64,000 nt of DNA from positions 45,146 through 109,145 of the IMG/VR virus record IMGVR_UViG_3300045125_000169; one strand, given 5' to 3'. The notes under the pieces are model-generated. The model was not told the DNA's origin and did not search any database. It saw nothing but the letters and a program-made list of their open reading frames with translations. This DNA is from a virus. Below are positions 1 to 64,000 of this stretch, piece after piece. The translations under genes and the position numbers were made by a program. Within the stretch, counting starts at the first letter, position 1; every line of letters begins with the position of its first letter.

Positions 1-2985
1 TCGTGCTCACCGTGCCAGAGGTCAAACTGGAAAAGACCTTGGGATAAAGGACTACCCGCAAAAGACTCATACGGACCATCTTTCTCCGCGAGGTCCACGG
101 ACGCTTGCATCGCTCCAAGGTAAATGGTCTCAAAGATTTCGTGATTCAGCTTGCGGGCCTCGGGTGAGTCGTAGGGAATCCTGAGCATCATAAAGGTGTC
201 TGCAAGACCTTGCACCCCAATCCCGATGGGACGATGCTTAAGATTTGAGTTTTCGGTCGCGGGTGTCGGGTAGAAATTTTTGTCGATGACATGGTTGAGG
301 TTCACCGTCGCGTCGTAAGAGACCTGCCGCAAACTTTCGAGATCGTAAGTATCCCCTTGGACAAATTTGGGCAGACAGATCGACGCGAGATTGCAGACCG
401 CAGTTTCCTCGGCGCTGCTGTATTGGCAGACTTCCGTACAAAGGTTGGAGGACTTAATCGTCCCTAAATTTTTCTGGTTTGATTTACGGTTAACGGAATC
501 CTTGTAGAGCATGTAGGGAGTGCCTGTTTCCTTTTGCGAACTACAGATCCTTTTCATCAGGTCGGAGGCTTTGACGACCTTGCGTCCTCGGCCTTCGGCT
601 TCATAGCGGGTATAAAGCTCTTCAAAGGCTTCGCCGTAGCAATCAAAAAGCCCTGGAGCCTCATCAGGGAGAAGAGGGTCCAGTTGCCGCCCTCTTGTAG
701 GCGTTTCATAAATAGGTCTGGAATCCATAAAGCGGTGAACAGGTCATGGCACCGTCGCTCATCGTCCCCTGTGTTTTTCCGCAGGTCTAAAAAGTCCTCG
801 ACATCAGCGTGCCAGGGTTCAAGGTAAATCGCTGCCGAACCTTTGCGCTTACCCCCTTGGTTGACGTATCGAAAGGTGGCGTTAAGGTGTCGCAGCATGG
901 GGATGATGCCATCCGAAAATCTCTGGCTCGACTTGATGATCGCACCATCGGCCCTGACGTTATGAACCCAAAGGCCAACGCCACCGGAATTTTTGAGATA
1001 ATGGCACACTCTTTATCGGTGTCGTAGATGCCATTAAGGGAATCACTGCGGGTAGCTATTAAGAAACAATTTTCTGCTAAAAGACCGACCACCGAATAAG
1101 AATGGGTTTCTTCTACCCCCAAGGTGTAGACATATTCCGGTCTGGTCGAATTTTTGACTTTCGACGAGATCCTTAAAAAATTATTCCCCTCAATTTCCAA
1201 GACTTGTCCCGATTTCGTCTCGCGTTGCCTTGCTAAGTTAATCCGATCATCCCCATATTGCTTCAAGGGATTGAGGTCCAAGGTATGTGGTATGCCCATG
1301 TAGGCGAGCTTTGATCCTTTATCCTGAAAGGAGACGTCGATCCCGACTTGCCTTGCGACCATGTAAAATTCTTTTACTAGTTTCTTATTTGATAAGGTAA
1401 CACCATATCCAGATCCATTCGCGTACACATGGCCATCACTAGAAACAAGACCTTCCAAGAGGGCAACCACGAGATCTCGGTGCCAGGAGAAGATATCTTT
1501 AAAGAGACGTTTTCCATCAAAACCTTTGCCGAACAGATGGTAGAAGATATTTGCCAAAATCGTTGAGTGAACAGTAACACTTACAACATTCGGATTTTTT
1601 GAGTGCGGAAGGTGCGTTACTTTGACATTTAAGCCAAAGGCCCGACTCATGTAATCCTGACAAAAATCGATCAAAGGCTTATTTTCATAATGAATCGCGA
1701 TATTTATATTCTTCAAGTACCGTCTACCAGAAGCATTTTTCCCTGATGCAATACTACCGTCACCGTACCAGATACCAAGAAATTTTGCGAAATCCCGATC
1801 GATTTTGATAAAGCGATTGATCGAACTGTTCTTTCTGCACAAATAGACCTCCGAATCGCTTGCATTCAAGCGATGTGGTCTTTGCCAGGTGCTTACCGTG
1901 TGTATCTTGTCCTCTACTACGTCAAACGTGAAGTTGACGTTGCCATTATCGGATTTTGGAAGGTATGGCAAAAAGTCCGACAAATCGACAACATAATCGT
2001 TTTTGCCAGAAAGCATTTTTGGAATAGCAATATAATCCCCTTTTCTCAGGGATTCTATGCTGTTCATTTGGGGTTGCTCACCCCAAGCGATTTGTTCCTT
2101 CGTAATTGAGAAGAATCGATGATTGCCCGTAACCGTGAAGCTAGGCGTTTTAAAAACTTTAACATCAAAAAGCTGTCGGTCATTTAGTTTATTCTTGTGT
2201 ACCTGGACTACTTTTTCAACAGTCCCCTTGTGCGTCACGACGAGATCGCCTATCTGAGTGCTCTCAATAGGTTTAATTCCATCATTAACAGTTAAGATTT
2301 CAGTTCCCTCAACAAAGCAACTTGACATTTGCGGCCTACTGGTTCCCGCGTTGAAAAGCGTAGGTGTTGCATGAGTATAGAAGCCGAGCGAAAGGTAGTC
2401 GTAGAGCTTTTTGACTTGTTCGATATTTGCTCCGCAGATCCCAACGGCGACACGGAGAAAAAGACTCTGCGGCCTTTCAACAACTTTTCGCTCGCAGGCC
2501 CAGGAGCCATCGGCAAGGCGTTTTCTGCTAGAGGTGTCGATGATCCCAAGCAGGTATTTGCTTTCGAGGGTTTTGAAACCGAAGTACGAGAAACTGAAGT
2601 CGCGTGTGTAGTCGATGATCTGGTCCAAGCCTTCGGGTCTGAGAGCTTGAGCATCCTGCATAAAGGAGTCTGACAGGACACCCGCTTGATGCAACTGGGT
2701 CCACGCTTCCCAAAAGTCGTCGGGAGTTTCTTTGTGGAGAGCAGAGGCCGCGATGCCTGCGGCGAGTTTGTCATAGTCAGGATGCTCAGGAGCGAGCACC
2801 GCAGCAGTTTCAATGAGGAGGCGATCGAGTTCTCGGGTGGTGATCCCATCGCAAAGACCACCGACCACTTTTTGCGCTATGAGTACGGGCTCGACCTTGA
2901 GCCCAGCCGAGCGGTTTTTGACTCGGTTAAGAATTTTGTCAAAAGACACTTCCTCGCGTTGACCGTTCCGTTTCACAACCTGCAT
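1..2985 (-). CDS. nrdA: Ribonucleoside-diphosphate reductase class I large subunit, intein-containing, partial at left edge
   Basis: Makes deoxyribonucleotides for phage DNA synthesis, with a small subunit that is not in the window. The N-terminus is an ATP-cone (about residues 1-90, [16 protein letters not shown]). The barrel starts later and is split by an intein at the conserved RPQMSS^CFL site. After the intein come [11 protein letters not shown], the active-site SSNLCTEV (Cys codon 438-440) and sequence running off position 1. Two breaks follow the intein. At 990-994 a T5 run needs one more base to read ISKNSGG. At 667-669 a G3 run needs one more base to read [16 protein letters not shown]. 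From 666 to 1 the frame is open. These look like sequencing indels, so the gene is probably intact. Start ATG 2983-2985 follows an AGGGG-type ribosome site. Family assignment is certain. Confidence 0.95.
1069..2319 (-). other. Intein with LAGLIDADG-type homing endonuclease inside NrdA
   Basis: A 417-codon in-frame insertion. It starts at a Cys ([14 protein letters not shown], splicing block A) and carries a block B histidine in TVTGNHRFF. Two LAGLIDADG-like helices are visible ([11 protein letters not shown] and [12 protein letters not shown]). It ends [16 protein letters not shown]...LLAEN, followed by the +1 extein Cys. All residues needed for splicing are present (Cys1, block B His, terminal Asn, Cys+1), and the reading frame is uninterrupted. 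The exteins join as [13 protein letters not shown], the conserved redox-cysteine region of class I large subunits. I expect it to splice and to home. Confidence 0.93.
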
Positions 2986-3114
2986 GTTGGCCCCTGTCCG
3001 AATTAGGTCGTCTTTGTCTTTTTTGGTGAATCTTTGCTTTCGACATTAGAGCGAGCATGACCACAGAGGCAATACCTTTTGACACGCAATCTAAAACAAA
3101 ATTAGTTGAAATTT

Positions 3115-4002
3115 TCAGCATTTTCTTTTTTCCCAAAACATTTGTGCGTTGAAACATTCGTCCTCGATCTCCACTAAAAAAATGCGGCCCTGCTCAAAGC
3201 CCTCAAGGGTGTAAGTTTTCTTGGTGCTGAGAAAAAAACGTCCTTGCTCCAGGTCAAAATCAGAACCCCCTTGGTTTCGGAAAATCACTTCCGTCCCTTT
3301 GGGGGTTTTGGCAGTAACAGGCTTGGGCATCGTCCCCTCAAAAAGTGCGCGGAACCGTGTCCACACAGTCTCGTGGTTGTCTATCTGCGTGTGACCAACA
3401 CCTTCGACGTGGAAGTTTTCCGCTTGGGGAATTTCCGACGAGTGCAGATAGATTGTCGTGGTCTGGTAAAAGTTAGACCACAAATTGGTTTTTTGCGCCA
3501 CCGCATCTTGGGATAGGTCTTGTGGTGCCCTTTGGCACCCCATCCACCCTGTTGGTCTGGTAAGCTCGCACTCGACGGGACTGATCGGGTCGATGGTGTA
3601 AAGGTACGACTTGGTGTGCCCTTGGAGGGTGAGCGCCATGGCAAGCCATCCACCATACGAATGACCGATATACAGGGTGTGGTCCTTTTCTTGGCTGTTC
3701 ACGAGGTTCAGAATATCTTGAGGCTTGGCTCTTTGAACGGTGTCCGTGCGGTAGAAAAGCGTACCATAAGAGTCATAGCATGTGAGTATTGTGTTCACCC
3801 GGTAGGTTTCCCGCAGGGTATCTAAAACTCTCTCGGCCTGGGGGTACATGCTCATAGAGCGGGGGTCTCCATCCCGACCGCAGCTATTGCGTCCCCCCAT
3901 GACCAAGACGAGCAGGCGCTCGTCTTTTTCAAAGGTTTTAATTTCAGATGCCTGTTGAGAGCCGCAGCCCACCAAGAGCAAGAGAAATAAAATAATGTGC
4001 AT
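3115..4002 (-). CDS. Secreted lipoprotein, alpha/beta-hydrolase fold
   Basis: 295 residues. The N-terminus MHIILFLLLLVGCGS is a lipoprotein signal peptide with lipobox LVGC, so the product should be lipid-anchored in the cell envelope. A nucleophile elbow GHSYGG (about residue 113) and a late His (VEGVGHTQIDNHE) fit an alpha/beta-hydrolase (esterase, lipase or amidase); the substrate is unknown. The start lies one base after the stop of the upstream GH5 gene (4004), and a GDSL hydrolase precedes that, so three exported hydrolases form one operon. The reading frame is intact. Lipid anchoring is unusual for a phage product. Confidence 0.75.
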   Translation of the reverse strand: MHIILFLLLLVGCGSQQASEIKTFEKDERLLVLVMGGRNSCGRDGDPRSMSMYPQAERVLDTLRETYRVNTILTCYDSYGTLFYRTDTVQRAKPQDILNLVNSQEKDHTLYIGHSYGGWLAMALTLQGHTKSYLYTIDPISPVECELTRPTGWMGCQRAPQDLSQDAVAQKTNLWSNFYQTTTIYLHSSEIPQAENFHVEGVGHTQIDNHETVWTRFRALFEGTMPKPVTAKTPKGTEVIFRNQGGSDFDLEQGRFFLSTKKTYTLEGFEQGRIFLVEIEDECFNAQMFWEKRKC

Positions 4003-4003
4003 A

Positions 4004-5158
4004 CTACTTCCAACGCAGGCGTTCGATCAGTTTGAGCTTCCTGGTATTGACGGTTTTCCAGTCATCTTCTAAAAGACCCCCTGTATCGCCTGAGTTGGGG
4101 TTCAGACTCCAGAAAAAAGTGTTAGTCAAGGACTTTTTTCGCAGATAATTCACAAAAGCCTCGCCCCAGACCTGATCGAGCCCCTCGAAGCGGCCTCCCC
4201 ATTCCCCTATGACCAGGGCAAAATCCTCTTGGTCTTTGATATAACCAAAGTGCTCTTCCCAGATCGCGGGCATGTTGCTTGGAAAGTCTTGGGTGAGGAA
4301 ATAGTCCTGCTTGGCTACCGAGGGGCCGTAGACGTGGGGACTAAGAACCACTTGAGTGCGGGGGAGTCGAATCGGCTTGGCAACTGCCTCGGTCAAATTT
4401 TCCCCCAAAAGGCATACTGCTTTCCTAGGGGCGACTCATTTCCGACACCTTCCACAAAGAGCAAAATTTTGGGGTTGATTTTTAGGATCTCTGCTCCTGC
4501 CTTTTCCACCATAAGACGCCACTGGTCCCAGGTCAGACCGTAGGGTTCATTAAATAGATCGATGCCCATCACGTTGTCGTATGAAAGGGAAAGTTGGGCG
4601 AGGGTCTTCAGATCCTCTATCCAACGCTCAACGGAGTAGTTTGCACAACTCCCAACCCCTGGTCCTGGCTTGTCGGTATGGGATAAGCGGTTGCTACAGG
4701 TGTGCAAGTCTAAAAGCACATACATTTCTTTTTGGAATTGGTGTAGGCCAGGAGCTTCTTTAACTGTTCGAGAGGGGAAGAGTAACCGTCTTTGCCTGGA
4801 GCTTTTCCGGCCAAAGACTCGGGTGCTAAGGGGATACGGAGCGAGTTGAAGCCGATTTGATGGACTTGATCGACGATACTCTCCAGAGATCGTCCACTCC
4901 AGAGTCCATGCAATCCTAGATACTCGCCTTCCAGGCCGAACCAGTTGATACCTCGGACAGAGGTAGGCAGACCGTGCGCGTGAATCATGTGATTTCTTTT
5001 ATCCACGTAAAAAGACTCCTTACGTCCACGCACTCACCAAACACGTCATTGCACAAAGGTCGCGGTGGCATTTGTGGGGCCTCTAGCACGGTTTCGAGCC
5101 CACATGCCTGCAAACTCAAGAGCAGAAAAAGACAAAGAAGTCCCTTAAAGTACGACAT
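4004..5158 (-). CDS. Glycoside hydrolase family 5-like lipoprotein (endoglucanase-type)
   Basis: About 380 codons once joined. Start ATG 5156-5158 gives a signal peptide ending LLSLQACG (lipobox LQAC). The catalytic domain carries VRGINWFGLEG, FNSLRIPL, the acid/base motif LFNEPYG and the nucleophile motif VIGEWGG, in the order typical of clan GH-A family 5. Breaks: around 5030 (GCGTGG region, after the Cys-rich linker); 4729-4733 (T5, one base short, restores NSKKEMYVLLDLH); and 4402-4406 (C5, one base short, restores FWGENLTEAV). Probable role: cleaving a beta-glucan or exopolysaccharide at the host surface. Exact specificity cannot be read from the sequence. Confidence 0.82.
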
Positions 5159-5188
5159 ATATCCTTCTCCTTGGTTAGGGGAAAAGTA

Positions 5189-5920
5189 TCAGTCGAGTTT
5201 AGATTCTAGCCAAGCCTCGAAAAACGCATCGGCAATTTTCTGTTGCCCGATCTTGGATGGATGAAAACAATCGACCGTTGAAATGTCCTCGACATCATAA
5301 ACTTGTGTGTCTAAGCGCGTGATGACATGGAGCTTGGCAAAGTTTTTTTCTAGGTCGATCAGTTCTGCGTTGATCTCTTTAATCTGACGCATGACGCCTG
5401 CACGATATGCATCGTCTCGTGCCATAAAGTTAGGGCAGGACACTGAAGTGGTCACCTGACAGTAAGGTGACTCGCGGCCCACGTCATAAACCTGTTGCAG
5501 GTCGGGGAGTGTTCCCAGAAATATCCCTTTGATGTTGGGATTTTTTTCCAACCTCTCGACGAGGCGATGGATGTTTCCAGTGACCGTGTGCCCCAGCCCC
5601 CAGCACACATCGTTTGTCCCCACCAGGAGAGAGACATAATCCGCTTCGACATGCTCGGCAAAGGACACTTGATAACCAACAATGCTGCTCAACGCTCCAG
5701 GCAGCGAGACGTTGTAGGCCGAGTCAAATCCTGCTTGCTTGGCAAAGTTGCGTTCGATTTGATCGCCTGTCGCCCAAGAGTAATGAAACCCGTGCTGCAT
5801 AGACGGGTTCGCATGAGTTCCTGACGTGATCGAGTCCCCTATTGCGACATAGGTCGAGGCTTGCGCGATATTAAGATCGAGCGCCCCTGATAACAGTAAA
5901 CCGACGACGGTTCGCAACAT
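5189..5920 (-). CDS. Secreted GDSL/SGNH-family hydrolase
   Basis: 243 residues with an N-terminal signal peptide (LLLSGALDLNIAQAS). The SGNH blocks are visible: block I VAIGDSITSG (Ser nucleophile), block III LLVGTNDVCWG (Asn) and block V DCFHPSKIGQQKIA (Asp...His). These enzymes remove acyl or acetyl groups from lipids, peptidoglycan or polysaccharides. It stands 30 bases upstream of the GH5 lipoprotein on the same strand, so a joint role in deacetylating and cleaving a surface polysaccharide is reasonable inference. Intact frame. Confidence 0.85.
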   Translation of the reverse strand: MLRTVVGLLLSGALDLNIAQASTYVAIGDSITSGTHANPSMQHGFHYSWATGDQIERNFAKQAGFDSAYNVSLPGALSSIVGYQVSFAEHVEADYVSLLVGTNDVCWGLGHTVTGNIHRLVERLEKNPNIKGIFLGTLPDLQQVYDVGRESPYCQVTTSVSCPNFMARDDAYRAGVMRQIKEINAELIDLEKNFAKLHVITRLDTQVYDVEDISTVDCFHPSKIGQQKIADAFFEAWLESKLD

Positions 5921-6034
5921 ACGTTGTTTTCCTTATAGGCGGAAGGAGTTTGCGATAACTGACACGCAAAGGTCCGAGGCACCAAAGCACCCAAGAGTTT
6001 TCCAGCTTCCACCCGCAGCGCCACATAAAAGGGT

Positions 6035-6238
6035 TCAACTCAACAAGGAGCGAAACGCGCAGAAATAAAGGTGGCCTATTTTTCCAAGCCAACAAGTAAT
6101 ACAAAAAAGAAACATCAAAGTCTGAGTAAAGAGAACGACCGTCACGATCCAACTTGCAAAATGCTCAGGCCCAGGCCCTCCGATCAAGAAGCCAAGACAA
6201 GTCAAGAGGACAAACCAAGATCGTGTTCTAGGGCGCAT
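6035..6238 (-). CDS. Small membrane protein, two predicted TM segments
   Basis: 67 residues. Two hydrophobic stretches are visible (WFVLLTCLGFLIGG and ASWIVTVVLFTQTLMFLFCITC). Its start overlaps the end of the upstream 6228-7024 gene by 11 bases, suggesting translational coupling. An alternative reading continues in another frame to about 5880, so the C-terminus may be wrong because of an indel. I do not recognise the family. Confidence 0.5.
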   Translation of the reverse strand: MRPRTRSWFVLLTCLGFLIGGPGPEHFASWIVTVVLFTQTLMFLFCITCWLGKIGHLYFCAFRSLLS

Positions 6239-7024
6239 CTTCTTTTGGCTTTGTTAAATACACAAAACCTCTTTCTATCCAATCAGGGTCATGGAGTAGA
6301 TAATCTGGTCCGCTGAGAAAAATTGCCCAGGTCAGTTCGCTGTTCTTCCGGTAGTCCGACAAGTAGTCGTGATACTTATCAATCCACTTAGACATAACCT
6401 CTTTGAGCTTATCGTGGTCTGCATGAGACACGAGGACTCTCTTATAAAACTCTTGGTGCTCTTTGCTTTGCTCCTCGTCCTTTTGAGCGATCGGCAGAGA
6501 GAAGCCTTGAGCAATCTCAGTCCAGAATTTTGTCAGGGGGCTGTTTTTAGAATTGAGGCGGTTGATCTTGCCCCAAGGGATTTTGAAGGACGTTTTCTCG
6601 TAATTCTTTTCATCAAGGCCCGAGAGGTATTTTTGGCGAGCCTCGTCCTTTTGTTCTTGAGAAGGCCCTTCCAACTCTTGCTCATAGAGCCGACCGTTTT
6701 CCGATCGGACGAAATACTCCTCGTTCCAATAGTCTTGGCCTGAGGGGTCAACGCTGTAAACCGCACGGTCGAGCTTGGGTGCATTTTCGTTTTCAAACCG
6801 AGCGTCTGTTTCATAGAGGACATAGATGCGCTCTTGTAGTTCTTTAGCAAGGTGCATCAACTTTTCTTCCTCGACGGTGATATCGAGATCTCCGTGCCAA
6901 ACTTTGCCCTGACTGGTGCAGACATTGGCGTTGAAGACCACAACATGATTGGCGTGGTCCCATCGGTATTGCCCTTTAGACCCAAAATCCGTCCTCGGTG
7001 CCCGAGGATGTCTTCGACAGACAT
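6228..7024 (-). CDS. Hypothetical protein (about 265 aa)
   Basis: Unrecognised soluble, charged protein. I place the start at ATG 7022-7024 (MSVEDILGHRGRILGLKG) because AAGAGG lies 8 bases upstream. One break near 6972-6975: GGG must be GGGG to read KGQYRWDHANHVVVFNAN and join the long downstream frame. The body has no TM segment. The C-terminal part (WAIFLSGPDYLLHDPDWIER) is rich in aromatics. It is the first gene of a string leading into the exported hydrolases. Confidence 0.6.
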
Positions 7025-7190
7025 AAGCAGAACCTCTTGGTGATGTTGTCCTATGAGAATACGCCAGGATGCTCTCATCGACAATGGGCAGAAGAAAAAC
7101 CTTGCTATTTAAAAAATGTTAGTACAGTTCGCCTCGCCACTTAAGGTTGACACTCAAGGTTGAGAGCAGCCGACATATTCTGGAGAATGA

Positions 7191-7823
7191 CATGCATTTT
7201 TTTCTAAATGGCTTCCTGAAGCCCAAGAACTTCACAAAAGAATCAAGGAACAGGATGCCGCTCGTATCGCCGAGCAAGCCAAAGCCGCGGGAGCATCCGA
7301 CCTAACATTGCTTGACCTTTTGCTCGCTGGCCCAAGGCTCAAGCCTTTCCCCGACCCCCTTCAGTACGTCCAGTTCCGCTCGCAAGTCGTTCAAAATCTT
7401 CAGCAGGGTGGCCCAGATCTTCCAAATGTAAGTGTCTATCGTGTTTTTGCCCACATTGATATCGCGGCCTTGAAAGCAGGGTACGCCTGGGCAAAAGATC
7501 AAGATTTAACCCAGCTTACCAACCCTAACATCAAAGCATGGGAGCTAGAAGAATTGTCACAATGTTGTGACAAACCTTCGATTCTCTTATCGATCAAATA
7601 CATGTGGCTCTACCGTGGTTTTCACAATTTTCGCGGAAACCTAGCGAATACGAGCCCCGTCTGCAAAACGCTGAAACTTTTGTATGGTACTGACTTTCGG
7701 TCTGCCTACAAATCAACATGGACGCAGATTGAGTTAGCCGCGCAAATCGGAAACGAAGACATTGATCCATGGATGCTGAATACCATTCTTTGGATCTTGG
7801 GGCAGAGATTCTCGTTAGCGTAA
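7191..7823 (+). CDS. Hypothetical protein (about 210 aa)
   Basis: Unrecognised. GGAG at 7182-7185 lies just before ATG 7191-7193. The T7 run at about 7194-7200 needs one more T to give MHFFSKWLPEAQELHKRIKE, after which the frame is open to 7823. It has a helical, charged, Ala-rich N-terminus and a mixed C-terminal half with several Trp and Cys. It converges on the minus-strand gene ending at 7815 (9-base tail overlap). Confidence 0.55.
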   Translation, partial: HAFFSKWLPEAQELHKRIKEQDAARIAEQAKAAGASDLTLLDLLLAGPRLKPFPDPLQYVQFRSQVVQNLQQGGPDLPNVSVYRVFAHIDIAALKAGYAWAKDQDLTQLTNPNIKAWELEELSQCCDKPSILLSIKYMWLYRGFHNFRGNLANTSPVCKTLKLLYGTDFRSAYKSTWTQIELAAQIGNEDIDPWMLNTILWILGQRFSLA

Positions 7824-8141
7824 CTGGTCCCAGGAGTCGATCGGAGCGACATCGCACCATGCGGTTGGGACATAATAGAAATCAATACCCCGCAGGTGTC
7901 TGACTAGCTCCGGTTTTGCCATACAAAGAAGAGACGTGGGAACCTTCCAGTAATCTGGGAAGCGTCCTCCCACGTCTGAATCATCGTAGCTTTTAACTTC
8001 TCGCGGGAGCGCCTCGGGGCAAAAAGTCGTTAAAGGCACTTTAATGCCCTTGAGACTGAAGCCACGATCTCCTGCATCAGGATCTTTTAAAATGAAAAGG
8101 CGAAATTTCAAAAGCAGTATCCCCTTACTGTTTTTTCTCAA
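7815..8141 (-). CDS. Hypothetical protein (108 aa)
   Basis: Unrecognised. The start overlaps the end of the upstream 8125-8511 gene by 17 bases, so the two are probably translated together. The sequence has a basic N-terminus and a Pro/Trp-rich C-terminal half (YYVPTAWCDVAPIDSWDQ). It shows neither a signal peptide nor a TM segment. Confidence 0.45.
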   Translation of the reverse strand: MRKNSKGILLLKFRLFILKDPDAGDRGFSLKGIKVPLTTFCPEALPREVKSYDDSDVGGRFPDYWKVPTSLLCMAKPELVRHLRGIDFYYVPTAWCDVAPIDSWDQLR

Positions 8142-8511
8142 CGCCTTGAGCGATGGTCGAGAGGCTTTTGAGTTGAGCTTCTATTTTGGTCAAGAGTTGT
8201 TCCGAATCCAAGATATCGGCATACGGGACAAAGTAAAGTTTTTCATCGCTTTCAAACTCTGGCATGTTGCCCGAAAGATCCAACATGCGAAGACCAATCG
8301 AAGCTCCTAAGAGAGCATCATAGCAAAAACCGTAAAAGTCCAAGTCGCTGCTTTTTTCTAAAGACGATGCTTGATACCCGTCCTCCACAAAAACCGTCAG
8401 AGACGAGAGAGCTAAAACGGCACCGCGTCTTTGCTCAGGGTCCAGGTGCATCAAGATTGAATACAGGTGCTTTGCGACCACCTGCTGCTGAGACGTGAAC
8501 AGAGCCACCAC
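8125..8511 (-). CDS. Hypothetical protein (128 aa)
   Basis: Unrecognised, mostly helical by appearance (VVAKHLYSILMHLDPEQRRG, TKIEAQLKSLSTIAQGVEKK). It is divergent from the 8601 plus-strand gene. The 90 bases between them (8512-8600) must hold promoters for both directions, but I see no clear consensus pair there. Confidence 0.5.
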   Translation of the reverse strand: MVALFTSQQQVVAKHLYSILMHLDPEQRRGAVLALSSLTVFVEDGYQASSLEKSSDLDFYGFCYDALLGASIGLRMLDLSGNMPEFESDEKLYFVPYADILDSEQLLTKIEAQLKSLSTIAQGVEKKQ

Positions 8512-8600
8512 GTTACCCCTTTTGCTATGATATTTTTGGAGCTTTTAAAAAGACTACCTCAAACCAACGCTCAAAGTCCAGAGAGCGACCGGAGAACAAA

Positions 8601-8963
8601 ATGTTTATCAAGAAGATTGAAAAAAAGATCAGAGTCCAAGCTACAGGTGAAATGACGCCCGAAGACCTGAGGCCAGGGGGCGACTTTTACGAGGCGGCTC
8701 AAAAACTGGCGAAGGTTGCCAAAGAGACTAAGCTCTTTGTGGCCGTAAAACCCTTCGATGTCTACCAAGGACCGTTTGCCCTGCTCAAAACAGGTGACCG
8801 CATTTGGCTCACGGACACACCGGGGAAATACTATGTCGAACTCATGTCCAAAAATAAGATGAAAGGACACGGCTTCGAGGGCAACGCTGCCATGATTAAA
8901 AAATTCTACCTGCATCTAAAGCCCACGAAGCCTGTCTATCAGCATTTGAGGCTGGTGAAATGA
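8601..8963 (+). CDS. Hypothetical protein (120 aa)
   Basis: Unrecognised, basic protein (MFIKKIEKKIRVQATGEM...). GGAG about 6 bases before ATG 8601 supports the start. It ends 17 bases before the tnpB end of the IS605 element, so the element appears to have landed just downstream without cutting it. Confidence 0.55.
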   Translation: MFIKKIEKKIRVQATGEMTPEDLRPGGDFYEAAQKLAKVAKETKLFVAVKPFDVYQGPFALLKTGDRIWLTDTPGKYYVELMSKNKMKGHGFEGNAAMIKKFYLHLKPTKPVYQHLRLVK

Positions 8964-8980
8964 ACTACCCCGACCAATCC

Positions 8981-10260
8981 TCACGCTCTCTTACAAGAGC
9001 GTTCCGGTATGGTCAGAGTTTCGTGCTTCAGCGGGCAGGTAACCCCACCCTCCACACCTGAGGACGGTTCCCGTCCCGTGACAAAGCCTGTCAAAGCATA
9101 ATTCAAGATCACTCGTGCAGCATTCACATCCCGATCAAGAGTGAGCCCACAACATCCACATAAATGTGTGCGCTCTGACAAAGCCTTTTTTGAACAACTC
9201 CGCATCCGGAGCAGCTTTGCGAAGGTTTGACTTTCCTGGTTGGTATTTCGATGTAGGGAATACCAGCGTCTGCCGCTTTGCATTCCAACAATGTGAAAAA
9301 CTTGCCAGGGGACGTGTCAAGAATACTGCGATTTAAGCCTCTCTTATAAGCACCGCCGTGGACTGTCATGGCTTTGATATTTAGAGCCTCTGTGGCCACG
9401 AGCCGAGACATGCGTACAATGCGGGCACTCATTTGGTGTAAAAAGTCATCACGCTGATCAGCTAGCTTCTCATGGCATGAGACCAGCTTCAACTTGGCTT
9501 TGGCCCTATTCCTGGACCCTTTCTTTTTGCGGGATAAGCTTCGTTGCGCCTTTTTTAATTGGCCATCATACTTTTTGAAGTGGCGTGGATTTTCGATCAA
9601 ATACTGCTTGTTATCTTCAGTAACCATGGTCACAAAAGTGCTAGTACCCCAATCAATCCCAAGAGCCGCTGTGCCACTAGGGCGATGCGGCCTTAGGGTC
9701 GCAAAAGTGATGGATGCGTACCATTTCCGGCCCTTTCGCATGATCTCGACCGTCTTTGGCTTGCCTGGGTCGCGGCTACTCTTTACTTCGTCAACAAACC
9801 TCGGACGTCCACGTGCCTGCAAATTCCCAAGACCGCTTAAATGCAGTGTGCCATTCACATAATCCACATGAGGCTTGAACCTCCACCCATCCCCGTGAGC
9901 CGCATATCCCCAACCCTTAAACCGTTCAAATGCCTTGAACCTCGGAAATCCAGGCGCAGCCTCTCCCGCTCTCACTCGTCTAAAAAAGGCCTGGAACGCT
10001 CTATCCAGACGCCGCAGAGTCACTTGCTCTGACTGCGCATTGAGCGCAGCATATTCAGGAAACTCAGCCCGAAGCTGAGTGAGATCTTTAGCCTGGTCGT
10101 AGTAATTAAGACTCTTACCGCAGCGGCGGTAGGCATCAATGCGCTGCTCAAGGGCCGCATTATACAAACGTTGGTGGAGCCGCATGATCTCGACCATTTT
10201 ATTGGCCTGCTTGGTCGATGGGTAAATGCGGTATGAAACTTTTCGCTTGACCTGATCCAT
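8981..10260 (-). CDS. tnpB: IS605 TnpB, RNA-guided nuclease (transposon-encoded)
   Basis: About 425 codons. RuvC-like catalytic residues are present: Asp in ALGIDWGTSTF, Glu in LVATEALNIKAM and Asp in LDRDVNAARVI. A four-cysteine zinc ribbon (CSGCG...CGCCG) lies between the last two. One break at about 9185-9190: the T6 run on the plus strand needs one more base, changing QKRLCQ to QKKALSERTHLCGCCG and extending the frame to TGA 8981-8983. TnpB proteins cut DNA guided by an RNA from the element's end and help it persist. Divergent from tnpA. Confidence 0.92.
8984..9001. repeat. Subterminal hairpin at the tnpB end of IS605
   Basis: CGCTCT - CTTACA loop - AGAGCG, a perfect 6-bp stem. It overlaps the last codons of tnpB. 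Such hairpins are what Y1 transposases bind, and in this family the same region gives the 3' end of the TnpB guide (omega) RNA. Confidence 0.6.
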
Positions 10261-10284
10261 ACCCCGAACTATGTCTTAGTTCCT

Positions 10285-10697
10285 ATGAAAACGCAATCTC
10301 TAAATACCTTGCATCACTGTGTCTACGACCTAAAATATCACTTAGTTCTGGTGACGAAATATCGTCGCAAATGCATCAACAAGGCGATCCTCTTACGGCT
10401 TGAAGAGCACTTGGCGCGACTTCTCCAGACTTGGGATTGTCAGCTTCTCGAATTTAATGGCGAGGCTGATCACGTCCACCTTTTGATGGCGCTCAATCCG
10501 AAGGCCCAACCTTCCCGACTTATCAATAATCTCAAGACGGTCACGTCTCGCTTGATCCGGAAAGAGTTTGCCGACCATATAAAGAAATACTACTGGAAAC
10601 CGATTTTTGGAGTCGCACCTACTGTCTCCTCACTGTCGGCGGAGCACCCCTCTCAGTGCTCAAGCAATACATTGAGAATCAGACCGAGGTCGAGTAA
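10285..10697 (+). CDS. tnpA: IS200/IS605 TnpA, Y1 HUH transposase
   Basis: About 137 codons, the usual family size. HUH motif in EADHVHLLMAL and the catalytic-Tyr helix in VLKQYIENQ. One break: the T5 run in CCGATTTTTGG at about 10602-10606 needs a sixth T to read KPIFWSRTYCLLTVGGAPLS and stop at TAA 10695-10697. It catalyses single-strand excision and insertion of the element. Confidence 0.93.
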
Positions 10698-10708
10698 AGG
10701 ACCGCTCA

Positions 10709-10723
10709 CTTCGCTGCGCGAAG
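10709..10723. repeat. Hairpin downstream of tnpA (probable IS605 right-end signal)
   Basis: CTTCGC - TGC - GCGAAG perfect stem-loop, 12 bases after the tnpA stop. It is flanked by a further short complementary pair (ACCG...CGGT). Position and shape fit the TnpA recognition hairpin. Confidence 0.5.
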
Positions 10724-10800
10724 ATCACGGTGTCGGCCTTCACCACCAACCAAGCCTCAGACGCCTTTAGCGACTGGCCGACTTTTCGATAGGCGGGGAA

Positions 10801-11399
10801 TCACTGCCTTTGGCGATCTATCGCCCTGATCGCCGATCCAATAATTTCTTGAACGTCGCTTTCTGTCAGACCTATTTCAGCGTTCATTTGCTTACATATC
10901 AGTCGAATCTCAGCCGTGGACTTCCCCCATAGAAAAGTTGGTTGGGGCTTTGATTTTTTTGAGTAATAGTAGTAGTAGATATTTTTTCCACTATATTCTT
11001 GTGTATAAGCGTCTTTTAAACGCAACGGGAATTGAACTCCAAAATCGTCAAAAATAATGCTTGGTATATAATAGTTGATCCCATCAATCACTTCGCACTC
11101 ACCAGCCCACGCATAACAGACCCGCGGACCATTTACCCCAGGGTCGAGTTCATCGAAGATCATCATATCCAGGCGACTGAGTTCCCTGAGTCTATCAAGA
11201 TCTTTTTGTGCGCTTTTTCGCGATCCCGCAAAACTTGCAGCGCATGGAACCAGTCGCGATACTTTAGCTCGCGGGCCACGGCTTCTTGTGCTTCGGAGAG
11301 CTTTGTGAACCTTGCAGGCTCTTTTCTAAATTTTTGTTTTGCCAGGGATTTGAGTTGCGACACTGAGGATACGGGGAACGTAGACATAAAAGCCGACAC
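10801..11399 (-). CDS. Hypothetical protein with N-terminal AQ-x(n)-DW helical motif
   Basis: About 199 codons when two overlapping frames are joined near 11200 (REKA followed by QKDLDRLRELSRLDMMIFDELD). The N-terminal part LSEAQEAVARELKYRDWFHAL matches a short helical motif also seen in the 17376 gene (LTDAQHRIAKSCGYDDWQSF). The C-terminal part (TAEIRLICKQMNAEIGLTES) is unrecognised. Function unknown; the two may be distant paralogues. Confidence 0.5.
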
Positions 11400-11533
11400 C
11401 TTTCATACCATTTGGCTGGCGTCCACTATGCAGCTAAGGTCTTGAAAAGTTTAGACCTTTAATCTTCTTTGCGGCTGCTTGTAGGCTTTCCTTGCGTGGA
11501 CCGGACGGGTGCCGTACCCGATTGGCGCGGATT

Positions 11534-12175
11534 TTAGACACATTGGATAAGCCTGTCAATATTTTTCAGACTGGTAGGTCGGATGCAAATTCTCTTAGCA
11601 TCTCGTACAAGAGAAATTCCTCGTCCCAGTCCTGGTCGTGCGCCCGCCACACGCTTAAACTCATCATCGCTGACTTTTTTTGCTGCATTCAGAAAAAAAT
11701 TTTTGGCCGTTGAGGTCACAGGCGAGCCGATCGCGTCACGACAGGCTTCGCGAAAAGCCTTCTTGCGGTCAAAGGTCGCTTTTGTTTTTGTGATTTTTGG
11801 GTCGAGCATCTTCCGTAGGGGGCGGAGTAGCCGTTCAATCTCGGCATCCCAAGAGTGGTCGTAATTGATGAGCCGACCATACCGTTCAAAGGCATATTCA
11901 CCGAGCATACCGTGGAGACGGCTTGCGACGTTCGCCACCCAGGTATCCCTGGAAACGGCCATGCCTGTAATTTTTTTTAAATACGACAATCTATTTCCCC
12001 AAAACTCCAGTTCATACCGATCCTCAGAGGACTCTTGCAATACCTCATCCGTGATCGGATTTTTTCTATGCACCCAAGCAGAATATAACTTTTTTGTATT
12101 TATTTTTTGCAGGATTTTCATAGCCTCTAATAGGCCATAAAAACAATATTCTAAGTCATCATTATCTTTATTCAA
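11534..12175 (-). CDS. Hypothetical protein (about 213 aa or longer)
   Basis: Unrecognised basic, helical protein. The start is uncertain (TTG 12173-12175 opens the frame, with no clear ribosome site). The C-terminus may continue in another frame through NVSKIRANRVRHPSGPRKES to a stop at 11434-11436. The lysine-rich middle could bind nucleic acid, but no family is evident. Confidence 0.45.
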   Translation of the reverse strand: MNKDNDDLEYCFYGLLEAMKILQKINTKKLYSAWVHRKNPITDEVLQESSEDRYELEFWGNRLSYLKKITGMAVSRDTWVANVASRLHGMLGEYAFERYGRLINYDHSWDAEIERLLRPLRKMLDPKITKTKATFDRKKAFREACRDAIGSPVTSTAKNFFLNAAKKVSDDEFKRVAGARPGLGRGISLVRDAKRICIRPTSLKNIDRLIQCV

Positions 12176-12231
12176 TTTTTTGAAGTTTTTTTAACTTTTT
12201 CGTATGTATTTGAGCCTTTTTTTGGACAAGT

Positions 12232-12577
12232 TCAATTACACGCTGCACCTTTTTTGTGTTTTGTCGCTCGAAGCCACGCCTTATCAAAGTGTTCTTCGAT
12301 CGTAAAACGCTGGCCTGCCGAGTGTGATTTCATGTAGTCCAACAAAAGCCGTCACATGGGAATTAAAAACATCGCAAAAATGCGATAAAAGAATGTCTGA
12401 TTGCTCTACTTGTTTAAGTCTCTGTGCTTGTTTAAGTCTCTGTGATGATTTTTTTGACGTTAATAATTTTAGATTATCTTTGTATGTAATTTCAGGGCGC
12501 GACAATTTTTGATGCAACGTACTAAAGAAGCTAACTAGCAGGGCATGACAGACGGAATCTAGTGTCTTTTTCCTCAT
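12232..12577 (-). CDS. Hypothetical protein (about 115 aa)
   Basis: Start ATG 12575-12577 (MRKKTLDSVCHALLVSFF) is preceded by AGAGG 9 bases upstream. A break near 12350 joins to LDYMKSHSAGQRFTIEEHFD and stop TGA 12232-12234. A six-residue direct repeat RLKQAQ/RLKQVE lies mid-protein. Unrecognised. Confidence 0.4.
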
Positions 12578-12590
12578 AGAGATGGACCTC

Positions 12591-12909
12591 TTAATCCAAG
12601 GTATCAATATCGACCCACTTACATTCGTTTTCCGAAAGACCTTTGATGATCTTTCGCTTCGGGTCGTAGGATAAAAGTGTTTTTTGCTCCCAGGGACCGA
12701 TCACCTTGACGAGAGTTTTCATTTCCTGAAAAACAATCCGGTCGAGAACCCCCAGGTTCCTTGCTCCGTCACACGCCATGTGTTGTGGCTAAGTCTCTCG
12801 ATCCTTATCGGGTCTTTGCGGTTAAGATCATGCCGCCATTTTCGCCATTTTTTCAAAAATGCTTTTTTTCTTGTGCTTTGGGTTTTGCCGTTTGACGTTG
12901 TTTTTTCAC
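12591..12909 (-). CDS. Hypothetical basic protein (about 105 aa)
   Basis: Start GTG 12907-12909 has a strong AGAGGAG site. Two homopolymer repairs are needed: an A7 run after QEKK, and G5 to G6 near 12750 giving EQGTWGVLDRIVFQEM. The result is one open frame ending VDIDTLD. The N-terminus is very Lys/Arg rich and the rest beta-like. Unrecognised. Confidence 0.5.
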
Positions 12910-12962
12910 GACCTTCTCCTCTTAAAAAGGGTGGCCTAGTAAGAGCTATGTGCCGCCTTTCG

Positions 12963-13268
12963 TCAAGGCTCTTTGTCTGCAAACTCGGCGACGGCCCTGC
13001 GACCGTCCTCATAGCTCAGTAGCCGACCATCCTCGCTCACAAGGTTGCTGCCAAGGCAAAAATCCCCAGCATAAGCTCGCCATAGCTTATACTCAGGCTC
13101 TATGAAGTTAGACAGGAACACCATGGGCAGCATAAAAAACATGGGGTGGTACTGGCCTGCATACTCCCCATAAGCCTGCTTATCGAAGCGCAGTTCTTTG
13201 ATAAGCTGCCCGTCTTCCATCACGTCAGCCACGGTCCAGGTGATTTCTCCATCTTGCTTTCGGATCAT
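12963..13268 (-). CDS. Hypothetical protein (101 aa)
   Basis: Intact frame, start ATG 13266-13268. Acidic and compact (TWTVADVMEDGQLIKELRF...SEDGRLLSYEDGRRAVAEF). Unrecognised. It lies divergent from the 13370 plus-strand gene, so 13269-13369 should contain promoters. Confidence 0.5.
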   Translation of the reverse strand: MIRKQDGEITWTVADVMEDGQLIKELRFDKQAYGEYAGQYHPMFFMLPMVFLSNFIEPEYKLWRAYAGDFCLGSNLVSEDGRLLSYEDGRRAVAEFADKEP

Positions 13269-13369
13269 GTTTAACCCCCTTTTTTAGTTCTGACTCTCTT
13301 ATCGGAAGGTTTTAAAAAGACTTTAGGGGTAAGATTTAAGAAAATCTGAAAAAAATAGGATGGTGAACC

Positions 13370-14028
13370 ATGTACTCTTCTTGGCTTTCAAAGGTTTATC
13401 AGCAATATCAAGCTGTTGCAGGAAAAGAATATAAAAACCCTCTGCTTGCCTGGGAGTTTGACCCCGATATCTACCACAAAGCCTTTGGTCCGGCTCTCCA
13501 AGCCCTCAAAGATGCAGACATTCCCTACGACCTTTTGCAGCACAGGCCAGACAACAGTTCTTTTCGGATGCAAGAACAGGGCTTTAACCTAAGTCCGAAA
13601 GCAAAAGGAAACGACTGGAGTCATGTCACTCTCGGCAGTTTTAGCCACCTTAAAGAGGAAGAATGGCCTTCAGTGTCTATAATTTAGCCAAGACCATGGT
13701 CCCGACCTATACCGTATTAAGAGCAAAAATTCTCGACGCGCCCGCATCGGGTCTCAGCTATCTCGTTTTGAGCCTCGATCAACCGAAGCAGGAAAAGAAT
13801 TTAAAAGAATTTCTTGCCTCTCGTTATCCAGATTTTTCGTCTTACGAGATGCGCGTCCACGCACCCATGCAACCGCATGTGTCGCTCTTAGGTTTTGCCA
13901 AAAAAGACGAAACTCGCGTGAAAGTCTTGCTCCCAAAAATCCAGGAAGCGGTCATCGGTGCAAAAATGCGTCCGAGCTATCTTCAGCTTTGGGAAAACTT
14001 TGTCGTTGCGAAACACTCTAAACTTTGA
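13370..14028 (+). CDS. 2H phosphoesterase-like protein (two HxT/S motifs)
   Basis: Two overlapping frames join near 13660 if an A is restored (KEEE followed by MAFSVYNLAK), giving about 219 residues. The first half has SHVTLGSF (His at residue 85) and the second PHVSLLGF (His about 170). Two H-x-[TS]-hydrophobic motifs about 85 residues apart are the hallmark of the 2H phosphoesterase superfamily, which includes RNA 2',3'-cyclic phosphodiesterases and phage Acb1 enzymes that destroy CBASS cyclic nucleotides. Each half alone has only one motif, which supports the join. The role in defence evasion is inference. Confidence 0.6.
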
Positions 14029-14036
14029 GGTCTCTC

Positions 14037-14532
14037 GTGAAAATCTTCGGCGCTTTGTTAGCTTTTCTTCTGAGTGTTGTCGCCCTTGAACAATTTGCTT
14101 CGGCCTACATCTTCCCACCGACTGTTTCCCAACTGGACGTGCCGCGTTATATGGGCAAGTGGTATGAAGTGGAGTCCACCAAACCGTTCTTTCAAAACGG
14201 ATGTGTCTGCAACACGGCTGAGTACAAGTTGTTAGAAGACGGTACTGTATCCGTGAAAAATTCTTGCCACTTAGAAACTCCGACTGGACCTCTGCGCGTG
14301 GTTGAGGCTATCGCTCGACCGACCTCGGAACCTGGAAAACTTTGCGTGGACTTCGGTGGTGTTCGCCTGCCTATCGCCAACTACTGGGTCATCGACCTCG
14401 CACCAGACTACAGTTATGCGGTCGTCTCTACTCTCCTAAGAAATCCTGTGTGGATTCTTTCGAGACAAACTGGTAGGATACGGGTTCAACACGTCGAAAC
14501 TTTCTGAAACGATCCAAGTCTGTACCAAATAG
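14037..14532 (+). CDS. Lipocalin (Blc-like), exported
   Basis: Start GTG 14037 with GAGG six bases upstream; it is coupled to the stop of the preceding gene (14026-14028). A signal peptide is present (FGALLAFLLSVVALEQFASA). The body has the lipocalin signature MGKWYEVES, a conserved Cys pair region and NYWVIDLAPDYSYAVV. A break near 14463 joins WILSR to LVGYGFNTSKLSETIQV, ending at TAG 14530-14532. Bacterial lipocalins sit in the envelope and bind lipids; one in a phage-like genome is unusual. Confidence 0.82.
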
Positions 14533-14544
14533 GATAAGCAAAAA

Positions 14545-14953
14545 ATGGCTCTCAAAACACTCAAAGGCGTAGATGCAATCAGCGGATTTACCCTTATCGA
14601 AATGGACACCCCTACGCGAAAAGTATCCTGAAAAATTTAATGCAAGTGGAGCGATGGATTGGCAATGGTTTGAGCAAGACATTCGCCCGAACCATTTTGT
14701 CTATGTGCGGCACGATAAAAACTCCCTTTCTTTCACACTTCAAAACGGTCCTATCCAAGAAAACGGTGTGAACGGGTGTCAGGTAGACACGCTGATCGAA
14801 GCCGCTAAATTGATTATCGAAGGACTGAACAAAGAGTTTCCCTGCCGCGAAAATTCCATGGCCATTACCAAGCTCGATGAAGCCCTTTTGTGGCTTGGAA
14901 AGCGCAAAGCAGACCGCGAGAAGAGGGGTGTTGAGGGATTGAATGAAGTCTGA
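14545..14953 (+). CDS. Hypothetical protein (about 135 aa)
   Basis: ATG 14545 follows an AGGA. The N-terminal MALKTLKGVDAISGFTLIEM must switch frame near 14605 to reach REKYPEKFNASGAMDWQWFE and the rest. The alternative start at ATG 14573 avoids the join, so the N-terminus is uncertain. Unrecognised. The last 11 bases overlap the next gene. Confidence 0.45.
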
Positions 14954-15425
14954 AATGCCGTGCCGATTAGGGGAACCAGTATATGACTTACCTTTCAAAT
15001 CTAAGAAGAAAGTACATCGTAGCTGCGCCTGCGAAGCAGGAATTTATTATCAAAAAAAGCCTCTTTATAGAGGTATTAATCTCAGACCAACCATCTACGA
15101 TGATTCACCCATCACGTTTGATCCTAAACGACTTGATAAGGTACGAGGTTTTTATGGCTATGGGGTATATTTCTCCCTAACACCACGAGATGCTACAATT
15201 TGGGGGCAGCATATAGCTGAATACACCCCAGTAAGAAATCTAAAGTTGTGGAAAGAACCTAAGACTCACAAAGGATTGTCTATAAAACGTAAAGACTATC
15301 TTGAAAAATTACCAGTCGAGTACGATGGAATATTTTTCGGTAGTGGTGCAGAGGGTGCAGATCAAATTTTATTGCGCGATCCGTCACTGGTAAAGTTGAC
15401 TAAGAGAAAGGTGAAATATATTTAA
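14943..15425 (+). CDS. ADP-ribosyltransferase-like protein
   Basis: 160 residues, intact. The order of motifs resembles the ADP-ribosyltransferase fold: PLYRGI (Arg, motif 1), FYGYGVYFSLTPRDA (beta-strand plus Ser, motif 2) and a C-terminal ADQILLRDPSLVKL, which resembles the last strand of ART domains found in phage polyvalent proteins. No catalytic Glu is obvious at motif 3 (Gln in its place), so activity is uncertain. It stands two bases before a ParB/sulfiredoxin-like gene, and both are more AT-rich than neighbouring genes, suggesting a transferred pair. Unlike its neighbours it has no frame breaks. Confidence 0.55.
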   Translation: MKSEMPCRLGEPVYDLPFKSKKKVHRSCACEAGIYYQKKPLYRGINLRPTIYDDSPITFDPKRLDKVRGFYGYGVYFSLTPRDATIWGQHIAEYTPVRNLKLWKEPKTHKGLSIKRKDYLEKLPVEYDGIFFGSGAEGADQILLRDPSLVKLTKRKVKYI

Positions 15426-15426
15426 A

Positions 15427-15945
15427 ATGCTACAGACATTTCTCAATCGTATAAAACAAAAACTTGATTTGCATAGCTTAAAAAATACTGATGAACTAAG
15501 ACAAAATGCTAAAAAAGTATCCGGTGATTCAGCTAGATATAATGAAATCGAATGTTTATCCAAATTAAGAAATGTTTCTGACGCTGACGAAGAGATGGCA
15601 TTGTCAATTTTATCGAGGCTTCTAGGACAACCCGAGGACGCTATTCAAGGGCGATTCTCAAAGGCTCTCAAACTAAGTAAAAAAATTACTCTTCCCGTAG
15701 GTGAAATTCAAAAGTTAGAATTTCTACACCAAGGAACTCTTGACGACGAGTACGGAGATGAGTGGAAGAATTGGGGACAATTAGACCTACCAATAGTGGC
15801 CGAAATTGTAGACCGCCGAGTAGTTCTTGAGGGTAACCATAGGCTTAACCAAGCAATAAAGGATAAGCGTCCTATCAAAGTCAACCTAGTGACCATTGAC
15901 TGGGTTAAAAATTTACGGGGCGTACATAAAACACTTCGAGGATAA
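15427..15945 (+). CDS. ParB/sulfiredoxin-fold-like protein
   Basis: 172 residues, intact. The C-terminal part [20 protein letters not shown] followed by [15 protein letters not shown] matches the ParB/Srx nucleotide-binding core (G-x-HR motif). The N-terminal 100 residues are helical and unrecognised. It begins two bases after the ART-like gene stop and shares its low GC (about 30% in the first lines, by hand count). It could be the partner of the ART-like protein (antitoxin, target or regulator); that is inference. Confidence 0.6.
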
Positions 15946-16031
15946 CACGAATAAACAAGACCCTGATGGAAAATTGCTTTGGGCACAGAAGAATCGGAAT
16001 TTTGGAAACTAAGGATGAATTGAACCACACG

Positions 16032-16857
16032 ATGCAACAATACCACGACCTCTGTAAAAAAATTCTCGCTGAAGGCATCGAAAAATCCGACCGCACGGGG
16101 ACAGGCACCAAGTCGATTTTCGGGCATCAAATGCGGTTTGACCTAAGCCAAGGCTTCCCGCTGGTCACTACAAAACGAGTGCCGTTCAAAGCCGTTGTCC
16201 ATGAGCTTCTGTGGTTCATCTCAGGCTCAACCAACATCCAATATTTAAAAGACCATAACGTCACGATATGGGACGAATGGGCTGATGCAAACGGAGACCT
16301 CGGTCCGATCTACGGGCATCAGTGGAGGCACTGGGGGCAGAGACAACTAACCCCAACCAACTCCAAGACCCTTTAGTTTATGCAGGCGTTGACCAGCTTC
16401 GATGGGTCTTGGACGAGATCAAGAGAAACCCGACTCCCGTCGCCTGATAGTCTCCGCGTGGAATGTGGAAGCCCTGCCTGAGATGGCCTTAGCTCCCTGT
16501 CACACGCTGTTTCAGTTCTACGTCGTGAACGGCCATCTCTCGCTGCAACTCTACCAACGCAGTGCGGATGTTTTTTTAGGGGTTCCGTTCAACATTGGAA
16601 GCTATAGCTTGTTAGTCATGATGATGGCTCAGGTGGCGGATCTTAAGGTCGGAGATTTCGTCCACACCTTTGGGGACGCTCACCTATACCTGAACCACAT
16701 GAACCAAGTGCAAGAGATGCTTTCCCGCGAGCCACGCTCTTTGCCGCAAGTCAAAATCAATGCTGAAGTATCGAGTCTCTTCGACTTCAAAATAAGCGAT
16801 TTTGAGCTTGTCGGATATGACCCACACCCAACTATCAAAGCGCCTGTGTCCGTTTGA
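16032..16857 (+). CDS. thyA: Thymidylate synthase (ThyA type)
   Basis: Converts dUMP to dTMP with methylene-tetrahydrofolate. Closely follows the bacterial ThyA pattern: [40 protein letters not shown], catalytic Cys in [25 protein letters not shown], and the ending [14 protein letters not shown]. Start chosen at MQQYHDL, as in other ThyA proteins. Two breaks: G5 at about 16333-16337 needs a sixth G, and CCC at about 16431-16433 needs a fourth C (NPDSRR). No essential residue is lost, so the gene is probably functional. It pairs functionally with nrdA. Confidence 0.95.
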
Positions 16858-16867
16858 GTCCTAGAGT

Positions 16868-17108
16868 CTAAAAGATCAGTTTAAAAATGAAGTAGAATGG
16901 CGATATTATAAGAATAAGTAGCAAAGGAAGCTGAACTACACTAGCGACAAAATCCCATAGGGTCACACGCTCCTTTTTGGAACGGCCCTCTCTTTCAGCC
17001 GTGTCAGCTTTTCGCCGTCGCCTCGGTCTTGGACTCAGGAAATTCCCAAGTGCTCATCCAGTACAAAGTACAAATGCAAGCCCCTAAAAAAAATAATATT
17101 GTCCCCAT
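16868..17108 (-). CDS. Small two-TM membrane protein
   Basis: About 80 codons. ATG 17106-17108 is followed by TM1 (GTILFFLGACICTLYWM). A charged linker (SKTEATAK, then ADTAEREGRSKKERV after one indel in an A4 run near 17000) leads to TM2 (VQLPLLLILIISPFYFIFKL) and TAG 16868-16870. It lies opposite and after thyA. Unrecognised; the join makes a coherent hydrophobic-charged-hydrophobic layout. Confidence 0.45.
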
Positions 17109-17174
17109 GACATTTCCCCCAAAAGCACACCCGTGGGCTTATCGGCATTTTCACACAGAAACTTGAGCCAACAG

Positions 17175-17212
17175 TTTGTGCATTTGGTGCATTTGGTGCA
17201 TTTGGTGCATGT
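17175..17212 (+). repeat. 9-bp tandem repeat (about four copies)
   Basis: The unit TTTGGTGCA is repeated three full times after a partial copy (TTTGTGCA). It lies in a gene-free stretch (17109-17375), upstream of the 17376 gene and the putative promoter. It may bind a protein (iteron-like) or be a slippage repeat. Confidence 0.7.
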
Positions 17213-17223
17213 ATGGATCATCC

Positions 17224-17252
17224 TTGACTAATTTGGTTGAGTTCGTTAGGTA
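17224..17252 (+). promoter_or_regulatory. Possible sigma70-like promoter for the 17376 gene
   Basis: TTGACT, 17 bases, TAGGTA. Correct spacing and direction, with 123 bases to the start codon. Weak -10, so tentative. Confidence 0.3.
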
Positions 17253-17375
17253 ATCGGCTGCGCTAGAGCTTGCGCTACCGTGTCGCGTGGTTAAAAGCTA
17301 CATATTTTCATCAATTTTCTTCAATGAAGTTGATAAGTTGAGCGACGAAAACTTACGGCTTCGATTGGAGAAAAC

Positions 17376-17948
17376 ATGTCTATCCCTACCCCCTCTCTTC
17401 GTCAGTTCCTTGCACCATACAAAATTGCATCAAAAGCTCTTAAGCGTGAGCTAGGCATTTCACTCACCGATGCGCAGCATCGTATAGCTAAGAGTTGCGG
17501 TTACGATGATTGGCAAAGTTTCAATTACTTTTTTAAAAGTCTCGCTGATCTCGACCTGGGCCTTTCACGACAAGAATGGCTTTATTTTGCCGAGATGCTC
17601 AACGGTTTGTGGTTGCAAGACCACTTTCCCTTCACCACCGATTTTTTGCGATTCAATGTTATTGAGTCGGACATTTGGTCGGCGTTAGGTGCTACCCGCT
17701 TTCAAGTCTTGTCGGAATACAACAAAGAGACAGGTGAATATCACCCAAGTGATCGCATGAAAGAATTGATCGCAAAAATAACCAAATTTTCAGATGTGGA
17801 AAGCCAATCTGTTCTTTTCACTTGCTTGATGTTTTGGGGTAAGCCGCATCCAAAGCTACAAGGTAGCGATGCGCTCAATCGCTGCGTCGAAGAGGCATTT
17901 TCCAGCCTCACGCCTCTAGCCTTTGAAGTGGAAAATAATTTGTCCTAA
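17376..17948 (+). CDS. Hypothetical protein with N-terminal AQ-x(n)-DW helical motif
   Basis: 190 residues, intact, with GGAG just before ATG 17376. The N-terminus LTDAQHRIAKSCGYDDWQSF resembles that of the 10801-11399 gene. This short helical motif is found at the N-terminus of assorted bacterial proteins of unclear function. The rest is helical, with several Trp and one Cys pair. Stop TAA 17946-17948 lies inside the terminator stem. Confidence 0.6.
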   Translation: MSIPTPSLRQFLAPYKIASKALKRELGISLTDAQHRIAKSCGYDDWQSFNYFFKSLADLDLGLSRQEWLYFAEMLNGLWLQDHFPFTTDFLRFNVIESDIWSALGATRFQVLSEYNKETGEYHPSDRMKELIAKITKFSDVESQSVLFTCLMFWGKPHPKLQGSDALNRCVEEAFSSLTPLAFEVENNLS

Positions 17949-17995
17949 ATAATTTGTCTTAGAGACTTTGGCCCTTCTAGGACAAATTTTTTTAT
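17937..17995 (+). terminator. Probable intrinsic terminator overlapping the stop codon
   Basis: AATTTGTCCTA (17937-17947) pairs exactly with TAGGACAAATT (17978-17988), which is followed by a T run. The stem includes the stop region of the 17376 gene. Two further near copies of AATTTGTCTTAG flank it. Confidence 0.6.
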
Positions 17996-18098
17996 TTGTC
18001 TTAGGGGTCTTCAAAAAAAGATGTTCCTTATTACAGTGGCTTACGGCGATCTTCTCAGCGATTTTTAAAAACCTCCGATAAAGAGAATGACTGTGATA

Positions 18099-18114
18099 TA
18101 TGAGATATCTCATA
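18099..18114. promoter_or_regulatory. 16-bp perfect palindrome (possible operator)
   Basis: TATGAGATATCTCATA, perfectly symmetrical, 15 bases upstream of ATG 18129. Size and position fit a dimeric repressor site or a structure controlling translation. Confidence 0.5.
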
Positions 18115-18128
18115 GAAAAGAAAAAGAT

Positions 18129-18680
18129 ATGCAAAACTGGAAAGTTATGGTTGCAACAAAGCTTTCTGATGGGCGCGTATGTTTGCCCTTAGCAGGACTT
18201 GGATCTATTTTGAGAAAAAGTGAAAATGATGAGTTTTATTGAAAAATCCAAGTCACGGGGATGGCGTTCCATCGTGACGACTTTATCAAAAAGTTTCGAG
18301 AACGCTTCGAGGGTTGCCTTAAAGAGTACACAAAGTTGTGGCTCGTCGAGCAACTTGACCTCAAAGACTTTTGGTCTGACGAAGTGACTCGATTATCTAA
18401 AAGGGTCTATGGTCTCCTAGAACCTAAACAGACGAAGGTAAAAGGCTCTTGGAATCGGTACACCGCAGCAGCAGAGGCTTTTTTGGAAGCCTCAGAAGAG
18501 CAAATCAAACTGCACCAAGGCATTTCCGAGTTCAAAAACTATAGTTTTTACTCCGCTAAGGATTTGAAAAAAATCCATACATATTGGGCTAAAAATACGC
18601 CCGACTCCAAAGATTTGGCGATGGAACTTGTCGTGAGGTTTTTCCCAGATCCTTACAAAAAAATCTGCTCAAAACCTTAA
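18129..18680 (+). CDS. Hypothetical protein, frame interrupted by one in-frame TGA
   Basis: ATG 18129 opens a 37-codon frame (MQNWKVMVATKLSDGRV...) ending at TGA 18240-18242. The same frame continues as KIQVTGMAFHRDDFIKKF to 18680. The peptide around the stop reads DEFY-stop-KIQVTG, where a Trp codon would be natural. A single-base error (TGG to TGA) would explain it; otherwise the gene starts at ATG 18261. The C-terminal 139 residues are helical and charged. Unrecognised. Confidence 0.5.
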
Positions 18681-18821
18681 AATGAACGGCGACTACAGGC
18701 CGAAGGTGTCCCAATTAGTCAACGATATTAGATATCTTGAAAAAAACAAGCTCCTTGAGGGTGTTTCAAGAAGCTAACCATAAACCTTGCACCCGAAAAT
18801 TTAATCTAGGTATCGGAGCAA

Positions 18822-18848
18822 ACTACCCCGGCTCGGCACCGAGGTAGT
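18822..18848 (-). terminator. Hairpin after the lytic transglycosylase gene
   Basis: ACTACC-CCGG / CCGA-GGTAGT stem with a 7-base loop. It lies 27 bases past the SLT stop, in the space between convergent genes. Only a short T stretch follows on the minus strand, so its strength is unclear. A second weaker stem is at 18736-18770. Confidence 0.4.
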
Positions 18849-18874
18849 GATTCTGAACAAAGAAACCAAATATC

Positions 18875-19449
18875 CTACTTTTTCCGTGTCTCTGACGCGA
18901 TCAACTGAGATCTTGGTCCTTGGTTGTCGTGGTCGATGATGGTTCGATAATGGTAGAGAACAGAACGGACGTAGGCTTGATTTACAAAAGTTCCTGGTGT
19001 GCATCGACGACGGGATGATCCTTTTTACAGATCAAAACAGAACCCGCGTTGTATGCTGCTAAAGCAGATGGAACAGTGCCGTACCGAGTATACTGATAGT
19101 TCAGATAACGAATCCCGTACTTGAGATTAGTACGCCACTCATACAAGTCGGAGTATGCTCCACTGAAACCCATCGCTTTTGCTGTTGCCAGTTTAAGCTG
19201 CATCAAACCGTAAGTACCCTTCCCATCCCTGTCTTTACCATTGTAAGCGAACCTGTTTTTACCACTTTCTATCCTAACAACTGCCAGTACCAATTTGTGA
19301 TCGAAGGCCCCTAGCTCTTTAGCCGCTTGCATTATGCTCTCTTCAGAAATAAACTCCACTTTACGATTTTTTTGTTTTGTCGCGGCTTCACTAACAGAGG
19401 AAAAACCTAAATTGAAAATTAAAAAAAACAACGGAAAAACATTCTTCAC
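18875..19449 (-). CDS. Exported SLT-type lytic transglycosylase
   Basis: About 190 codons. A signal peptide (MKNVFPLFFLIFNLGFSSVSEAA) exports it to the periplasm. SLT domain: catalytic Glu in VVRIESGKNRFAYN, then GTYGLMQLKLATAKAMGF and LAAYNAGSV. A break near 18998 replaces HQELL-stop with TPGTFVNQAYVRSVLYHYR, which restores the usual domain end; stop TAG 18875-18877. It cleaves peptidoglycan glycan strands, for lysis or local wall opening. The small two-TM gene just upstream could be its partner. Confidence 0.88.
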
Positions 19450-19524
19450 AGAGTCGTCTCCTTTCCTTTAAAGGGGACGCAAGGTTTTGACCCTTGGTAC
19501 GTTTAAGACTCCTTTCCCTATTCC

Positions 19525-19695
19525 TCAATCACCCTGGAATAGATCGATTAGTTTCAGATAAATCCAAAGAACCAGTAAAACTAAGCCAAGATACAAATAC
19601 ACACGATCAGACGAAGCATCGGTATCCTCAGAAAGCAGAAACCCCAGCACCAGGGCACTAGCAACCGCTATGTCCTTGAGTGACGAGTTCCGCAT
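19525..19695 (-). CDS. 56-aa protein with two TM segments, holin candidate
   Basis: ATG 19693-19695 follows an excellent GGGAGGTG site. TM1 is DIAVASALVLGFLLS, then a short acidic turn (EDTDASSD), then TM2 VYLYLGLVLLVLWIYLKLI. Intact frame to TGA 19525-19527. Size, topology and position directly before the lytic transglycosylase fit a class II-type holin, but holins cannot be proven by sequence. Confidence 0.55.
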   Translation of the reverse strand: MRNSSLKDIAVASALVLGFLLSEDTDASSDRVYLYLGLVLLVLWIYLKLIDLFQGD

Positions 19696-19872
19696 ATAAT
19701 GGACACCTCCCTTGGTGGGTGTGACACCCGCAGAAGAGAGAGATCCGAATAGCGGTATCAGAGATACATCAAATGCTCCAAAGTCGGATGAGTGATCCGT
19801 CTATTTTAGACTGTTAGACAAGTGGAGCAAGCCTTTTCTTAAATCTGATCGAAGGGGTCGTATTTTGCAGAC

Positions 19873-20376
19873 TCAGAGGAGAACACATCGGTCGATGTCG
19901 TACACCAAGTCTGCTTCAGGTTTTTTATCAAAACGACCGAGAATAAAGTAGGTTTTCTCTTTGTAGACGAGGATTTCAGAGGTCGAATCTGTGCGAGAAA
20001 GGATATAATATCGCGGTCTTTTGACACCAGTAATTGCAGAAACAGCATCGTACCAGCCGCGCTCAAAACTCGAAATCGGACTACACGTCACCTCTCGGAC
20101 TTCTGCCGATGCTGTATTTTCGAGCGGTGTAGTTGCAAGCCCGATGATGAAAGCAGGCATCGTCAGACACATGCGGAAAAGTTTGCCTCGGTCTTCTTCA
20201 GACTTTTCAACCAACGTCGCATAAATACCGATCAGAAGTCCGATGAACATCGACGGGAGCATCGCACCAAAAAACGCTTCGATGTTATCAACCCTAACTT
20301 CATTTTGCGTGATTTTGATGGTCGGATAAAGAATCGAAGAAACAAAACCAATACCAAAGCGTTCATACCAGTTCAT
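19873..20376 (-). CDS. Membrane protein (about 167 aa)
   Basis: ATG 20374-20376 has GAGG six bases upstream. Two TM segments (MLPSMFIGLLIGIYATLV and CLTMPAFIIGLATT) precede a soluble tail. The end may instead be at 19839 (VFSSESAKYDPFDQI) if a base near 19880 is wrong. Unrecognised; it shares the lysis-region operon. Confidence 0.5.
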   Translation of the reverse strand: MNWYERFGIGFVSSILYPTIKITQNEVRVDNIEAFFGAMLPSMFIGLLIGIYATLVEKSEEDRGKLFRMCLTMPAFIIGLATTPLENTASAEVREVTCSPISSFERGWYDAVSAITGVKRPRYYILSRTDSTSEILVYKEKTYFILGRFDKKPEADLVYDIDRCVLL

Positions 20377-20384
20377 AACATACC

Positions 20385-20846
20385 TCACTCGCGTAATTTA
20401 AAAATATTGCCATCTTCAGGTGTTTCGGCGAGCATCGTGAACCATAGATCATTTTTATCGCCCGCCACTCCGATTCCGATCGTTTTCAAATTCGGGTACG
20501 TTATAACTTTGTAGTTGTATTCATCCAAAAACCATTGCCCTAGTGCGTGGCCGAAGTCGGGAACTTTGCAGGCTATGATCTCAGTACCACCGCGAATTTC
20601 GCCTTCGCAAAGTCGCACACGATCCCAAAACTGGGTACCATCTACAGGGTTTTCGTGCCCACAAAACTGAAGCCGCCACATTTGTTTCGACCAAACTCTA
20701 GCTCCACACTCCAAGTCCTTCCGCAGGACCACCTCAGAAAGACCTATGCGAGTTCTTTCCTCATTAATAGCAATAAGCATCTCTTCTGGTGTTTCCAACG
20801 CCCAGCTATCGGAGGAAGCTATCAATAAGAGGAAGAAAATTAGCAT
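20385..20846 (-). CDS. Secreted CAP (SCP/PR1-like) domain protein
   Basis: 153 residues. A signal peptide (MLIFFLLLIASSDSWA) precedes the CAP pattern: MLIAINEERTRIGLSEVVL, a His in CGHENPVDGTQFWDRV, GGTEII, HALGQWFLDEYN and TIGIGVAG. CAP proteins are extracellular, with roles from lipid binding to wall interaction. Start overlaps the LRR gene stop (TAATG). Intact frame. Confidence 0.7.
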   Translation of the reverse strand: MLIFFLLLIASSDSWALETPEEMLIAINEERTRIGLSEVVLRKDLECGARVWSKQMWRLQFCGHENPVDGTQFWDRVRLCEGEIRGGTEIIACKVPDFGHALGQWFLDEYNYKVITYPNLKTIGIGVAGDKNDLWFTMLAETPEDGNIFKLRE

Positions 20847-21871
20847 TATCTTAGCTTCCTTCTTAATTCATCGGAGCACTTAATTTTTGCAGGGTCATCA
20901 ACAAAGATACAATTTCGCACTTTTAGCCCTACGGGCAGCGAGGTGATATTAGTCCCCTGGAGATAAAGACTACCGACGTCAAGATCCTTAGGCAAAGAGG
21001 TGATTTCGCTACCACTAAGATCGAGAAGACGCCCGACTTTTAGGCCCTCAGGCAAAGAAGTGATCTTGGTGTCCCTGAGTTCGAGAACACGCCCGACTTC
21101 AAGACCTTCGGGCAAAGATGTGATATCGGTGCCTCTAATGTTGAGGTCCCATTCGACCTTGAGTCCTTCGGGCAAAGAGGCGATCTTGGTGTGTTGCAGG
21201 TAAAGGTCTTCAGCGACTTTAAGATTTTTTGGTAAATTATTTATGTTCTCGTAGTGCTTACCATTGATCGTGATATGAGTAGGCGCTACTGTTTTAAATT
21301 TGGGAATTTGGAGATTTTGAGGCACTTCATCATGCGCAAAATCAAGAGCGTCCCAATAGGTTTTATCGCCAAAACGGTCCACCAAAACAGCGATTTTTGC
21401 CCAACAAAATTTTTTCGGATCTAGCTTCTTTGATATGATGTAGTAAATATTATTATGAGCAACTTCCTCTTCATAATGCTCTCCATCTTCCTCAGTCAAA
21501 CACCATTTCGTATCAGATCCATAAAGCATCGCAGCCTTGTGAGATGTGATCTCGTAAACTCTCCAGTCTTCGTTTTCCGCGATAAGTTTCGCACCCTTAA
21601 CCCTTGCTTGTTTTTTTCTCTTCGGTCTTAGTTTTTACTTTACTCTGTTTATCAACGAAGGACTTAAAGTCTTTGAAAGACTTTTTGCCCCAAAGGTCGA
21701 TATTTTTATCATCGCCTGAGAGCTTATTTTTATCCCTCAATTCCTTGAACTTGGCGAGGTAGTCTTTCACCAAAGGCTTTTGAATCCCTTGTTCAAGGAA
21801 CTTTTCTCAACCGTTTTAAAGTCAGAGACGACGAGATATTTTGATTTTACTTTGAAGAAAAAGTTCAACAT
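20846..21871 (-). CDS. Leucine-rich-repeat protein
   Basis: About 340 codons. ATG 21869-21871 (MLNFFFKVKSKYLVV) is preceded by GGAG. Breaks near 21807 (A run; EKKFLEQGIQKPLVKDYL) and 21615 (A7; EEKKQARVKGAKLIAENEDW). A middle domain has YGSDTKWCLTEEDGEHY. At least six C-terminal repeats follow, with the pattern ITSLPEGLKVGRLLDL. The LPxxLxVxxxLxL spacing resembles bacterial LRR effectors. The middle TKWC-type domain is common in phage proteins of unknown function. Role unknown. Confidence 0.7.
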
Positions 21872-21887
21872 TTACGGCTCCAAAATA

Positions 21888-21917
21888 AAAGACCAAAGAG
21901 GTTAATCTTTGGTCTTT
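21888..21917. terminator. Bidirectional hairpin terminator
   Basis: AAAGACCAAAGA - GGTTAA - TCTTTGGTCTTT, a perfect 12-bp stem with A/T flanks on both sides. It separates the long structural operon (ending at 21934) from the LRR-lysis group. Confidence 0.8.
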
Positions 21918-21933
21918 ATCCTAGCGAATCTCA

Positions 21934-22112
21934 TCAAGCATCGTGGGCTATATCTAACTCAAACACAAAGAGAGGCGTTCCATCGGGAGCTTTGGTCACA
22001 AAAGCTCACTGAACTCATAAAAATTATTAAAGACAAGACCACCTACTTCATGATCTGCATAACCTTCCTTAGCTGCCTTTTTCAAGATGTCCGCCAACTC
22101 TTGAACAGTCAC
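21934..22112 (-). CDS. Small hypothetical protein (about 59 aa)
   Basis: GTG 22110-22112 has TAGGAGAT five bases upstream. TVQELADILKKAAKEGYADH continues through NNFYEFSELL and, after one missing base near 22000, VTKAPDGTPLFVFELDIAHD to TGA 21934-21936. Last gene of the long operon. Unrecognised. Confidence 0.5.
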
Positions 22113-22122
22113 GGGAAATCTC

Positions 22123-22446
22123 CTACATAAATGACAGGTTTAGTATCTGAAATAGGTTCCCTATTTGTTGATACCAAAACGGAGCAAGAGTAGGCGGATT
22201 GAATGTGTCACCGTACCGCAGGACAACTTCAGTTCTAATTCTGTCTAAATCTTTAAAGGCCGCTCGGTCCCAAGGAACGATCTGGATATCCCCTAGCTGC
22301 CTTTTGATCTCCAAATTGAGACTAAGGATATCGTGGGCATTCACGAGGATCTTGATCGCTGGGACTGTAAAGGTCGCGTGAATCAGAGTAACCGTATCCT
22401 TAGCCGCTTTCTCAAGATATTGATCTTCAAAAAGGCGTCCCTTCAA
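22123..22446 (-). CDS. Hypothetical protein (107 aa)
   Basis: Start TTG 22444-22446 is chosen for the AGGAGG site six bases upstream. Intact. Pattern TVTLIHATFTVPAIKILVNA; unrecognised, possibly a small tail or baseplate accessory given its neighbours. Confidence 0.5.
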   Translation of the reverse strand: MKGRLFEDQYLEKAAKDTVTLIHATFTVPAIKILVNAHDILSLNLEIKRQLGDIQIVPWDRAAFKDLDRIRTEVVLRYGDTFNPPTLAPFWYQQIGNLFQILNLSFM

Positions 22447-22479
22447 CGGCTTCCTCCTTTTTGCTAGACACCTAAAGAC

Positions 22480-22704
22480 TCACTCTCCACTAGGCGGTGG
22501 TGTGACTTCCGTCACAAGTTTCACTAAATCTTCACGAGACACACCTTCAATCGCCTTTAGGCCGGAAATCAGTTGGTCGATCATGATTTCCAGGTTCAAA
22601 AGCCTGCGCATCTGCTCTCGGGTGACTGCGACTTTATTGGTGTCGAACACTTCCCGAAACGCGGCCAAGCCTTCCTCTAAAACTTCGCGTTGCTGCACCG
22701 ACAT
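22480..22704 (-). CDS. Hypothetical helical protein (74 aa)
   Basis: Intact, with TAGGAGA upstream of the ATG. Almost entirely helical (VLEEGLAAFREVFDTNKVAV, MRRLLNLEIMIDQLISGLKA). Unrecognised. Confidence 0.5.
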   Translation of the reverse strand: MSVQQREVLEEGLAAFREVFDTNKVAVTREQMRRLLNLEIMIDQLISGLKAIEGVSREDLVKLVTEVTPPPSGE

Positions 22705-22712
22705 AAAATCTC

Positions 22713-23315
22713 CTATAGTACGTCGTCAAGATCGTCTGTGTCAGGGTTCATCAGCATGTAGCTCGGAAGACCCTCGTTGAATATGGTCGTGCCCTCGGGT
22801 TGACCTTCGGGAGGATAGGACAAAGGTATAATCAGCGAAGCTCCACCCGTTTTCGACATGATCGCCCGACGCAAGCCTTTAGGTGTCACCCAAGGAAGCC
22901 AGGGCTTCATTTTGGGATACATCAATACCGTTAGACCTTTTTGGACAAGCTCGAAGGTCGAGGGTGCAAAGATCGCAAGCTCTTCCCTCTCGATTTTCCA
23001 AAGAGGCCGCACCACAAAACAGCCGAGGGCCTGCCCCGACGACGTTTCGTTTTCGATTTTGACGCGCCACCAGTCGCGGTCTTTTATAGGATTGTTCTGG
23101 GCGTTGGCTTTAAGCCAAGCCTTGTCAATCACCGCCACCTTGTTGAGAGTCCAAGAGACAAAGGGATTCCGCCCTCTCTGGTTCTCAATTTGGTTCTTGT
23201 GAAATTTGATGACGACCTCCATCCCCAAGACAGATGAGGGTTGAGGACGTAATAACTCTTGCTCTTCAGGGGTGAACTGCTGAAGGACACGTTCCTGTAT
23301 GCGAAGCCCGTTCAT
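22713..23315 (-). CDS. Hypothetical structural-operon protein (200 aa)
   Basis: Intact. It lies 17 bases after the 23333-24666 gene. Mixed alpha/beta with a Pro-rich section (YPKMKPWLPWVTPKGLRRA) and an acidic end (NPDTDDLDDVL). Unrecognised; probably part of the tail or baseplate by position. Confidence 0.5.
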   Translation of the reverse strand: MNGLRIQERVLQQFTPEEQELLRPQPSSVLGMEVVIKFHKNQIENQRGRNPFVSWTLNKVAVIDKAWLKANAQNNPIKDRDWWRVKIENETSSGQALGCFVVRPLWKIEREELAIFAPSTFELVQKGLTVLMYPKMKPWLPWVTPKGLRRAIMSKTGGASLIIPLSYPPEGQPEGTTIFNEGLPSYMLMNPDTDDLDDVL

Positions 23316-23332
23316 AGAAAAGTACCCCTGAT

Positions 23333-24666
23333 CTAGGATTGAATTGTGGTGAATAGAGGATAAGGCGATGGCTCTAAGGCCAACGATAACTGCCCCAAAG
23401 CCGCACTACGGCCCGGTTGCGCGTTGATCTCAATGTCAATCGTGGCAACCGAAGCGGGTATCCACTCCAACTCGGTATCGACCGGAATATCAAACTCTCG
23501 CGTAATCAATCCACCCGTGTTGGAGACAATACCGTTGCTGGGGCTGAGGTTTAAAGTTCTGCCTTGAGCCGCAATCGACAAGGTAAAAATGCAGTTGAAG
23601 TCTACCTGTAAGCGAGCGATGAGTTTTCGTGGTTGACCTTCGCGAGCAACCACAAAAGGAAACCGTATTTTATAAATTTCTGGGATGATCGAGATGTTCT
23701 GCCAACGCACCACTTGCTCGTTGTTCAATAGCTCGTTCTTTTCCAGCCACCGACCACTCGTGGCAGGAGACTCATAAGAAAGAGTGATCGATCCAGGGTA
23801 GGTGGTGTCAAAAATACCGACCCTTGTGATCGAGAGAGTCAGAGTCTCGTTGGGCTCAATAATAAAAGAGTCAGGGTTGAGGCTTGGTTTTTTCACCACA
23901 AACCCTGGAACCCCAGCTTTAAGATAGCCTTGATTGGGTGTGCCACGAGTATCATAGGAGTAAATGACTACCGAGCCTTTTTAAGTTCAAAGGTCAGATA
24001 ATTCGCAGGGTCTGAAATCGTTGTGCCCGACTCAACACGAGTTTTTAAATCCAAGGCGCTTAAAATAGAAGCTCCTAAAATGCGCACCCTCTGCCCACCA
24101 AAAGAAAAGTTTTTCGTTTGTGTTAGGCCGAGATTGGCAAACTCCATGACCTGCGTGGACTTAGCGCCTGGGTCTTCCGTCGAGGGACGAATCGCGTCCA
24201 AAAACTTCGGCATAAAAGACCTGTAATAAGTCCCCGTCTTCGGGCTCACACGCAAATGGAAGGGCTGGGTGAAGTGCGCCTCCGAAAGCGGGATCGCTCC
24301 CCCAGGGTATCGCACCCAGCCAAGCACCACGGCATCTGTAAATGCCGATTGACGGGTAATCCCTGCGGTTGCCCGAAGGGTTGCTGGAGACCCACCAAGA
24401 ATCCTGGAATCGTCAAGCTGGTAAATAATCGTATAGTCTGCCGCGAAGGAACTATTGCCGATTAAAAGCTCTTTGGACTCATCCTCGATAATCAATACAC
24501 CGTCAGGCAAAAGAGCCGACCCTGGGCTGACACGTAGCCTGTTCACACCCCCAACCTCGAAGTTACAGCCGAGATATCTCCCAGGCTGAAAGAGAGACGA
24601 CACCATGGTTGGGAGGTCGGCGGTGTCGATCAAGCTGCCATAGATGTTGATGCGTTGTTGTGCCAC
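23333..24666 (-). CDS. Baseplate-like structural protein (about 445 aa)
   Basis: Two frames fuse near 23980: an A5 run needs a sixth A, turning FELKKAR-stop into FELKKGSVVIYSYDTRG. N-terminus MAQQRINIYGSLIDTADLPT; then LRVSPGSALLPDGVLIIEDE and AVVLGWVRYPGGAIPLSEA, patterns typical of myovirus baseplate wedge or fibre-attachment proteins. Beta-rich throughout. Precise baseplate role unknown. Confidence 0.55.
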
Positions 24667-24682
24667 GGGAATAACCTACATG

Positions 24683-27600
24683 TTAATTGATGACGAGTTG
24701 GAAATAGCCTTGGGTAAGCGCATTACCGTCGTAATCCTTCCCAACCTGATTTTGATAGCGGTTCCTGATGGTCATTTTAGACGTTGTAGTCTTAATGACA
24801 AGATCCTCATGGCTTACCACTTTGGGTTCACTGTCTCCCGTTGCAGACTGATGCAAGTAGAGGGTGAAGTGCCCTGGGAGGAAACCCAAGTTGTGGAAAA
24901 ACGTGTACGAGAAGGGACGGGCTCGCAGTCATTTTGGCACTGATCGGGCTCACATATTTATTTAGGTATCGATAGCCGCGCACGGCCTCGACCGCATAAA
25001 TCGTGCTATTGCCAAAAGTCGTTTGACTCCAATCCACTTCCCCAGGTAAATCGTGTCACTGGCCTTCTAGGCGCGTCAGCGTGAGGCTGAGGGCCAACTC
25101 CCTTGGCGACCATACTCTATAGGGCTCGCCCACGAGCAAGGCCCGTGGCAAAGCACCAGACAAGGTTAGGGTCGTGGCTGTAACAGCGGTGACGACGGTG
25201 CAATAGTTTTGGCCTTGCCTTTGGATATTGGGAAACTCGACCACATGCCCTGGCAGCACCTGCGCGTTGGACCCAAGGTTCGCAAAGTTTTTGGTGGTGT
25301 CAGTCAAGACGTTTGAGCCTACCGTCGCAGCACTGGTCGCCGTGCTTTCCACCATCTTTAGACCTAGCTCATCACCCGAGGCCCTTTGCGCTTTGATGTA
25401 ATAAGTGCCTGTCTGGGTGATACCTGCAAAGCTCAGTTCCATTTGTCTGGAATAAACATACTGATAGCCTTTGATAGTAAAGATCAGCGGTTCATCGGTG
25501 GTGCCACCCACGGCCACCTTGTTGGTCGCAGACTGGATTACATGCGACGAAGGACCGGACCAAAGCTGATTCGGCATACCCGTAAACGGCGTGATGAGTG
25601 CAGGTTTCGCGAGAGTGCTGAGTCCCCTGCCAACCACTGCGAAAAGGTGTCGGAGATGTCGAGACGTTCCCGCAAAGTGCTGGTTGAAGCATAGGTGAAC
25701 TGAGAGCTTTTGTGGGCATCAACAAGCTCCGGGTCTTGAATCCTCTCGCCCGCAGCGGTAACCACGGAAGCGATGCGACTTCCCAAAGAGGGGGATGTGC
25801 CTCTGGCGGCTTCGACTTCCGTTTTGACGGGCATGACAAGGTTCGTCAGCGACTCAATGGTTGCTCCGTTTTCATGAGGCACGGTCTGATACATGCTAAA
25901 GCTGTTAGGCTCGTGGGTTCGACCTCTCATGCGGAACTGAATACAATAGAACGACTCCCCTGGGGGGACGTGGAACGAAAAGGCCGTTTCCGAGTGAGCT
26001 TCCATCGGGAGCCAATCCGACCATTCTAAAATTCCATCCTCGACGATTTTGTAACGCCATTCGGCAAGTTCTAGGGCGCGTAGGGTCTTGATAAACCCGT
26101 GCCCTGCTGCGGGAGCCTGGGCCTACGGCTTGATACTGATTCAAAATCCAAAGGTTCGAGGCCGCTTGCTCGATCTGTTGCAGCTTGGCCGAGGAATAGC
26201 CTGCGACTCGTAAAATAATCGAGTTCGTCGAGACGGATGCCTGAACTCCAGAGGCCCACGCCGGATTGTTGATAGTCGCGGCCATATTGCGCAGGGTTTT
26301 TCGAGGGCTTGGGCCGACGTGTCCACTAAGAAATCGCCCTTTGTGGGGTCCACGGTCGTCGAGCCATTTCTGGCCGTGAGAATTTTACCCGTCGAGATTT
26401 CTACCCTGTCACCGTCGCCAATCGCGGCCACGTTATTGTTGGTAAAGGAAATACTGGCTTCGAGAAGCGGTCCTTCCCAGAGGAACGGTCGCGACAGATA
26501 TTCCCACTTGACACCAGCACTTGGGTACCTCTCAGGCAGGTGCGGTGTAGGCAGCACACCGCCCGAAGGCTGGGTGATGGAAAGGGGAAGCCAAAGGCTC
26601 GGTGGGTTCCAGGGTTGGTGCGTTAGACTCAGACAAGATATCGGTGACCAGGATCTCCTCACCGTCAGGCCCACCGTTCAAGGCGATGATATTTTGGCCT
26701 GTTAAAATGACCGCGTTCACTTTGGTGGTCAGTGTGACGGCGTTGATCGCATCGCGGATCGCTTCCAGGGTCTTAGTGTTGCCTGAAATGTTAGGGTCCG
26801 TGGACGCGACATAAGAGATCGGACCAATCTGAGTGCCGTTAATTTTAAACCGCACCGCTTGGCCGTTGGTCGTAAAGCTCGTTGAGAAATTGAGGTTGAT
26901 GCGCTTACTCAGCACAAAACCTTCAGGGTAAGCGAGGGGACGAGTGAGGTTGACCGCAGGGTTTGCACCCGTGCCAAGGGACGCAAACCAAGTGGAGTCA
27001 AACGACGGGTCATTGATGGTAGCGATGAGGTTGGATTTGAAAACCACATCGCTCGCACCGATGTTGACTTCGCCTTTGGTCGGATCAGCCGTTTCGTTCC
27101 ATAGCTTGATATATTTTCCTGGTGCGATTCTGAGAGTTTGGCCTCTCACCAGGGATGAAAAGGTCGAAAGGATGAGAGACGCAGAAGCATCGACTTCAGA
27201 AAACTTATTCCAGGTCTCGCTGAACACCCGGTCGTCGTTGCTTTCCAGGAGACGAAGCCGTGCGGTTTTCTCCGGCGGCGTCAAGGCAGGATTGAGGATC
27301 GCACCAAGAAATTCCTGCACCGAAGCAAGGTCGTGTTCGGGACGAGCCGTGGGGTAGCGCGTCAGTTTTTGATCGCTTCTTTGAAGCGTTGTCGAGATCT
27401 GCCGTTCGTCCCGCACTTGAATCGCGGTCACACCCGTCCAAAAGAAGCTCGCAACGCTGGCAAGCTCTTTGTTGACGGTTGCCTGAAGGGAGTCAGCCCA
27501 AATAGACAGAACGGCATCAGGCCCCGCGTTAGGCGGTTCCGCCGAAGTGTTGAGCAAGCGGATACTGTTCACCACCATGAACTTATTTTTGGTGGTGCGG

Positions 27601-29180
27601 GTTTGCAGCGGCTCTTCGACGTTGAGATTTGCGTCTTGGTCCTTCCACTGCGCGGCTTTAAACGTGATCGTCTCGGTGAGAGCCGTGTTGTTTTCGGAGA
27701 GACCTGCGACCTCAAGCCGCACGTCCAAGTCATAAATGGTCGAGCCTACGGTGGTTCTCTCAATAGCGCGGGTAAGCCCGAGCATCAGCGGCACACCTTG
27801 ACCACCGGAAGGTGTCTGGTTGATCTGATAGCGTCCGAGCCCCACAAGGTCTTGAACTTTAAGAAGAGCGACCAAGGGCTGAGGCGACAAAAGCAAAGCT
27901 CCTACTTTGTCGCAGACCAGCTTATATTTTCTTTTAATCGGACCTAAAAGCGCGGGCAGCGCCAGAGTTGTTTGTGCAAGGGAGCTTAGAGCTTGTCCAC
28001 CCGAGACAATAAATTCTTGGTTCTCGATCGGGTTTTTAACCGTCAGTGTTTGCAGACCTTGAGAAAGACTCTCGGTGTTGACCTCAAGGGCGTCCACTGC
28101 GAAGTATTCAAAAATCAGATCATTGTCTTCATAAGTGAGGGGTTGCTCCATGGAACCGAAAACGATGATGTTGGTTCCTTCAACCCAACGGTACGGCACA
28201 GGAATCCAGGGTCGCCCTGCGAAGTACAGAGAACCTGTCCTGACGGGTCTTTTGAGAAGCCGTACATAGTAGCATCCCCCAAGACGCGGGGCACCTTCTG
28301 GTGTGGTGACCACGCCCGAGTAGTCGGCCTCGATGCGAGACAGGGTGATCGTCTCACTACAAAAAGTTCCAGGGTAGCCGTAATAGGTAAAGTCTTTGGA
28401 GACCACCCCACCTGCGGGCTCTAACTGTTGGTAGAGGGTGAGACCCGCCGAGCTTAAATCCTGCAACTCAGTTCCGTGCGGGTTATTGTCGCTCACCACA
28501 CCGGACCCGATGCGGCTTCTGTGCTCTACGTCCTGCATGGAAAACCACGGCCTGTTAAAGGCGTAGGTTTCACGGGACAAGTCTACACTGAGAGTCAGTG
28601 CTCCGGTTGTGGGGTCGGCACGAACGGTGATAACCGCGAGGACAACGATATTATCGAGACGCTCTTGGGGAAAGATGCTGAGGTTTTTGTAGTCGTTGAT
28701 GTCGGCAACCGTGATGGCGCTCAACAGAGTTGAAGCTCCACCCCCAGGAGGATTGTTGCTCGGACGCTCCAGCCGCACTTCCGTGAGAGTTCCGAAACGG
28801 TTGATGCGCTGCTGGGCAGATTCGACAAGCGTGTACTCCGCACACACCACATATACTTTGTCAGCAGTCAACCCAGGTAAGGGGATCGAGGGGACCGTCG
28901 AGTCGATGTTAATGAGAAGATGCGATGGGGTTACGGCAAACCCAGGGGCAATGTCAATCGTTTGCGGGTTCAGCGTTGAAATGCTGACAAGCAGCGGCCT
29001 ACCTGCGGTAAAGGGTGAGGTTGCAGGATCACCACTGAAATCAACAATCCCGACCTGAACACCAGCGGATATCTGACTACGGAATCGGAACTCTTCCGAA
29101 TAGGTCTGATGCAGATATTGAAATTCATCCAGTCCTGGGTTCGCATCAAAGTTTACTGTCGGAAGGACTTTATCTGCCAT
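24683..29180 (-). CDS. Very large baseplate-like protein (about 1,500 codons)
   Basis: An unbroken 882-codon frame (29180-26532) is followed by four or more shorter frames that rejoin. Near 26590 PLASPF joins ITQPSGGVLPTPHLPERYPS. At about 26294-26298 an A run needs one base (ALEKTLRNMAATINNPAW). Further joins lie near 26120, 25600, 25060 and 24900, ending ALTQGYFQLVIN at 24683. Motifs: IDIAPGFAVTPSHLLINID and DNNPHGTELQDLSSAG, reminiscent of T4-like baseplate wedge proteins. Near 26800 there is a copy of an 80-residue module (RFKINGTQIGPISYVAS...TLEAIRDAINAV) also found in neighbours. Some joins could be true gene ends. Confidence 0.55.
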
Positions 29181-31031
29181 GAGAAATCCGCCAAAATGAT
29201 GATAATCTGGTTAAACGTAAATATAGCCGGAGTTGTATTGGGCGATACCGTCAGAATACCTTGCTTGCAGAACTTTAAATTAAAAAAGAGCGGCTTGAGA
29301 CAAATACCCCCAGCGGCCCATTTATTCGCACCAAAAACATCGCCCGTTCCTAACAGATAATAACTGAAAGAATCGACGGTTGGTCCATCATACTGCCAGT
29401 CGCGCATTTCGACGCGAGAGTTAGGTGAACCATCAAACGATAGCACAATTCGTTCAATCGGTGGATTTTTAGGTAGGATCGGCACGGCACTGATGCGCAG
29501 ACCTTCCTCTTCATCCGCATAACTGATGCTTAAATCTTCAAAAATAACGGGTGTCCCATCATGACTTCCCACCAAAAGGATACTGCGATTATCGACTATT
29601 TCAGCGCGAGCGGGGCTGGTCACACCGATGAAATAAATGACTTCCGAGCCGTTGATGATGGCTCTCTCGGAATCAAGTGTGAGGTTGTCGCCAATGTGTT
29701 CATAGATAAAACTTGTAGCCGTAGGGATGTCCCTAATCTTAAATGTGCCATTTAGCGATGGTTGAGAATGAATATTTATCAAAAATAGACTGATTGTGCT
29801 GAAATCGATGGGTGTGGCGGTGGTCACCGTGACCATGTTTCCATACCGTGAAAGAGACAGGATATTGACTCTTTTTGTTTCACCACTTTGAATTGCGTCT
29901 ACCAGTGCGGCAAGGCTCGTGGTGTTGATGGGTAAGGACGTGGCACCAATAGCCTGCCCGTTCAAACGGAATGAAATATACTTTTCATTGAAGGGCGTAA
30001 AACCTCAGTGACAGACATCGGGGGTCCACCGATCGACAACACCTCAGAGAGAGAAAATTCGACGAGGCTTGAAAGTAAAATGGTACTCTCATCGTCGAGT
30101 GAGGCTGAAACTCCCGTGACTGTCTTTTGATCTTCAAATGCTTGTATGATCGCAGCAACGGTTGCAGCATGAGAGCCTGCAAAGGCGATAGGACCACATG
30201 GTGATGTCATTGACTTTGAACCGCACCTGCTCTTCGGAACTTAAAAACTCGCGTTCAAAATGAATCGTGCGGCTCATACTGAGCGTTAGCAGCGGAGCAT
30301 TGAACTCCGAGATAAAATTGCTCACCGTGAAATTGGGATATTTTCCCTGTAGCATCACGGCAAGCGTATTCGACAAAGACGCTTGGACGTTAGTCTCACT
30401 TTCTTTGCGTTGATGGCGGAAACGATCTTGGCCATCGTGGTTCCGTGGTCGGTGTCGAACCGAATAGGGCCGATCAAGATGCCGTTGATCTTCAAAGAGA
30501 TCTGCTCATTGACATCAGAAAACAACTTGGAAAAGTTCAGCGTCTTGGTCTCACCTGTGACGTACTCATCAGAAAAGTGCAGAAGCAGCTTGTACGGTTC
30601 GGTAAAAATACGGGGTCTTAAAAGTAAAGACTGTTCGATGGAATATCAAAAATCTGCGGTGGCTGAGGCTCAAACTGAATCACGCAGCGAGCGGGGGACC
30701 GAGCCAACACAGGGATCACCCAACCGCGTTCTTTGTCGCGTAGGCCACGGTGGAACAAGCAGGTCGCTGGTCATGGAAAAGCGGCCTTCGTCACTCAGTT
30801 CGGCTAAAAAAAGCCTTTCTTTTGAAACTGGAAGTTGCCCGTGACGCGCTGCCAGAAAAGAAAGGAGTCGGACGCTATGGGCCGTTCGAGAATCATGTAG
30901 TTTGGGGGGACGACCTGCCACTGTTGACCATCCGGGGGGACGTTCAACTGCTGCGAAAAAGAGTCCCAGGTTCGCAGGCCAATCTTGGTCTCAGTCTTTC
31001 GAGGTATAAAGCAGACCACCAAAGAACGCAT
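29153..31031 (-). CDS. Baseplate/tail structural protein with repeated modules (about 620 codons)
   Basis: Begins at ATG 31029-31031, directly after the TAG of the upstream gene. At least five indels break it (near 30800, 30700, 30380, 30200 and 29990). The joined sequence holds three or more copies of a module with a core like SLKINGILIGPIRFDTDHG and a trailing helix IVSAINAKK; the others are RFKVNDI...GPIAFAGSHAATVAAI and FRLNGQAIGATSLPINTTS. The C-terminus is beta-rich. It overlaps the next gene's start by 28 bases, or ends slightly earlier if another indel is present. Confidence 0.5.
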
Positions 31032-31805
31032 CTAAGAGACAAGGACCCATGCCTGCGGAATCTCGACATCCGAAACACCGGACGTGTCGCGAATGAAAAG
31101 AGGTTGCGCCTTAAGGAAAAAACGCATTTCAAATTTTGGTTTGAACGGCAGAAGACCTGTCTTGGTTTTAAGCGCAATCCGGTAGCGATAGACCACACTG
31201 GGCTCACCGAGGTTGGTGTCCCCATCTCTCTGACTGAGATAAAGAGCTTCCCTGACTTCATACGAGACGAGTGAGGGGAGGATTTCGGGAGTCGGAGACA
31301 GGAGCATGGCATCGCCAGGAACGACTTGATACCAACTCTCACAGAAAAAGTACGAGGATTCTTCTTGCTCTTCTCGGTAAATGATGCAGGGCGTTCCGAC
31401 AAGCGAAACAACAGGCACCCGGTTTTGTGCAATATCGGCACTGTAGCTCAAGATCAGAGGATCGCGTGTCTCAAAAGCGGTAAGTCCGATCAAGTCACGC
31501 ACAATATGCATCTCACCGATCTCAGAAGAGTCCCCGATGCGAATCAAGGTGTTGAGATTGAGTTCCCGAGGACGGGCCATGAGGGTCACGCGATGACTAT
31601 CTTTGAAAGCGTCTTCTGCGAGACCGACTTGATTGTTGGAAATCACTGCCGTGCAGTTAAAACCCCTTTTTGTGGCAAACCGCAAAAGTCCAGAGTCTAG
31701 CTGGGGGTCCACAAAGCGAGGGCGACCACGCACTAGCATCTTGAGGTTGCTGAAATAGGGAATTGTGCCCGCAGCAATTTCTTCGATTTCTGAAAGACGA
31801 CCCAT
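31032..31805 (-). CDS. Structural-operon protein (257 aa)
   Basis: Intact frame from ATG 31803-31805 to TAG 31032-31034, with the next gene's ATG immediately following. Beta-rich with regular charged turns (LNLNTLIRIGDSSEIGEMHI, ILSYSADIAQNRVPVVSLVG). Unrecognised; by position a tail or baseplate component. Confidence 0.55.
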   Translation of the reverse strand: MGRLSEIEEIAAGTIPYFSNLKMLVRGRPRFVDPQLDSGLLRFATKRGFNCTAVISNNQVGLAEDAFKDSHRVTLMARPRELNLNTLIRIGDSSEIGEMHIVRDLIGLTAFETRDPLILSYSADIAQNRVPVVSLVGTPCIIYREEQEESSYFFCESWYQVVPGDAMLLSPTPEILPSLVSYEVREALYLSQRDGDTNLGEPSVVYRYRIALKTKTGLLPFKPKFEMRFFLKAQPLFIRDTSGVSDVEIPQAWVLVS

Positions 31806-31853
31806 GGTATCCCTTTGTTCAGCGGGGAATGGGAATTGAATCTTGGTCGTCTT

Positions 31854-32558
31854 TTAGAGGCTCACATCCAGGGCAACGGTCCAAGACTCATCACCAACCC
31901 AGTATTTTTCAAGACGCAAGCCGACTTTTCGACTGAGTTCTAATCCTATCCCCGCGTTGACGTATAGTTTTTCATCGCGCTCATATTCAAAGCCTGAACC
32001 GAGAACGGTGAAACGAGCTTGACCCTCATTTTCTTCAAAGATAACTCGCTCGACGCGACCATAGAAATTGATTTTAGGTATACGGTAGCGCACACCCGCA
32101 CCACCTGTCACCATTTTAGAGTCAAGCTCAACCGTTAAGGGTCTATCCATGATGAAGTCGGTATTGAACTTCCAGTTTTCCTGGTTGTAGCGCACAAGAC
32201 CCAGCACATAAAAATCACGCAGAACTTGCCCACCGACGTCCAGACCAACATGAACCTGATGGCCGTAAGTGCCTTCGAGGTCCATCGGACCATAAAATCG
32301 ACTGTGAGCAAGATGTCCCATACCGACGTTCACAGAGACGTTGGATGTCACAGGGGCAGAAATTCCAAGATGGCCTCCGAGACCTTCCACTTGAAACTCA
32401 GTGTCACTGGGTCCTATATATGATCTATTGAGGTTTTGCAGGGCCGCAGTGACAGTCGTTTGCTCCGGCAGCAGTGGTGTAAAACCAAAAGCACAGGAAT
32501 TGTAAGACACAAGTCCTTGCATGGTAAACATCAAGATGACGCTGAGAATCAGCCGCAT
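31854..32558 (-). CDS. Outer-membrane beta-barrel protein
   Basis: Start ATG 32556-32558 is chosen for GAGGAATCT upstream and because it begins the signal peptide (MRLILSVILMFTMQGLVSYN). The mature part alternates short amphipathic strands with tight turns (VSVNVGMGHLAHSRFYGPMD, GHQVHVGLDVGGQV, MVTGGAGVRYRI, LYVNAGIGLELSRKVGLRLE). It is about 210 residues, the size of an eight-stranded barrel. Phage-encoded barrels such as lambda Lom alter the infected cell's surface; here the gene sits inside the tail operon. Exact role unknown. Confidence 0.7.
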   Translation of the reverse strand: MRLILSVILMFTMQGLVSYNSCAFGFTPLLPEQTTVTAALQNLNRSYIGPSDTEFQVEGLGGHLGISAPVTSNVSVNVGMGHLAHSRFYGPMDLEGTYGHQVHVGLDVGGQVLRDFYVLGLVRYNQENWKFNTDFIMDRPLTVELDSKMVTGGAGVRYRIPKINFYGRVERVIFEENEGQARFTVLGSGFEYERDEKLYVNAGIGLELSRKVGLRLEKYWVGDESWTVALDVSL

Positions 32559-32565
32559 AGATTCC

Positions 32566-32940
32566 TCAATGTGTGGCAACAGTCTGCTCTAGCTTCTTAC
32601 CCTCATAGCTCGCGTATGACCCCGGTAGTTTGAATCTCACAAACGTATAGCCGACCTTCGTTTCACCTTGTTCATCTTGAGACGGTTGCATCAAGAGACA
32701 AGCCTGTTCGCGCACGTTTTCCGAGAGTTCTTCGGAGTTGGCAACAATCTTAAGCTCACCGTTTTCCTGCTCCAAGATGCGCTCGTTGCGCAGGAAAATC
32801 GCCATTTCGATTTCGCACGTCTCGGTGTCGAAGTAAGTGACGTAGGGAATCACTTGACCTGTGCAGTCATGGACTTTGTATTTAAAAGAGTCTGGGCTAT
32901 TGCGGCTGATAATCACAGTAATACCTCTTTGAGAGTTCAA
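32566..32940 (-). CDS. Hypothetical protein (124 aa)
   Basis: The frame opens with TTG 32938-32940, overlapping the stop of the upstream small gene, so the start is somewhat uncertain. Mostly beta (GITVIISRNSPDSFKYKVHD, TKVGYTFVRFKLPGSY). It overlaps the ribosome site of the barrel gene. Unrecognised. Confidence 0.5.
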   Translation of the reverse strand: MNSQRGITVIISRNSPDSFKYKVHDCTGQVIPYVTYFDTETCEIEMAIFLRNERILEQENGELKIVANSEELSENVREQACLLMQPSQDEQGETKVGYTFVRFKLPGSYASYEGKKLEQTVATH

Positions 32941-33169
32941 TCATCGAGTTTGATATGTGGGAATAATTCCACCATAACATCATTCATGATGGCCGCAAGT
33001 ATTTCTGCGGCCCCAATGTCTGGATATTTGCTATCGTAATGTCTTACGGTTTGAACCAAGTTTGTGGCGGTTTGTTGAAACTTGGTTTCTCTTTAAGAAG
33101 TTCAAGAATATTGAACTCCTCGTCCTCAAGTTCTTTTGCGACAATTTTCACGCGCTCAAGAAAACCCAT
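32937..33169 (-). CDS. Small hypothetical protein (about 77 aa)
   Basis: ATG 33167-33169 follows AGGAGG. MGFLERVKIVAKELEDEEFN continues to a single break near 33075, then TNLVQTVRHYDSKYPDIGAA to TGA 32937-32939. Its length is one base short of a multiple of three, as expected for one deletion. Helical, acidic, unrecognised. Confidence 0.5.
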
Positions 33170-33179
33170 AGATGCCTCC

Positions 33180-34762
33180 TCAAAAATTCACAACGATTCG
33201 GTAAGTGAGTAGCATCCGGTCATTTTTGCTTTGTAAGGGAAAGTGAGCGTGAGCAAAAAGAAACTTGCGTTTCACACCCGTGTGCAGAGTGTGCTCACCC
33301 GTGTTTTCTATAGAATCTGTGATCGTCAAAGAGTCTTCGCCTAGCACCGCAGCGATTTCAAAAAGGTCGAGGGTGGGATTTTTGACGTAATAGGTTTGAC
33401 CCGCGTTCACCCCTTGAGGAAGAGAGCCCGTGGTCGAAAAGGTGACACTCTGCCCCTCGACGAGCCCATGATTGTGGACGTGGAACTGCAAAACTTCACC
33501 GTCCCCTTCGAGAATTTCGAGGACCAAAAACTCACCTAACTCTGGCTTGAAGTTGCTTTCGACGACTTCGGCCCAAATACCAAGCTCGCCATAGCCGTTG
33601 ACGCCGACGTTTCCATCGGGAACTCGGCAGACAAAGGAAACCGCACTCGTCGTTGGGGTTTCAATCTTCCCATCCGGGAGAGTGAAAGACGCAAGACTTG
33701 GAGGCAAGGGGTAGGCTGGGTCCGTCAAAAAGGTGCTCACACCCCCTGTTGCGGCTTCGAGCAACGTGAGATTTGGAGTCGGAGAGGCCGGGTTTGGTTC
33801 CAAGTCCCAAACGAAAATCGGCAAGGCGTTGCTGATCGCCCCTGTGATAAAAGTCGAGATGATGATCTTAGTAGGATCTTCTGCGTCCAGTTCCAGCCGT
33901 GACCAAACGGTACACCCGAGGGTCTCGGGAGTCACGGATCGCATCGACGATATTTTGCGCGGTCACTTCTTTCGTTTCCGCAGGCACCCAATGGACGTTG
34001 ACCGCAAAGAAGAGGCCGTTGATAACAATCGCGTCTCCTGGCTCGAAGTCCAGTCCGGTGACTTGCACCACGGCTTTGGCTTCGGTTGCGTGATCCTCAA
34101 ACGTGAGCACTTTAACCGGATTGGCCCCGATTGACCAAGACCACCAGAAAGTCGGGGACCACCGAGATCCAACCAAGACCCTTCGGCGCTGAGGGCAATA
34201 AAGTTGCCAATGCCACCTTTGACTCGACACTCGACGGTAATAATCGTCCCCTCACGGGTTGCTAAAAAATACTGCCCGAGGATGCTATTGATGTTGATCG
34301 CCGCTTTGAGGTTCTCTGCGGTGTCCTCAAGTGTGGCACCAATATCGAATTGCGTCGTGCCGTTGGCCCCAGAAAGAAGGGCCGTAATAACAGCACCACC
34401 GATATTGACCGTGTTGCCTGCTGCCGGAAAATCCACCACTTCCAAAGTCTGTTTGGCCGCTTTCGCGGAGGTGAACTCATCTTGATATCCACCACGTCCT
34501 AGCTGCCAACCGAGGTGCTTATAAACGACATCACCCGTCTTGACGCGAGCAAGGATCGATCTCGCCTCTGCGGTTAGCTGGGCTACAACTGTATCGGTGG
34601 GTCTAAAAAAGGCATAAGGGTGATTCTTTCCTAAAAATAACAAAGAACAACAGGCTTACCGACACCAGAACCGTTTGCAACGGGCGTATTGGTCGCAGCG
34701 TTCCAGGTGCCCTGATAGGTGAGAACTCCGGTTCGTCTCCCAAATTTTTCGACAAAAGCCAT
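33180..34762 (-). CDS. Tail fibre/baseplate-type structural protein (about 527 codons)
   Basis: ATG 34760-34762 (MAFVEKFGRRTGVLTYQGTW, NAATNTPVANGSGVG). The YQGTWNAATNTP pattern is a common phage fibre/adhesin module. A T5 run near 34633-34637 needs one more base to join VVLCYFLGKNHPYAFF; further breaks near 34130 and 33915. Later parts include a module like TVNIGGAVITALLSGANG...TAENLKAAINI and, near 33470, an HGL module (HNHGLVEGQSVTFSTTGSLP). Probably exposed on the tail. Confidence 0.55.
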
Positions 34763-34770
34763 GTTGTAAC

Positions 34771-35769
34771 CTATCTGACGTAGGATTGTTCTCGTTTAAT
34801 CTCGTGGACGGCCTCTTGTAGTGATACATCTTCAAATTCTGAACGAAGTATGGCCTCGATACAATAGTCCGGTGTGAAACCCTGGCCTCGAAAGCACTCT
34901 TTTTGACCGTCCTGCAAAGGAATCCCAGACACATATTCGACAAGCTCAAACACCTCTTCATCCGTAGGCGGGTCCACCTTAATAATCCTGTTGAATCTAC
35001 CAGGACGACTGGTCAACTGAGGCCCAAGCATAGTCAAAAAGTTGGTAGTCGTAATAATCAAAGTCGGAACTCGAAAAAGAGTTTGATTTCCATCCAGGAA
35101 ATTTAAACAAGACGGATTATAAATGCTCGCTCCTGAATTATCTTTGCGCCCAAAATCTTCGATAACAAGAATAATACGCTCGACTTCAGGCGCATATTCT
35201 TGAGAAAAAACATATGTTAGGAAAGAAAAGTCGATGTCACCATTTGTTTGCAGGATCGGTAGTGCTTTTTTGTTTCATGGCTTTTTTGCAGAAGTTGCGA
35301 ATGAGGGCACTTTTTCCCATACCTGGATCAGAGTGCAAGAGATACGAGCGTTTATTTTTTTTAAACTTTAGAATGATATCTTTCTTCTGCAAAAAAAGAT
35401 TGAAGGTTTTTTGCAGATTTTTTGAGGTCTCCGTCTCGAAGTAAATTTCCTCTTGAGACTTAAGCGCAACCCATCCGTACTCTTTGTGGAACTCAAACAT
35501 TCCTGGCCGAATCTGCCATTTATGTTCCCATTCGAGGCGCTCTTGTTTTTCTTTTTCTAAAAGACTGGCGAGATCCTGGTCTTCTTCAGTCTTGACCTCT
35601 TGTGAGGCTTTGCGTCCTCTTTTTTGATTGGCTCATTTTTATAAGAGACGATGAGAGGAACACCGTCCTTGCTCGTAGGTGGTAAAATCGTGAAGCCGCT
35701 TCCCAGAACAAAGCTCGACCCAGGTTTTGCCTCAATCGTTTTTTCGATCACGATCTTACTCGCCGCCAT
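34771..35769 (-). CDS. AAA+ ATPase no. 1, tail-operon associated
   Basis: About 333 codons, broken near 35615 and 35270. An N-terminal region of about 80 residues (MAASKIVIEKTIEAKPGSSF) is followed by a charged linker. The AAA+ core has Walker A LLHSDPGMGKSALIR, Walker B RIILVIEDFGRKD, sensor 1 TLIITTTNFL and an arginine finger region SRPGRFNRIIKVDPP. The SRPGRFN motif is Bcs1/FtsH-like. It is a clear paralogue of the 49465-50461 gene, and both sit next to collar genes. Likely an energy-driven folding or assembly factor for fibres, or a virion component; this is inference. Confidence 0.85.
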
Positions 35770-35795
35770 ACGTCACCTCAAAAAGTATCTTGGGA

Positions 35796-36685
35796 TTATA
35801 TTTTAATTATATAATACACACCTTTGTTGTGAGGTCTAGTTTCGGTGTCACCAGCCCCCAGAGACGTTGTGGGAGTGACGCTATGGGTGTGATCGGTGGC
35901 TGTATTATTGATAGAAACCGACGTGCTGACAGACACCGTATGGGAGTGATTGCCTAAAGCATAGTCGGTATAAGATCCTGTCCAATACACTCCAGGACCA
36001 TCGGCAAGTGCATTCTGACCCGTTGCATGAGTAAAGTTGAGGTCATCTTTATCGCCCATGGGAATTTGGTGATTGTGGCTGAGATTGGTGTCGCCTGAGC
36101 TACCACTACCACCCTGGTTGACACCATGGCTATGACTCTGGCTTTGGCCTGCCGATGTCACTGGTGAATTGGTCAACGCCAAACTATTTTTGGCCGTTTT
36201 ATGCGTTTGCCACCCACCAAGCGTCACAGCATCTCCGGCCCAAGGCGTCCCCACCCCCCTTAGAAATGAACCCCTATAGTCTGGTACTCTAAAATTGCCC
36301 GTGGTTGGATTTGCCCATCGGTTACCTGTGGTTGGGTTAATTTGAAGATCGTAAATAGAAACGATGCAAGAAAGATTGTTACCGATAGTGGCTGGGAATT
36401 GGTTCGTAGTAAAGCTCGTCGCAGAATTGATAGCAGTAATATAGGTGCCATTGGCAAACGGAGAATATAAGTGCCGCTCCGACAACCAAGTTGGCTGTAC
36501 TTGTCGTTGTTACTAGGGTGGAGGCCGAGGTTGACACAGTAATTGTCAAACCAAAAATGGACCACAAGCCTGAGTATGTCAGTTCGGCTATACTCTGCCC
36601 CATCACATAGAAGCCATCCTGTCGGAGCTTGGAGTCCTGAATAAGGCAGGATGACGCCTGAGGGGCAGATGGATAAAATAGCCAT
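35796..36685 (-). CDS. Tail collar domain protein no. 1 (short tail fibre type)
   Basis: N-terminus ILPYSGLQAPTGWLLCDGAE is the phage tail-collar domain. Two breaks (about 36550 and 36480) lead to FRVPDYRGSFLRGVGTPWAG and a long His-rich tail with many HSH/NHSH motifs (ALGNHSHTVSV, DHTHSVTP). This is typical of metal-binding receptor-tip fibres such as T4 gp12. It ends GVYYIIKI, like the other three collar proteins here. Start overlaps the giant-fibre stop (TAATG). Confidence 0.85.
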
Positions 36686-39600
36686 TAGAACATCTCCCAG
36701 TTGGACCCATTGCTCACAACACCGATGACTTCGTTCCGTGCAAGCGTCAGACTCGTCACATCATCAATCGTTTGACTCGAAGTGGTTGCGATGCGCAAAA
36801 GAGCACTACCCGTCAATCTGCTCTTCAGATAATAGACCGTTCCTGAGAAACCAACTGCCGTAGGTAACGTCAGAGTAAGGCCCACGGCTCCGGTTCCCGT
36901 AACAAAATAGTCACTGGCCACCAAGGTGTAACTGGTCGATACCGATTTGTAAGAAAAGGTGCTCGGTGGGCTAGTGTATCCTGTTAGCAACCAACGACCA
37001 ATGCCCGCGTTGTAGTGAACCAAGACGCTTGCTTTTGGTCTCAGCAGGAAGCGACCGCCATCTGGTGTATTAAAGCGCAAAGTAGAAGTTGTTAAGGAAC
37101 TTTCATGCAAAATCGAAACATCGTTCGCGGTTTCATTCACGAGGATGAAGATTCGCCCATCATTTGCGACGTTGATTCCTGTAACCGTTGTCCCAGACTG
37201 AATCCGAAGGATAGGATATCCGTACAAGGTCGTAAGGGTGTTGCTCGTACCATCGATGGTAGCAACCTCAGTCAACACATCCATTTTTGAAGATTGTTGA
37301 TCTGGCCGTTTTCCAAAGCGGCATTATCGATCTGGGTCGCGTTGATTGTACCGTTGAAGAACGACGGACCCTCGACGACTAGGCTGTTTCCACTGAACAG
37401 CGTCAGGTAGTCTTTGGCAGCTTGCCCTGTAGTTAAAGTTCCACCGATGTATGTCAGACCCGTATCGGTGATCGTCAACCTGTTATAAGATTGCTTTTTA
37501 TCGCGGATGGCGAGACATCCCGCTTCAGTGTATATATCCCAATAACCCGTGTTGGTCGTAATCGTCGAGTTCCACGTTTGCAATTCTAACGCTGCGGCAG
37601 AGGACGTGGTGGTGTTGGCGATTTTGAGGACACCCACGCTATCGACGATATTTAAGGAACGGTAGGCATCAACTCCATCGAGAGACGTCGATTTGACTAC
37701 GTTCGACACGTTGGTATTCAGGATTTGATCGCCAAGTGTTGCCTTACCGTTGACGTTCAGTTCCGATGTGAGAGTCAGGGTTCCGATGCCGACTTTTCCG
37801 GTCGTACCAACCACAAAAGGGCTAGAGTCTGGGCTTTGGTCCTCCACTAAAAGGGCATGGCCAAGACCTGTTTGAGTTACAGTCAAAGCTGGGGAACTTG
37901 GAGTTCAAGCTGACCGTTTGCGGTGCGCTAAAGGTCTTGCTGCCTGTAATCGTCTGGGCAGCATTGTGTCGTGAGCACTTCGCTTTCGCTGCCGTTCGGT
38001 CCCACCTTAAACCTAGAAGCCAAGGAGCTATCGTACAAAACTCTAGCTAGGGAAGAAGCTCCGGTTCCCTCAATGGTAAGACCAGAACCTTCTGCGGTGA
38101 CACTTGTTCCACCTTTATTCAAGGTGATATTGGTGTCTTTAACATCGAGCGTCGTCGAATTAACGGTTGCTGTTGTCCCCTGAACCGTGAAGTCACCACG
38201 GACCACAAGGTTATTATTGACCGTAGTTGTCCCTGCGGTAGTGTTGGCCGAACCGATGTTGACATCGGTGGTAGACCCAAAAACACCGTTTGTTCCGATA
38301 TTGATCGTCTTGGTCGAACTTGCCGCAGTAGGGCCTGTTGCAAAGTTATAGATCCCGGAACTGGTTGCAGTGCCTGCAATCGTGATAGCGGTGGACGAAC
38401 TAAAAACACTGCTGCTCACGGCAGTGGTGGTAATATCACCAGGAGTTGACCGCTAGGGTTCCAACGAGCGTGGTGTTGCCTGTCGAGCCTTGCACGACAA
38501 AACGACTACTTCCGACTGTCAAATCGGTGTTGACCTTGAGGCTATCGTCCACAACTGTGTAGTTTTGAAGGGTGGTTGTGCCACTATTCAGGGAACCAAT
38601 CACAATATTTGTTGTCGAATTATTCGCACCATTCGTACCGATGTTGACCACTTTGGTCGCACCAGAAGCCGTGGTTCCGGTGGCGATGTCCACACGGCTA
38701 TTGCCCGTCAAGGCGTCAGCAATATAGACATTCGACACGGTACTGAAGATGTAGGCGCTTGCCCGAGACGACAAAATCGTCGCTGCGTCTAGCGTTAGGG
38801 CACCGGAAACTGAGACATCCGACCTTAGAATGGTCGGTCCTGTCACGTCGAGGAAACCCCTAACGCTTTGGTCACCTTCAACCATGACGGTGGTTGCGGA
38901 GCTTTCGAGCCAATCAGGATGTTGCTCGTGGACCCCGACGCTCCACCTGTTCCGAGGCGGACCTCTTTGACTCTCCCCGAGGCAGTGGCACCACCAGCAA
39001 TCGATAAAAACGAATCCGATGTGACGGCGTTTTCCAGCGTCAAGGATAGCACGTTAGGGAAAGATCAATCGAGCTTAACGTGGTGGTAATCCCACCGTTG
39101 GCCGCTAAAGAGCCTGTGACAACCGTATCGCCCGTTGCGCTATCAACAGTGAACTTGTCCGCGACATTGAATGAGCCGTTGACCTTAAGAGCACCAAAGG
39201 CAGACACTGCGCTTTGGAGATTGATCGATCCAAAAGCTCCGATATTCACTCGCGTTGTAGAACCGGAAACCCCATTGGTGCCGATGTTGACAGTTTTCGT
39301 CGCACCCGAAACTGTTGCTCCGTGAGCAACATTCATCGAGGCTATTTTGCGTGGAAGCCCCGAAAGAGATCGACTGCGGTGAGGCGAAAAGAACCGCACT
39401 GGTTGCGGTCGATGTGATGCTACCGCTTGTCACTAGAAGCGAATCAACCGTTGTGTTACCCGAAGGGGTATCGACCGCAAATTTACTACCAACAGCCAAG
39501 TTGCCTGCAACGGACAGGGTTTTATCAACGCTCGTTGCATTCAAAAGCCGCGTGGTGCCGCTTTCGGACGAGCCGATGTTGACGTTGGTGATAGAATTAG

Positions 39601-42600
39601 GTCCACCATTTGTAGCGATATTCACCGTCTTCGTAGACCCGCTTCCCGTATTTCCGATCGCCAAATTATAAGCGGTCGTCAAAGAACTTGAACCGACTGT
39701 CAGAGACGAGACGTCATTGAAGACAGAGGCACTGACTGCCGTTGTCGAGATTCTTCCATCCCCGACCCATAAGGTCTGAGCGACGTTGACATTACCTTTG
39801 ACCGCAAGCATAAAGTTCGGATCGATCTCAGAGGCTGCGGCAGCAATCGTGGTCGAAGTCGTCGAACCGATCAAAAACCTGCCGCTTTCATCGATGACAA
39901 GTCGGTTTCTTGTTCCTTGGATACGATCGCGAACGACCAAGCGACCACTATCCGCAATCACGTCCCAAAAGGTGATGTTGCTTGTGAGAGTTTCATTCCA
40001 TTGTTGTAAGTCAACACTGGCACCTGTACTCGAATTAACGCGCAGAATCTTAAATTGACCCGCAGTATCCACAATATTAATCGTGCGAAATGCTTTTAGG
40101 CCCGAGGCGATTGAGAGATCAAGAGCATTACTGAGAGCAGTGTTGAAAATTTGGTCGCCAACCAAAAGTTTGCCCCCAACCCTTAAGGCAGGGGTGTTCG
40201 TACTTCCATCGCCTTTAATATAAGCTGTTCCACCGATAAAAGTGTTGCCCGTGGGCACATCGACACTAAAGACCGTGCCGACAATAAGGTCGTCATTGAC
40301 TTTGAGAATGTCATCAACGACCGTATAATTTTGCAGCGTGGTCGTGCCGCTATTCGTTGAACCGATCTTAATATTGGTAGTCGAACCAGGAAGACCATTC
40401 GTGCCGATGTTGACCGTTTTGGTCGCGCCTGACGCCGTAGACCCTGTAGCAATATTGTAAAGACTGTCATCCGACGCAGCCGTTCCAAAGTTAATGGTCG
40501 CTGGGGTGTCGAACAGAGTTCCAATACTTGCCGTGGTTGCTAAAATGCCATTATCACCAACAGTGATACTATCGCTGACTAGCAAGGTTCCATCGATGGT
40601 GACGTTGCCGTAGAGCTTGGTTTCACCAAAGAATCGGATCTCGCCTTTACCGTTGGGTCTACAACAGCATCGGTTTGCCAGGACTGAACCACATAGACTT
40701 TTTCCGCAGGACCAGCCAACGAATAGCTGAAGTTTTCAATATGCACTCCGACAAAAGACTGGCCTCCGTCAGGGTGTAATTGAAAGGCAGGAAAAGTCCC
40801 GTCGCCTACCAAGCGCGTCTCATAGCCTGTCCCAAATAACTGGACGTTTGCAGGCACGGTCACAGGTTGTCGAAACGTCCAGGTGCCTTTTCCGAGATAG
40901 ACGGTCGCTAGGTGATTATCGCGGCTGATGGCATCAAGAGCCGCCTGGATGGATGCTTCATTCCCGCCCGTATAGTCGGCACGAGAAGGTGCCACCGACA
41001 CAGTGAACGCAGTGCGGCCTTCGGCTTCTGCGCTATCGAAAACGCGGTTGCCAATCGCTCGTTCGCCAAAGGCATAACGGTTAGCTGTTTCAAAACGGTT
41101 GCCAATAAATGTGTTGTAAGAACCGTTGACCTGAATCGCTACACCCGTGACAGGCACTCCACCAGAGAAGCGGAAGCCTTGGACCAAGCATCGACTACCA
41201 TCAATTCTTAAAATCGGTGAAACAGGAGTGCTGCCATCAAGACCCTTGATAATAGTGTCTGAGCCAGAACCCCAGGCTGTAATCTCCACATCATTTTTAG
41301 ATGCTGGGATGATAAAGGGATCATAAACCCCAGGCATGACCATGATCTTAGCACCAGACACAAAGTCGTAAACGATGGTGCTTTCATCGACGAAAACTTG
41401 ACCGTCAAGGCGTGTAATAATCACGCTACTACGGTCCAAAACTTCCGTAATCAGGAAGGAACCAATATTCGAGGCATTTCCTGCCGACGAGATGTTGATG
41501 TTGCGGTAAAGATCGTCTTCCGTAAAGTTAAAAGGCAACCCTGAAATCAACGTGTGGGTTCCGGTTCCTAGATCGTTCAGATAGATCGGGGTGCCGTTAG
41601 CCGCAGTCGAGACTTGGAAGGTATTGGCGGTGACGTTGATAATGTAATACCGCACGACCACCGGGCCAAGCGGGGATGCCTCCAACGGGTTTGGTAGAAA
41701 GCCCGTCGTGATAAAAGTCACAGGTTCGTTCGCGGCAAGACCGTGAGCACTGAGGTTAAACGTCGAGCCCGTCGCGTTGTTACCTTGGGTGATGTTGGCC
41801 CCAGTAAAAGAGATCGACCTCGGTGCCGTGAATTTCGCCAAAGCACCAGAAGCCCCACTGATCTTTCCTGGCCAAGTCTGGACTTCGGTCAAACCACCGA
41901 GTCCATCAGCCACACCCTTGAGCGACCGGGGGTGGGTGGGAAGGGCAAGAATCGCGGCACTGATCCCTTGCGCTCCGTTGAAGTCTCCGAAGCTGCGCAC
42001 ACCATCGCCTACAGTCCAGGAAATTTCCCAGCAGGTGCTCCAGTGTGTGGCAAGAAGCGGTTTCGTGCCCCCGACACAACCTTGTACTTGAGGTGCGACT
42101 CGACACGCTCCGACCCGGTTTCCGGGAAATCAATATTTTCAAAATGGTTATCCGAGCCGTTGACCTTGATACCAACGGTCGTCAGACCGATGGCTTCGTT
42201 GTCGTTATTGTCGGCTTGAACAAAAAGGTTTTTAAAAGTGTTCCGGTTCCCGTCCACGTCCACACAGATCGTGTCGAGTAGAGCATTAGCGCGAATGACA
42301 GTCTGTTGCCCTGGGGCACCTATGACCGATTTGCCACTTGACTGACACTTGATCGCGAGATACTGGCCTCGGAAAACTTGGATGATGGTGCCTTCATTTT
42401 CCTCTTGCAAAGCCACGTTGATGGCATTTTCACCGACATAATCACCCCAGCTTACCACCCCGTCACCCACGGTGACCATGGGGTTATCCGACTCAAAGCT
42501 GTTGCCCGTGGTCACGCGACCGCAGATCATCGGGTGGTAGTTGTAATGCTTGGTCGCGGCTGTAATCGGAAATTTGATCGCCGTGCGAACGTCGTTGCCA

Positions 42601-45600
42601 AACTGGACGTTGACGCCAAAGGTGTTATGCACCGCACCTGTCGAGCAAACGATACCAGTCCCTGCGTTGTCGATGAGAAGGTTATCGATTTGGTTATACG
42701 AGCCAGAGATGGTGAATCCTGTAAAATTAGTTCCACCACCGTTGATCTTGACTTTGCCACCACCGAATCCTTGCAGAACCAGATAGCTTTTGGTCCAGAT
42801 CACTTTGTTATAAGTGCCTGGATAAGCGAGGATGACATCGCCTTCACTGGCAGCGTCGTGGGCCTGTTGCAAAGCGTTCGGGCTATTGAAATCCCCGAGC
42901 CAATTTGTGTTGGACCCATCCGTCACAACCCATTTGGCAACGGCTGTTTCCTCGATTTGAGGATCAACCGACTGGCCTGCCCAAACGGTGTGAGTTCCCG
43001 AACCTGTGCCATTCGTGAAGCTCACAAGACCAGATCCGCTCTTACTTGTCGCAAGGCGGAAGCTATTGGTCGCTACGCTGGCGATATAATAGGTAGTGGT
43101 GGTTGAAAGGCCGCTCGGTAAAGCGCCTGTCGAGGTGAGCTTTACTCTGGCCCCGGCTAGAAGCCCGTGACTTGCCGACGTGATGATTGAGTTAGAAAAG
43201 CTCGTGCTATCGAAGGTAACCCTTGAGGGGGAGCGAAACTTGGTCGTCACGGTGCTTTCAAAAACCGCCTTCGTCAGTCGGAAGTTGTCCGACCCTGGTT
43301 GCACATTAACAGCAACCGAGCAGTTTCTAAAGCGGGGTGCAATCGCTTGGAAGCGGTCAGCCACCACACTTAGAACAGTGCTACCTGTGTTTTGTAAGAT
43401 CGCCCCAGGCGTACAATCCAACGTAATATCGTCTTTACTGACGACAAAGTTCCCTGTGTAGGTTCCTGGCAAAAGACGAATGGTATTACCAGAGGACGCA
43501 TAGCTTAAAGCTCGGGTATGAGCCGTTGACCCTGTGAAATGACCATAAGATGAGCTTCCGTCCCCGCAAACAATCACGGCACCAGGGTCGCGGCCTGTGT
43601 GGTAAGGATAAAATTCCAAATGCTCCGGCTCAATCGATTCAATACCGTTTGCCGTGCTGTTGACCTTTACACCCACGGTCGCAAAAAGGTGACTGCCATC
43701 CGTCATCGCAAGAGAGGGAGCAGCAACCGAGTCGAGCGTTGACGCGAAACTCAGATCGGATGTGGTTTCTAGGAGACTGGCGACGTGTTGAACTCTGATT
43801 TTATCGGTCGTCGTTAAGAATAAAGCGTACCGCGTCCACTTACCAGCCTGTCCTGTGTAACTGACAGGGGTAAAGACGTGACGATATTGGTCGTTCCCGT
43901 CCCTGTCGCAAAGTTAATCGAGAACGTACTGGTCAGGTCTACAGGTCTATTGCCGACAAAGCGACGGTATTTAAAACCTTGCAGGTTTTCCGACCTGAAC
44001 AAATTTGCAGGAAAGGTGACCGTTGTTCCACTTGCAGCAATCCCTGCATGGAAGCGAAGCTCTTTGGTCCTATTGATAACGTCTTGAAGCTCCGCAGGGA
44101 TGATACGCTGCGGTCCCATGAGCATGTCCGATTGCGGTAGCCGACTGCGCTCGATCACCGCTTGGGAGTAGAGCACGGTCGCTGAACCGTTGTTCGGGAT
44201 AGCGGAGAGCTTGACATAAAGCTGAAGGGGCTTGCTTAGAGTGATCGCATCTGGTCTTGGAAACGTCCCGTTCAAGGCGCAATGGTCATACGGGTTCAAG
44301 ACCGTGGACAACGCCTCGTCCACATAGACACCATCGACAATCACGGGTGTGAAGTCTTCCTGCGAATACTCCGTGCATCCACCAGACTCGAAAAGAGTTT
44401 CAGTATGGATCAAGTTAAAAAACTGTTTCGCATAGGTATCATCGCAAACGAAAATAGTGCCCGTTCCACCGGAAGTTAGCGTTAAGGCACTTCCGCCTTT
44501 GGATGCGGCAATTTTAAAACTATCGAGCGTGGCTTGAACGACATAGTAATACCCACTGATGGACAATCCACCAGGGAGTCCACCCGTCGTGGTAAAAATA
44601 ACTTTGGTGTTTTCTAAAAAGCCGTGATTGGTCGCGATAAATTTGGAGTTTGTGACGTCCACGGCAGAGGCATCGAAGGTCAACTGCGGGGGGACACCGA
44701 CAACCCAGGTCTCACCCAGAGGAAGCTCAACGTAGTTAGTTCCATCAGGAACATGAATACTGCCCCTTTGTCCGCGAATCCTGGCTTCGTGTGAGGTAGC
44801 GGTTGGTTTGACCAGGAGGAACCGAGTCCGCGCCTTGCAACGCAGCGGCTGTTGTTTCCGTGAGGACGGAAACGTCCTGCTCGGTCACATAACGGTTGAC
44901 AGCACTCGGCACACCGACTGTTCCAACGAGGGCGGCCTTTTCATTTTCGGCAAGATGCTTTTCGTTGATGAAGAGGTTGCGTCGGTGGAAGTCGAGCAGG
45001 GTTGCTGCCGAAGCGGAAGTCATATTGCGGAACACGGACCCATCATAACCCCAAAGCTCGATGGTTCCCAACTCGCCAAAAAGAACAACGTAAAGGTCAC
45101 CCTTCTGCAAGCTCTCTGCGGACGCTTGTGCTGACGCAGCGTTGGGGTCGATACCACCAGAAAAGTTCGAGATCACAATCGACGGAACTGTAGCCCCAGG
45201 TTCTTCTTTTGAAATAACAAATGTGTTGCCGAAAGACCCACTGACACGAGCTTCAAGTTGAAGTGACGAACCCATGGCAAACACTTTCATGTCGCCATCA
45301 AGTTCCGAAGCTCTCAAGGCTTGTTCAAAATTCTTCGCGGTGATGTCCCCGCTTTCACCAATCTCAACAGCATTCGGTGGGAGCGAATACCCGACCTTGG
45401 TGAGTTTCCCATTGCCGCTATCACGAGAAGGATAGCCGATTTGTTGAAAAAGAATTTTTTGCGCGTTGACAACGGTTTGAACGGTGAAGAGACCGTTGAA
45501 AGTTTGTTCCGTCGCCCCTGTGATAATAAATTGCTGCCCAGGAATGAACGTGTGAGTGTTTCCTGGTGCGATCGTCGCGGTAACCGTCGCAGGAGAAAAG

Positions 45601-46495
45601 GTATCGACGACTGAACCACCGACACCGCTCCAGGGTGTGTTCAACGGTGCCTGAAACGAAAACGTATATTCTGTGTACTCTTCGATCGTCCACAACGAGT
45701 TTGCTTGAGCCGCCGTGTTGTCCGAAATTCTAATCGTTTGGTTGGCAAAACCGTGCGGTACTGACGTCGTGACCGTGACAACACCCACACTATCCTGGAT
45801 AGCAGTCAGGATCGTTTTTGGCTCGGGTTGACACGCGAAAGCCCAGGGACCGAAGGACTCGCAACGGGAAAGCTGATCGGAGACACCAGAGGAAAGGAAA
45901 GAGACGTCGCCCCTGTGCTCAAGGAGATCGATGAACCCTCAGCAAAGGTATTGGACGTCAGGTTGATCTCAGCGGTGGCTGGAAAGCCCGAGGTGGCCGG
46001 AAGATCGACTTTGGTGTCTACCACGCCACGGACAACACCGCGCTTAAAACCTTCGACGGAATCCCGGAAGCTAGAGTTGATATGCTCGGGCAGCACGGCA
46101 GTTGCGTTTGCCGGAGGAGTCACGGACGCAAAGCGAATCAACGTGTCCTTTTCAGGGTCGTTGTTGTAAGCCCCTAATGTCATGACTTCAAGCGAGACGA
46201 TAGGCGGCTGAGACTCTAGGTATTTGCAACGTAGAGCAATGACGTTGGTAAGACCCGCGACAATCGGAAGCACTCTTTCTTCCGCTCGCTCTCTCACCAT
46301 CATACCGTCTTTTCCAAAGGCTAAGAAAACCACTCCGTCTTCAGGATTGCCCTTAACGCGCACCTGAAGCGAGGCAGGCTCAGGAACGACGATGCCGCCC
46401 TTAACAATTCCCTTGGGAACTAAGCCTGACAAACGAGCATTTAGGTTTTCTGTAGAATCGACGTTGCGAAAGCCAAGGATTGTCTCAATAGCCAT
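36685..46495 (-). CDS. Giant tail fibre protein (about 3,270 codons)
   Basis: Ten or more overlapping frames rejoin into one. N-terminus MAIETILGFRNVDSTENLNA (attachment end). Modules follow in order: HGL-type modules near 45700, 44650, 43150 and 41720; beta-helix stretches at about 43500-42200 and 41400-40700; five or six repeats of the VNIGTNG...STTNVNIGS type at 40480-38250; SSSPALTVTQTGLGHALLVE near 37880; and a C-terminal domain (LTLTLPTAVGFSGTVYYLKS ... VSNGSNWEMF). Joins checked include 37289-37293 (A5 to A6), 39050 (C3 to C4), 42020, 43850, 44790 and 45830; no convincing start sites occur between the frames. It probably reaches out to bind a host receptor. Some joins may hide real gene boundaries. 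Confidence 0.65.
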
Positions 46496-46513
46496 CTTTT
46501 TGCCTCGGCACTA

Positions 46514-46950
46514 TTAAGTTTTGATCGTGACGGTATAGGTCTCTCGTGAGGATGAGACTTTAAACCGTAGCGGGAAATTTGTAAGCGCATACAAAAACTG
46601 GTCGCCAACCTCTGGTGCATCGGTGGGAGAGCCTACGGGAACATGAGTGACCTGTGCTATCAAACCCAAATTGCTGATCCCACCCACCGCTTCTCCTGGT
46701 TGCACCACGCAGGTGAATTTGGGGCAAGTGGGACCGATCAATTCTACACGGTCTATCGGCTCAGGTCCAAAAACTGTGAGGGGAGTGCGTTCGCATCCGT
46801 GTTGAGGGGCAGGGTGATCGTCGGATTTCCGAGGTCATGACCACCTGCACCCAAAACAAAATGGGCGATCTTGAAGCCGTAACCATAGAGAAGCTGTTGG
46901 GCTTCGAGTTCGCGGCCTTTACGAGTCAACGATACAATAAAGTCTGCCAT
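46514..46950 (-). CDS. Tail-collar-fibre N-terminal-type protein (about 145 aa)
   Basis: MADFIVSLTRKGRELEAQQL...FVLGAGGHDLGNPTIT, then after one T is restored in a T5 run near 46770, SQFFGPEPIDRVELIGPTCP and GGISNLGLIAQVTHVPVGSP. This order (short N-terminal helix, GxGG, P-x-DRVELI, GxISNxGL) matches phage proteins that link fibres to the baseplate (tail-collar fibre N-terminal type). It is placed directly before the giant fibre, which it may attach. Confidence 0.6.
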
Positions 46951-46974
46951 TTAGTGTGCCTCAGAGTTCACTAT

Positions 46975-47713
46975 TCAAATCTTTATGATGTAATTGACGT
47001 AGACGTTCTTCGGTCGCGTTTCTGTTGCGTTATTATAGTTCGCCACACTTACGCTAGGCGAGTGTACATGGTATGGATCTGCGGCATTGACTCCGTGTCC
47101 GTGCGAGCTTTCCGTAGAACCACTTGTGCTTCCAGACGTATGAGACGGCCAGGACTCTTGTGAGGTGGTCGCATCTAGTGTAGCAGGAGTATCCTGATAG
47201 GTTTCCCATACATAATAGCCACCATTACCCTTCCATCCTGACTTAACAGAATATTTTATAAAATCAAAATCATGAGAATGGCTGTGAGACCAATTAATTC
47301 TTCCCGTATCATGGGTATGACTGTTGGTATAAGTGCTCAAATCAGAGTGATTGTGGTAGTGCGATGCAGGACTAGAATTAAACGTAGAAGAAGCATGATT
47401 GTGTTGACCCATACCCGCAGACTGTAGCGATCCGATACCGTTGCCAGTGGTTCCGTTGCTTCTGATGCGGAGATTTTTGTCAGGATCTCTTGTTCCGGTG
47501 CCTTCATAACCTCTAACAAAAACGCCGCGTAAATCTGGTAGCTTAAATGTGGTTGTGCCGTTCCCCACCCCAGGACGTTTGGAGTATGGCTGCAAGGGCG
47601 GGGTACGAGGCTGTAAGTAGTTCCCGCCCATCGCATATCAACCAACCGTCTGGTGGTGCAGAGCCACCAAACATTACAGTCGTCCCCGGTGGGATGGGTT
47701 TAGCGTAGCTCAT
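46975..47713 (-). CDS. Tail collar domain protein no. 2
   Basis: ATG 47711-47713 gives MSYAKPIPPGTTVMFGGSAP and PDGWLICDGRELL. One G is missing near 47568 to reach GVGNGTTTFKLPDLRGVFVR. A His-rich region follows (HNHASSTFNSS, SHYHNHSDLS, SHSHSHDFDF, SHGHGVNAADPYHVHSP), and the end is NVYVNYIIKI. Paralogue of its two upstream neighbours. Confidence 0.85.
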
Positions 47714-47719
47714 AAAACC

Positions 47720-48451
47720 TCAAAATTTAATGATATAAGCTGCGGCTGCGTTGATAGGGCGAGAGTCGGAGTTACCACTATTGGATATGTTTACGGTCAC
47801 AGAATGAAAATGAGTATTGCCAGTATCTGGCCCGTATCCGATCGAATGGTAATGATATGCATAGCTTAAATTTGCCGACGCATAATGATCGTATGATACA
47901 TCGTATGATGGTGTCCTTGCGATATACTGCACGGGGTCTTGATCGACCACATCATCAGGGGTGTCACCAAATACTCTTGCTCTTTGACTTCTAGTTTTAA
48001 AGTCTGCCGTGTGCGAGTGATCTCCCGCACCTCCAAAATTTAGGTTATGACCATGACTTGTATTCGCCGACACTATTGAATGAGAATGAGACATATTGGC
48101 ATCAGGGAGACTACTGGTGATCCCGTGTGTGTGCGTTAAAACGCTGAATATTTGATAAGACCCCACATTATCACCAGTCGCACCGCCCGCAGCTATGGTT
48201 GTTCGGTTATTTCTTGTAGTGTCTCGCCCCGCACCGTTATCGCGGCCCCGTAAAAGGACACCCTGAAGATTGGGAATATTGAAGGTAGACACGCCATCAC
48301 CAGATCCCCATGCTGTACCGATAGCGTTCCAAAGACTCGCATAAGAAATTCGGCTGACCGCTGTTCCGTCGCAGAAGAGCCAACCTTCTGGCGGTGTCAA
48401 GTTATTATAAATTGTAATTGTTCCCGTTGGGGCAAACGCGAAATAACTCAT
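47720..48451 (-). CDS. Tail collar domain protein no. 3
   Basis: 243 residues, intact. Collar motif NLTPPEGWLFCDGTAVSRIS and WGSGDGVSTFNIPNLQGVLL. The His-rich C-terminal half has SHSHSIVSANTSHGHN, GDHSHTADFK and YAYHYHSIGY; ends AAAYIIKF. The intact frame shows what its indel-damaged paralogues should look like. Confidence 0.9.
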   Translation of the reverse strand: MSYFAFAPTGTITIYNNLTPPEGWLFCDGTAVSRISYASLWNAIGTAWGSGDGVSTFNIPNLQGVLLRGRDNGAGRDTTRNNRTTIAAGGATGDNVGSYQIFSVLTHTHGITSSLPDANMSHSHSIVSANTSHGHNLNFGGAGDHSHTADFKTRSQRARVFGDTPDDVVDQDPVQYIARTPSYDVSYDHYASANLSYAYHYHSIGYGPDTGNTHFHSVTVNISNSGNSDSRPINAAAAYIIKF

Positions 48452-48460
48452 GCGATAAAC

Positions 48461-49239
48461 TCAAATCTTGATGATAAAATTAACGTATGCATTACTCGGA
48501 AAAACTTCTGGCGTAACAGTTGCATTACCATTTGTTAGAGTTGGATTATTAGATGTCTGAGCACTATTGGCGTGACTGTGAGTGACGTTCGCAGTAGGCG
48601 CATCTGGATGCCCGTGATTGTTGCTATTCCCGATGCCAACATCGTGAGAATGATGCCCACCACCGCCTGATCGTATGTTTATAGTTGATTCACCTTCCCA
48701 AGCGTCGTAGTTGTTATCATACCTATTTGCTCTGGTGATTTTATTACGATAAGGATAAGTAACAGAATGGTTATGCTGCCATGTATGATCCCCGCCTCCC
48801 CAACCGAGCGACACACCATGCGAATGTTCAGTACCGGAAAATCCCGTCCCATGTCCGTGATAGGTAGAGGGTGAATTTGTAGAACTGGAGAAACCATGAC
48901 CGTGTGTCTCCAGTGCGTTATCTTGAAAACTGCCGACAACATTTCCAACTACAGCACCAGTTTTAATATGAGTCCTTGACGCCTTGTTGGGATCTCTATT
49001 TGAAAGTGTGCCCGTTGCCGATAAAGCATCAAATCCTCGGCAAAAAAGACCTCGCAGGTCGGGCAAGCTAAACGTGTCCGCTGCGTCTCCAGCCCCCAGT
49101 TCTTGCCAATAGCCGCATAGAGTTTTGGATATGCACTTTGGGTTTTAGAAGAACCATCACACAATAGCCATCCATTCGGCGGATTGGAGCCACCGAACGG
49201 TATAATAGTTCCACTTGGCAAGGTGCGGTGATAACTCAT
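48461..49239 (-). CDS. Tail collar domain protein no. 4
   Basis: MSYHRTLPSGTIIPFGGSNP and PNGWLLCDGSSKTQSAYPKL. Near 49096 a G is missing from a G5 run; restored, it reads NWGAGDAADTFSLPDLRGLF. The His-rich tail is the longest of the set (HGHGFSSSTNSPSTYHGHG, GGHHSHDVGIGNSNNHGHP) and it ends NAYVNFIIKI. It is translated just after a 68-residue gene and the AAA+ no. 2 gene. Confidence 0.88.
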
Positions 49240-49248
49240 AGCGTCCTC

Positions 49249-49455
49249 TTAGTCCAAATGCGAGATTCCAAAATCGACGATTAAACCCTCATGGCGTCGG
49301 GTTTGTTTTATAATAGGTAAAATGCGATCTATATGAACATCGTCCACTTCGACTTCCATAGTTCGGTCTGCCTTAATCGCTACGCCTAACTCATCACAGA
49401 GATGCGTTCCATTCTTGGACCAAAGATAATCACCTTTTTGCAGAATTATCTTCAT
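49249..49455 (-). CDS. Small protein between AAA+ no. 2 and the collar genes (68 aa)
   Basis: MKIILQKGDYLWSKNGTHLC then DELGVAIKADRTMEVEVDDV. Intact, beta-rich N-terminus, no TM. Its gaps to neighbours are only 9 bases on each side, so it belongs to the AAA-collar unit. It may be an adaptor or specificity factor for the ATPase; that is speculation. Confidence 0.6.
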   Translation of the reverse strand: MKIILQKGDYLWSKNGTHLCDELGVAIKADRTMEVEVDDVHIDRILPIIKQTRRHEGLIVDFGISHLD

Positions 49456-49464
49456 TTTTATACC

Positions 49465-50461
49465 TCAGAGATCTTCCCAAGACATGAGACCATCTCGTTC
49501 TTTAATAACGTCCATAGCCGCTTTTTCAAGCGGAATACCCTCAAGATCATGCCGCAACAGTGCTTCAATCACATGGTCTGGTGATAAAGGAAGACCTTGA
49601 AATGCTTTTTTCTGATCGTCGCTAAGAACAATTCCCGAAAGATCTTTGATTAACGCAAAAACTTCATCCTCAGTAGGAGGCAGAACTTTAATTAACTTAT
49701 TGAATCGTCCGGGTCTGTTCGTTAGCTGAGGGCCTAGTTGTCTAATAAAATTAGTTGTACACAAAATCAGAGTTGGAACTCGGAAAAAGACCCGTAAATC
49801 CGTCCAAAAAGTTGAGGCAACTGGCATTCAATATGTTGCAATTTGAAATATAGTCTCTTTTTCCGAAGTCCTCAATGATGAGGACAATCCTACTCACGTC
49901 TTCTCTGTACGATCTAAAAAATATGTTGGTCAACTTGCTGAAATTTACATCACCGTGAACCTGTATGATAGCCGTACCTGGGGTAGCGGCAAACTCGCAA
50001 AAGTTACGGATAAGTGCTGACTTCCCCATGCCTGGATCAGAGTATAAGAGATAGGCGCGTTTATTCCGTTTGAATTTCTGAGAAATATGGTCGGATTTAT
50101 CGAAGAAATTTTGAAAAAGGCTCTTTACATAGGCACTTGTTTTTGTCTCAAAAAATTTATCTTCGGATTGCGGCATCGCGACCATGCCGTTTTCTTCATC
50201 ATAAAAATGCTTGCCTGGTCTGATTTGAAATTTTTCCTGAAACTCTTGCTCCGCGTCTAGTTTCGCTTCCTGACGCCTCTTTATGATCTCTTGAATTGTA
50301 TCAGGCACCTCATTCGGTTCGATTTCAGTCTTCTCGATCTGATAGGTTACTACTTTCCCGTCCACAAATGAAAATCCTGAACCGGGGCTTCCTGCAACGG
50401 GTATATTCACGCCTTTCTTTAATTTCGCTACATCGATAATTTTTAACTTTTCTATTTCCAT
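49465..50461 (-). CDS. AAA+ ATPase no. 2, tail-operon associated
   Basis: About 332 codons. N-terminal region MEIEKLKIIDVAKLKKGVNI, helical linker PDTIQEIIKRRQEAKLDAEQ, then Walker A YLLYSDPGMGKSALIRNF, Walker B RIVLIIEDFGKRD, sensor 1 TLILCTTNFI and TNRPGRFNKLIKVLPPTEDE. One break near 49785, where the paralogue's sequence (FLDG..LFRVPTL) shows that one T is extra. Same domain layout and very similar motifs to AAA+ no. 1, so they arose by duplication together with collar genes. Confidence 0.87.
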
Positions 50462-50473
50462 GAAGTATCCCTC

Positions 50474-52489
50474 TTAAACAATGAGCCAACCTGATGTTCC
50501 GTCGCTAACTAAACTTACTGCTTCATATCTTGCTAAAAGAACGGGGTTTGTCGAACCATCTATGGTTTGTAAAGCCGCTGCTGCGACTTGGATAAACGAG
50601 GCGGAATTATTACTTTTCACGAGGATATGCCGACCCCGATTCGCTGATGATATCGTAGGCAGCGTTACAGCTAAGGTCGTCGATCCAGTAGCAATCACAA
50701 TGTAATCATGATCGGCAACTGTGTAGTTAGCTTGTACGCTCGTCATCGCCCTCGTTGTGAAGGCAGACGAAAAACTCAAAGAACCAATCACTTCTGTGGT
50801 CTGAGCAATATTTAAGTCAGCGCGAACTGTGCCCGCAGAAGACGTGCTCACGATATTGGTGCCCGTCTGACTGTAGGTAAAAGTAGTTGCATTAGGTATA
50901 GAAGCTACCGTAAAGGTTCCATTGACGGATGTATTGGCAACAGCGTTTACGGTAACAGTCGCACCGGGATAAAAACCATGAGCCGTAGAAGTAATAATTG
51001 TGACAATATTAGATGTTCGAGCGAGACTCGAAATAGTCGCTATTCCCCCGATTTGAAGGCTCGTACTGATATTACCTCTTCCTTGCACAAGTAGTTGTTG
51101 CATGGAAGCGACATCAGAGGAAGAGTCGGATAAAACTAAACTTTTAGCTTTCATATTTTGCAACGCACCAGCATCATCGACGATATTCATCGATAATGCC
51201 GGTGTATGTAATATACCAGTGGTGGTGCGGATATCCCCGACCACATCTAAAGTTTGAGTGGCCGCACTGGAAATGTTGGTCGATAGAAGGAGTGTCTTCG
51301 CCCTGATATTTTGACTGGCACCAGCATCATCGACGATATTCATCGAAACGGCTGGGGTGTGTACTAAACCTGTTGTCGTCCGAATGTCGCCTATCACATC
51401 TAAGGCTTGGCTGGCGATGGAACTAACATCTCCGACTTTTAAAGCCGTCTTGATTGCAAGCCTACGGGTTCCAGTGCTATCTAAAAACTCATTGCCCGTC
51501 GAATTATCAAATAGTCGCGTTTGAATATCGGGTCCAATCACAGTTTCGCGAATCTGTGAAATTGCACCCGTAGTTATAATCATTTCCCTAACGGTATTGA
51601 CTCCGAAGTTACCCGTCCCAGATTTGGCAGGTGCCGTAGACACACCAAACCCGCTACTATAAACTTCGACGTTACAATTCCGAACTCCGTTGCCAGACCC
51701 ACCATCAAACACCACGACCTGAGGTAGGTTTCTTAATTGTAAAGAAAGAACACGAGACCCGTTACCAAGCGTCCCGCTGGTACTACTGCTTGTCGAGCGA
51801 ATATAAAACGCAGTGGTCATGGAACCCGCGTTTTCAATGATCGTGCCGTAACCCTCGCCTTCGATCGTCAGGGTTTTCCCCGACCAAGAAAGTGCCGCAG
51901 AACTGCTGATGACACTGTTTCCTGGACCTGTGAGGTTATAAGTTCCGGCAAGAACTAAAATTCGATCTCCATCCAAGGCGTCATCAATCGCACCTTGAAT
52001 CGTGGTGTGGGTCGCAAAAGGATTGGTGGCACTGCCCACAATCGCATCATAAATCGAGGTTCCCCTCGTCACACCTGCTTTCGTCCACTGGGGAGCAGCA
52101 AGAACAACCCAGTTGCCCAAAGTTACAATATCATTTGTTGATGTTCTAAGAAAAAGCTGAATCCAGTTCGGACGGGGTTTTTGTTGGGACGAAACATCGG
52201 CAATCAACGAGGTTCCGAGAACGACTGTAGTCGTTCCCGCAGTTCGTCTGATTTCAATCCAAATCGAGGTGTTGGAACCACTTAAGGTGTAAGACCCGTC
52301 CGGTATAACCGTGATTGCGGGAGCCCCACCGTCGTTTGGAGTGCTTATAATCCGGAGATTTCTCGTATCGACCTTATTAACCGCGCTATCCCAGCGCATC
52401 TCTCCGACAAGGCGAATATTACGATCGTTAAATAGTTCACCGAGCTTGCGTGGCTGATTAGTGACAGGATCGATCACATTATTAAGCAT
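50474..52489 (-). CDS. Tail fibre protein with beta-helix and repeats (671 aa)
   Basis: Intact. N-terminal fibre-type region (LGELFNDRNIRLVGEMRW), then a pectate-lyase-like helix (HTTIQGAIDDALDGDRILVL...AGTYNLTGPG). Two near-identical repeats of LDVIGDIRTTTGLVHTPAVS / MNIVDDAGASQNIRAKTLLL type follow, then an HGF module and a C-terminal domain (TVADHDYIVIATGSTTLAVT, SLVSDGTSGWLIV) homologous to the giant fibre's end. Directly upstream of AAA+ no. 2. Confidence 0.8.
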   Translation of the reverse strand: MLNNVIDPVTNQPRKLGELFNDRNIRLVGEMRWDSAVNKVDTRNLRIISTPNDGGAPAITVIPDGSYTLSGSNTSIWIEIRRTAGTTTVVLGTSLIADVSSQQKPRPNWIQLFLRTSTNDIVTLGNWVVLAAPQWTKAGVTRGTSIYDAIVGSATNPFATHTTIQGAIDDALDGDRILVLAGTYNLTGPGNSVISSSAALSWSGKTLTIEGEGYGTIIENAGSMTTAFYIRSTSSSTSGTLGNGSRVLSLQLRNLPQVVVFDGGSGNGVRNCNVEVYSSGFGVSTAPAKSGTGNFGVNTVREMIITTGAISQIRETVIGPDIQTRLFDNSTGNEFLDSTGTRRLAIKTALKVGDVSSIASQALDVIGDIRTTTGLVHTPAVSMNIVDDAGASQNIRAKTLLLSTNISSAATQTLDVVGDIRTTTGILHTPALSMNIVDDAGALQNMKAKSLVLSDSSSDVASMQQLLVQGRGNISTSLQIGGIATISSLARTSNIVTIITSTAHGFYPGATVTVNAVANTSVNGTFTVASIPNATTFTYSQTGTNIVSTSSAGTVRADLNIAQTTEVIGSLSFSSAFTTRAMTSVQANYTVADHDYIVIATGSTTLAVTLPTISSANRGRHILVKSNNSASFIQVAAAALQTIDGSTNPVLLARYEAVSLVSDGTSGWLIV

Positions 52490-52513
52490 ATAGATACCAC
52501 CTGTAGAGTTACC

Positions 52514-55500
52514 TCAGTACCCAAGGACAATAACGTCTCCCGTACTGTGTGCGGTTAAAACGGGACGTATGACCGTAGAAGAAGCTCTTAATCTATCTGT
52601 CACGAAATCTAAGAACTGGAAGCCAAGTGCATAAGGCCCTCGGACAACAAACTGTCCGAGAGTCGCAGAACCAAAATTGATTGACTGTATGCCGTGATTA
52701 GTGCCTTCTATTTTAAACTTAAACCGCTTGCTAATGCCAGTATTTATTTCCTCAAGATGATAGGTTATCGGTGGAATATAACTGTTACGATTTTCAAATC
52801 GTAAATCAAAAGCCAAAAACTCACGCGGCTCATAAGTCCCGTGGGTTAAAAGATGGCCACCAAAATACCGCGAGAGAAGAAACTGAGAGTCACGATTTTC
52901 TCCCAGGACAAGCGCATATCGATCGCCAGGATGCTCGTAATCAAGCCAATAACTGAGACCTGTTGCATTTGGGTCTAAAACCAAAGAGTTCTGAGTGCAA
53001 AATTCTAACACCAAATGTTGACCGGAGGTCGTCAAAAGAAAGGTGACAGGACCGTTAATTGTATACGAGGTATTGGCGTCTGAATTTTTAAACGTGTGTG
53101 TCCCAATAAAGGTGACCGCAGGCAACGCTTCTAAGCGAAAAAGACCCGAAGCTGGAAGGGTAGCCGACCCGAAATAGCTGGACTGCGTGACCCCAGCGGG
53201 GGAGCTAACCGAATACCCGCGCCATAACCAAAGACAGACCCCCCCGAGAGGACGCCTTGGGTGTTGCCAGAAATTCTCGGCCAACGACGCGAATTGATGA
53301 TCGCAAGCGCACCGCTCGAAAAACTGGTTTCTAATGTCGTGGTCGAGTCATTCATCACACCGCAAAGGGAACCTGTGTACGCTGACGGTTGCCATTTCAA
53401 ACCAAATAGTTCACCCTCTTTACGAGTCCCCAAAGGCAAAAGTTCTTTTTTGACGAGGCTCGGATACTCCGTGATGATCTTGGTCTCGGCTTGATTGATC
53501 GACACCAACTCTTCGCGGTACTGACGGTCTTGAAGCGCAAGCAGACGACCCGATCCTAAAACCGATTCACCCAAAGACTTCCAACCGTTGTTGCTCCTGA
53601 CGATCGTCCAGTGACCTAAGGGCTTACTGGGTCGATTGGACCTGTAGAGCAAATCCCCTTTGTAGGTCCACGAGACGAAATTGTAACTTGCTTCCTCTTG
53701 CGCACTGAGACTGACAAGCCGACCTCGTGCCGCAAAGGCACTGCCGTAAATACTGCCATCGTTAGCAAGGAAGAAAACTCCCATCTCCCGGTTTGCAGAG
53801 GTGCCTGTCTCAGCGGGAAGGGGGCAGGCCACACGGACACCATCGACCGTGGCTTGAGTCACGGGATAGCGCACACGGCAATAATTGGAAAATCCGCTGG
53901 TCTGAGTTGCATTTGGTGTAACCGCAAAGGTCCAGCCGACCGTCGCGTAATCAGACCTCAACACTCCTGCTTGACCTGTTGATGAGCCACCCAGGACCCA
54001 AAAGACCGGATTGGAACCCGTGGTCCTTTCTAACTTCGGAGCTTCAAACCCACCAGAGGACGTTTGATGCACCGTACTCCAAATACCAGAGAGGTCTCTT
54101 AACGTGAGCAGCGCATCAAAATTTGCGCCACATTCTGTCAGGACCAAAACCGTTCCGTCACTCAAGACGAGAGGTGTCGCAGGAGCTTTTCCGGCCTGAG
54201 CTGCCATGGAGGGAAGGGGCTTCTCACCGTTGTAACCAACGCGCTCCCAGACCACGCGAGGTTAGGATCGACGATGTTTTCAATCCTTCGATAAAAGACG
54301 AGTTGACCGCCCTCGCGTGAGTCTTCTGAAGCCACAATATCCCAACTCCCCACCACGGGATTGTAGGCGATCTGCGGTATGGCCGCATTCAGACTGACGA
54401 CATACGGCCCATTGAAATCTGTGCCAGCCCTCTCGATCGTCAGGGTGTCGGCTTCGACATCGTATTGAATGAATATGAGACGGTTTGGAGCACTTATGGT
54501 CCTGTAAACGAAGCCAACCTTTTTTTGTCGGGCGTAATCGCCCAACTAAAATCAAAGCACTGATGAACCCCGAAATGGCAATATCACCGCGTATTGGAGA
54601 ACCATACATGTACTCGGTCTGTCTGCCTTGATTTGTTCCGTATCGTGCGTTGGCGGTCCAGAAGTAACCACCCCGACTGAGACCAGCCCAAAGATAAGGA
54701 AGGCCCAGGTTTTTTACGACCGTACCCGTGTCGTACCAAGTCACACCCTCATAGTCCGAACAAGTGCCAAAACTACTAACTCCATGCGGTGGAAGTTCCG
54801 GTTCGGCATAAGAGGCCATTTGCAGGCTGAGTTCTCCCCCACGGTCCACGCCCACCTGGGCGCTGTAGCAGTTCGTCGGGGTGTTGGAGAAAACCGCTTG
54901 ATCCGTAAAAATACGCTTCGTGAAAACCGACCACGCTTGCGTTTCAAACCCACTTATTGAGCCGCTGAGAACGCCTCGAATCAACCCTTGGGACGGTGCC
55001 CAAAAGAAAACATCCTCGACAAGTGTAGACGCTCCGACGTAGGCATCTCCGAAGGTTCGACCTAACATGGACCCACTGCGGCTGGTGACGTTGGGAGTGC
55101 CCATCGCTAGTGTGTTGAGGTAAGTGCCTCCGGTGCCAATCACAGACAGGTTCCAGACTGTCGGGCTAGAGCTTGCCCCTTCAAACAGGGTGTAGAGCTT
55201 CATCTGCCCCGTGGCCCCTGTCGCGAGCCACATCACGGCCTTGAAGGTCGGATGGTAGACCGCTCCCAGGCTTTGAGTCAGCCCACTGGTTTCCGCCCCG
55301 CTAAGGGTCAGTCCGTCCGGTGCGCCAAGGGCCGCTGAGTCGAAGGTGTTCGTCAGGCGAAGCCACCGGAAGAGCGTCGGTCTGCCGCTGCGGGCGTTGG
55401 AACGGACCAGAAATTGAAATCCTGTCGGGCTTGCGGCCCCGTGGCCTGCCATCGCATCGGACGAGGGATTGTATTGGAAGCTCCCCGCTGTAGCCCAGGT

Positions 55501-58414
55501 GACTTGCACATCTGTTCCTGCCGAAGGACTTTGATCGGTCAACGTGACTTTAGTCCAGGCGTCAGAGGTCACCGAGTAACGCCACCACGTCGGACGGTTT
55601 GAGCGTCCCACGTCACTCACAAGAGCCACGACATCGCGAGTGCCCATGGTGTCGTTATAAAGATCGAGGTTGGCAATCACACCTGAGCAGGTTCCCGCAG
55701 GACTGATAGTGCGCTTGGTGAAAGTAAACGTTCCCGCTCCCCATCCACCGCTATCGGTCGAGGATGTCCAAGAGCCGTGATATGCAATAAATTCTTGAGT
55801 GCTCGAAGCTCCCAAAATGTAGACCGTTTGTCGATATGGGTCCAGCACCCAGCTATGTGGCGTGAAGGTTCCAAAATAACTGCTGGTCAAAACCGCAGCG
55901 AGTCGAGCGGTCCCAGGCCCACCACACAAAACATAAAACGTCGTCTTGGTCGCATCGTGAGCAACCGTGATAAACGCTCCGTTGGGCTGACAGAAAGCGA
56001 AATTCTCGACTCTCATAGTTGACCAGTCGAGACGTAAGATGCTTTCACGGTCGATGCTTGGCGGAACTAAAATATTGCCTTGGAAAAATTTCGACAAAGG
56101 CAGGCCCGACCGTTGCAAGAAGCCACCATTGTCCCCATCCATATTCAGGGTCTCAGGGTCGAGCGTGACGTTGAATCCTGTATCCTTCGGGTGGTAGGAC
56201 AAAAGACCACGAGAACCAGCCGCCTCTGTGAATACTCGCGGAGCAACCGCATCAATATAATTGTCGTCCTGGTAATACCGAATCGACTTCCCATCAACCG
56301 TTGTGAAAAGGGAATAGTTTTGTGTCTGCAAAGAAAAATCAACCTGCCCTGCCTCATAAAAAGACGTGCTCGACGGTACAGTTGTGACGAGGGGTAAGGA
56401 AACCGAATCACGAACGGTTGGACTTTGCAACGTCCCCCAACCGGACGCCATGGTGTAGGAGAGCACTTGACCATCGGTTTTGAGAAGCGCAAGGCCCGTA
56501 CCGAGCCGTGTCATGCTCGTGAAAGGGCCGCTCCCTGCGGGATTTCCCTGGACAAGACGCCAGCCTTTTGCAGGTCGATCAAAGTAGTACAGCCCGGAAG
56601 TCGGAACTAGGCCGTATAAGGTCCCCTGATGGTTGATAAGATGCGTGGGAACCGAAGGCACTCCGTTCAAAAGGGCGCTGCTATCATACCAAGATCCAAT
56701 CGCGGGCTCAGTGGAGATGCGGCTTTCTGGTGTTTCTGTTTGATATTGAAGGTTAGTTCTTTCGTAGAGTTTTTGTAAAAGTGCCGTATGATCGGCGACC
56801 TTCTTGGTGAGATTGGCCCCTTTGAAAGACGCAAACCCGTCAAAAAGAGGCGCAGGGTTTCGGCCCTCCGTCATGCCAAGATAGCGACCAATCGGAAGCA
56901 GGGAGCCGTTGATATCAAACGTAGTGGTGGCACTGCCGGGAAGAAGCCTTTTTCCATCCAACCAAAGAGCTTTACCAGAAGAAGAAAGAGCGTAGAGCAA
57001 GACTTTCTGTCCGAAGTTGTCGGACCTAAGACTAAAGATCTCGTCATCGCCACAAGAGTGGCTGAGGAACCACTCACCAAGATCACAGCACAATAGTTGA
57101 CAGGAACGACCAGGGAACCCGCAGAAAACGTCGCAATAGGATCTGTGCGATGAATCGAGCGCAGTGAGAAAGTTGGATACGTTAAAGTGTTAGTCGCTCC
57201 ATTCCAAGAAAAACTCCACTACTGGGACGCCCTTCAGAGTTATACACGGGGTCGTCAGACGAGAGAAAAAGTTTCTCTCTTCAAACATATTTTGTTCAAA
57301 AAGATCCAACTTCTCCCAAAGAGCCGCAGCCGATTTCGCCAGAGAGGGTGTGTGCGTGAATTGATTCGAGAGAACCATTTCGGTCGAGGTGACAAGCGGT
57401 TGGCCTGTAAAACTCTTGAGGGGGTTCAGTGCATTGTTGACGTTGGCCGTCAACGTGTTGGGTGAGTTGCCATAACGAAGAGTTGAAGTGCCGTTGTCAA
57501 CGGCTTGGCTTAAGGAAGTCGCGCTCGCAAAATGATTGCAAATGATTTTATTGTCTGTAAGAGAAATACTCGAAATTTTATAAGCGGGGCCTTCTAACGT
57601 CGTTGAAAAAAACTTTTAGAAAGACAACCCTCACGACTTTCAAACTGAACCGCTGCCCCTTTAAAAGGACCATGAAACTCGCAGGCTTCGACCGTTTGCT
57701 GCACCCCTGAAAAGCCACCGCGACGGTGGTTGCGCTAGTATTAGTCGTGGAAAATTTGCTAAAAAGAACTCGGCTGCGAGGTCCAACCAGAGAGATGCCT
57801 AAGCGAGCAACATGGATCAGAGAGCACCTTTGCAACGTAGACTCTTCGCCTGCAAGGACCACTAACGGCTGATCGGTGATGGCGGCTCCGTTTAAGGTAA
57901 AACGGTCCACCAAACTTCCAACACCCACGGCGAACAGGGGGAAGTTGCCCGAAGTTGTCAGAGTGGTGATTGCCGGGTGAACACCGAGAAGGCGAATATG
58001 GCTTCCGAGGCTGACGGTCTCATTAAAAGTGTAGGTTCCGGCCAGAACAACCAACCAGCCGCCCTCGCTGGGCAAAGAGGCTAGTGCGTCTTCAAACACC
58101 TGATGGGTCGAACCTTCAAAATCAGCCCCTGAGCCTATAGGTCCGACCAATTTGAAGGCTCGCATCTCGAACCGATTTTCATATTTTGCCACGGTCACAA
58201 ACGGATTGGTTGCGTTCGGCCCTGTGAGCGCGTTGCGCAGACCTGCCACAAAGGTGTCAGGCTCTAAAGCATACGGCTCAAGTTTGGTAAGGACCGTATT
58301 CCACGGGTCTAAGGGAGCAATACCCCCCACTTCGGGATAGGCAAAGGCTTGCGACGACCGAATAACGGTATCGAGAATTGAAACGACGGAAGGTGTTGAA
58401 ATCTTCTGTTGCAC
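52514..58414 (-). CDS. Giant tailspike with beta-helix and propeller-like repeats (about 1,965 codons)
   Basis: MQQKISTPSVVSILDTVIRS at the N-terminus leads to GPIGSGADFEG and LVVLAGTYTFNETVSLGSHI (pectate-lyase-like helix). Breaks near 57700, 57215, 57050, 54540, 54240 and 53200 join the rest; for example VEFSWNGATNTLTYPTFSLR bridges 57200. The long middle (57050-53300) has irregular repeats such as SWVLDPYRQTVYILGAS and AYNPVVGSWDIVASED, which look like beta-propeller blades. The C-terminus is beta-rich to GDVIVLGY. Probably a receptor-binding or polysaccharide-contacting spike; enzymatic activity is not visible. Confidence 0.6.
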
Positions 58415-58426
58415 AAGAGACGCCTT

Positions 58427-61248
58427 TCAAGTTCCAAATACCAAGGTGCCCGACAAGTTTTGCACCCAAAGAAACTGATTCTGTTTCAGCCTCGTCAACG
58501 GCAGAGTCACACGCTGGATCGTGACATTCTGGTCCGAACCTGGGTTCCAAGTGTGCGTGATGAGAAGACCTTGACCCGAAGCCAACGTGGTGAGGTTGGC
58601 GCTTACGCTCGTTTGATCGAGGAAGACGTTCCGTGTAATCGGCAAACCCGTGGCGGTGGTCAGCGCGAGTTTTTCCCAAAGCAGATCGGTCCCCGTCCAT
58701 ACGATGTTATCCGTGAGAACCGTGGGTGTGGCCGTGGGAATGACCTGCCTGCCAAAACCAAGCGGGGTCGGCCAACGGCCTCCAGAAATCAACTCCGTTT
58801 GGTCCCAAAGGAAAAGAGATGTGCCTTTCCGACGAGCAAAGGCAAAGTATTTGGTGCGGTTCGGGTAGTCGTTTGGAAGCGGTAAAGACCCGTTGGTCGT
58901 CAGCACCGTTCCTGCAACTTGCGATGTAGACGAGGATAGGGTGTTTTGCGTCCAACTGAGATAGAGCAGTTGTCCGTCATTTAAGGTCCAGGTTTGAGGG
59001 TTGACGACCACACGGCCTGCGTTGTGCGGAAAGTTATAGGTCAAAGTGTCGGAAAGCGTCAGTTGGCTTCCGTCATAACCCAAATATCCGTCACTTGGGA
59101 TTTCAATGATGTGATTACTGTACTCATAAAGAGTTCGCAAAAGCTGATCGTGCTTTTGGACCCGAATAGTCAAAGGCTCATTTTCTATGCCTGCGAAGTT
59201 GGCTGAATACGTCGCATCGTAATCGTTATAGTCAGTCGCTCCGAGGTAGTCGATCATCGACTTGGAAGAGCCATCGATAAAATAAGTGCCTGTCTGCCCA
59301 CCTGTGCCTGGGAACCTTGAACCGCCCCCACCTCGCCACCAAAGAGTGTCTCCCAGACAATAAGCGAGCACGAAGACCTGACGATTGCTTGCATCATTGA
59401 CGATCGACCCTACAGGATCAATAAACGGTGCGAGAGTAATATTGGAAGCATTCAAGGTGCGGTCGAGTTTGTAATAAAGCGCATCCCCGCTATTGAGCGT
59501 GACCGAAGACACGGTGCGGCCTGAGACTGTCACATAAAGGTCTTGCGCGACGTTGGCCGACCATGTGGCACCAGAGTTTTGCGAGTTGACCACGCTGCCT
59601 AAGTTATAAGCGTTGGGGTTGGTGGTGTACGAGACGTTTAGGGCGGAAGAAAAGGTCGTCGAGCCCACCAGGACAATCGCATAATAAGAGCCTGCGTTGA
59701 CGCTGATAGGACTACTGAACGTGAAGGTCACGTCCGTGGCCGTGGTGCTTAAGGATGTAAAGTTGATGATAGCCGAAGACCCTAGCGAGCTTCCCGCTGG
59801 GGCAGGTGTTCCCTCGACCGTGGTCACTTGGTAGAGACGAGCATGAACGGACCCCGTAGCTCCCGCCGTGCGCGACAACTTAAATTTGGCCGAACTGATT
59901 GAGCCCGTGTAAGGGCTTTGAAAGGTTTGCCCTAGATAAGCCGCACTCCCTGCAAAGCTCAAAGCACCGGAGGCACTGGTCTGGGTCGCGTAGTTGACCG
60001 TCGTGTAAGAACCCAGTTGCGGCAAAATCCAATAGGCTTCGCGGTGACTGGACACAAGACGCATCGGACCACTGGTGCTAACCTGATGGGACACTGGGTT
60101 CCAAGACACCGTGGTCGTGTCGGTGTCACCCATCAAGTGGAAGTTGCGCTCCTCATACCGCCATTGGAGCAGGAGATCCATCGCTCCAGCACGAGCCGTG
60201 AGGTTTTCCCCGCAGGCCCTGCATAATTGTTGGAATATATTGGTGACCCTTGTAGGACAGAAGTGCTGCCGATGTATTGCAAGAGTTTATTGAAGTCATC
60301 GACTTCGTTATTGTTTGAATTGGGTGTGTTCGCCCTAAATAGAACAGTTGTTTGACCTTCACTATCAAGTACAGGGTCAAGGCTATAACCGCCGTCATTG
60401 AGATGGTTGCCGACAATTCTTGTCTGGGACGCACCGGAAACGAGGAGTTGGCCGTTTTTAAAGACGTTACCAATAATCGACCATGCTGCGGGACTGGAAG
60501 CGTTGATGGCATAAGTCCCAGGGCAATCAAAGATGTTTTGGGAAATATGGACGTTGCTCGTGGACTCACCAACAAGAGACCCACCCGATAACTTACAGCC
60601 ATGCACATGAAGGTTGGAGATTCCCGACTGCATTTCGATCGTTTTACCATCGAGAGCCGCACTGATCTCGACGTTGGAAAAAGACACGTCATCGCCTTGG
60701 ACCTGAACGACCGTGGCGGTCTCACAGGTATTGACGAGTTTGACATGCTCTAAAAAGAATTTTCACCGATGATTAAAACGGGATTACTCGTGGACGTGGT
60801 GAGGATGGCCGTGCCTTCGGACGCGCCCATCACATAAGAGTTCTCGGGTATCGTGATCGACGAGGAGAAGTTGTAAGTTCCTGGCCTGACCGTGAGCCAT
60901 CGACACCCGCTTGACAGGACGCTTTCCAAAGATCGCCTCGGTTTCGCCTTCATAGTCGGAACCTGATCCTGTTGGTCCTACCGTCTTCCAAGGGATACGA
61001 CCATCGAGCTTGAGGTTGAGATGCGAGACGGTGACATACGGATTTGATGCCGATGGAATCGAGGCATTGGTAAGCGCATTTTTTTCGTCAAATGTCGGTG
61101 ACCGTGCTGCGATCTTTGCCAACACGGAGTCATAAAATTCACCGGAGGAGACATCGAGCGGAAGGTGGCTTGAAATCGTGGTGATCTTAGTGTCTAAGAT
61201 CTTGTCCACATCCTCTGTTCTGATTTTAATATTGTCAGCCATCGCCAC
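58427..61248 (-). CDS. Tailspike with N-terminal beta-helix (about 940 codons)
   Basis: MADNIKIRTEDVDKILDTKI, then TVGPTGSGSDYEGETEAIF. A break near 60915 joins ESVLSSGCRWLTVRPGTYNF, and another near 60760 joins the right-handed helix turns (SNVHISQNIFDCPGTYAINA, WSIIGNVFKNGQLLVSG). A break near 60165 leads to a jelly-roll-like sandwich and then a long C-terminal domain ending WVQNLSGTLVFGT. It shares the GPxGSGxDxEG module with the 52514-58414 gene, so these spikes are paralogous at their N-terminal helix. Confidence 0.65.
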
Positions 61249-61251
61249 GCC

Positions 61252-61518
61252 TTATTCTTGATCTGCTTCGTCTTCTTCCGCAAAATCGTCGTCGTATTCA
61301 TCATCATCATCATCATCGTCGTCTTCATCAAAATCTTCAGCAGGCAAAGAGGCAATCAAAGGCAGTAGTTTGGTTTCACGCCAATCGACGACGTTTTGTG
61401 GCTCGACCACATAAAAGCACCAGACAAAGTAATCTAGGTGCATAAGCTCTTCCCGAGAGAGCTTCGAGAGGTCTATCAGGATCAATTCGTCAGGCGACAT
61501 GCTACAAAAATCAACCAT
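61252..61518 (-). CDS. Small protein with poly-acidic tail (88 aa)
   Basis: MVDFCSMSPDELILIDLSKL is followed by a Trp-containing helix and an extreme acidic C-terminus (DEDDDDDDDDEYDDDFAEED). Intact, with only 3 bases to each neighbour. Perhaps an assembly chaperone or DNA mimic; unrecognised. Confidence 0.65.
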   Translation of the reverse strand: MVDFCSMSPDELILIDLSKLSREELMHLDYFVWCFYVVEPQNVVDWRETKLLPLIASLPAEDFDEDDDDDDDDEYDDDFAEEDEADQE

Positions 61519-61521
61519 GGT

Positions 61522-63751
61522 TCAATCCCTCGGCAAAATGATTTGCGCCTCTGTCAAAAGAGCCGTTCCAGCCAACGTATCAAGTGTATTATCCGATAGT
61601 CTTCTGATGATAACAGAAACGTGGCTGACATCTATACCGGAAACAAAACCATAGTCATCTGTGCTGAACGTAAAGACTGCTTTTTGCTCTTGATTAAAAA
61701 TAAGTTTATTTCTGGTGGAAATGCCAGACTTAGAAGTCGTCAGTCCAAACTGGTAACCATTTCTGTAGCGGAACGTGACCGACACATCCCAAAGCACGTC
61801 ACCACTAAAAACACTGTTAGTGGACCAGTAAAGATGAATTTCAAAAGCATTGGCGCGATCAATTCTCGACGAGAACTTAATCGGGAGCGTGACCGGCAGT
61901 GCCGTTGCCTGTTTCCTCAAAAGCAAGCACGTTGAGACCAGAGGCAAGAGCCCGACTGACGCCCGTTCCAGGAACCGGAGCTAAGTGAGAGTCGAGAGAA
62001 ATTTTAAGAAAGTCCACACCATCTTCGTTATTGGTACGTGGGTGCGGGTAGTTTTCCTGCCATGTCGTTCCTGAGGTGGATGTTTTGGCGGGAATCCCAC
62101 CTAAAAAATAATTTTTTCAACTATGCCGTTCATACCCGTGAAGACGGGAGGCACCGTAGAAAAGAACCAGTTATGATGAACATGAAAACGAGTCAAGCCG
62201 CTGCTCATCACATCCATAGCAATCGTCGAAAAGTGATTGCGGTCGATAAACGCGGCATCCGCATTTTGGAGCATGAGACCCCGTGATCCGGTGAATGAAC
62301 ATCCTTGGACGCGCAAGGTCTCTGAGCCGCTCACTGCCGAGACGCCATAAAAACCTGTCGATTGGACGTTGAATTTGCAATCCTTGATTTCACAACGCTG
62401 CTGATTCGCTCCGACTGTCACAAGGTTGGTATTAAGACCTGTAAAGGAAAGACCAACGATCGAAGAGCGCGTTTTCAAATTGAAAGCGGGAATCCCTGAC
62501 GTTACAAACTCAGGAACGGTAGAGCCAAAATCCGCAGATTTCACCACCACACCTTCGGGGATATCGACCGTGGCCGTAAAAATAAAAGTGGACCCCGCAA
62601 GAACCAGCACTTCTTTGGTGTAGGGGTCACTAAACGCTTGGATAAAAGGCTCTTGGTCGTTGCCAACGAAGTCGGCAAACGAGTTCGCCCCTCTACCGTG
62701 CGAGTGCGTCCTATGTAGGCTTGTTGGTAGCGACCTGGACGGTTGGAAAGCCAACGGGTCGCTGTTCCCGAATCGAGAAAAGGCGAATCAGCAGTATGAG
62801 TGCAGTTGGTGAAGAGGTTGCTGAGGGCTTGAGCCTCGACACTCACCGCACCTTTATAAAAAGTACAGTTGTTGGTAATCGTGAAGTCCGCGTCCTCTTG
62901 CAGCTTCAGGGCCGTGGAAAGGTTAGAGCTAAGGTTGAACTGACAATCCTCGACGCGGGTACGCTCGGCGTTGACCACCAAGCCTTCGACGAGGACACCC
63001 TCAAAGATGCATCTGCGAATCACCACAGTCAGGAGCTTCTATAGAAATTCCTTTGAGTCCATGCGCGAGGGTTGAGCCTGCTGCGGAGCGAAACGTACAT
63101 TCTTCAATCAGGGTGTTTTCACGACTGATCTTAATCCCCGAGGTGCCATCGCTTTTTTAGCTCGAAAATCAGACCTCGAATAGTCGCCTGACTTGTGCCA
63201 GGGCCAATAAGTTGCAAGCCTGGAGCGAAGCACTCAAACCGCAAGACCGTGTTGCGCAGCGCCATACATTCAAGGAGAAGGGCGTTGTTTTCCACCTGAC
63301 GATAGGGTTGTGGGGCTTCGACGATACTATCGGAGGATCGGGTCAAACTGCACCGTGACAGGCACGGTCCCCGCGCTATCCCAGACCACGGGCGTGTAGT
63401 CACCGGAGAAATTGAGCCGATAAAGCCCGAGGCAAAATTTCAACCGCACGACTTCAGCAGTCGCGACATAAGCAAGAGCCGCAATCAGGTTTTCCACATC
63501 CTCTTTTTGAAACGTCGCAACCGTCCCTTCAGGGCCGTAAGTAACATAAGGATTTTTTAAGGTGTTGGAGTCTTGGGTCTTGCGAGGTCACAAACCGATT
63601 GACCAACGTTGGCTCATAGGCCGTACCAACCATGGCATTTTTTTGATTTTGTGTTGGTAAAAGCAGACGTTCCGCGTCTTCAATAATCCGACCAGAACCC
63701 AAAGAGGTGATGTTATCTATGATTGCAAAATTCGATGAGTATGAATTTCAT
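61522..63751 (-). CDS. Right-handed beta-helix tailspike (about 740 codons)
   Basis: ATG 63749-63751 (MKF...SSNFAIIDNITSLGSG, IIEDAERLLLPTQNQKNAMV) overlaps the previous stop as ATGA. Breaks near 63740, 63570, 63330, 63160, 63020, 62690, 62105 and 61920. The joined reading has repeated helix rungs (ERTRVEDCQFNLSSNLSTAL, QQRCEIKDCKFNVQSTGFYG, ETLRVQGCSFTGSRGLMLQN) and a C-terminal beta domain ending TEAQIILPRD. Typical tailspike architecture for surface-glycan contact. Confidence 0.6.
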
Positions 63752-64000
63752 TGGAGAACAGTGGTCTTTTCATCGCTGCTTATATGTTGAAAGGCAGGGT
63801 CGTCATTATAATTTGTGAGAGACGTGGCAGTAAGGTGCCGAGTCGTAAAATTCTTCCCAAAGGAGGTCTTCGGTCCAGCGATAGATACGTCCTTCATTCA
63901 GAACGCTTCGCATGTCCCCATGAAGCGGCGCACGAAAACGCGAAAGCGTTTCACGATAAATGCGAAAACATAAACACCCAAACTGAAACCGAACGAAGTA
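63748..64000 (-). CDS. C-terminal part of an unrecognised protein, cut by the right edge
   Basis: The frame from the edge reads DMRSVLNEGRIYRWTEDLLW and EEFYDSAP, then after one indel near 63830 TATSLTNYNDDPAFQHISSD to TGA 63748-63750. It is in the same operon as the tailspikes. Too little is visible to name it. Confidence 0.45.

Follow-up and report, generated by a model that had tools for sequence, protein, structure and literature searches.

Why should two AAA+ ATPase genes lie among the tail-fibre genes of a phage, each in the company of genes with tail-collar domains? The stretch of DNA that raises this question (the window; 64,000 nucleotides) comprises positions 45146-109145 of an IMG/VR virus record of 109,145 bp. 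The record comes from a large tailed phage and covers part of its genome; genes for a terminase large subunit (phrog_17415, E=9e-93) and for a portal protein (phrog_16240, E=1.1e-97) lie in the left part of the record. The genes of the two cassettes, A and B, are as follows.

34771..35769, minus strand: AAA+ ATPase copy A, ~330 aa; two frameshifts near 35600 and 35250 (pieces 35769-35557, about 35632-35237 and about 35274-34771)
35796..36685, minus strand: collar-domain gene A, frameshifted (36685-36260 + 36509-35796); PF07484 at 26.1 bits, phrog_523 tail collar at E=8e-7
36685..37284, minus strand: fibre C-terminal piece, upstream of collar A, ending in ...NEVIGVVSNGSNWEMF
46975..47710, minus strand: collar-domain gene B3, frameshifted, start approximate; phrog_523 tail collar fibre at E=8e-10, PF07484 matches at G000:92703-92831 and 92660-92716
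47720..48451, minus strand: collar-domain gene B2, 243 aa; PF07484 at E=5.8e-17
48461..49239, minus strand: collar-domain gene B1, frameshifted (49239-48949 + 49144-48461); PF07484 at E=1.1e-15, matches at G000:94205-94357 and 94188-94241
49249..49455, minus strand: 68-aa small partner protein (MKIILQKGDYLW...), of a family conserved in 8 cassettes
49465..50461, minus strand: AAA+ ATPase copy B, ~331 aa; one frameshift near 49775 (frames 50461-49751 + 49827-49465)
50474..52489, minus strand: fibre-like protein, upstream of copy B, 671 aa

The cassettes of the window

The first-pass annotation had described two paralogous AAA+ genes at these spans, and so we found them: both are on the minus strand, their products are 49% identical over the full length, and the motifs read there are present (Walker A SDPGMGKSALIR, Walker B IEDFG, TTNF, and [NS]RPGRFN). 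The gene orders were also read correctly, with fibre, AAA, 68-aa protein, and three collar genes in cassette B and fibre, collar, and AAA in cassette A. Copy A is 48-51% identical to the other full-length fibre-linked AAA proteins described below; copy B is 61% identical to that of contig L036 and 58% to that of L037. The PF07484 (tail-collar) matches lie 253 bp from the AAA span in cassette B and 809 bp in cassette A, and the domains recognised near the window AAA+ genes by Pfam and PHROGs were of AAA type and collar type only. The ending of the fibre piece at 36685..37284 recurs before collar genes in L011, L013, and L051. The fibre-like protein at 50474..52489 gave no strong match in a family search; by eye, its C-terminus resembles the '...QTIDG...LVSNG.SW' fibre ends that precede collars in L011, L013, L037, and L051.

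Frameshifts split many genes of the window, including those for RNR, collars, fibres, and both AAA+ proteins. Since so many others are split in the same way, the breaks in the AAA+ genes are likely indel error in the contig and not pseudogenisation. Across the whole window, the many single-base frameshifts suggest long-read indel errors, and ORF-based annotation of the record is fragmentary.

Several other features were observed. The RNR large chain (790-3045, minus strand) is interrupted by a LAGLIDADG-bearing intein, and the terminase gene at L005:996-3824 carries a LAGLIDADG insertion too. An IS200/IS605-type element occupies window positions 9127-10767, where an OrfB/TnpB-like gene (PF01385) is adjoined by an apparent TnpA-like gene on the opposite strand. 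Amid the fibre genes, 31857-32579 (minus strand) encodes a predicted outer-membrane beta-barrel with a signal-like N-terminus (PF13505 at 22.4 bits, below the cut-off), possibly a superinfection or receptor-masking protein.

Recurrence of the AAA-collar neighbourhood

The AAA protein or its profiles were searched against 2.9 million IMG/VR viral contigs, of which 15 more proved to encode close relatives, at about 47-65% identity. Near-duplicate pairs (L013/L014, with identical AAA proteins, and L049/L050, at 99.7%) were collapsed to leave 13 distinct contigs; with window copies A and B, these make 15 cassettes. A last, independent IMG/VR scan using largely different peptide patterns returned zero additional contigs. 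A close AAA relative was absent from 50,697 phage records, and tblastn with the AAA against cultured phages gave weak matches only (<=31% identity), in replication or metabolism regions. The search of GTDB genomes yielded no close relative and one distant match, on a contig that is probably from a phage and in which no collar gene was seen in the vicinity. Members seem confined to one (rare) lineage of uncultured large phages, and for that reason the cassettes are not independent.

A PF07484 tail-collar gene was located within 3.4 kb of the AAA gene in all 15 distinct cassettes, the nearest match being 127-1438 bp away in 14 of them and 3367 bp away in G014. The family exceeded its curated cut-off in 15/15 records searched. 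In G001, the match nearest the AAA gene is below that cut-off and falls in a fibre protein; the adjacent collar-like genes are weakly recognised, and the gene between the AAA and this match encodes a Gp10_C/collar-like protein. The product of the per-gap chances is ~1e-13 with contigs treated as independent, a figure that overstates the case because the contigs are homologous. The varied gene order and strand provide a stronger argument for linkage than this probability. The linkage is not chance, because it recurs in 13/13 further distinct contigs found by the AAA alone. Besides the two orders of the window, the following layouts were observed.

L012, L013: three collar genes, small protein, AAA
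L035: collar, small protein, AAA
L009, L011, L058: collar, AAA, collar
L008: collar-like gene, 78-aa protein, AAA, S74 fibre
L036: AAA convergent with small protein and collar
L037: AAA and small protein convergent with three collars
L049, L051: AAA opposite the collars
L056, L057: AAA opposite the collars, small protein adjoining a collar

The AAA, the collar fibres, and the small protein, suspected at first pass to be a dedicated unit, form a conserved genomic module (15/15 cassettes), shuffled in order and with the small protein found only where the AAA is. Between L009 and L011, DNA similarity is mainly in the adjacent collar and the AAA, and a single further match of 255 bp falls in the fibre region upstream. 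L056 and L057 share 98% identity around the AAA and 92% identity in the fibre gene that flanks it, but the tip genes between differ. This pair represents a natural receptor-binding swap.

Three tandem collar genes of ~244 aa each, with overlapping stop and start codons, were observed at L013:5171-7364 and L012:496-2689. Their products measure 244/244/244 aa in L013 (57-59% identical within the set) and 244/246/242 aa in L012, nearly equal lengths, as expected for a heterotrimer or for alternative tips. Metal loading of histidine-rich collar C-termini was considered and set aside: histidine content ranges from 1.4 to 8.5% across AAA-adjacent collars and is thus not a general feature of the substrate.

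Other observations count against a dedicated role. Collar genes also occur far from the AAA in the same genomes (at the contig ends of G001, at G005:23057, and at G007:136-3367), and collar fibres are present in many phages that lack this AAA. In several contigs the AAA is on the strand opposite the collar genes and is therefore not co-transcribed with them. An invertible fibre switch, suspected from this frequent opposition, was rejected when five loci revealed no convincing long flanking inverted repeats.

The ATPase and its small partners

The fibre-linked AAA is by its sequence a classic AAA ATPase, with PF00004 scores of 22.4 (L008), 31.0 (L036), and 29.2 bits (L037) against a cut-off of 21.2. 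Walker A PGMGKS, Walker B IEDFG, TTNF, and NRPGRF are invariant in an alignment of 14 sequences, which leaves out frameshifted copy A, where the last motif reads SRPGRF. The ATPase is under strong purifying selection, with dN/dS about 0.08 (0.075-0.081 in four pairs; 0.13 in one near-identical pair).

A single-chain predicted model of the AAA (pLDDT 77, pTM 0.65) had BCS1 structures at the top of its fold search (E=6e-12, TM 0.41-0.48). The best sequence matches were BCS1 and YjoB for L008 (nearest single-sequence PDB) and VCP-like ATPases for L037 and profile A3. All of the nearest folds and sequences belong to protein-remodelling AAAs (BCS1, YjoB, VCP-like, AFG2), which suggests a classic AAA of the remodelling type whose domain resembles those of BCS1 and YjoB. 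We do not call it a BCS1 member, because the AAA has no transmembrane stretch (the highest 19-residue hydropathy, 1.07-1.5, falls inside the AAA domain) and no Pfam match to BCS1_N. The AAA had no MoxR match, and neither it nor the small protein matched fibre-chaperone families (Tfa/gp38/gp57A) in Pfam or PHROGs. Pore-loop length was dropped as a BCS1 signature; Walker A-to-B spacing failed to separate the families.

Relatives of the 68-aa protein (70-205 aa) were found in L012, L013, L035, L036, L037, L056, and L057 and share the motif MK-xxxx-KG-xxx-W-xxx-G-x-H. The protein adjoins a collar gene in 8 cassettes and is missing from 7, one of which, L051, is on a contig that ends within the AAA. 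An IMG/VR scan with the small-protein alignment recovered six contigs, all AAA-bearing; the search pattern was derived from these same loci, and so the result is supportive but not independent. The 68-aa protein is predicted to form a compact domain (pLDDT >90 over residues 1-50), for which a fold search gave no structural match (best E=1.6). The small partner proteins tested had no Pfam match, and searches with the AAA N-domain and the small protein returned nothing informative. A second small family (YV-x-x-YK...FWKK-like, 78-83 aa) was observed near collar genes at L008:7740-7976, L009:9967-10203, and L058:4556-4804, in cassettes without the MKxxxxKG protein, which it might replace as partner.

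Candidate role, rivals, and known systems

The reading that we favour, with a probability of roughly one half, is that the AAA is a chaperone that uses ATP to assemble or remodel receptor-binding proteins of the collar type and has the small protein as its adaptor. The enzyme would be a ring-forming classic AAA dedicated to the collar-domain receptor-binding proteins of the virion. It would most likely bind folded or partly folded collar proteins and spend ATP in helping them to form or dock as fibre trimers; alternatively, it may free misassembled or chaperone-bound collar intermediates. Where present, the small MK-xxxx-KG protein may serve as adaptor or co-chaperone. Action on collars is the simplest explanation, because both collar clusters in the window own a copy of the AAA and the small protein tracks collars. 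The assembly or remodelling role is suggested by AAA biology and by the roles published for AAA proteins in viral assembly (MoxR-vWA and BCS1 proposals, PMC7824862; Pvc15, PMC11495950). A more elaborate version, that an AAA ring and small adaptor assemble tips from three paralogous collars of equal length, possibly as ordered heterotrimers, with the tips swappable and the enzyme kept, is doubtful.

The main rival is hitchhiking in a recombination-prone fibre locus: the AAA would be an accessory (moron-like) gene with its function elsewhere (counter-defence or host takeover, for instance) and lodged beside collars by shared recombination hot spots. Fibre loci are indeed mosaic, as the conserved AAA and differing tip genes of L056 and L057 illustrate, and the AAA frequently occupies the opposite strand. 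We nevertheless consider this rather unlikely: the AAA is kept in every cassette found, is duplicated with the second collar cluster in the window, is tied to a small protein that itself neighbours collars, and belongs to a clade never seen away from them. It is also quite unlikely that a BCS1-like translocase is at work, moving a folded protein (virion cargo or structural) across a barrier during membrane-proximal assembly, with the fibre location secondary. BCS1 is among the best PDB fold and sequence matches, and Iyer et al. proposed such a role for jumbo-phage BCS1 proteins (PMC7824862), but the missing transmembrane stretch and BCS1_N match argue against it, as does a linkage that is specific to collar genes, with one copy per collar cluster in the window.

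The first-pass annotation had tied its proposal to homologues staying near collar genes and to the AAA+ proteins not being ordinary replication or packaging ATPases. The former expectation holds for close homologues (>= about 47% identical) but not for distant ones (about 23-39%), which occur in nucleic-acid/metabolism neighbourhoods in two of the phages that also have a fibre-linked copy, as well as in unrelated phages, not beside fibre genes. The two phages in question carry a second, distant AAA paralogue, at L027:8869-9867 (G001) and L060:9775-10773 (G014). That of G001 is 32-39% identical and sits beside DnaB-like and PolIII-alpha-like genes; that of G014 has RNR genes and a ligase-like gene nearby (named here from their sequences). 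Such neighbours favour a displaced, loader-like AAA of replication type with a DNA role, merely sited in the fibre region. In a tree, however, a branch with 99/98 support separates the fibre-linked AAAs from both second AAAs, and no replication genes surround the window copies. Because two phages carry a second AAA near nucleic-acid genes while also encoding the fibre-linked kind, the latter is not simply the replication ATPase, and we regard the displaced-enzyme explanation as improbable. A virion component or adsorption-stage remodeller, as opposed to an assembly factor, would fit a gene amid structural genes, but the AAA lacks structural-protein features and a soluble ATPase would require ATP outside the cell; this we consider very improbable.

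If the chaperone reading is true, there are phages that pay an energy cost to fix or exchange the proteins by which they recognise hosts, a function is found for some of the BCS1-like ATPases of large phages, and the helper proteins needed for laboratory expression of such fibres have been identified.

The known conventional tail-fibre chaperones (T4 gp57A/gp38, Tfa, and the Alteromonas phage V22 chaperone) are small and ATP-independent. Like the AAA described here, they are encoded near fibre genes, where they aid fibre folding or trimerisation, but the protein here is an ATPase. The first-pass view that no such system had been described stands in part. The literature searched, mostly without subscription papers, yielded no description of an AAA ATPase that keeps a place next to receptor-binding collar genes together with this small protein. 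Jumbo phages have, however, already been described as encoding BCS1-like ATPases, which were proposed to be assembly chaperones (Iyer et al. 2021; PMC7824862), and AAA chaperones that act in the assembly of virions are published as well. With BCS1-type proteins (mitochondrial BCS1, Bacillus YjoB, and phage BCS1 orthologues; PMC7824862), the fibre-linked AAA has in common the classic AAA domain and a Walker B that reads ED; it differs in lacking a membrane helix and a BCS1_N match, in its other N-terminal domain, and in its fixed position beside collar fibre genes, for which we found no counterpart in descriptions of phage BCS1. The MoxR-vWA pair (Acidianus two-tailed virus tail; group 2.2 jumbo phages; PMC7824862) is likewise an AAA+ protein with a partner proposed for viral tail or virion assembly, whereas here neither MoxR nor vWA was matched, the partner is small and unrelated, and the linkage is to collar genes. 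Pvc15 of extracellular contractile injection systems is also an AAA ATPase encoded with a phage-tail-like machine, for which it acts as chaperone and loader; it has tandem AAA domains and loads effector payloads (PMC11495950), whereas the fibre-linked protein is ~330 aa, has one AAA domain, and is encoded beside fibre tips.
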